A stretch of DNA of 27,593 bases from a virus. This document shows, in pieces, positions 1-27,593 of this stretch. The stretch is from positions 1-27,593 of the IMG/VR virus record IMGVR_UViG_3300031951_008299. One strand, given 5' to 3'. The notes under the pieces are model-generated. The model ran no database searches. It had not been told where the DNA came from and saw only the letters and a program-made list of their open reading frames with translations. The position numbers were made by a program, and so were the translations under genes. Every line of letters begins with the position of its first letter. Position 1 is the first letter of the stretch.

Positions 1-829
1 CTGGGACGAAGAGCATAAAGAAATGAAGCCAACGCTTGTTACTAAAAGCAATGCCGAATATCTGCGACCAAAAACGGTTCGCAGTAACCATTGAATAAGT
101 CTCTTCCTCTTGAGTCGGTTCAAATGCTTTGAAAGTGTTCGCTTGATTGCCATCTTCGAATAATGTGTTTTCTACAGTAGCTCCGTGAATCGCACAGAGC
201 AGTGCTCCTCCCAGTATACCAGCAACTCCCATCATATGGAAGGGGTTGAGGGTCCAGTTGTGGAAACCTTGTAGGAACAGAAGGAACCTGAAGATTGCTG
301 CCACACCAAACGATGGAGCAAAGAACCAACTGGATTGTCCCAGAGGATACATCAGGAAGACACTGACGAAGACTGCAATAGGACCAGAGAACGCAATGGC
401 ATTGTAGGGTCTGATGCCCACCAGGCGGGCGATCTCAAACTGCCTGAGCATGAATCCAATCAGACTAAAGGCCCCGTGGAGCGCCACAAAAGGCCAGAGT
501 CCCCCAAGTTGGAACCACCTGACGATATCCCCTTGAGCCTCAGGACCCCAGAGAAGAAGAAGAGAATGACCCATAGAATCTGCTGGAGTACTAACTGCCG
601 CAGTAAGAAAGTTTGCACCCTCAAGATAGGAACTTGCCAACCCATGAGTATACCAACTCGTAACGAAAGTTGTCCCAGTAAGCCAACCACCAAGAGCAAG
701 GTAAGCAGTGGGAAAAAGAAGAAGTCCAGACCAGCCAACAAAAACGAAACGATCTCTCTTAAGCCAATCGTCCAAGACATCAAACCATCCTCTCTGTGAA
801 ATTGGTTGTGAAAGTGTAGAAGAAGTCAT
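1..829 (-). CDS. psbD: Photosystem II D2 protein, 3' end cut by window edge
   Basis: Reading from the ATG at 829 gives 276 codons in frame that run off the left edge; D2 is normally about 352 aa, so roughly 76 C-terminal residues are missing. The protein starts [20 protein letters not shown] and keeps D2 landmarks: tyrosine D (Tyr161), His198 (special-pair chlorophyll ligand), and His215 and His269 (non-heme iron ligands), in cyanobacterial numbering plus one. D2 pairs with D1 in the photosystem II core in the thylakoid membrane. A strong ribosome site, AGGAGG, lies just upstream (about 832-837). Phage psbD usually travels with psbA, as here, but an endonuclease gene separates the two and psbD seems to have its own promoter (856-884). 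The visible part has no frameshift. The identification is near certain; only the missing end is unseen. Confidence 0.97.
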
Positions 830-855
830 AGCCTCCTGTGTTATTTCTCATATTT

Positions 856-884
856 AGTTTACAATACTTCATAAAAGAAGTCAA
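856..884 (-). promoter_or_regulatory. Candidate sigma70-type promoter of psbD
   Basis: On the minus strand a TTGACT -35 box (884-879) is followed by a 17-nt spacer and a TAAACT -10 box (861-856, 4 of 6 consensus bases). It lies between the endonuclease stop codon and the psbD ribosome site and would give a short leader of about 20 nt. A small inverted repeat (ACTTC/GAAGT) fills part of the spacer. This is inferred from sequence only. Confidence 0.45.
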
Positions 885-890
885 TGAGTA

Positions 891-1322
891 TTACTGCTTA
901 TGCCGATCAAGGTAAAGTATAAACTCGGAAAAAAGACTCGCATCATCATACGCCTGCCCCAATATCATATTACATCTTCTACAAAGTAATTGACGAACCT
1001 TTCCAGTTTTATGGTCATGATCTACGCAAAGTTTTTTCCACTTACCATCACCAGGTTTTTTGCAAGTAGCACAAAGACCATTTTGAACCTCATACATTTC
1101 TTGATGTTCTTGAAGAGTTATACCATAGTTTCTCTTTAAGTCATTATTTCTTGTGCGCTCTGGATTTTCTTGATGTCGTGCTTTCACCCTCGCCTTATCA
1201 CACTCTTTACAAGCAGAGTGCCTCCTCCCTGTCTTTTTATCACGCATATAAAACTCTGTAATGTGCTTCTCAACATCACAGGTCATACAAGTTCTATACA
1301 GGTCGGAGTATAGTTTAGTCAT
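891..1322 (-). CDS. HNH endonuclease, endonuclease VII-like (probable free-standing homing endonuclease)
   Basis: A 143-aa protein with the phage endonuclease VII (T4 gp49-like) HNH fold: zinc-binding pairs Cys84-Cys87 (CATC) and Cys114-Cys117 (CRRC), and a DHDH motif at 101-104 followed by KTGKVRQLLC and an Asn at 118. An extra CxxC pair (12/15) and CKEC (38-41) near the N terminus may form another zinc knuckle. It sits between intron-bearing psbA and psbD. In Synechococcus phage S-PM2 the same space holds F-CphI, a free-standing endonuclease reported to cut intronless psbA at the intron site (from memory). By position, homing for the psbA intron is the best guess. A T4-like recombination endonuclease role is less likely because the gene is lodged in a photosynthesis cluster. 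It has its own late promoter (1346-1353), and I see only a weak ribosome site. Confidence 0.85.
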   Translation of the reverse strand: MTKLYSDLYRTCMTCDVEKHITEFYMRDKKTGRRHSACKECDKARVKARHQENPERTRNNDLKRNYGITLQEHQEMYEVQNGLCATCKKPGDGKWKKLCVDHDHKTGKVRQLLCRRCNMILGQAYDDASLFSEFILYLDRHKQ

Positions 1323-1345
1323 TCGTGTTTTCTTTCGTGCTTAAT

Positions 1346-1353
1346 TATTTATA
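1346..1353 (-). promoter_or_regulatory. T4-type late promoter of the endonuclease gene
   Basis: A perfect TATAAATA on the minus strand, the consensus read by the T4 gp55 late sigma factor and seen in cyanophages as NATAAATA. It begins within the T-tract of the psbA terminator and lies 24 nt before the endonuclease ATG. The endonuclease would therefore be a separate late transcript started where the psbA message ends. Confidence 0.65.
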
Positions 1354-1380
1354 AAAAAAGGAACTCCGAAGAGTTCCCCT
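1350..1380 (-). terminator. Intrinsic terminator after psbA
   Basis: On the minus strand GGAACTC and GAGTTCC (7 bp, 1371-1377 with 1360-1366) close on a TTCG tetraloop (1367-1370) with a C-G closing pair, and seven Ts follow. It sits just beyond the psbA stop in exon 2, so it belongs to the spliced gene and not to the stop codon inside the intron. Confidence 0.85.
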
Positions 1381-1388
1381 TTATTATA

Positions 1389-1466
1389 TCACCCGATGGT
1401 TGGAGCAGTCAAGGCAACAGGAGTTGCTTCGGCAGCGGCAAGATCAAGTGGGAAGTTGTGAGCATT
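1389..1466 (-). CDS. psbA: psbA exon 2 (D1 C-terminal end)
   Basis: The minus strand from 1466 reads [20 protein letters not shown] and then APTIG and a stop, the standard D1 ending. It holds the manganese-cluster ligands His337, Asp342 and the carboxyl end at Ala344. It has no start codon, is far shorter than normal gene-calling limits, and is joined to exon 1 only by splicing, so it is easily missed. Confidence 0.94.
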   Translation of the reverse strand, partial: NAHNFPLDLAAAEATPVALTAPTIG

Positions 1467-2675
1467 CCTTCTGTTTTAACCTCTGTCACCAGAGGGAGCG
1501 GACTATATCATCACTCATAAGAGTGTCGGACGCTAGTGGCGTATTACGGATGAAGCGTCATCCACCGCCTAGTCTCTGAACCTTCCTTACACGCTTGCAA
1601 GGCTTGGCTGCTGATTGTCTACAAGAGAGTTCCAGCAATTCATCCGATTTAACGAGCGCCATGCGTTCACAAAACGCTCGTGCATTACCTCCATTCCTAG
1701 ACCAGCACGGTTGAGAACATCAGCCCAGGTGTTCAGAACACGACCCTGAGAATCCAGAATCGACTGGTTGAAGTTGAAGCCGTTGAGGTTGAAGGCCATC
1801 GTGGAAACACCAAGAGCAGTGAACCAGATGCCAACTACAGGCCATGCAGCAAGGAAGAAGTGAAGTGAACGAGAGTTGTTGAATGATGCATACTGGAAGA
1901 TCAGACGACCAAAGTATCCATGAGCAGCAACAATGTTATAGGTCTCTTCTTCTTGACCAAACTTGTACCCATAGTTCTGTGACTCATTCTCAGTGGTTTC
2001 ACGAACCAGTGAGGAAGTAACTAGAGAACCATGCATAGCAGAGAACAGAGAACCACCAAACACACCAGCAACTCCAAGCATGTGGAAGGGGTGCATCAGG
2101 ATGTTGTGCTCTGCCTGGAACACAAGCATGTAGTTAAAAGTACCACTGATACCCAGAGGCATTGCATCAGAGAAAGAACCCTGACCAAAAGGATACACCA
2201 GGAATACTGCACTCGCAGCAGCAACAGGTGCAGAGTAAGCAACACAGATCCAAGGACGCATACCCAAACGATAGGAAAGTTCCCACTCACGACCCATATA
2301 AGCATAGATGCCGATGAGGAAGTGGAAGACGACCAGTTGGAAAGGTCCGCCGTTGTAAAGCCACTCATCTAGGGAAGCAGCTTCCCAGATGGGGTAAAAG
2401 TGCAGTCCAATAGCATTGGACGAAGGAATCACAGCACCAGAGATGATGTTGTTTCCGTACATGAGTGAACCAGCAACGGGTTCACGGATACCATCGATGT
2501 CCACAGGAGGAGCAGCGATGAATGCAACGATAAAGCAGATTGTTGCAGCAAGCAGGCAAGGAATCATCAGAACGCCAAACCAACCCACATAGAGGCGGTT
2601 ATCAGTGCTGGTGACCCATTGGCAGAATTGTTCCCAAGTATTCGATTGTCGTTGTTGAGCGATTGAAGCAGTCAT
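1389..2675 (-). CDS. psbA: Photosystem II D1 protein, two exons split by a group I intron
   Basis: Exon 1 runs 2675-1674 (334 codons) and exon 2 runs 1466-1389 (25 codons plus TGA), giving a 359-aa D1 against the usual 360. Without splicing, the reading frame enters the intron and stops at 1587 after 28 foreign residues. D1 numbering fits one to one: Asp170, Glu189, His190 and His198 are in place, His332 and Glu333 end exon 1, and His337, Asp342 and Ala344 lie in exon 2. Residue 130 is Glu, the high-light D1:2 form in cyanobacteria. D1 is the quickly damaged core subunit of photosystem II, and phage copies replace it during infection. A late promoter (2840-2847) and a 155-nt structured leader precede it, a terminator follows exon 2, and I see no clear Shine-Dalgarno site before the ATG. 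Confidence 0.96.
1467..1673 (-). ncRNA. Group I intron in psbA (207 nt, no internal ORF)
   Basis: Exon 1 ends ACGAGCGT, and the intron carries the internal guide GCGCTCGT (1660-1653), giving an 8-bp P1 that ends in the U-G wobble required at the 5' splice site. The guide's upstream GCAT (1664-1661) pairs with ATGC at the start of exon 2, forming P10. P7 is GACTA (1574-1570) with TAGTC (1505-1501), within the conserved motifs TTCAGAGACTA and GATATAGTCC. The intron ends in G. The segment GGAACTCTCTTGTAGACAAT resembles P3-P5 of the T4 td intron, so subgroup IA2 is likely. S-PM2 psbA has an intron of about 212 nt at this place, from memory. It encodes no endonuclease; the separate gene at 891-1322 probably provides mobility. 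Confidence 0.92.
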
Positions 2676-2839
2676 TGTTAGTAAAAGAAAAGTAAGACCA
2701 TCAGGGAAATGGTGGTGTTACTATGCTCCCCGCACCCTCAGCGGGGATATGAGAGACGTGATTTATACACCCATAGGTCTCGGTTAGCGGGTGTGTGACA
2801 ATGTTAAGAATTATGAGAAATCCGTAACATTTGTTTACC
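2676..2839 (-). promoter_or_regulatory. Structured psbA 5' leader (three hairpins), possible PhotoRC-type RNA
   Basis: The transcript from the late promoter would have a leader of about 155 nt with three stem-loops: ACACCC/GGGTGT (2767-2772 with 2789-2794, 16-nt loop), CCCCGC/GCGGGG (2728-2733 with 2741-2746, 7-nt loop) and ACCAT/ATGGT (2697-2701 with 2709-2713). No Shine-Dalgarno sequence is seen before the ATG at 2675. The PhotoRC-I and PhotoRC-II RNA motifs are known from psbA leaders of marine cyanobacteria and their phages; I cannot confirm a match by eye. Confidence 0.5.
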
Positions 2840-2847
2840 TATTTATA
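2840..2847 (-). promoter_or_regulatory. T4-type late promoter of psbA
   Basis: A perfect TATAAATA followed by GG on the minus strand, seven bases beyond the T-tract of the terminator of the virion module. This puts psbA in the late class along with structural genes, while still as an independent transcription unit. A second weaker copy, TATAAATC (2766-2759), lies inside the leader. Confidence 0.75.
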
Positions 2848-2853
2848 ATACTA

Positions 2854-2880
2854 CAAAAAAACCACCCTGTCAAGGGTGGT
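2854..2880 (-). terminator. Intrinsic terminator of the virion module
   Basis: ACCACCCT and AGGGTGGT (8 bp, 2880-2873 with 2868-2861) enclose a 4-nt loop, with seven Ts after the stem on the minus strand. It lies 20 nt after the stop of the 77-aa gene. Confidence 0.87.
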
Positions 2881-2899
2881 GGACAGTTTGGAAATTGGT

Positions 2900-3133
2900 C
2901 TACCTGTTGTAGACACCTCTTGGGAATACCTGTCCCTGTGATGGTCTTCTACCAGTCAACCAACCTGGTTGTGCCTGGGAAAGATCAAAATCCGTAGAAT
3001 TATAATTATCAGTTTGAACCAAATCACTAGAATTACTAATTGTATAACCAGCAGTTGATTGTGCTAAAAAAGAAACTGTTGTAGCAACTCCTGCCGCTGC
3101 TGTAGTTAAATTTACGATTGTAAAATCAGCCAT
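2900..3133 (-). CDS. Small virion-module protein of unknown function (77 aa)
   Basis: The ATG at 3133 overlaps the stop of the gene before it (TGATG), so I prefer it to the in-frame TTG three bases earlier. The protein starts MADFTIVNLTTAAAGVATTV and is rich in Ser, Thr and Asn. It ends in a basic, Arg-Gly-rich tail, GRRPSQGQVFPRGVYNR, an ending I have seen in short proteins beside cyanophage fibre genes. No known domain is visible and there is no membrane segment long enough to be sure of. Tight coupling to the 522-aa structural gene and a shared terminator suggest a virion or tail-fibre accessory role. That role is inference from position. Confidence 0.75.
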   Translation of the reverse strand: MADFTIVNLTTAAAGVATTVSFLAQSTAGYTISNSSDLVQTDNYNSTDFDLSQAQPGWLTGRRPSQGQVFPRGVYNR

Positions 3134-4701
3134 CAAACTTTCCTCGCACAGAACAGAAGTCCAGCAGTTTCATTATATTGACTATAAGATCCAGTGATAA
3201 CTGTATAAACTTCAGATCCACTAATTGTAATTGTATCCCCTTGCTGAATGTTAGTAGCAGCAGTGGCATATCTAAAATCAATAATTACAAAATCATCAGG
3301 AAGATAATAAGGACAAGGAACTAAATTACCATTCAAAGGAATCCCTTTGATTACAGCATTATAGTTAACGGCAGAGCTAATGAATGTGGAAATTCCAGCA
3401 CTATATCCATTACTGTCAGTTACATCCATTACAGATTTTGGATCAGAAGAACTTGATCTCCGTGTGAAAATTCTAGATCCAGTATAACTAACACCTTGAT
3501 AATTAGTAGCAGGATCGGTTGTAAAAGTATCTAGTGTTTTTGATGTTGTATCAAAAGTATAGCAAATTTGACTAGAACTACTTCCAGTTGATCTAGACAT
3601 ATATCCACCTTCAGCAGTTCCATAACAAACTTCATATGTATTACTTCCACTATTTCTACCATTACCACCAACGAAAGTTCTGAATTCTAACCTTCCAGCA
3701 GTATTATTACCAGATGCTGAACAAGCATTTGGATGAATTGTAGTTAATCCTCCCAAGAAAACATGATCTAAATCCCATAAAGTTGAATCAAAATTATGAA
3801 GAATAAATGTTAAAAAGGTATTGTCGGTAATTGATGAATTAGCAACTGTTGGTTGAGAATATGAAAGAACAGCAAATCTTGGATCAATACCAGAACGATA
3901 GATATTTAATTTAAGAGCATGAGTTGTTGGTGAGTTTGATGTGGCAAATTGACCTCTAGTTGGGTCAAGTTGCGAATATCTTCCAAAATTACTTACGCTA
4001 GCTGTTGTTTCAAGATAATCAACACCAGATGAATATGGGGCCGCACTGGGAGTTCTATCAATACCACCAACACCAGCAAATCTTGTCCCATATCCAAGAC
4101 CTCTATTGGTTATATTAGTAGCACCAGGTTGGAAAGCAGATCCACTTCCAATTAGCATTTGATAATTATTTCCATAAACCTGAAATGCTCTATAAGTAGT
4201 ACCCTTTGCTTTGTTGGAGTTGATAACATGTCTCAATACACCCCATGGAGAATTAGTACCACCAGTTACTTGTTTAGCATAAAACTCATTAGTACTTCCA
4301 AATCCAGTTGGTGATGCACCTCCAGATACACTAACAGTAATTGCAATACCAACAGAACTGCCGACACTTGCTCCACTAATTTGAACTATTTCATTATTAA
4401 CATATCCACTTCCTGGTCTATCAACATAAATTGCGTCAATTATTCCACTTCCATTTCTTGTAACATAAAAACTTGCCCCCGTTCCAACGCCAGAAGTTGA
4501 TACTTGTCTAACATCTGGGAAAAAAGAAGATGCATATCCTGTAGTCGTACCACCACCACTATAAGCTGCGATTCCAGTTACAATTCCAACGACTTGATCT
4601 CCATGCCAACCTAACCATGTAAATGCTTCTTCTAACTGAGTGATAACCTCAGTTCTTGCCCACCCTGCGTTTTTTGTAATTGTGGTTGTTGTGATAGCCA
4701 T
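3133..4701 (-). CDS. Cyanophage virion structural protein, probably tail-fibre associated (522 aa)
   Basis: The N terminus, MAITTTTITKNAGWARTEVI, and the following LEEAFTWLGWHGD are familiar from uncharacterised T4-like cyanophage structural proteins. Residues about 65-130 hold a Gly-rich segment (TRNGSGIIDAIYVDRPGSGY) of the beta-structured type common in phage fibre and baseplate-wedge attachments. The rest is rich in Ser, Thr, Gly and aromatic residues and lacks charged helices, as in beta-rich appendage proteins. I see no signal peptide, transmembrane segment or catalytic motif. It starts 6 nt after the fibre gene at 4708-6312 and overlaps the 77-aa gene at its stop. A structural role is likely; the exact location in the virion is unknown. 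Confidence 0.82.
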   Translation of the reverse strand: MAITTTTITKNAGWARTEVITQLEEAFTWLGWHGDQVVGIVTGIAAYSGGGTTTGYASSFFPDVRQVSTSGVGTGASFYVTRNGSGIIDAIYVDRPGSGYVNNEIVQISGASVGSSVGIAITVSVSGGASPTGFGSTNEFYAKQVTGGTNSPWGVLRHVINSNKAKGTTYRAFQVYGNNYQMLIGSGSAFQPGATNITNRGLGYGTRFAGVGGIDRTPSAAPYSSGVDYLETTASVSNFGRYSQLDPTRGQFATSNSPTTHALKLNIYRSGIDPRFAVLSYSQPTVANSSITDNTFLTFILHNFDSTLWDLDHVFLGGLTTIHPNACSASGNNTAGRLEFRTFVGGNGRNSGSNTYEVCYGTAEGGYMSRSTGSSSSQICYTFDTTSKTLDTFTTDPATNYQGVSYTGSRIFTRRSSSSDPKSVMDVTDSNGYSAGISTFISSAVNYNAVIKGIPLNGNLVPCPYYLPDDFVIIDFRYATAATNIQQGDTITISGSEVYTVITGSYSQYNETAGLLFCARKV

Positions 4702-4707
4702 TAGTCT

Positions 4708-6312
4708 TTATACCTCCAGTTGAAGAATCGTTAGGTTAACTGAAATACTTGTGGTAACTCCTGAAAGATTTGTAATTGCTGCATAGATGGTTGTGTCTGC
4801 AGGATCATCTAGATTTCCACCCATTACAAAAGGAGTAATAATTTGTGTTGTTGAAATTCCCGTTGTGATAACCTCGACAATTACACCACTTCCAGGTGCT
4901 GGATCAACACCCTGACTTCTGGAAGCATCAGCAGTACGAGATGCACTATCAGTATATAGTCTTAACCATCCTGCCGTAGATAATCCAACTTTCATTAATG
5001 AATAAGATTTAAATCCAGTAATATTGGTATTACCAATTCCATTATTTGCAATTGATGTTGTTACTCCAGATACAACTGCTCTTGACTTAAGAGTATTAGA
5101 ACCAACAAATGAAGTTGCTGTTACAACACCAGATACACTTATTTGCTTAGCAAACAATGTTGTCCCAGTAATGGTGGTGATACCAGAAAGAGTAAGTCCA
5201 CTATCATTAATGGATAACGCTGTAGTTCCATTATAATTATTTAAGAATATGCTACCATCTGGAGAACTGTAACTTCCCCCAAGAATAGTAGTACCCTGGA
5301 ATTTAATTCCAAATTGTTGTGGTGGAGATGTATTTGGAATTGCAGCATCAAAATCAATATAATTGTTTCTACTTCTCAACGATATAGTTGATATAGAACC
5401 AACATCATTACCAGTTCCAGAAACAATCAGGTCCTTGGTAGATGTTATACCAGTGTTTTGAATGTAAGTAAAAGTAGAGACGCCAGAAACATTCAAATTA
5501 CCAGCAATTCTTGTGCTTCCATAAGTATCAATAAAGAATAACTCATGGTCAGAACCTCCATAATAATTTGAGAAGTAATAAGAAGATGCTCCACTTGTAC
5601 CTGCTCTAAAATATTGTTGGGTTCCTATTTGTTGAATATTTCCAGTGTTGTTAAAGGCAATAGTTCCAGGTGTAATGCGAGTTGATGTAGTATTACTGAC
5701 AACATCTAATTGACCAGCATTTCCAGATGTAGATCCAAATGTTGCAATACCAGTTATATTAAGTTGTTGTGATTGTAAAGTTCCAAATATGGTAACACCA
5801 TATCCAGTTGTTTGTAACTTATTGCTACCATCATTAAATAACGTAACTGCACTATTTTCAATCCCAGTAATAATATTCTCATTATTTGCTGCATTATTAA
5901 TAGCAAATCCATTCGCCAATATAACTAAGTTTCCTACTCCAAAATCTTTGATGTAACTATCAAATCCATCATGAAAAATTTGAAGATCATTGCCATCACC
6001 AAAATTTAAAATATCATTATCACCAAGTCTTACATTACTTTGGAAAGTTGCTACACCAGAAACATCTACACCACCAGTAAATTTGGCACCACCAATAACA
6101 TCCAGTTTTGCCGATGGAATTGTAGATCCAATACCAACCGAATAGCCGGACCCTATTTTCAAATTTGATTGTAATTGTCCACCAATAGTTACATCGGTAC
6201 TAATAGCAACATTAATTGCATTTAGGTTTAAATTATTGGGACTATCAATGGTCGGGGTTCCAGAAGCACCAATTAAATTTATTTGCTTTATACCAAAACC
6301 TTTATCTGCCAT
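4708..6312 (-). CDS. Tail-fibre-like protein with repeat modules (534 aa)
   Basis: The protein has an N-terminal anchor-like stretch (MADKGFGIKQINLIGASGTP). Many short beta-repeat modules follow, with the recurring patterns SGVxTxxx, GITTITGTTLFAKQ, SVSGVVTATSFVGS and FGDGNDLQIFHDG. Such modules are typical of trimeric beta-helical fibres of cyanophages and pelagic phages. A segment at about 5126-5192 is nearly the same as the 72-bp repeat unit of the 941-aa fibre gene, so the two genes share cassettes. The C-terminal 130 residues are non-repetitive and may form the receptor-contact or trimer-tip region. The gene follows the subtilase gene by 17 nt. It probably contributes to host recognition; the receptor is unknown. 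Confidence 0.83.
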   Translation of the reverse strand: MADKGFGIKQINLIGASGTPTIDSPNNLNLNAINVAISTDVTIGGQLQSNLKIGSGYSVGIGSTIPSAKLDVIGGAKFTGGVDVSGVATFQSNVRLGDNDILNFGDGNDLQIFHDGFDSYIKDFGVGNLVILANGFAINNAANNENIITGIENSAVTLFNDGSNKLQTTGYGVTIFGTLQSQQLNITGIATFGSTSGNAGQLDVVSNTTSTRITPGTIAFNNTGNIQQIGTQQYFRAGTSGASSYYFSNYYGGSDHELFFIDTYGSTRIAGNLNVSGVSTFTYIQNTGITSTKDLIVSGTGNDVGSISTISLRSRNNYIDFDAAIPNTSPPQQFGIKFQGTTILGGSYSSPDGSIFLNNYNGTTALSINDSGLTLSGITTITGTTLFAKQISVSGVVTATSFVGSNTLKSRAVVSGVTTSIANNGIGNTNITGFKSYSLMKVGLSTAGWLRLYTDSASRTADASRSQGVDPAPGSGVIVEVITTGISTTQIITPFVMGGNLDDPADTTIYAAITNLSGVTTSISVNLTILQLEV

Positions 6313-6329
6313 GAGATGTTTTTAAGTAT

Positions 6330-8387
6330 TTAGATTTGCCTGAAAGATATTCCAGAAAGTTTGACGCCACTAACCGAAGGTTGTGCATTACTAGCAAAAG
6401 GATTTGCCAAAACTCTCCTAATTGCTCCACGTAAACTACCATTACCACGAACATTATAAGAATCATTAGTGAAAGATGATGCATCAAAAGTAGCATTATA
6501 AGTTTGAGACCAATAACCAACATCATTTGGATTTGGATATGGATCAGACAAATTAATTTCAACAGAACCATGTTTTTCTAACCACTCATGCACATCTGAT
6601 TGAGTAGCTTTTCGATTTGATTCAAGATATAATGCAATCACTGAACAAGTATTTGGACAAGCAGAACTTGTACCATTAAACCAACAATCATGAAAATTTG
6701 TGTTATCAACTCTTGTAAAAGATTCATAAGAACTTGTATATCCCGCTGCCATGGACATTTCTGCAGGTGCCCATACATTAATCATTGGACCAGAATTGGA
6801 ATAACAAACTTTTCTGATTGCATATGCTGTAGAACCTTGTTTTGAATCTGCTGGTTCTACAGCACAATCTAAAGCACCAACTCTTATAGTTCCTTTCTTT
6901 CTTTCATGAGTTCCAGTAAATCCTCTACTAATACCACCACAACGATTAATATAGTTTGATGAAAAACTATACCAATTATTAAAATCTATATCGGTCTCAT
7001 CAGCAAATTTTTGATTTTGATTTCCAGCAGAAGTTAAAACAATACATCCAGCAGCAATAGCATTCTCTGCGGCAGAACTAGTTGTTGCATCATGTGGCGT
7101 AAACTGACCACTACCAAGATAATAACTTAGACCAGTTCCAGCGCCAAGATTATAAGTAAAAGTCTTTGTATTTCTACAAGCACCAGCATTTGCCTGAACT
7201 GTAGTATCATTTCCATTTCCAGTATAATTTAATGTTACTCCTCTATATTGATGAGTATATACAGAACCATTTACATTACCTGTTGAGGAAACGTTTCCCC
7301 AACTATTGTTGATGATTGTTGGGTCTGCATTTCCATTTTGAGTAATTTTCTTTGCCTGATGCCAAATCGTACAAACATTCAAAGCAGCACTACCATCAAT
7401 AATTCCACCGACACCACTAAGAGCAATTCTTATATTCCAAACATTACATTCAAATGCTAACCCAAAAGACTTTCCACCAATCTGAGATGCACATGCCGTA
7501 CCATGTCCATCAATCAATTGGTTACTATTGGCATTGGCAGTTTTAGTTGCTACATGGGGGACAGTGTATAAAGCATTTATGGGAATTGTACCCAAACTTT
7601 GAAACTCCGCAGAACGATTAGATGCATTTCCCCACCATGCGGCAGATGCAGTTGTAGCAATACCGACACCAAGATTAACACCATCTACAATTTTAATATA
7701 GGTTAAACCTCTACTATTGAAATAATCTGGATCTACTTTATAAGGTCCATCAAGAATTACATCTTTAACTCTATAAGTTCCATCTCGTCTTTGAAATTCT
7801 GGATGCAAATAAGCAACTCCAGAATCAATGATAACTGCATCAACTCCTTTGCCTGTCAAAGAATAACTAACATCACTCTCAACATATGTCGTACTAGTAA
7901 CTCCAACTCCCTTAAATGGAAGACTGGTAGGATTATTAACAAATAGATGCGACCAATTGGAACGGATATCATTTAAAAAATATGTTGTTTCATTATCAAA
8001 AGCAGCAACTACTTGTGGTTTATTAAATGCTACTGGTTTTTTATATCTTAAGGTATGAGTTGATTGTGGTTGTGGATATTTTTCTGGGTTTAATTCTACA
8101 CTTTCAATTTTTGGATGATTCTTCAATATCTCTGCTTCTTCTTGACTCATCAAATAAATTGAAGTTCTAAGAGAATATTCTTGAATGTTTATACAAGGTA
8201 TTGCTCTATTAGGAATACCATCAATCTCATTCTCATTAATAATGTAATTGTGAACCTCTTCCCAATACTCAGACTCCTCAACAATAACAATATACTCATC
8301 GATAGGATCTGGAGTATATTCTATGACGGGAGTTTCTGGAGATAAAATAATCTCAATATCTTCTGTTACTGGAATTAATCGTGTCAT
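6330..8387 (-). CDS. Subtilisin-like (S8) serine protease in the virion module (685 aa)
   Basis: A full subtilase triad is present: Asp188 in IIDSGVAYLHPEF, His295 in DGHGTACAS and Ser574 in NGTSSACP, with the oxyanion-hole Asn456 (TSAGNQN) and NNSWG at 360-364. Residues about 30-105 look like an inhibitor-I9-type propeptide (YIVIVEESEYW to the end SVELNPEKYP), which folds and then blocks subtilases until cleaved. There is no signal peptide, so it is not exported by the usual route. The last 30 residues (SGVKLSGISFRQI) look like a virion-docking tail. It lies between two fibre genes, 1 nt after one and 17 nt before the other, so it is probably carried on the particle or processes fibres. The protease identity is firm; substrate and location are inferred. 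Confidence 0.93.
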   Translation of the reverse strand: MTRLIPVTEDIEIILSPETPVIEYTPDPIDEYIVIVEESEYWEEVHNYIINENEIDGIPNRAIPCINIQEYSLRTSIYLMSQEEAEILKNHPKIESVELNPEKYPQPQSTHTLRYKKPVAFNKPQVVAAFDNETTYFLNDIRSNWSHLFVNNPTSLPFKGVGVTSTTYVESDVSYSLTGKGVDAVIIDSGVAYLHPEFQRRDGTYRVKDVILDGPYKVDPDYFNSRGLTYIKIVDGVNLGVGIATTASAAWWGNASNRSAEFQSLGTIPINALYTVPHVATKTANANSNQLIDGHGTACASQIGGKSFGLAFECNVWNIRIALSGVGGIIDGSAALNVCTIWHQAKKITQNGNADPTIINNSWGNVSSTGNVNGSVYTHQYRGVTLNYTGNGNDTTVQANAGACRNTKTFTYNLGAGTGLSYYLGSGQFTPHDATTSSAAENAIAAGCIVLTSAGNQNQKFADETDIDFNNWYSFSSNYINRCGGISRGFTGTHERKKGTIRVGALDCAVEPADSKQGSTAYAIRKVCYSNSGPMINVWAPAEMSMAAGYTSSYESFTRVDNTNFHDCWFNGTSSACPNTCSVIALYLESNRKATQSDVHEWLEKHGSVEINLSDPYPNPNDVGYWSQTYNATFDASSFTNDSYNVRGNGSLRGAIRRVLANPFASNAQPSVSGVKLSGISFRQI

Positions 8388-8388
8388 A

Positions 8389-11214
8389 TTACAATAGTGT
8401 AGTTCTTACTAATCTATAAGTAGTTATACCATTAACACCCGTTTCTGGTGTTACTTGCAACTTACATACACCAGCAGAAATTGTTGCGCCAACAGAAACA
8501 ATTAGATATGGTTCTGACATAACACCATACTCCTGCGAATATGCGGTTGTTCCATTTTGCATCACAAGAACTTTCTGTGCCTGAATAGTCCCAGATTGAA
8601 TAAAGTGCAATGTATATTCTGCGGTTTTAAAATCGTTTGTAGAAATCGTAAAACTATCAATGTCAGTTGCAATCCCAGCAGAAGCATTGAATGTTCCAAA
8701 TCCAGTCTTTACACCATATCTCTCAACTTGTAATGGTGTTTGTGGACTTGTTGTTGCAATACCAACATTTGAAAGAGTATGAATACCAGAAGCATTTGTA
8801 ACCCATTGAGTTGGAGTTGCACTAATAGTTACATTTCCTGTAGACTGATTTATCGCAATCCCAGTTCCTGCAATGATAGAAGTTACAATTCCAGTAAGAC
8901 TAATTCCAGATCCAACAAAAGATGTTGCCGTTACAACTCCAACTAGAATATTTGGAGTACCAGTTAATCCCTGAGAAGTTGTAGAAATTCCAGCAGTTGT
9001 AGCATATCCTGCAATTGTGGAGAACCCAGCAGTTGTAGCATAAGTTGAAACACCAGAATTAGGAACATAATTTATAGTGGATGAAACTGTTACAACTCCG
9101 ACAGAAAGCGCAGATACACCCAATCCAAATCCAAAATCAATAGTGCCAGCAAATCCAACTACTGATCCAAGATTTTTAACATTTATTCCAGAACCGCCTC
9201 CACCAACACCAGAAATAGCTACATTAGTAATAGAAGAAATCCTCCCATCATTATCAACAACAATTTGAGGGACAACTGTTGAGTTCCCATAAGTATTTGG
9301 GGATGCGCCAGTAAGGTTGGTTAAAGAAGAACCAGATCCTACAAATGATAATGCTGTTATTACACCAGAAATATTAGCACCTGAAGAAGTAATAATACCA
9401 CTAAAGTTTCCTCTGGTTGCTGTTAGAATACCAACGGAAATACCATTTGCTGTTAAATTACCGCGATTTGTTATGGAATTTAATGTGTCAGTCTCGGTAT
9501 AAGAAGTTAAATATCCAACAATAGAATGGTTACCCCATCCATAAGAAATATCCCAATTACTAATCTGTCCTGAAGTAATTGAAGTAGCAGCACCAGTAAA
9601 AGTATTAAGACCTATTTGAGTATTAACATATCCTGTTGTAGCATAACCTACTAATGCATTGGTAACATAACCAGATGTAACGTACCCAACAATAGAATGG
9701 TTACCCCATCCATAAGAAATATCCCAATTACTAATCTGTCCTGAAGTAATTGAAGTAGCAGCACCAGTAAAAGTATTAAGACCTATTTGAGTATTAACAT
9801 ATCCTGTTGTAGCATAACCTAATGTCGAGTGATCACCCCATCCATAAGAAGTATCCCAATTACTAATTTGTGTATTTGTAATATTTTTTGCAGGAGAAGC
9901 ATTGAATATGGGATCAGTTTCAGTAAATGAAGTTAAATAAGTATTAGAATCAATTGATCCATCTGCTTTTAAAAATTGAGATGAAGTTCCACCAGATTTA
10001 ATGAATGATGATGCTGTTACAACACCAGATACATTTAACTGCTTAGCAAATAATGTCGTTCCAGTAACTGTGTTAATGCCAGAGAAGGTGGATACACCAG
10101 ATACATTTAACTGCTTAGCAAATAATGTCGTTCCAGTAACTGTGGTAATGCCAGAGAAGGTGGATACACCAGATACATTAAGTTGTGTTAGAGATCCTGT
10201 CCCACCACTAACACTTGTAGACACTCCTGAAACATTTGCATAAGTTGCAATACCAGATCTAGAAGCGTATGTTGCAACGCCTGCATTAGTTGCATAGGTG
10301 GCAATACCAGAAATATCTGCATATCCAGCATAAGTAGAAATACCAGCAACATTTGCATACCCAGAATATGTTGATATTCCGGATGTAATCGCATATCCTA
10401 CTTGACCAAACTGATCAAGAGCCGCATTTTCAAATATAAATTTTCCAAGTGAATGGTCATATTTAAGAAACTTCCCATTGTATACACTTGGATTCGTTGC
10501 AATACCAACAATATCATCAAGGTACTTTAATCTGACTTCACCACCACCACCAATACTAGCAAGTTGTTCTTGCAGTCTTCCTACAAGAATTTGATAGTGA
10601 TTTTTTAATTGCTCTAAAGTTACAGGATTTTGTGTCAGAGGGTCATTGCTTTTTGTAGATCCACTAACCAATTCTTCAGATAGTCTTTTATATTTTGCAG
10701 ATAAAATATTAATCTTTTCTTCAAGAGAACCAATATCAATTGATGGTTTCTTTTTTAATTCTACAAATAAATCTTCACGTAAAGAAACAATATCTTTAGC
10801 ATGAGAAGACACATATTTTTCTACTACCTCTTCAACTTGATTCTGATATAATTCTTTGAATATACTTTGTGCTTCTCTAACTTTTATTAACTCAATTGAT
10901 CCTTCAACTAAAGAAAGTTTATGATGATTTTTCCTAACTTCATTTATAGATTCTTCCGTTAGATCTGAATTAAGTTCTTCGTCAATAAAAGATTCTCTCC
11001 AGTCATATAGATTATTTCCTTCCTTTTTTACTTCCACCTCCTCATATAGAGGAGACATTTTTTCCACAGAAGACTTTTGAACGTCAAAAATACTAGAATC
11101 ATTCTTCTGATCAATGACTCCAGTATTTTTAAGTTCTTCATCAAGGTTCTTTATCTTGTTTTCTAAATCTTTAGAAGGTTTAGAATACTTGATAGTCTTC
11201 TTAAAAATTCCCAT
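8389..11214 (-). CDS. Long repeat-rich tail-fibre-like protein with N-terminal coiled coil (941 aa)
   Basis: Residues 1-215 are highly charged and helical (MGIFKKTIKYSKPSKDLENK onwards, with heptad-like Leu/Glu/Lys spacing), a probable coiled coil. The stretch LKYLDDIVGIATNPSVYNGK then leads into long arrays of short beta modules: YAGYADISGIATYATNAGVA repeats, GITTVTGTTLFAKQ modules, and 57-residue units with YGWGNHSIVGY. A C-terminal domain of about 130 residues (after WVTNASGIHTLSNVGIATT) is non-repetitive. Exact 136-bp and near-exact 72-bp direct repeats lie inside the gene (see repeats). The architecture suits a distal tail fibre or a whisker-like appendage. A candidate late promoter lies at 11245-11252. 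It is not a collagen-type Gly-X-Y repeat. Confidence 0.84.
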   Translation of the reverse strand: MGIFKKTIKYSKPSKDLENKIKNLDEELKNTGVIDQKNDSSIFDVQKSSVEKMSPLYEEVEVKKEGNNLYDWRESFIDEELNSDLTEESINEVRKNHHKLSLVEGSIELIKVREAQSIFKELYQNQVEEVVEKYVSSHAKDIVSLREDLFVELKKKPSIDIGSLEEKINILSAKYKRLSEELVSGSTKSNDPLTQNPVTLEQLKNHYQILVGRLQEQLASIGGGGEVRLKYLDDIVGIATNPSVYNGKFLKYDHSLGKFIFENAALDQFGQVGYAITSGISTYSGYANVAGISTYAGYADISGIATYATNAGVATYASRSGIATYANVSGVSTSVSGGTGSLTQLNVSGVSTFSGITTVTGTTLFAKQLNVSGVSTFSGINTVTGTTLFAKQLNVSGVVTASSFIKSGGTSSQFLKADGSIDSNTYLTSFTETDPIFNASPAKNITNTQISNWDTSYGWGDHSTLGYATTGYVNTQIGLNTFTGAATSITSGQISNWDISYGWGNHSIVGYVTSGYVTNALVGYATTGYVNTQIGLNTFTGAATSITSGQISNWDISYGWGNHSIVGYLTSYTETDTLNSITNRGNLTANGISVGILTATRGNFSGIITSSGANISGVITALSFVGSGSSLTNLTGASPNTYGNSTVVPQIVVDNDGRISSITNVAISGVGGGGSGINVKNLGSVVGFAGTIDFGFGLGVSALSVGVVTVSSTINYVPNSGVSTYATTAGFSTIAGYATTAGISTTSQGLTGTPNILVGVVTATSFVGSGISLTGIVTSIIAGTGIAINQSTGNVTISATPTQWVTNASGIHTLSNVGIATTSPQTPLQVERYGVKTGFGTFNASAGIATDIDSFTISTNDFKTAEYTLHFIQSGTIQAQKVLVMQNGTTAYSQEYGVMSEPYLIVSVGATISAGVCKLQVTPETGVNGITTYRLVRTTLL
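9515..9650. repeat. 136-bp exact direct repeat, copy 1 (with 9686-9821)
   Basis: This block is identical, base for base, to 9686-9821. The offset of 171 bp is 57 codons, so gain or loss of a unit keeps the reading frame. It encodes the fibre segment with YVNTQIGLNTFTGAATSITS and NWDISYGWGNHSIVGY. A third, diverged unit follows downstream to about 9870 (NWDTSYGWGDHSTLGY). Confidence 0.95.
9686..9821. repeat. 136-bp exact direct repeat, copy 2
   Basis: Second copy of the block at 9515-9650, separated from it by 35 bp encoding VTSGYVTNALVGY-type linker sequence. Lack of any mismatch, even at silent positions, points to recent duplication or ongoing conversion. Confidence 0.95.
10022..10165. repeat. 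Tandem 72-bp direct repeats (two units, 10022-10093 and 10094-10165)
   Basis: Two adjacent 72-bp units (24 codons) differ at a single base (t or g in the tgNtaatg segment), and the start of a third unit follows at 10166. They encode the module GVSTFSGITTVTGTTLFAKQ plus LNVS. A diverged copy of the same cassette occurs at about 5126-5192 in the other fibre gene. Confidence 0.93.
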
Positions 11215-11244
11215 TAACTATGATTAATTTTTTTCCTATGCTAG

Positions 11245-11252
11245 TATTTATT
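11245..11252 (-). promoter_or_regulatory. Candidate late promoter of the fibre-protease module
   Basis: AATAAATA on the minus strand fits the cyanophage late motif NATAAATA and lies about 31 nt before the ATG of the 941-aa fibre gene, overlapping the stop of the 54-aa gene. No other promoter-like element was found ahead of this structural operon. Confidence 0.5.
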
Positions 11253-11415
11253 ATACCCTGTATTCTTCAATTTTGTCTAGAACTTTATTCAGATACTGAT
11301 GCGCTAACCACTTTGGATCATGTCCGGATTTGTCCATCCATTCCTTATCTAAGTTTGATTTTATCTTGAGAACTTCATATTTTATGATCTCTTTCGTCAG
11401 GTATCCGCGTGGCAT
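11251..11415 (-). CDS. Small conserved-type hypothetical protein (54 aa)
   Basis: The minus strand from the ATG at 11415 reads MPRGYLTKEIIKYEVLKIKS, then a charged stretch with EWMDKSGHDPKWLAHQYLNK, and stops at 11251. It is amphipathic and helical with alternating Lys/Glu. Similar short proteins recur in T4-like cyanophages without an assigned role, from memory. The start codon is only 5 nt after the T-tract of the terminator that ends the peroxiredoxin message. Expression therefore requires read-through or a promoter I could not find, and I see no Shine-Dalgarno site. The sequence composition and intact frame favour a real gene. Function is unknown. Confidence 0.65.
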   Translation of the reverse strand: MPRGYLTKEIIKYEVLKIKSNLDKEWMDKSGHDPKWLAHQYLNKVLDKIEEYRV

Positions 11416-11420
11416 GGCAT

Positions 11421-11455
11421 AAAAAAAAAACTCTGCCCAATATTTAGAGCAGAGT
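11421..11455 (-). terminator. Intrinsic terminator of the electron-transfer operon
   Basis: ACTCTGC and GCAGAGT (7 bp, 11455-11449 with 11436-11430) enclose a 12-nt loop and are followed by a run of ten Ts on the minus strand. It lies about 20 nt after the peroxiredoxin stop. Confidence 0.87.
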
Positions 11456-11476
11456 TTGTTATTATGTCATATTGTT

Positions 11477-12226
11477 TCAAACAGTCACTTCATCCTCCAC
11501 AGATGCTTTGACATATTCAAGAACAATTTCAGGTGTAGTCTCTTGGTAAGGATCAGTCTCTGCATTATCACGCATACCGTTTTCAACAAAAAGTTTTTCA
11601 ACTTGACCATCATAAACGACCATGGCGTAACGCCAGGAACGACTACCAAATCCAAGATTAGTTTTCTTTACAAGCATTCCCATTTGACGGGTAAAATACC
11701 CATTGCCATCAGGGAGCATTTTAACTTTTTCAATACCTTGATCTTTTGCCCAGGCATTCATAACAAAAGCATCGTTTACGGAAACGCAATAAATTTCATC
11801 AATACCAAGTGACTTAAACTCATCATACTTTTCCTCAAATCCAGGAAGTTGGTAATGAGAACAAGTAGGGGTGAATGCACCTGGAAGTGAAAAAACAATC
11901 ACACGTTTATCGTAAAAAAGATCTTCAGTTGTACGAGTTACAAACTGACTGTTCTCACGAAAAATAAATTCTTCTTGAGGAACATCATATCCCTCGGGAA
12001 CTAGATACGTCATTTTTTTAACACTTCCTTTAATTAGATCTACAATTTCTTGCCAATCATGTCCTTCTCTTTTGCACCAATCTTTTGCAAGTTGCTCTTC
12101 TTCTGGAGTGAGATCAAAAAATGCGTCTCTAATAATTTGTTGAGCAAGGGGAAGATCTCTCCATTTCCAAGCTCTTGCAAAATCATTTTCGTTAAATGGT
12201 CTTGTATAATGTTTTGATTTTGACAT
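11477..12226 (-). CDS. Peroxiredoxin (Prx5 type) with a 71-aa N-terminal extension
   Basis: Residues 72-249 form a Prx5-like peroxiredoxin: the peroxidatic Cys122 lies in GAFTPTCS, followed by LPGFEEKYDEF, CVSVNDAFVMNAWAKDQG and GFGSRSWRYAM, all typical of the family. It reduces hydrogen or alkyl peroxides and would limit oxidative damage when photosynthesis is kept running. Residues 1-71 (MSKSKHYTRPFNENDFARAW onwards) are an unrelated charged helical segment. At the junction the ATG for Met72 lies in an A7 run, preceded by the ribosome site AAAGGAAG. One A fewer would end the upstream ORF in an ATGA overlap. So the gene may be a true fusion, two coupled genes, or a homopolymer error; initiation at 12013 would give a standard 178-aa peroxiredoxin. 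Confidence 0.88.
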   Translation of the reverse strand: MSKSKHYTRPFNENDFARAWKWRDLPLAQQIIRDAFFDLTPEEEQLAKDWCKREGHDWQEIVDLIKGSVKKMTYLVPEGYDVPQEEFIFRENSQFVTRTTEDLFYDKRVIVFSLPGAFTPTCSHYQLPGFEEKYDEFKSLGIDEIYCVSVNDAFVMNAWAKDQGIEKVKMLPDGNGYFTRQMGMLVKKTNLGFGSRSWRYAMVVYDGQVEKLFVENGMRDNAETDPYQETTPEIVLEYVKASVEDEVTV

Positions 12227-12251
12227 TATGAATCTGGTGTTTACTACTTAT

Positions 12252-12260
12252 ATTATATCA
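12252..12260 (-). promoter_or_regulatory. Candidate extended -10 promoter before the peroxiredoxin
   Basis: TGATATAAT on the minus strand is an extended -10 box overlapping the stop codon of the second hli gene. It would start transcription about 20 nt before the peroxiredoxin ATG. No -35 box is visible, so it is weakly supported. Confidence 0.3.
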
Positions 12261-12377
12261 GAAAACTCCAGGAATAATCTGACCAGTAGTAACGTAAGAG
12301 ACGACCGCTGCAACGAATCCAAGCATTGCCAGGCGGGAGTTGAGGATTTCTGCCTCAGGGGTAAAACCGAATTTCAT
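12258..12377 (-). CDS. hli: High-light-inducible protein, minimal (39 aa)
   Basis: The minus strand from the ATG at 12377 encodes MKFGFTPEAEILNSRLAMLG, then FVAAVVSYVTTGQIIPGVF and stop. The Hli helix signature (ExxNxRxAMxGF, here EILNSRLAMLGF) binds chlorophyll in the thylakoid membrane. Hli proteins bind pigments and protect photosystems under high light. The ribosome site AAGGAG is well placed 7 nt upstream and overlaps the stop codon of the 46-aa ORF, so the two are probably translated together. It is shorter than host Hli proteins but of normal size for phage versions. The identity is firm. Confidence 0.9.
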   Translation of the reverse strand: MKFGFTPEAEILNSRLAMLGFVAAVVSYVTTGQIIPGVF

Positions 12378-12388
12378 TTTGATTCTCC

Positions 12389-12529
12389 TTAAGGATTGTG
12401 ATTTTTAGTTTCTTTAATTTTTTTGTAACCCCAGACAGCTAGGGTTCCGATGCCAACGCCAACAATACAACAGATAAGCATATGGATAGTGTGCTCCCAG
12501 CAGTGAAATATATTAGGAAATGTGGGCAT
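12389..12529 (-). CDS. Small single-span membrane protein (46 aa)
   Basis: The minus strand from the ATG at 12529 encodes MPTFPNIFHCWEHTIHMLIC, a hydrophobic span CCIVGVGIGTLAVWGY and a basic tail KKIKETKNHNP. The start overlaps the end of petE by 17 nt in another frame. An internal ATG at codon 17, with GGGAG upstream, would give 30 aa and may be the true start. Its TAA lies within the ribosome site of the following hli gene, which argues for coupled translation and for a real gene. One membrane helix with a positive tail suits a thylakoid microprotein, but I do not recognise the family. Confidence 0.5.
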   Translation of the reverse strand: MPTFPNIFHCWEHTIHMLICCIVGVGIGTLAVWGYKKIKETKNHNP

Positions 12530-12836
12530 GACCAATCATTCCAGCACCTTTGTGAGGAGCACACCAGAAAGTATACTCACCAGCATCAGTAAAAGTAACA
12601 TCAAAACTCTCGCCAGGACTAAAAAGAAGTCCATCATGTGAGAGTTCAGGATGATCTTCCACAATCACATTATGAGGTGGAAGCATACCATTAACGAAGT
12701 GAATGCTGTCACCAACAGCAAGAGTAACATCAGCAGGTTCAAAGATAAGATTACCATTAGAACCCATTGTGACATCTACAGCCCAGGCAGGAAGGGCAAG
12801 GAAGAACACTGCCAAGAAGGCAAAAAATGCTTTCAT
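12513..12836 (-). CDS. petE: Plastocyanin precursor
   Basis: Plastocyanin carries electrons from the cytochrome b6f complex to photosystem I in the thylakoid lumen. The protein has 107 aa. Residues 1-19 ([19 protein letters not shown]) are a signal peptide ending AWA, then a small cupredoxin domain. All four copper ligands are seen: His55 (PPHNV), Cys92 and His95 (WCAPH) and Met100 (GAGM). I use the ATG at 12836, which overlaps the petF stop (TGATG) and has GAGGAG upstream, and not the GTG one codon earlier. It follows petF directly in an operon with hli genes. It is known in several T4-like cyanophages. Confidence 0.96.
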   Translation of the reverse strand: MKAFFAFLAVFFLALPAWAVDVTMGSNGNLIFEPADVTLAVGDSIHFVNGMLPPHNVIVEDHPELSHDGLLFSPGESFDVTFTDAGEYTFWCAPHKGAGMIGHAHIS

Positions 12837-13129
12837 CACAGGTTCTCCTCTTGCTCGGTCAGGATTACGCAGTCGCTAGTGGGATATGCCACACAGGTGA
12901 GCACCCAACCCTCTGCTTGCTGTTCGTCATCAAGGAACGATTGTTCTTCGTTATCCACAGTGCCGCTAATGAGTTTACCAGCACAAGCAGAGCAGGCACC
13001 TGCCTTACAAGATGAAGGCAGATCAATACCTGCTTCTTCAGCAGCTTCGAGAATGTATTGATCATCAGGGCACTGAATAACATTTTCAGTGCCATCAGGA
13101 GATTGAAGTGTAACGCTATAGGTTGCCAT
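12836..13129 (-). CDS. petF: Plant-type [2Fe-2S] ferredoxin
   Basis: The protein has 97 aa with the ferredoxin fold and four cluster ligands at Cys41, Cys46, Cys49 and Cys79 (CKAGACSAC and LTC). It accepts electrons from photosystem I and passes them to partner enzymes such as bilin reductases. Phage ferredoxins have been linked with phage-coded bilin synthesis, though no such enzyme lies in this window. Start and stop overlap the neighbours: TAATG with the 28-aa peptide before it and TGATG with petE after it, so translation is strongly coupled. The C terminus, TEQEENL, is acidic. The sequence is complete. Confidence 0.96.
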
Positions 13130-13215
13130 TAGTATGTTTCGGAAAGTTTTTCTACAGATGCTGCCAACAAAACAAAGAAGGCAACACTAGTAATTGTAAA
13201 GATAATTTGCGCCAT
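13129..13215 (-). CDS. 28-aa single-span membrane peptide between hli and petF
   Basis: The minus strand from the ATG at 13215 encodes [20 protein letters not shown] then VEKLSETY and TAA. The stop overlaps the petF start (TAATG), a spacing typical of this operon. The peptide is one hydrophobic helix of about 18 residues with a short polar tail on the C side. Size and shape match the very small subunits of photosystems and of cytochrome b6f (such as PsaM, PsbT or PetL), but I could not match it to any one of them. The coupling and location inside the electron-transfer operon make a real photosynthesis-related microprotein plausible. The weak upstream ribosome site is a point against it. Confidence 0.6.
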
Positions 13216-13228
13216 TGTCAATCAATTG

Positions 13229-13423
13229 TCAGAAGATCCCGAAGAAGAACTTACCAGTGAGTGCATAAGAAAGAGCACCAGAAACAATACCGACCATTGC
13301 CCAGCGTCCATTGTACTTCTCCTTTACTTGGTTAGGGGTATCCATACCATAGTTTTCGTAGTACATGGTAGGTTCTTTGGCAAACATGTTCTGCTGCCCA
13401 TGCTCATTGGTTGTTACAGTCAT
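13229..13423 (-). CDS. hli: High-light-inducible protein (64 aa)
   Basis: The protein from the ATG at 13423 starts MTVTTNEHGQQNMFAKEPTM. It ends with the Hli chlorophyll-binding helix YNGRWAMVGIVSGALSYAL and a short tail, TGKFFFGIF. Earlier in-frame starts, up to 13462, would lie inside the promoter region, so I reject them. Hli proteins are one-helix relatives of light-harvesting proteins that take up chlorophyll and protect photosystem II. This is the first gene of the electron-transfer operon. Its predicted leader is about 20 nt long, from a TTGACG-TATAAT promoter. The identity is firm. Confidence 0.93.
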   Translation of the reverse strand: MTVTTNEHGQQNMFAKEPTMYYENYGMDTPNQVKEKYNGRWAMVGIVSGALSYALTGKFFFGIF

Positions 13424-13450
13424 TGTACATTCGTTAAGAATTGTTACACA

Positions 13451-13479
13451 ATTATATAGCAAAAAGAAAGGGGCGTCAA
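13451..13479 (-). promoter_or_regulatory. Strong sigma70-type promoter of the hli-petF-petE operon
   Basis: TTGACG (13479-13474), a spacer of exactly 17 nt, and a perfect TATAAT (13456-13451) on the minus strand. The -35 box is the loop of the terminator for the glycan operon. Its class differs from the TATAAATA late promoter of psbA, so the two photosynthesis units are probably expressed at different times or by different polymerase forms. Confidence 0.82.
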
Positions 13480-13489
13480 GCCCCCTTTT
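13467..13489 (-). terminator. Intrinsic terminator of the glycan operon
   Basis: AAAGGGG and CCCCTTT (7 bp, 13488-13482 with 13473-13467) enclose the 8-nt loop GCTTGACG, followed by CTTTTTGC on the minus strand. It lies 18 nt beyond the last carbamoyltransferase stop. The T-run is broken by one C, so it may be leaky. Confidence 0.7.
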
Positions 13490-13506
13490 GTTCGGATATC
13501 AGAATA

Positions 13507-15291
13507 TTATTTGAGAAACAAATAGTCTTCAAGTATTAGAAAATCTAATTCTGTATTTTCCAATACATAAAAAGCATCTTCAACAGTTGTAAGAATTGGA
13601 TTACCTTTAATATTGAAAGAGGTGTTTAGAATTACAGCATCATGCCCACGATTATCAAGTTCAGTCAGAATGTCATAAAACAATTCATGTTGATCTCTGG
13701 TTACAGTTTGAAGTCTTGCAGTACCATCAACATGAGTTATCGCAGGTAGTTTTTGCCGATACTCCTCTTTCACCAATGGAGCAAAAGACATGTATGGAGA
13801 TGCAAAGGCATTATCAAAGTAAATGTCTTTATCCTCCTCTCGGCAAACAGGACCGAAAGGTCGGAACCATTCCCTAAACTTAACTTTAGCATTTAGAGTA
13901 TCTTTCATTTCTGGAATACTTGGATCACAAATGATACTTCGATTACCCAAAGCACGAGGTCCAACTTCAGAATAACCAATCATTGTGGCACCAATCTTCC
14001 CTTCCTTGATTAGATCTACAATTTTAGAAACATTCATATCTACTACCTTATCAATTTTACTATACTTATCATAATACTCTGGAATTTTTTCTCTGTCAAG
14101 AATATCAAATCCACAATAGACTGAAAACTTATCGTTCATAGTTTTATCTATAGAACAAAAATGTCCATAAGATAATCCATCATCCCCAGGATTAGGGGAC
14201 ACAAAAAGTTTTCTATTTGTCTTGTTCAAATGTTCTGCAACCTTTTGATTGAAGATTACATTCAAAGCACATCCACCAGAAAATACTACATCAAAATCAT
14301 ACTTATCAAGGTATGGTTTAATTAATTTCCAACAAAGTTCTTCAAAGACGTGTTGATTTGTCGCAGCTAAATCATAACTATGTTTTCCAGATAGACAATT
14401 AATGGTTGACTTTAAAAGTGTTGTAATATCATCCAGAGAATTTTGATTATCGGATAAAAATGCACTTATTACATCTTCATTTTCTTCTCGATTAGATAAT
14501 AAAGTACTTATCATTTGTTGCCCAACCATTATAGAAACCATGGGATTTTGTGCATCTGCTGGAGTCATCATGTAATTTTGTTTGATAACATCAATCCATT
14601 CTTTTCTAACATTTCCATAAGCAACTAGACCCATCAACTTCCCAGCATTTGAATTGAGATAATCTGCAGAAACATACTTCTGATTTGAATCAAACATTTT
14701 TTCAAGATGATCTGTCTTATTCTTATCCTCAATCTCAGATATCAGTTGAAGTGGGGACGCATATTGACCTGGAGTAAACACCATGGCATTAGATGAATTC
14801 AATGTCAATAATACATCAACTTTTTGGTCAGATATTTTAAGAATACTATAACCAATAAGAGGACATTGTTGGGGATTCTTCACTATTCCATAGTGATTAT
14901 TTTCCAACCCGCCACCATCCAGAGATATTACAAGAGCATCTTTAAATCCACTTTGATGATAGGCACCGATACAATGGGAAGTATGATGACCCATTGAAAT
15001 AAATTTAGAATTGGGAAACAATCTTTTCATCAAAGAAAAGTCTTCGTCAATAACCACACTATAAAGAATATAAGTTGGTTCTTCTTTGAGTTGGAATTTA
15101 ATATAGTCTAAAAATTTAACCCTATCCTCAAACTTAGAGTCTTGTTCATTTTCTTTTCTAAATTTTTTAAATGAGCAATGTTTTATCTTAGTAAATCTTT
15201 CTAGTTGAAAAATTCTTAATTGATTATTTTTATCTACGCACGTTACTGAACAATCATGCCCACCATGAATGGCAAGTATTTTAGAATTCAT
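13507..15291 (-). CDS. Carbamoyltransferase, NodU/CmcH family, full length (594 aa)
   Basis: Two domains are seen. The N-terminal half (1 to about 400) is the ASKHA/Kae1-like carbamoyl-adenylate-forming part, with IHGGHDCS (8-15), MGHHTSHCIGAYHQSGFKDA, VISLDGGG and DVVFSGGCALNVIFNQK. The C-terminal half (about 405-594) has EVGPRALGNRSIICDPS and LNTSFNIKGNPI, the carbamoyl-transfer domain. Such enzymes use carbamoyl phosphate and ATP to O-carbamoylate sugars (as NodU does) or antibiotics. It is the last gene of the glycan operon and the only complete one of three tandem paralogs; its start overlaps the stop of the preceding copy by 4 nt. The probable role is to decorate the glycan built by this operon. 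The exact acceptor sugar is unknown. Confidence 0.92.
   Translation of the reverse strand: MNSKILAIHGGHDCSVTCVDKNNQLRIFQLERFTKIKHCSFKKFRKENEQDSKFEDRVKFLDYIKFQLKEEPTYILYSVVIDEDFSLMKRLFPNSKFISMGHHTSHCIGAYHQSGFKDALVISLDGGGLENNHYGIVKNPQQCPLIGYSILKISDQKVDVLLTLNSSNAMVFTPGQYASPLQLISEIEDKNKTDHLEKMFDSNQKYVSADYLNSNAGKLMGLVAYGNVRKEWIDVIKQNYMMTPADAQNPMVSIMVGQQMISTLLSNREENEDVISAFLSDNQNSLDDITTLLKSTINCLSGKHSYDLAATNQHVFEELCWKLIKPYLDKYDFDVVFSGGCALNVIFNQKVAEHLNKTNRKLFVSPNPGDDGLSYGHFCSIDKTMNDKFSVYCGFDILDREKIPEYYDKYSKIDKVVDMNVSKIVDLIKEGKIGATMIGYSEVGPRALGNRSIICDPSIPEMKDTLNAKVKFREWFRPFGPVCREEDKDIYFDNAFASPYMSFAPLVKEEYRQKLPAITHVDGTARLQTVTRDQHELFYDILTELDNRGHDAVILNTSFNIKGNPILTTVEDAFYVLENTELDFLILEDYLFLK
14909..14995. 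repeat. 87-bp exact repeat shared by two carbamoyltransferase copies (with 17334-17420)
   Basis: This block in the full-length gene is identical to 17334-17420 in the third copy. It encodes the MGHHTSHCIGAYHQSGFKDA histidine segment and part of the following SLDGGG loop. Flanking sequence and the middle copy (about 16121-16205) differ at many silent sites. Confidence 0.93.
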
Positions 15292-16499
15292 AACTCAATT
15301 ACCTTACCATCTTTTTTATATTTTTCATAATACTCTGGAATTTTTTCTCTGTCAAGAATATCAAGTCCGCAGTACACTGAAAATTTGTCATCAAAGGTTT
15401 TATCTATAGAGCATACATGCCCATAAGATAATCCATCGTCACCAGGATCAGGGGATACAAAAAGTTTTCTATTATTCTTACTCAGATATTCCATGATCTT
15501 CTGATTTGATAAAACATTTAATGCACATCCACCAGAAAATACAACGTCCAAATCACATTCATCAATATAAGGTTGAATCAACTCCCAACAAAGTTCTTCA
15601 AAGACATATTGGTTTGTCGCGGCAAGATCATAGCTTTCCTGTCCAGAAAACCAATTTTGATCTGGACGAACACCAATAATGCTGGCAAAACTAATAAGCA
15701 AAGATTTTATATGTTTTGGAGTATGAACTTCATCAGGTCCTGCAAGATAAACCAACTTAACGGAATTAATCCACTCTTCTCTAACTTTTCCATAAGCAGC
15801 AAGACCCATTAGTTTGCCAGCACAAACCTTAGCCATGTTTCTCAATTTCCAGAAAGGAGAATCATTGAGTTTTATGTTTGAATCAGATTGCTCAAGAAGA
15901 GACTTTATAAATTCTGTAATTCTTTTATCTCCCTTATATGGGTCGATTTCGGATATGGCAGGAACTAAAGCAGTATAACTTCCCGGAGTAAAATTCATGG
16001 CACCAGGAAAATTAGTTGCTAATAAAACATCAACCTTTTTATCAAGTATCTTGACAATACTATAACTTATTTCTACCCCTTTAGGGTTTTTAGTTATACC
16101 ATAATGATTATTATCAAAACCCCCACCATCTAATGAGATAACCAATGCATCTTTAAATTGACTTTGATGATAGGCACCGATACAGTGAGACGTGTGATGT
16201 CCCATCTCAATAAATTTAGATTCTTTAAATTTACTTTTTAAGATATCAAGATAATATCGGTTCCCAAAGTAACTATAGAGAACATATTTTGGTTCTTCTT
16301 TGAGTTGCGATTTAATATGATCTAGAAAACTTTTTTTCTGTTCTATTCTAATGTCTGTTGTATAACTATCACATTCAAAATTATCGTGCTTTATCTTAGT
16401 AAATCTCTCAAGTTGAAAAATTCTCACTTGATTATTTTTATCTACAAAGGTAGCAGAACAGTCATGCCCACCATGAATAGCGAAGATCTTTGAATTCAT
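15288..16499 (-). CDS. Carbamoyltransferase paralog, N-terminal domain only (403 aa)
   Basis: It starts MNSKIFAIHGGHDCSATFVD, like its neighbours, and keeps the N-domain motifs: the MGHHTSHCIGAYHQSQFKDA histidines, SLDGGGFDNNHYG, the Gly-rich GKLMGLAAYG and VVFSGGCALNVLSNQK. It then ends at GKVIEL, exactly where the full-length copy enters its carbamoyl-transfer domain. The stop overlaps the next ATG (TTATGAATTC). The frame is clean, so this is not obviously a decayed gene. It could act with the full copy as a subunit, make carbamoyl-adenylate for it, or be a non-transferring leftover. It differs from both neighbours at many residues, so the duplication is not very recent overall. Confidence 0.9.
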   Translation of the reverse strand: MNSKIFAIHGGHDCSATFVDKNNQVRIFQLERFTKIKHDNFECDSYTTDIRIEQKKSFLDHIKSQLKEEPKYVLYSYFGNRYYLDILKSKFKESKFIEMGHHTSHCIGAYHQSQFKDALVISLDGGGFDNNHYGITKNPKGVEISYSIVKILDKKVDVLLATNFPGAMNFTPGSYTALVPAISEIDPYKGDKRITEFIKSLLEQSDSNIKLNDSPFWKLRNMAKVCAGKLMGLAAYGKVREEWINSVKLVYLAGPDEVHTPKHIKSLLISFASIIGVRPDQNWFSGQESYDLAATNQYVFEELCWELIQPYIDECDLDVVFSGGCALNVLSNQKIMEYLSKNNRKLFVSPDPGDDGLSYGHVCSIDKTFDDKFSVYCGLDILDREKIPEYYEKYKKDGKVIEL

Positions 16500-17698
16500 A
16501 ATCTAATAACTTTACCCCACTTGTGGTATTTATTATAATACTCCAATATCTTATCTCTATCTAAAATGTCAAGTCCACAATAAACAGAAAACTGATCTTT
16601 CATAGTTTTATCAACTGAACAGACATGTCCATAGGATAAACCTTCATCACTTGGTGTGGGAGATATAAAAAGATTTCGATTTGTTTTACTTAAGTATTGA
16701 CTGACCTTTTGATTAAAAACAACGTTTAATGCACACCCACCCGAGAACACCACATCAAAATTATACTGATCAATATAAGGTTTAATTAAATCCCAACAAA
16801 GTTCTTCAAAGACATGCTGGTTTGTCGCAGCAAGATCATAACTTTCTTGTCCCGATAAACAATTTTGTGTCAGTGGTTTACTGATAGATTTAGATAGTCC
16901 AACAATAGATGCTTTTAGATTGAATGGTAAATGAATTTCTTTTGGAAGAAGTAGATAAATGTTTCTTATCGATTCAACCCACTCTTTTCTTATCCTCCCA
17001 TAAGAAGACAATCCCATTAATTTACCAGCACATATTCTTGCCTTACTTCTCAATCTCCAAAAAGGAGAATCTTCTTGACTAGTATATTGAATTAAACTAT
17101 CTTCCTTTTGTGCTTCCTCCATACACTCTGCAATTTCAGCATCAGACTTATATGGATCAATTTCAGATATTAAAGGCACGATAGCAGTATATGTACCGGG
17201 GGTAAACTTAGGCGAATTTAAAGAGTCCGATGTCAAAAGAACATCAACTTTACCATTATCAATTTGGAGAATACTATATGTTATTTCTATTCCATCCAGA
17301 TCTTTAGATATTCCATAATGCCCATACTCTATACCGCCACCATCCAGAGATATTACAAGAGCATCTTTAAATCCACTTTGATGATAGGCACCGATACAAT
17401 GGGAAGTATGATGACCCATTTTTAAAAACTTTGCATTTTTAAAATAAGTTTTTACTATTCCCAGATACTCTTCAGAGATATAACTGTATAAAACATACTG
17501 GGGTTCTTCCTTTAATTCGGATTTAGCATGTTGTAAGAATTGATGTCTAGTCTTATCCGTCAAATCTTTATGCTCAAGAGTATCATTCTTAATCTTTGTA
17601 AACCTTTCCAATTCAAAAATCCTTAGTTGATTATTTTTATCAACTAAGGTTATTGAACAATTATGTCCTCCATGTATGGAAAGAATTTTTGAATTCAT
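16496..17698 (-). CDS. Carbamoyltransferase paralog, N-terminal domain only, second copy (400 aa)
   Basis: It starts MNSKILSIHGGHNCSITLVD and has the same N-domain motifs as the other two, including MGHHTSHCIGAYHQSGFKDA, the SLDGGG phosphate loop, GKLMGLSSYGRIRKEWVE and DVVFSGGCALNVVFNQK. It ends GKVIRL at the same domain boundary as the copy at 15288-16499. One position that is His-Asp-Cys in the other two is His-Asn-Cys here. An 87-bp block (17334-17420) is identical to the full-length gene. The start follows the GT25 stop with a 1-nt gap and the stop overlaps the next copy by 4 nt. As with the other short copy, activity alone is doubtful because the transfer domain is absent. Confidence 0.9.
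   Translation of the reverse strand: MNSKILSIHGGHNCSITLVDKNNQLRIFELERFTKIKNDTLEHKDLTDKTRHQFLQHAKSELKEEPQYVLYSYISEEYLGIVKTYFKNAKFLKMGHHTSHCIGAYHQSGFKDALVISLDGGGIEYGHYGISKDLDGIEITYSILQIDNGKVDVLLTSDSLNSPKFTPGTYTAIVPLISEIDPYKSDAEIAECMEEAQKEDSLIQYTSQEDSPFWRLRSKARICAGKLMGLSSYGRIRKEWVESIRNIYLLLPKEIHLPFNLKASIVGLSKSISKPLTQNCLSGQESYDLAATNQHVFEELCWDLIKPYIDQYNFDVVFSGGCALNVVFNQKVSQYLSKTNRNLFISPTPSDEGLSYGHVCSVDKTMKDQFSVYCGLDILDRDKILEYYNKYHKWGKVIRL
17334..17420. repeat. 87-bp exact repeat, second copy
   Basis: Partner of 14909-14995 in the same orientation, 2425 bp apart. Perfect identity within otherwise diverged paralogs suggests gene conversion or strong local constraint. Confidence 0.93.
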
Positions 17699-17699
17699 A

Positions 17700-18485
17700 T
17701 TATTCTTGACGATCTTCTGTGACTCTCCCCAAATAAGGATCGTAATCCATGAGTTCTGCTATTCCTATCTCAGGACCACTTTGTTCCCAAAAATTTCTTA
17801 GACCATCATGACTTGATCGATGAATGAAGTCAATATGCTCAGGATGAATGGAAGATCCCAATTCAATTTTATAAAGAAATACTGGAATTGAGAAAGTATT
17901 ACCCGAATTATAAATTAGATCATCTGCAACAGGACGTGGTTTCACACCATTATCAAGTTTATACTTATCACCACGAACATGATGCTTCAGAAGTTTTTCA
18001 GCATGATGTCTCGTGATCATGTATGCTGCCGTAGAAAAATCATTGACAAATCTCTTATGAAGTTTAACATGTAAAGGACCTGTACAAATAATAGCAAGTT
18101 GAATCACATCCCAATCATATGGAACCTTTGATGCAAAATCTGTCCAGGTAAAATTCCAAAATCGAACAGGATCTAAATCTACATCATCTTCCATGATGAT
18201 TGCATATGGACTATCAGATGTTTCCATCCAATGTTTGATCGCCTTTAGATGGCTAGTAATACACCCAATCTCACCAGAGGTCATCATCTCTGGGTAACGT
18301 CCTTTAATAATATCACTAAGATCATCTTCTCTACCATCATAAGCAGATATACGAGTATAGTTTTCTATTTCCCAATACTTCATTTGATCTTCCATATATT
18401 GCATCCTTTCTGGTTGTTCATCCAGATTGAGATAATAAATTGGAGCAATATTTTTCAGTTTAAAAGCAGATTTATTTTTATCCAT
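17700..18485 (-). CDS. Glycosyltransferase family 25 (LPS-type)
   Basis: The 261-aa protein shows the GT25 pattern: IYYLNLDEQPERMQYME near residues 16-32, then EIGCITSHLKAIKHWMETSD near 73-92, and the acidic IIMEDDVDLDP motif near 97-107 that binds the metal-nucleotide sugar. GT25 enzymes add galactose or glucose residues to lipooligosaccharide in bacteria and to collagen in animals. Here it would extend the glycan made by the operon. The start overlaps the preceding fucosyltransferase-like gene by 8 nt. The donor sugar is not predictable from sequence. Family assignment is good; pathway role is inferred. Confidence 0.87.
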   Translation of the reverse strand: MDKNKSAFKLKNIAPIYYLNLDEQPERMQYMEDQMKYWEIENYTRISAYDGREDDLSDIIKGRYPEMMTSGEIGCITSHLKAIKHWMETSDSPYAIIMEDDVDLDPVRFWNFTWTDFASKVPYDWDVIQLAIICTGPLHVKLHKRFVNDFSTAAYMITRHHAEKLLKHHVRGDKYKLDNGVKPRPVADDLIYNSGNTFSIPVFLYKIELGSSIHPEHIDFIHRSSHDGLRNFWEQSGPEIGIAELMDYDPYLGRVTEDRQE

Positions 18486-19338
18486 CTTGATATGATTTTT
18501 TTAATAAAATTGCAGTCTGTAAGAATGAACTATTTGATGTCTTCATCATATCAGATTTAGAGAGAATATACAAGTCGATGATTGCTTGTCTGACACTTTC
18601 ATCAGACCTTTCAACATTAAATGGATATTCAACTCCGGTGTCATCAACAATTACCGATCTCCATTCACCTTCGTCAGTTAATTTCTCAACATAACTGGTC
18701 TTTGGATATACGGAAACATTTTCCAATTGATTAAATTTATTTTCAAGTTCTTCATCATCAGAACAAACAAAATATTTGGTTTCATTAGTATCAGACACTT
18801 GATTAAAAATCTGATCAAAATCTGGTTTATGTGGATCATAGAAGTCAGTGTTTCTCAAATGAACCCCGACAAAAGATTCTCCAAAATTTGAGTTAATAAA
18901 ATCATTAGCCTTGTCAACCAGTTGTGAATTAAATTCAATATCACGTATTACATCTACAATCTCATCTTCACTGAGGTAAGATAAAAGTGTGTCATTGTTA
19001 TAAACTATTTTTTGTTTTTCTGTGTTTGCACAAAACTCAGAGAGGTTTTGAAGAGACCCGAAACTTTCTGGATGATGTACACTTGTATTGAAATTCAAAA
19101 AATTACCATGCATTAAAAATTCATATTCTTGAATATCAGTCTCAAAGTAATGAAGATTTTCTTCTATGACATGCAGATCAGTTTTAAACAAGGTACTAAA
19201 CCTCGATCTACACCAATTTGTAAGTGGCCAAACAACGACTGGTTCGAATCCAGTTTTTGTACAGATTGAAAGTCCACAAACCAAAGAGTTGAATCTGTTT
19301 CCAAATCCACCATCACAATAGATATAAATTTGTTTCAT
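18478..19338 (-). CDS. Fucosyltransferase-like GT-B glycosyltransferase (NodZ/O-FucT-like, 286 aa)
   Basis: The N terminus IYIYCDGGFGNRFNSLVCGL is the nucleotide-sugar enzyme signature GxxGN near the start. VGVHLRNTDFYDPH (about 158-171) matches the HxRxxD motif of fucosyltransferases that contact GDP-fucose. FVCSDDEELENKF and the C-terminal KSDMMKTSNSSF complete the pattern. Such enzymes move fucose or similar sugars from GDP carriers. The operon's first gene is a GDP-mannose 3,5-epimerase that makes GDP-L-galactose, so L-galactose may be the donor; this is my inference. Overlaps of 4 nt (before) and 8 nt (after) tie it to the methyltransferase and GT25 genes. Confidence 0.75.
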   Translation of the reverse strand: MKQIYIYCDGGFGNRFNSLVCGLSICTKTGFEPVVVWPLTNWCRSRFSTLFKTDLHVIEENLHYFETDIQEYEFLMHGNFLNFNTSVHHPESFGSLQNLSEFCANTEKQKIVYNNDTLLSYLSEDEIVDVIRDIEFNSQLVDKANDFINSNFGESFVGVHLRNTDFYDPHKPDFDQIFNQVSDTNETKYFVCSDDEELENKFNQLENVSVYPKTSYVEKLTDEGEWRSVIVDDTGVEYPFNVERSDESVRQAIIDLYILSKSDMMKTSNSSFLQTAILLKKSYQDG

Positions 19339-19922
19339 ACTACCACCACCAATCTATCATCAGATTTCTTTCTTAAATCAAGTTCGACAATATACACTTC
19401 TTTGGTTGGATAAAGATTAAGAATAAAAGACTTAAGATCTTCTGCATCTTCCTTAGTCTGAACATCTTCACAGATATAGATTCCACCATCACTAATGTAT
19501 GGATAATAGTTTTCAAAATTTTTCATCTGTTGACTTAATTGATGATTAGCATCATCTAAAATAATATCAAAACTTAAGTCATGAAGATGACTCGAAATCA
19601 GATTAGGATCTTCACAATTAAAATTAAAAAGAGTAATCCTTTCGTGACTATTAATTTCCTCCATTACAGCATCACCATCAACTGGTTCATACTGATAGTG
19701 CCATTGACCATCTTCCTGAGAAAAATCTTCGATGCCATAAATTTGGGAGTTTTCAAAATACTTCTCCCACATTTTCAGAGATCCGCCAAATAGCACTCCA
19801 ATTTCTAGGACATTTAATTTTTCTGCCCTACGTTCAGAAAAAGTATCTTCATACCACCCAATGTAACTATGTGCGGTGCCTTTGTCAGTCTTGAATTGTG
19901 TATGAATATCAGTGAGTTTCAT
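19335..19922 (-). CDS. SAM-dependent methyltransferase (195 aa)
   Basis: A class I methyltransferase-like core: KTDKGTAHSYIGWYEDTF, then VLEIGVLFGGSLKMWEKYF (motif I), IYGIEDF (motif II acid) and FDIILDDANHQ (motif IV). The start of the LEIGV block resembles sugar O-methyltransferases of the MycE/cephalosporin-hydroxylase group. I chose the ATG at 19922 (MKLTDIHTQF) because GGAG lies upstream and the overlap with the previous gene is then only 14 nt; a longer 206-aa reading from 19955 would overlap 47 nt. It probably O-methylates a sugar of the glycan. The acceptor is unknown. Confidence 0.8.
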   Translation of the reverse strand: MKLTDIHTQFKTDKGTAHSYIGWYEDTFSERRAEKLNVLEIGVLFGGSLKMWEKYFENSQIYGIEDFSQEDGQWHYQYEPVDGDAVMEEINSHERITLFNFNCEDPNLISSHLHDLSFDIILDDANHQLSQQMKNFENYYPYISDGGIYICEDVQTKEDAEDLKSFILNLYPTKEVYIVELDLRKKSDDRLVVVV

Positions 19923-20712
19923 GCTCTTTTCTCCAATCATCGTAGACTTGCTCATTTAAATAACCATCCAGATCTAAATCATTTTGTGTTTTGTTATGTA
20001 CAGACATTATTCTTTTTTCAAAATTATCTACTGGATTATCTTTCGTTGATCCATTACTTTTAAAATGAACAGCATATGTACCATCAACTAATTCTAAGTC
20101 CGCACAAACTTTTAACTCATCCAAATAGCCAATTTTTAAATCGTCCAGGTTGTTTCTAAGAGTAAGATTCAATGCAGGTGTCTCATGTGGAAAAGGTGTT
20201 TTATTTTCAACAAACTCTTCCATCTGAGTAATCCATCTTTGAATAAATCTCTTACACTTGGGAATATTATTGAAGATGACAAAACTTGCAATCTCACTAA
20301 TGTGTATCCCATCACCTCTTGTGTGACCACCAGTGCTCATTGTAGTGACCTGGATATCATAGTATGGTGCAATGATGGGTTCTATATCTCTTAGAACACA
20401 TACATCACTATCAATCATAATAACAGGATGATCAAAATCAATTACATGAAAAAGTTTATTAAGAGACTTAGTTTTCATCTGAGTGGCTTTAACCCACCCC
20501 TCAGAATGAACACCACTATATTCATCAATACAATCAGTATCTAGAATACTTACCTTATCTTTATCCTTGATTGGTTTTTGGTATTCACCAAGTCCACTAT
20601 CTGCAACATAAATTCTATCTAGATTTTTACAATTTTCTATTGCAGAACTTGTAAAAATATCTAGAAAAGGATAATAAGACTTATTCGCAGTTGTAAAAAT
20701 ACTATAGTTCAT
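19909..20712 (-). CDS. GT-A type glycosyltransferase (GT8-like/nucleotide-diphospho-sugar, 267 aa)
   Basis: The pattern is of GT-A enzymes: an N-terminal SIFTTANKSYYPFLDIFTSS that binds nucleotide, VIMIDSDVCVLRDIEPI with the metal-binding DSD, ASFVIFNNIPKCKRFIQRWI and PHETPALNLTLRNN, then a C-terminal YAVHFKSNGS. This is most like GT8 and related nucleotide-diphospho-sugar transferases. No membrane segment is seen. It lies between two methyltransferase genes. The added sugar cannot be inferred. The glycosyltransferase fold is probable; the exact family is uncertain. Confidence 0.7.
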   Translation of the reverse strand: MNYSIFTTANKSYYPFLDIFTSSAIENCKNLDRIYVADSGLGEYQKPIKDKDKVSILDTDCIDEYSGVHSEGWVKATQMKTKSLNKLFHVIDFDHPVIMIDSDVCVLRDIEPIIAPYYDIQVTTMSTGGHTRGDGIHISEIASFVIFNNIPKCKRFIQRWITQMEEFVENKTPFPHETPALNLTLRNNLDDLKIGYLDELKVCADLELVDGTYAVHFKSNGSTKDNPVDNFEKRIMSVHNKTQNDLDLDGYLNEQVYDDWRKEHETH

Positions 20713-20718
20713 CTGTTA

Positions 20719-21255
20719 TCAAAGTTGAGCCACAATAATATCGTCAGCAATACATCCATCCTCAAAAGAAATTTTATAGTCGGGATTAATATCGGTCATT
20801 GCTTCAATTAAAAGTTCTTCATCAAGATCTTCTCCCCAGTTACTTCCAGAGAGTCCAAAGATTCTACGATCATCAACTAACAAAGTGTGAGTTTTGATTG
20901 GATGCTCAAGCAGGGCTTCCAATTCAAATGGAAGTGGACACTTGTATTCACCCAGAACATCACCATCCCAATGAGCATCTAACCAAAAGGTAGCAGGAGC
21001 ATCTACTTTTGAAATGACATCTTTAAAAACTTTAAAGGTATCTCCTTCGACAATTTCTACTAGACCCTCTTCAATTTCTTTTTGAAACTTTTCAGTGTTA
21101 TACTTTACTTTTTCTGGATCAATTTCAATCGAATAGATTTTTTTGAATCCACACTCTAGAGCAACTTCAACTGCTTCTCCCCATAGAGTTCCAGTTTCTA
21201 CAAAAATATCATTCTTATATTTTTGCAATACTTCTTTTTTTAATGTTGTAGACAT
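20719..21255 (-). CDS. Small SAM-methyltransferase-like protein (178 aa)
   Basis: The sequence FVETGTLWGEAVEVALECGF followed by KKIYSIEIDPEKV resembles motif I and II of class I methyltransferases, and FWLDAHWDGD and LLVDDRRIFG follow in the right order for an FkbM-like or sugar-methyltransferase relative. The protein is short for the fold but complete to a normal C terminus (DGCIADDIIVAQL). Gaps of 3 and 6 nt join it to the asparagine-synthase-like gene before and the glycosyltransferase after it. The likely role is methylation of a sugar hydroxyl or of a carboxyl group in the glycan. It could be catalytically dead; I cannot judge the SAM pocket fully. Confidence 0.68.
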   Translation of the reverse strand: MSTTLKKEVLQKYKNDIFVETGTLWGEAVEVALECGFKKIYSIEIDPEKVKYNTEKFQKEIEEGLVEIVEGDTFKVFKDVISKVDAPATFWLDAHWDGDVLGEYKCPLPFELEALLEHPIKTHTLLVDDRRIFGLSGSNWGEDLDEELLIEAMTDINPDYKISFEDGCIADDIIVAQL

Positions 21256-21258
21256 ACT

Positions 21259-22581
21259 TTAAAATCCTCTTTTAATGTTAGCTTCAAACGGATAGTTTGA
21301 TTTAGTCAGATATTCATCCAAAACAGATTTGTATTTTGAATTTTTTAATTTGTGATCCAACCAAAGAAATTCTTGTACGACGTATTTATCCAGATATGGA
21401 TAGCGGGTTTCAATGCCATATGATCCCGCAACGTACTCTTCCTTTGCCAGATAAGAAACCATAGTGCTCCCATAAAAAGATGCCCAAGGGAAAATAGTTG
21501 AAATATCTTCTGGAAATAATCCACCAAAATTACTATGAAGAAATTTTTTCTCACCATTAAATCCATAGTCTGAAAATATTTCATCAGATCCAGATCCAGA
21601 AAGATAAACTTTCTTACCTTGTTTTTTAGCATTATCACAAATCATAGATAAACCACAAGATCCATTATCATCTTGAAGTCTTCTGTCGAATTCATTATAG
21701 TCACTGCTGGAAGAATAAATCCGATATTTAAATTCTTCTACATTTCTATTAATATAATCTCTATATTGCCAACGATGATCTGCAAGATATTGACCAGAAG
21801 AATTACTATTAAACATGGAGAATCTTTTATCTAAGATTTCCTGATTTTCATTTCCAACAACAGCATAAGCTTTATAAGGAACGTTTTGCTTGGTCAATTC
21901 ACATGCAATAGCACCACTATCATATCCACTGGACAGACCAATAAAAATATTTTCCCTAAGATTAGATGTACGCTTACGAATAGAATTTTCAAAGGCAACA
22001 ATCCAATCGGAAAAATCTGTTTTATATTGCTTCAAATCAAAATCATAAACGAAAAATTCATTAAGTAATTTTCTCGATTCAAGATCAAAAACTTGAGTAG
22101 TATTTGCATCTAGTTTGATTGCAGTTCTAAATCCCAATGCTTTTACTGCAGATTCATAAGTTGCAACTGCAAGAGTTTCGCCAATTGAAAACCACAATGG
22201 TTTCGTGGCAAATACGTCAGTAGATATAATAAAACGATCGTTCTTAAAGTCAACTAGAACAATTGCAAATTCACCATCAAGTTCTTTTACAAATTTATCC
22301 CCATACTTTTTGTAAAGAGGAATCAAACACTCACCATCAGAAGTATATTCACCAAACTCTTGATAATTATAAATCTCACCATTATAGATACAGACAATCT
22401 GATCATCATGATCTACAAAAGGTTGCTCGGTAAATTCACCAGTGATGGATAAAATATTATGTGTGAATGTATATTCATTAACTTCAATAGTCCTAGTTGC
22501 ATCAGGACCACGAAATCTCATAAAATGATTTACATGATCAAAATCATCAATATCCTTATCAGTAAAAAGAAAACTACACAT
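21259..22581 (-). CDS. Asparagine-synthase-like glutamine amidotransferase (440 aa)
   Basis: Residue 2 is Cys, the glutaminase nucleophile exposed after loss of Met1, with FRGPD (23-27) and NGEIYNY (67-73) of the N-terminal nucleophile domain. The synthetase half has the PP-loop GLSSGYDS (215-222), YLSGSGSDEIFSDYG and GIETRYPYLDKYVVQ. It is shorter than host asparagine synthetase (about 550-650 aa). In LPS gene clusters AsnB relatives amidate uronic acids, and a UDP-glucose dehydrogenase gene lies two genes upstream in this operon, so a sugar-amidating role is more likely than asparagine supply. This role is inferred. Its start overlaps the preceding stop by one base (TGATG). Confidence 0.88.
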   Translation of the reverse strand: MCSFLFTDKDIDDFDHVNHFMRFRGPDATRTIEVNEYTFTHNILSITGEFTEQPFVDHDDQIVCIYNGEIYNYQEFGEYTSDGECLIPLYKKYGDKFVKELDGEFAIVLVDFKNDRFIISTDVFATKPLWFSIGETLAVATYESAVKALGFRTAIKLDANTTQVFDLESRKLLNEFFVYDFDLKQYKTDFSDWIVAFENSIRKRTSNLRENIFIGLSSGYDSGAIACELTKQNVPYKAYAVVGNENQEILDKRFSMFNSNSSGQYLADHRWQYRDYINRNVEEFKYRIYSSSSDYNEFDRRLQDDNGSCGLSMICDNAKKQGKKVYLSGSGSDEIFSDYGFNGEKKFLHSNFGGLFPEDISTIFPWASFYGSTMVSYLAKEEYVAGSYGIETRYPYLDKYVVQEFLWLDHKLKNSKYKSVLDEYLTKSNYPFEANIKRGF

Positions 22582-23282
22582 CAGAATGTTCTACTATGAT
22601 TTGATACGATTACTTGAGGCATAATTGAATTGCCTCTAATTGTATTAGCAACACCAGGAAGAATGGATAGATTAATACCGAGTTGATGGCACACAAAAGG
22701 AAAACTTAACTGATCTCTGGATGAGAACATACATATTTGTTCCCACCACATTAATCCCATCTTTTGAGTCAATTCATTATTGCGCTGAAATCTTACGGGA
22801 AGTTCATACAATCCATTACCTTCAGGATAGCACATATCTTTATAAAAGGCAAGTTGATCATCAATCAAATTTGGATAATCAAATTTTATCTCTTTGATAA
22901 ACTCACCCTCTTCATAAATGCATTGACGTTGTGGATGTTCAAAGACTGCAACATCAGTATCTTTAAGGTAGGTTTCTACAAGTTGATTTGGATCTTGATC
23001 TAAAATATGTGTGGAATCAATCCAAAAATAGTAATCATATCCTGGGAGAAATGCAAAAGGAATTATCTTATAAATTTTTGCGTTTCTCCTGTTTGCATAA
23101 ACTGGGTCCGCAGAAAATTGAATAGCAGAATGTTGATTCCAATATTGAAGATCAGGATGCTCAATCCAATCTTTACTATCACTTTCATTATCTACAAAAG
23201 CATGATAATCAACGTTATCAAATTTCTTTTGTGGTAAAAGACTATTTGTTCCTATTGAAGCAGTTATAACAGCAATCTTCAT
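22581..23282 (-). CDS. TOD1/MUCI70-type glycosyltransferase-like protein (233 aa)
   Basis: The stretch ANRRNAKIYKIIPFAFLPGY followed by DYYFWIDSTHIL and SSRDQLSFPFVCHQLGI resembles the TOD1/MUCI70 glycosyltransferase-like domain (PF04765, formerly DUF616). That fold is GT-A-like with a WxD-type acidic motif (WIDS here) in place of DxD. No transmembrane segment is seen. It is coupled to the short UDP-glucose dehydrogenase (4-nt overlap) and the asparagine-synthase-like gene. It probably adds a sugar to the glycan; the donor is unknown. The family call is from memory of its motifs. Confidence 0.75.
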   Translation of the reverse strand: MKIAVITASIGTNSLLPQKKFDNVDYHAFVDNESDSKDWIEHPDLQYWNQHSAIQFSADPVYANRRNAKIYKIIPFAFLPGYDYYFWIDSTHILDQDPNQLVETYLKDTDVAVFEHPQRQCIYEEGEFIKEIKFDYPNLIDDQLAFYKDMCYPEGNGLYELPVRFQRNNELTQKMGLMWWEQICMFSSRDQLSFPFVCHQLGINLSILPGVANTIRGNSIMPQVIVSNHSRTF

Positions 23283-24055
23283 GGTTCAACACTTCTATGC
23301 TTATCATTCAGTTCTCTAATAAACTTAATCAAAGGACTTTGACTAAACTTTTCAAGTTCATAATTATCTTTTGTTAGGCAATGACTTTCCCATCCAAACT
23401 TACCATCACTACCAGGAACTTGAGAATGTGAATGACCAATCCTCTCATCAAGTCCAACCATTTCAGCAAAATTAGCATAAGTAGATTCACAACCTTGCTG
23501 CTGATGTGCTAGGTACATCTCATTAAAGAAAGTAACCCTGAGTGCCAAGAAAGCATTTTCAGCATACTTGACTAGTGCTGCTGTTTTAATGTCAGTAATT
23601 TTAATATCTTTGACATGGGCCAGTCTAGTTTTAAAGATATCTGCAACCTTCATAGCGGCATCTTCATCACCACCAAGGATAAAGAATTTTTGTCCTTGGA
23701 ACATTTTAATAGGATTAGTCTTGTTCAAATATTCTGGACTATGCAAAATTTTAATGTTGGTATATCGATCAACAACATCTGAATAAAATTCAGGAGTAGC
23801 AGTTGACTTGCAGCAAACTGGAGTATTAGGTAACATATTCTCATTCAATTCTGATAAGACAGAATCCAATAGTTGAAAACCTTCTGCTTTTGGTGTATCA
23901 ACAGAAACAAATACAGCATCAAATTCTTGATTTTTAAAGTCACTAATTTTATTATTATTGAATTTTGGATCAATAATAGTTTTCTCACCCTCAGAAAAAA
24001 TTGATGCTACAGCAGATCCAACGAATCCAAACCCAACAATTAAAACTTTGTACAT
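23279..24055 (-). CDS. UDP-glucose/GDP-mannose dehydrogenase-like, lacking C-terminal domain (258 aa)
   Basis: It has the N-terminal NAD fold (VGFGFVGSAV, 7-16), SPEYLNKTNP (106-115), the central-domain signature LVKYAENAFLALRVTFFNEM with catalytic Lys163 and Asn167, and catalytic Cys226 in SHCLTKDNYEL. It ends 32 residues later, so the C-terminal UDP-binding domain of about 100-150 residues found in ordinary enzymes (430-450 aa) is missing. The full enzymes oxidise UDP-glucose to UDP-glucuronate. Short forms occur in other cyanophages, from memory. With catalytic Cys and Lys kept it may still act on a sugar nucleotide. It precedes the TOD1-like gene with a 4-nt overlap. Confidence 0.84.
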   Translation of the reverse strand: MYKVLIVGFGFVGSAVASIFSEGEKTIIDPKFNNNKISDFKNQEFDAVFVSVDTPKAEGFQLLDSVLSELNENMLPNTPVCCKSTATPEFYSDVVDRYTNIKILHSPEYLNKTNPIKMFQGQKFFILGGDEDAAMKVADIFKTRLAHVKDIKITDIKTAALVKYAENAFLALRVTFFNEMYLAHQQQGCESTYANFAEMVGLDERIGHSHSQVPGSDGKFGWESHCLTKDNYELEKFSQSPLIKFIRELNDKHRSVEP

Positions 24056-24766
24056 TTACTTAACTCCATGCTTTTCTTTACAATATAAAAGTTCACCATT
24101 AAATTTTTTCTGGTAATCTTCCTTTAAATACATTGAAGATATTTGATCTTCATGAACTCTATTAGACACTAATACATCATGATAATATATGGGATCTCCA
24201 TATCTTTCCTTAGCATGATAATAAAATTCACAATCCATCATCATAACTAGATTTGGATCAAATTTAACTTGGTCGAAAACTTCTCGTCTTGCTGCTAAGA
24301 CAGAAGGAGAACTAATTGTATTAACACCATTAATTATATCACCATTCCAAGCGGGATACAAATCACCATAAAAAGAATTTCCGTCATTTTTAGTGTGATT
24401 ACAAGCACACAATAACCATTTGGTATTCTCATCAAAAGCATTATAAATTTTTTCTAGTGCTTCGTCATCATAGAAAAAATCATCTTGGAACATTACTTTT
24501 ATAATCTCACCAGAACAATTTTCAATGGCATTATTAGTGTTTGCTGGTCCATTTCCACGTTGTTCTTCATTCTTTAAATAAACAATTTTGAATTTTCCCC
24601 TATATTGATAGATGACTTTTAACAATTCATTATCAATACTATGATCTGAAATGACAACTTCAAAATCTTTAAATGTCTGTATTTCAATAGTTCTGAATAG
24701 GTCTTCTAAAAATTCATTTCCTCTTCCCTTAGATTCATAAGTAGGAATAGCAATAGACATCTTCAT
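24056..24766 (-). CDS. Glycosyltransferase family 2 (236 aa)
   Basis: The protein from the ATG at 24766 (MKMSIAIPTYESKGRGNEFL) shows the GT2 plan: IPTYES, then FEVVISDHS (UDP-binding acid), NNAIENCSGEIIKVMFQDDF with the metal-binding QDD, SSPSVLAARREV and a C-terminal MMMDCEFYYHAKERYGDPIY. GT2 enzymes add sugars from UDP donors to growing surface glycans. I use 24766 because it makes a 4-nt ATGA overlap with the preceding GT11 gene; an in-frame TTG at 24778 is less likely. No membrane helix is seen. The family is firm; the donor and acceptor are unknown. Confidence 0.88.
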   Translation of the reverse strand: MKMSIAIPTYESKGRGNEFLEDLFRTIEIQTFKDFEVVISDHSIDNELLKVIYQYRGKFKIVYLKNEEQRGNGPANTNNAIENCSGEIIKVMFQDDFFYDDEALEKIYNAFDENTKWLLCACNHTKNDGNSFYGDLYPAWNGDIINGVNTISSPSVLAARREVFDQVKFDPNLVMMMDCEFYYHAKERYGDPIYYHDVLVSNRVHEDQISSMYLKEDYQKKFNGELLYCKEKHGVK

Positions 24767-25566
24767 AAGACCACCCAACCATCACAATAAAGATCTTCTG
24801 TATTTTTATCTGCATTGTTAGGACCAAACCAAATAGAAGGTGCAATAACTTTTCCCGTATTTGCTAACCAAGCCCCCCACCAACTAAATGTACTATTAGC
24901 AATAATAAAATCTGAACACTTAGACATTAGGTACAAATCATGGTAAGGACCATTTCCTTCCGACACAAGAAATCTGTCATCAGAAAAAATTGATTGCTCT
25001 TTACACCAAGACGAGTCATCCGAAAAAATTATAACCTGGCGACTATTATGAAACTGCTGAAGTGCATTTTCATAATATTCAAGTGAAAGATTTGCATGAT
25101 TGGCAGAGTTAATTAGAAAATCTCCTCTACGAATATGTAAAGCAATTGGATTATCAAACTGCTCTACAATATCTACACACTCACCTATATACTTATCTTG
25201 AAAGATAAAGTCTTCACGAATCTCATCCTCAACATGCTTGAAATATTTTTCAGTTTGAAAGTATCCAAAAAGAGATACGTCATCTTGGGGATCTAACTTA
25301 AAAAATTTCTCATCAAATTCAAATTTTGTTTCCTGAATATATTTTTCTGATGGTAGATTTAACATTCCCCGATAATCTGTTTTTAAAGAAAACACATCAA
25401 ACAATTCAATTCTCAAACGATTGCCTAGTCCATCATCAACAACTTCTCTATGATCTGGAATCATAAAGTTGGTTCCAATTTTTTTTGCAATCCCTTTAGT
25501 TGCGGCATACTGGAACATTTGGTTTCCCAATTGTCCAATCTTACCCAAATGATTAAATCCGATCAT
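24763..25566 (-). CDS. Alpha-1,2-fucosyltransferase-like, GT11 (267 aa)
   Basis: All GT11 motifs appear: GQLGNQMFQYA (11-21), the HIRRGDF motif at 144-150 that binds the GDP sugar, VIIFSDDSSWCK, and SDFIIANSTFSWWGAWLAN near the C terminus. GT11 enzymes (FutC, WbsJ) move L-fucose from GDP-fucose to galactose. The window has no GDP-fucose synthase, but the previous gene is a GDP-mannose 3,5-epimerase whose product, GDP-L-galactose, is GDP-fucose with a 6-hydroxyl. Use of that donor is my inference. The gene is coupled to the epimerase by a 4-nt overlap. Confidence 0.92.
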   Translation of the reverse strand: MIGFNHLGKIGQLGNQMFQYAATKGIAKKIGTNFMIPDHREVVDDGLGNRLRIELFDVFSLKTDYRGMLNLPSEKYIQETKFEFDEKFFKLDPQDDVSLFGYFQTEKYFKHVEDEIREDFIFQDKYIGECVDIVEQFDNPIALHIRRGDFLINSANHANLSLEYYENALQQFHNSRQVIIFSDDSSWCKEQSIFSDDRFLVSEGNGPYHDLYLMSKCSDFIIANSTFSWWGAWLANTGKVIAPSIWFGPNNADKNTEDLYCDGWVVL

Positions 25567-26645
25567 TTTTGTATTTGTTCAGAAATCCAGATATAGGTTT
25601 TGCGGATACCTTCTTCAAGAGTCTGAGAGTAATCCCAACCAAGTTCTTTACGGATCAGATCATTATTTGAATTACGACCACGAACTCCAAGAGGACCATC
25701 AATATGATTCTTCTCTACAACTTTACCTGCAACTTTAGCAGCAGTATCTACAAGTTGATTAATGGTCACCATCTCTTCAGATCCGATGTTGACGGGTCCA
25801 ATGAAATTAGAATCCATTAAACGACGAGTTGCCTCAATACACTCATCAATGTAAAGGAATGAACGAGTCTGTTTGCCATCACCCCATACATCAATGGTAC
25901 CACCTTCTTCGGGAAGATATGCTACCTTACGGCAGATTGCGGCGGGTGCTTTTTCACGTCCACCATCCCAGGTTCCTTCAGGTCCAAAGATATTGTGATA
26001 ACGAGCAACCCGTACAGGAATCCCATAATTACGATGATAAGCGAAAAAGAGTCGCTCTGAGAAAAGTTTCTCCCAACCATATTCAGAATCTGGGTTAGCA
26101 GGATATGCTGATTCTTCACGGCAATCAGGATTATCAGGGTCTAGTTGATTGTGCTCTGGATACATACATGCAGATCCAGAATAGAAAATCTTAGTAGTGT
26201 AATCTAATGCAGGTCTTGCATTTTGTTTCCAAGAGGAATCTTCGCCAAAGGTTTCATTCATTTGCCTTTGGGATTCAAGAACATTCAGATTAATGGTTGC
26301 AGAATTATGCATGATATCAGCATCATTCTCACCAGTAAAAACGAATCCTGCACCGCCCATATCAGCAGCAAACTGATAGATTTCATGGAACGGAAGAATA
26401 TATTGATAGGGAACAGAATTATGAAAATTACCTTGTTCTCCTCTAAATTCAAGGACACGACGAACAAAAGTTATGTCTCTCAGATCTCCTTGAATAAATT
26501 CATTTGCTTCTGTTTCAGAAAACTCTGGATATTTGAGGTCTACACCGCGAACCCAATATCCTTCAGAACGCAACCTTCTAACCATATGACTTCCGATAAA
26601 GCCACCAGCACCAAGCACAAGTGCTGTCTTTTTATATTGACTCAT
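25563..26645 (-). CDS. GDP-mannose 3,5-epimerase (NAD-dependent SDR, 360 aa)
   Basis: This enzyme converts GDP-D-mannose to GDP-L-galactose (and GDP-L-gulose). The NAD-binding GAGGFIG is at 12-18, the SDR pair is Tyr189 and Lys193 (YGWEK), and the two residues specific to GDP-mannose 3,5-epimerases are present: Cys160 in SACMYPE and Lys232 in GGREKAPAA. RYHNIFGPEGTWDGGREKAP, TRSFLYIDECIE, PVNIGSEEMV and GVRGRNSNN closely follow the plant enzyme. It is the first gene of the 14-gene glycan operon, starting about 18 nt after the predicted transcription start (promoter 26670-26698). It probably supplies the sugar for the fucosyltransferase-like enzymes downstream. Identification is strong. Confidence 0.93.
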   Translation of the reverse strand: MSQYKKTALVLGAGGFIGSHMVRRLRSEGYWVRGVDLKYPEFSETEANEFIQGDLRDITFVRRVLEFRGEQGNFHNSVPYQYILPFHEIYQFAADMGGAGFVFTGENDADIMHNSATINLNVLESQRQMNETFGEDSSWKQNARPALDYTTKIFYSGSACMYPEHNQLDPDNPDCREESAYPANPDSEYGWEKLFSERLFFAYHRNYGIPVRVARYHNIFGPEGTWDGGREKAPAAICRKVAYLPEEGGTIDVWGDGKQTRSFLYIDECIEATRRLMDSNFIGPVNIGSEEMVTINQLVDTAAKVAGKVVEKNHIDGPLGVRGRNSNNDLIRKELGWDYSQTLEEGIRKTYIWISEQIQK

Positions 26646-26669
26646 AAAATCATAAACTCTATAATATGT

Positions 26670-26698
26670 ATTATACTAAAAAAGGTGGGTTTATGCAA
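26670..26698 (-). promoter_or_regulatory. Candidate promoter of the glycan operon, -35 in terminator loop
   Basis: A perfect TATAAT (26675-26670) with 17 nt to a TTGCAT -35 (26698-26693, 3 of 6 consensus bases). The -35 lies in the loop of the preceding terminator, whose 3' arm and T-tract form the spacer. The same layout is seen before hli (13451-13489). Confidence 0.5.
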
Positions 26699-26707
26699 CC
26701 CACCTTT
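26676..26707 (-). terminator. Intrinsic terminator before the glycan operon
   Basis: AAAGGTGGGTT and AACCCACCTTT (11 bp, 26707-26697 with 26691-26681) enclose a 5-nt loop, with the T-run continuing to TTTTTTAG on the minus strand. It either ends the message of the small genes at 27564-26847 or acts as an attenuator for the glycan operon if transcripts read into it from upstream. Confidence 0.85.
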
Positions 26708-26864
26708 AATATTAGGTTCGCCATGCACGCCACCAATTCTTTAACTGGAAATTGGAAACCAGGCGGGAGAGAGTCCCATCCGCACCACTTGCTCTTTAAG
26801 GAAGCAAGAAACCTAATAGGGTCATATTTGACTCCACCACTTGGTTTTAGGAAACCAAGAAAAT
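26708..26864 (-). ncRNA. Three tandem covarying hairpin repeats (candidate structured RNA)
   Basis: On the minus strand three units occur in a row with stems CTTGGT/ACCAAG (26859-26854 with 26845-26840), CTTGCT/AGCAAG (26808-26803 with 26793-26788) and CCAATT/AATTGG (26755-26750 with 26738-26733). The stem sequences differ but stay paired, while the loops keep TTCC and TAAA or TAAAG. Each unit is followed by GGTGG or TGGTG and a further short inverted repeat. They start about 50-54 nt apart and overlap the stop of the 75-aa gene. The three hairpins stand directly before the terminator and the first glycan gene. I do not recognise the family; wcaG RNA is a possibility to test. Confidence 0.55.
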
Positions 26865-27074
26865 TTGGGTTAACTTTGATATTTCGGTAATACCAAAGAA
26901 TGCGATTAAAAATAACACATCCCAAAGTTTAAGTTTGATAGCAAAAGGAATACCGAGTAGTCCCCCGATAAACTTTATTATCAAACCATTTTTAAAATCT
27001 CCCCACAACATGATTTGATAACCAAGTAAGAGGAGAAAGTTGCCAATGTATCTTAGGATACTTGTTTTAGACAT
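26847..27074 (-). CDS. Small membrane protein (75 aa)
   Basis: The protein starts MSKTSILRYIGNFLLLLGYQ and holds two or three hydrophobic spans (about 8-23, 29-46 and 50-65), ending in KLTQIFLVS. Lys/Asp loops lie between the spans. Similar short membrane proteins occur in T4-like cyanophages without a known function, from memory. A GGGAG ribosome-site-like sequence lies about 10 nt upstream. The stop codon is inside the first hairpin of the three-repeat region. An alternative frame ORF at 26671-26925 overlaps it and the terminator and is judged not to be a gene. Confidence 0.78.
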   Translation of the reverse strand: MSKTSILRYIGNFLLLLGYQIMLWGDFKNGLIIKFIGGLLGIPFAIKLKLWDVLFLIAFFGITEISKLTQIFLVS

Positions 27075-27121
27075 AAGGGGTTTGCTCCCGACCAGGGCTT
27101 AGTTTTAAGTCATAACCGAGA

Positions 27122-27355
27122 CTATTCATCGTCTCTTACATAACAAGGGACTCGATCTGGATCTAACCATTTCGCATACTCAATATCCTCCATTGCAGTA
27201 GAACATTGAAGCACATTATCAAACAGATAAATGTCATTCCAGCGTTTGGTGTAGTAGTTTTGTTTTTGCAGACGATAATCGGGTTTGCCGTTTATCTCAA
27301 GAATACCTGCCTCAACGAAGCGGTATCCTTCACGCTCCAGAAGAACCTTACTCAC
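27122..27355 (-). CDS. Hypothetical protein (77 aa)
   Basis: It starts with GTG at 27355, overlapping the stop of the gene before (GTGA). The protein reads MSKVLLEREGYRFVEAGILE and has a mixed beta/alpha look: LEINGKPDYRLQKQN and YYTKRWNDIYLFDN, then a charged C terminus, DPDRVPCYVRDDE. No catalytic or metal motif is visible. The tight coupling to the 70-aa gene suggests joint function, common among the clusters of short genes in T4-like cyanophages. I do not recognise the family. Confidence 0.7.
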   Translation of the reverse strand: MSKVLLEREGYRFVEAGILEINGKPDYRLQKQNYYTKRWNDIYLFDNVLQCSTAMEDIEYAKWLDPDRVPCYVRDDE

Positions 27356-27564
27356 GCTTCAACTGCCTCAAGATCACTGGCGACATACTCCATAAGCATT
27401 TCGTAGTCGTCAAGGGGATCACCAGAAAACACGACGCCTTCATTCTCATAAAAGCGGCGGACCTTTTTATAAAGTTTCGGACTCTTTACATCAAGATAGA
27501 TTTCCCCGTTAGCAGCAAGACGAAGAGTGCTAACATCTTTTTTGAACTTTTGAATCAGAGACAT
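27352..27564 (-). CDS. Hypothetical protein (70 aa)
   Basis: From the ATG at 27564 it reads MSLIQKFKKDVSTLRLAANG, then YLDVKSPKLYKKVRRFYENE and an acidic tail, PLDDYEMLMEYVASDLEAVE. The charge changes from basic to acidic along the chain and helices are likely, but no known domain is seen. It ends in an overlap with the 77-aa gene. A TATAAT box at 27592-27587 could be its promoter's -10 element, but the -35 would lie beyond the window. No good Shine-Dalgarno is seen. Function is unknown. Confidence 0.72.
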   Translation of the reverse strand: MSLIQKFKKDVSTLRLAANGEIYLDVKSPKLYKKVRRFYENEGVVFSGDPLDDYEMLMEYVASDLEAVEA

Positions 27565-27586
27565 TGTTTTGAATTGTTGCCTTAGT

Positions 27587-27592
27587 ATTATA
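27587..27592 (-). promoter_or_regulatory. Candidate -10 box at window edge
   Basis: TATAAT on the minus strand about 22 nt before the 70-aa gene's ATG. The -35 box, if any, is outside the window. Confidence 0.35.
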
Positions 27593-27593
27593 A

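Follow-up and report, generated by a model that had tools for sequence, protein, structure and literature searches.

The question raised by this locus is what two genes encoding only the transfer half of a two-domain carbamoyltransferase could do directly ahead of a gene for the whole enzyme. The window, that is, the whole stretch of DNA analysed, is an IMG/VR record of 27.6 kb and a fragment of a larger phage genome. It comes from a cyanomyovirus and carries psbA with an endonuclease VII gene, which are closest to the S-PM2 region, as well as plastocyanin, ferredoxin and peroxiredoxin-like genes recognized by Pfam. Three tandem NodU/TobZ-type genes, designated A, B and C, all lie on the minus strand, and both the sequence and Pfam bear out the original prediction that two of them are cut at the same domain boundary and that all are joined by 4-nt overlaps. 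The features are as follows.

17700-26645, minus strand: glycan biosynthesis cluster upstream of the array (Pfam)
16496-17698, minus strand: gene A, stand-alone Kae1-like carbamoyl-transfer domain, 400 aa, ending GKVIRL (Carbam_trans_N only)
16496-16499, minus strand: A/B junction, ATGA stop/start overlap of 4 nt (sequence)
15288-16499, minus strand: gene B, stand-alone Kae1-like carbamoyl-transfer domain, 403 aa, ending GKVIEL (Carbam_trans_N only)
15288-15291, minus strand: B/C junction, ATGA stop/start overlap of 4 nt (sequence)
13507-15291, minus strand: gene C, full-length NodU/TobZ-type carbamoyltransferase, 594 aa (Carbam_trans_N and Carbam_trans_C)
13510-14031, minus strand: residues ~421-594 of C, forming the YrdC-like activation domain; no second one lies in the window (model alignment to TsaC)
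13467-13487, minus strand: terminator-like hairpin closing the operon 3' of C (sequence)

In TobZ, GdmN and HypF the labour is divided: ATP and carbamoyl phosphate are turned into carbamoyl-AMP by the YrdC-like domain, and the Kae1-like domain performs the transfer (PMC9654439, PMC9633730). Pfam places Carbam_trans_N in A, B and C and Carbam_trans_C (426-593) in C, finding none in A or B, whose chains stop at the position equivalent to residue 416 of C, directly before the YrdC-like domain. The conserved site of this domain, K471-x-R473 and S558-x-N560, of which K471 and S558 correspond to K443 and S530 of TobZ, is likewise present only in C, while A and B are devoid of the KxR...SxN signature. 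The AF2 model of C (pLDDT 88) gives VIA Z 38 to GdmN and 33 to TobZ, its residues 2-384 aligning to TsaD/Kae1 and residues 415-589 to TsaC with Z 12.6. By its own AF2 model (pLDDT 85; VIA Z 24-25 to NovN/GdmN/TobZ and 15-18 to TsaD/Kae1) B folds as the Kae1-like half. The closest solved folds are those of GdmN, NovN and TobZ.

The transfer site is complete in all three proteins. The class III hallmark of the Kae1-like part (HxxxH, D and D as metal ligands, plus an N-terminal histidine base) is retained in C as well as in A (iron ligands H96, H100, D119 and D351, base H12) and B (metal ligands H101, H105, D124 and D354, base H12), in line with the earlier claim that the short forms have intact frames and conserved active motifs. 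Across 58 homologs, 35 positions of the N domain reach at least 90% conservation; at essentially all of these A and B agree with C or with the family, the single departure among strictly conserved sites being E29 to Q, common to B and C. The original prediction had also proposed that the short forms supply the full enzyme with carbamoyl-adenylate. This part fails, since A and B have no YrdC-like domain, which is what makes carbamoyl-adenylate; the proposed flow is therefore reversed, and it is the full enzyme that would feed the short ones. The mixed complex of short and full proteins, suggested there as an alternative, may still form.

The stop/start overlaps at both junctions suggest coupled translation of the three genes. 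A programmed frameshift joining A, B and C is unlikely: at TTATGA the shift would have to be into the -1 frame, and no canonical slippery heptamer is seen there. The cluster just upstream encodes GT25, O-FucT-like, methyltransferase-like, Nucleotid_trans and Asn synthase-like proteins, together with a TOD1-type GT, a UDP-glucose dehydrogenase-like protein, GT2, GT11 and an epimerase. Within the first codons of A (17621-17649) there is a hairpin with a perfect 11-bp stem followed by a T-rich stretch, imperfect in B and C, which could be due to chance or to attenuation.

As to the maintenance of the short genes, the array is intact and identically arranged in the IMG/VR contigs L004 and L005, the only ones returned by single-protein scans with P0002 and P0003. 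L004 is 99.99% identical to the window at the nucleotide level and belongs to the same population; L005, from another metagenome and ~90% identical, represents a second one. Between the window and L005, which make up the one effective comparison behind the selection estimates, dN/dS is 0.095 for A (38.5 nonsynonymous changes per 953 sites and 81.5 synonymous per 247 sites), 0.035 for B and 0.031 for C, at a dS of 0.44-0.47 for A and B; the neighbouring genes show 0.038-0.076, A being slightly higher and B and C slightly lower. We regard it as nearly certain that A and B are under functional (purifying) selection, and the low dN/dS, with the intact array in the second population, indicates that selection keeps the short forms, as had been anticipated. 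A dN/dS near one or broken copies had been named as signs of the opposite; neither is seen in the window, L004 or L005. It is extremely improbable that the two short genes are relics of a tandem duplication, decaying or neutral: their truncation at one boundary, beside a short similarity able to mediate illegitimate recombination, would fit such an origin, but the low ratios at this dS and the frames intact in two populations contradict it, and the status of pseudogene or relic is ruled out by dN/dS.

The paralogs share 60-65% protein identity with near-saturated synonymous sites, which excludes a recent duplication as well as copies created in assembly. In the N-domain tree the three genes group together in a single clade (support 100/100) and are descendants of one ancestor; C branches first, and A and B are sisters (97/92). 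Every copy pairs with its own L005 counterpart, so both duplications are older than the split between the window and L005. Three further features bear on this history.

15278-15291, minus strand: start of gene C, ATGAATTCTAAAAT, resembling the internal ATGAATGTTTCTAAAAT
14021-14037, minus strand: ATGAATGTTTCTAAAAT inside C, at codon 419 on the domain boundary, similar to ATGAATTCTAAAAT; candidate breakpoint for the N-domain duplication
17334-17420, minus strand: 87 nt of A that match C 14909-14995 without a difference, probably through gene conversion (sequence identity)

The internal ATGAATGTTTCTAAAAT is the best local match to the C start within C and is seen in L005 too. Recombination between the two sites would copy exactly the N domain, and we infer that A and B may have originated in this way; if they arose by later duplication of an already truncated unit, one truncation would suffice. 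A conversion-like tract also links A and B in L005. The two tracts could be taken to mean that the main role of A and B is to donate sequence to C, diversifying it by gene conversion. This is very unlikely, however, as the tracts sit in conserved catalytic segments rather than in divergent ones, and A and B are themselves under selection at the protein level.

The catalytic segments are mostly 72-89% identical between A, B and C, whereas identity drops to 24-53% in residues 37-92, 141-212 and 236-300 (C numbering). Helix 1 of the GdmN pocket (85-98) maps onto the first of these regions, at the predicted helix 54-67 of C, and helix 2 probably onto the second, both placements being approximate and made by residue offset from GdmN, counted from the metal ligands, not by superposition of a complex. 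Divergence between the paralogs has affected regions that probably shape the acceptor pocket, and has spared the catalytic core and the inter-domain segment. The latter, residues 377-416, is 72-80% identical in spite of heavily diverged synonymous sites; it comes after the Kae1 fold and leads into the YrdC-like domain in C, and nothing follows it in A and B. Such conservation would follow if the short proteins still came into contact with a YrdC-like domain, and is suggestive of this contact being retained in trans. The loop 371-380 of B has a pLDDT of ~42 when B is modelled alone, and the corresponding loop of C ~94; the low value could be a mere effect of the truncated model.

Stand-alone Kae1-like and YrdC-like ORFs are common in phages. 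A first survey with A/B-like queries (79 viral and 29 genomic loci) gave no other clean N-only gene, the exception being a MAG locus (L112) with the two domains in two overlapping ORFs in different frames; the apparent uniqueness of N-only genes to the array was then overturned by S-SSM7 and, afterwards, by split loci. Less than 2 kb separates an N-only gene from a full-length one in the Synechococcus phages S-SSM7 and Sf-FS3, S-SSM7 having three full-length carbamoyltransferases and one N-only. A 2OG oxygenase gene stands just ahead of the full-length/N-only pair in both (L126:2674-6049 and L133:493-5155, respectively). S-RIM44, Sf-CH3 and S-SCSM1 encode the two halves of the enzyme separately, in a YrdC-like ORF of ~180 aa and a Kae1-like ORF of 340-410 aa (L134:2465-4086, L135:1962-3589 and L137:103-3685), with the catalytic residues retained in the halves. 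The order of the ORFs, C then N, rules out a frameshifted full-length gene. The annotated start of the N ORF of S-RIM44 is downstream of the base histidine, and the match continues upstream of this start. Searches of the whole records of the complete S-RIM44 and Sf-CH3 genomes revealed exactly one stand-alone C and one stand-alone N in each and no other carbamoyltransferase copy. These split pairs adjoin thymidylate synthase (S-SCSM1 being C N C N), which suggests carbamoylation of DNA bases.

Among 80 IMG/VR loci found with N-only proteins, which were not de-duplicated, so that the counts are not independent, the order C N accounts for 33, N alone for 15, C N C N for 11, N C for 8, N C N for 5 and C N C N N for 4; C N N C N, C N N C N N, N C N N and a fused NC are each represented once. 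All tested records of at least ~18 kb having an N-only ORF also have a C domain; five short records of 6.6-16.2 kb, in which N-only ORFs occur with no C domain, are fragments and so carry no weight here. Kae1-like ORFs outnumber YrdC-like ones in L145, L178, L180, L194, L197 and L206 (C N C N N, C N N C N or C N N C N N). Six other viral contigs (L047 and L053-L057) carry two full-length carbamoyltransferase genes in tandem or near each other. The N-N-NC tandem with overlapping genes was met only in the lineage of the window. The original statement that no such split is known consequently stands for characterised enzymes in the literature searched, and falls for uncharacterised split forms, common in phage genomes; of the latter, no description was found in this literature, where subscription journals are mostly missing.

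Taken together, these data lead us to lean towards the view that A and B are transfer subunits that use carbamoyl-AMP made by C on different hydroxyls of a glycan. Its computed basis is the domain content, purifying selection, the transfer-site residues, the absent activation domain, common ancestry and the stand-alone halves elsewhere. According to this scheme, A and B would be functional Kae1-like carbamoyl-transfer subunits, unable to activate carbamoyl phosphate themselves, and the YrdC-like domain of the co-translated C would make the carbamoyl-AMP used by them in trans, handed over either in a transient complex or by diffusion. Together with the transfer domain of C itself they would carbamoylate two or three different acceptor hydroxyls, most likely those of sugars in the glycan produced by the neighbouring upstream cluster. 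As for the separate parts of the scheme, catalytic transfer by A and B in trans with a YrdC-like partner is reasonably probable, a glycan as the acceptor moderately so, and the use of different acceptors by A, B and C is evenly poised between true and false. Sharing in trans is not automatic, since in TobZ and HypF the intermediate moves through an intramolecular channel (PMC9654439).

The tandem arrangement of coupled genes would also suit a hetero-oligomer in which A and B are non-catalytic partners stabilising or regulating C, like the TsaD paralog TsaB with TsaD. TsaB is degenerate at the metal site; A and B, unlike TsaB, have the base and the full set of four metal ligands preserved under selection, and so we find this explanation unlikely. 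It draws some support from GdmN, a homodimer with the pocket of each subunit lined by its partner (PMC9633730). The source of the activated carbamoyl is a separate matter. The window is a fragment, and several carbamoyltransferases are frequent in cyanophages, as in S-SSM7, so A and B might be transfer subunits supplied mainly by another phage or host YrdC-like protein, which may lie beyond the 27.6 kb. We give this a small chance: C is adjacent, co-directional and translationally overlapping, and the product of host TsaC, threonylcarbamoyl-AMP, is a different compound. Like the split phage form, the locus has stand-alone Kae1-like ORFs with an intact transfer site (A and B); no stand-alone YrdC-like ORF lies beside them in the window, the YrdC-like domain of the locus being fused in C. 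Tentatively, and with slightly less than an even chance, one shared YrdC-like module may serve several stand-alone Kae1-like modules, each having its own acceptor, in a modular many-to-one phage system, of which the window array would be the half-split form and the C N C N N loci the fully split form.

Among the known systems, C has the whole architecture and the catalytic residues of class III (NodU/TobZ/GdmN-type) O-carbamoyltransferases, including a YrdC-like domain with KxR...SxN in the same chain. The characterised enzymes of this class have both domains in one chain, whereas A and B represent only the Kae1-like half. In tRNA t6A synthesis (TsaC/Sua5 and TsaD/Kae1) the activating YrdC-like and the transferring Kae1-like proteins are separate chains, as proposed for the array; the likeness shown is of fold only, the acceptor there being tRNA and the intermediate threonylcarbamoyl-AMP, while in the array the sole YrdC-like domain shares a chain with a third Kae1-like domain. 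Of the phage Nol-like carbamoyltransferases, grouped in PHROG 1601 (full-length) and 20469 (C domain), A, B and C all match phrog_1601; S-SSM7 and Sf-FS3, like the window, pair a full-length gene with an N-only one, and the tandem N-N-NC differs from them. The 5-hydroxymethylcytosine carbamoyltransferase is a phage class III enzyme too, a single 63-kDa chain encoded beside thymidylate synthase (eLife 2021, PMC8670742). The array has the class in common with it but differs in its surroundings: Pfam finds no thymidylate synthase or hydroxymethylase beside the array, its neighbours being glycan genes for glycosyltransferases and sugar enzymes.

The N-N-NC array is new among class III carbamoyltransferases; beyond this one locus, phages commonly have split forms with a surplus of transfer modules. 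As these enzymes are known as two-domain proteins with an internal channel, the selected halves and the transfer-surplus arrays make both the sharing of carbamoyl-AMP between chains and the evolution of acceptor specificity directly testable. The stand-alone halves are also ready-made parts for carbamoylating different acceptors, and their occurrence suggests that phage glycans or DNA bases bear more carbamoyl groups than appreciated.

Some other features of the window deserve mention. An unlisted ORF of 64 aa at 13229-13423 resembles a high-light-inducible protein and is preceded by a promoter-like TTGACG-17-TATAAT, which overlaps the array terminator. A repetitive tail-fibre-like protein of 941 aa (8389-11214) has internal direct repeats of ~86 bp. 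The interval from the peroxiredoxin-like gene to psbA (2680-11200) is occupied by a subtilase (6330-8387) and tail-fibre-like genes, ~8.5 kb in all; in L005 this stretch is missing, and psbA follows the peroxiredoxin-like gene within ~200 bases.
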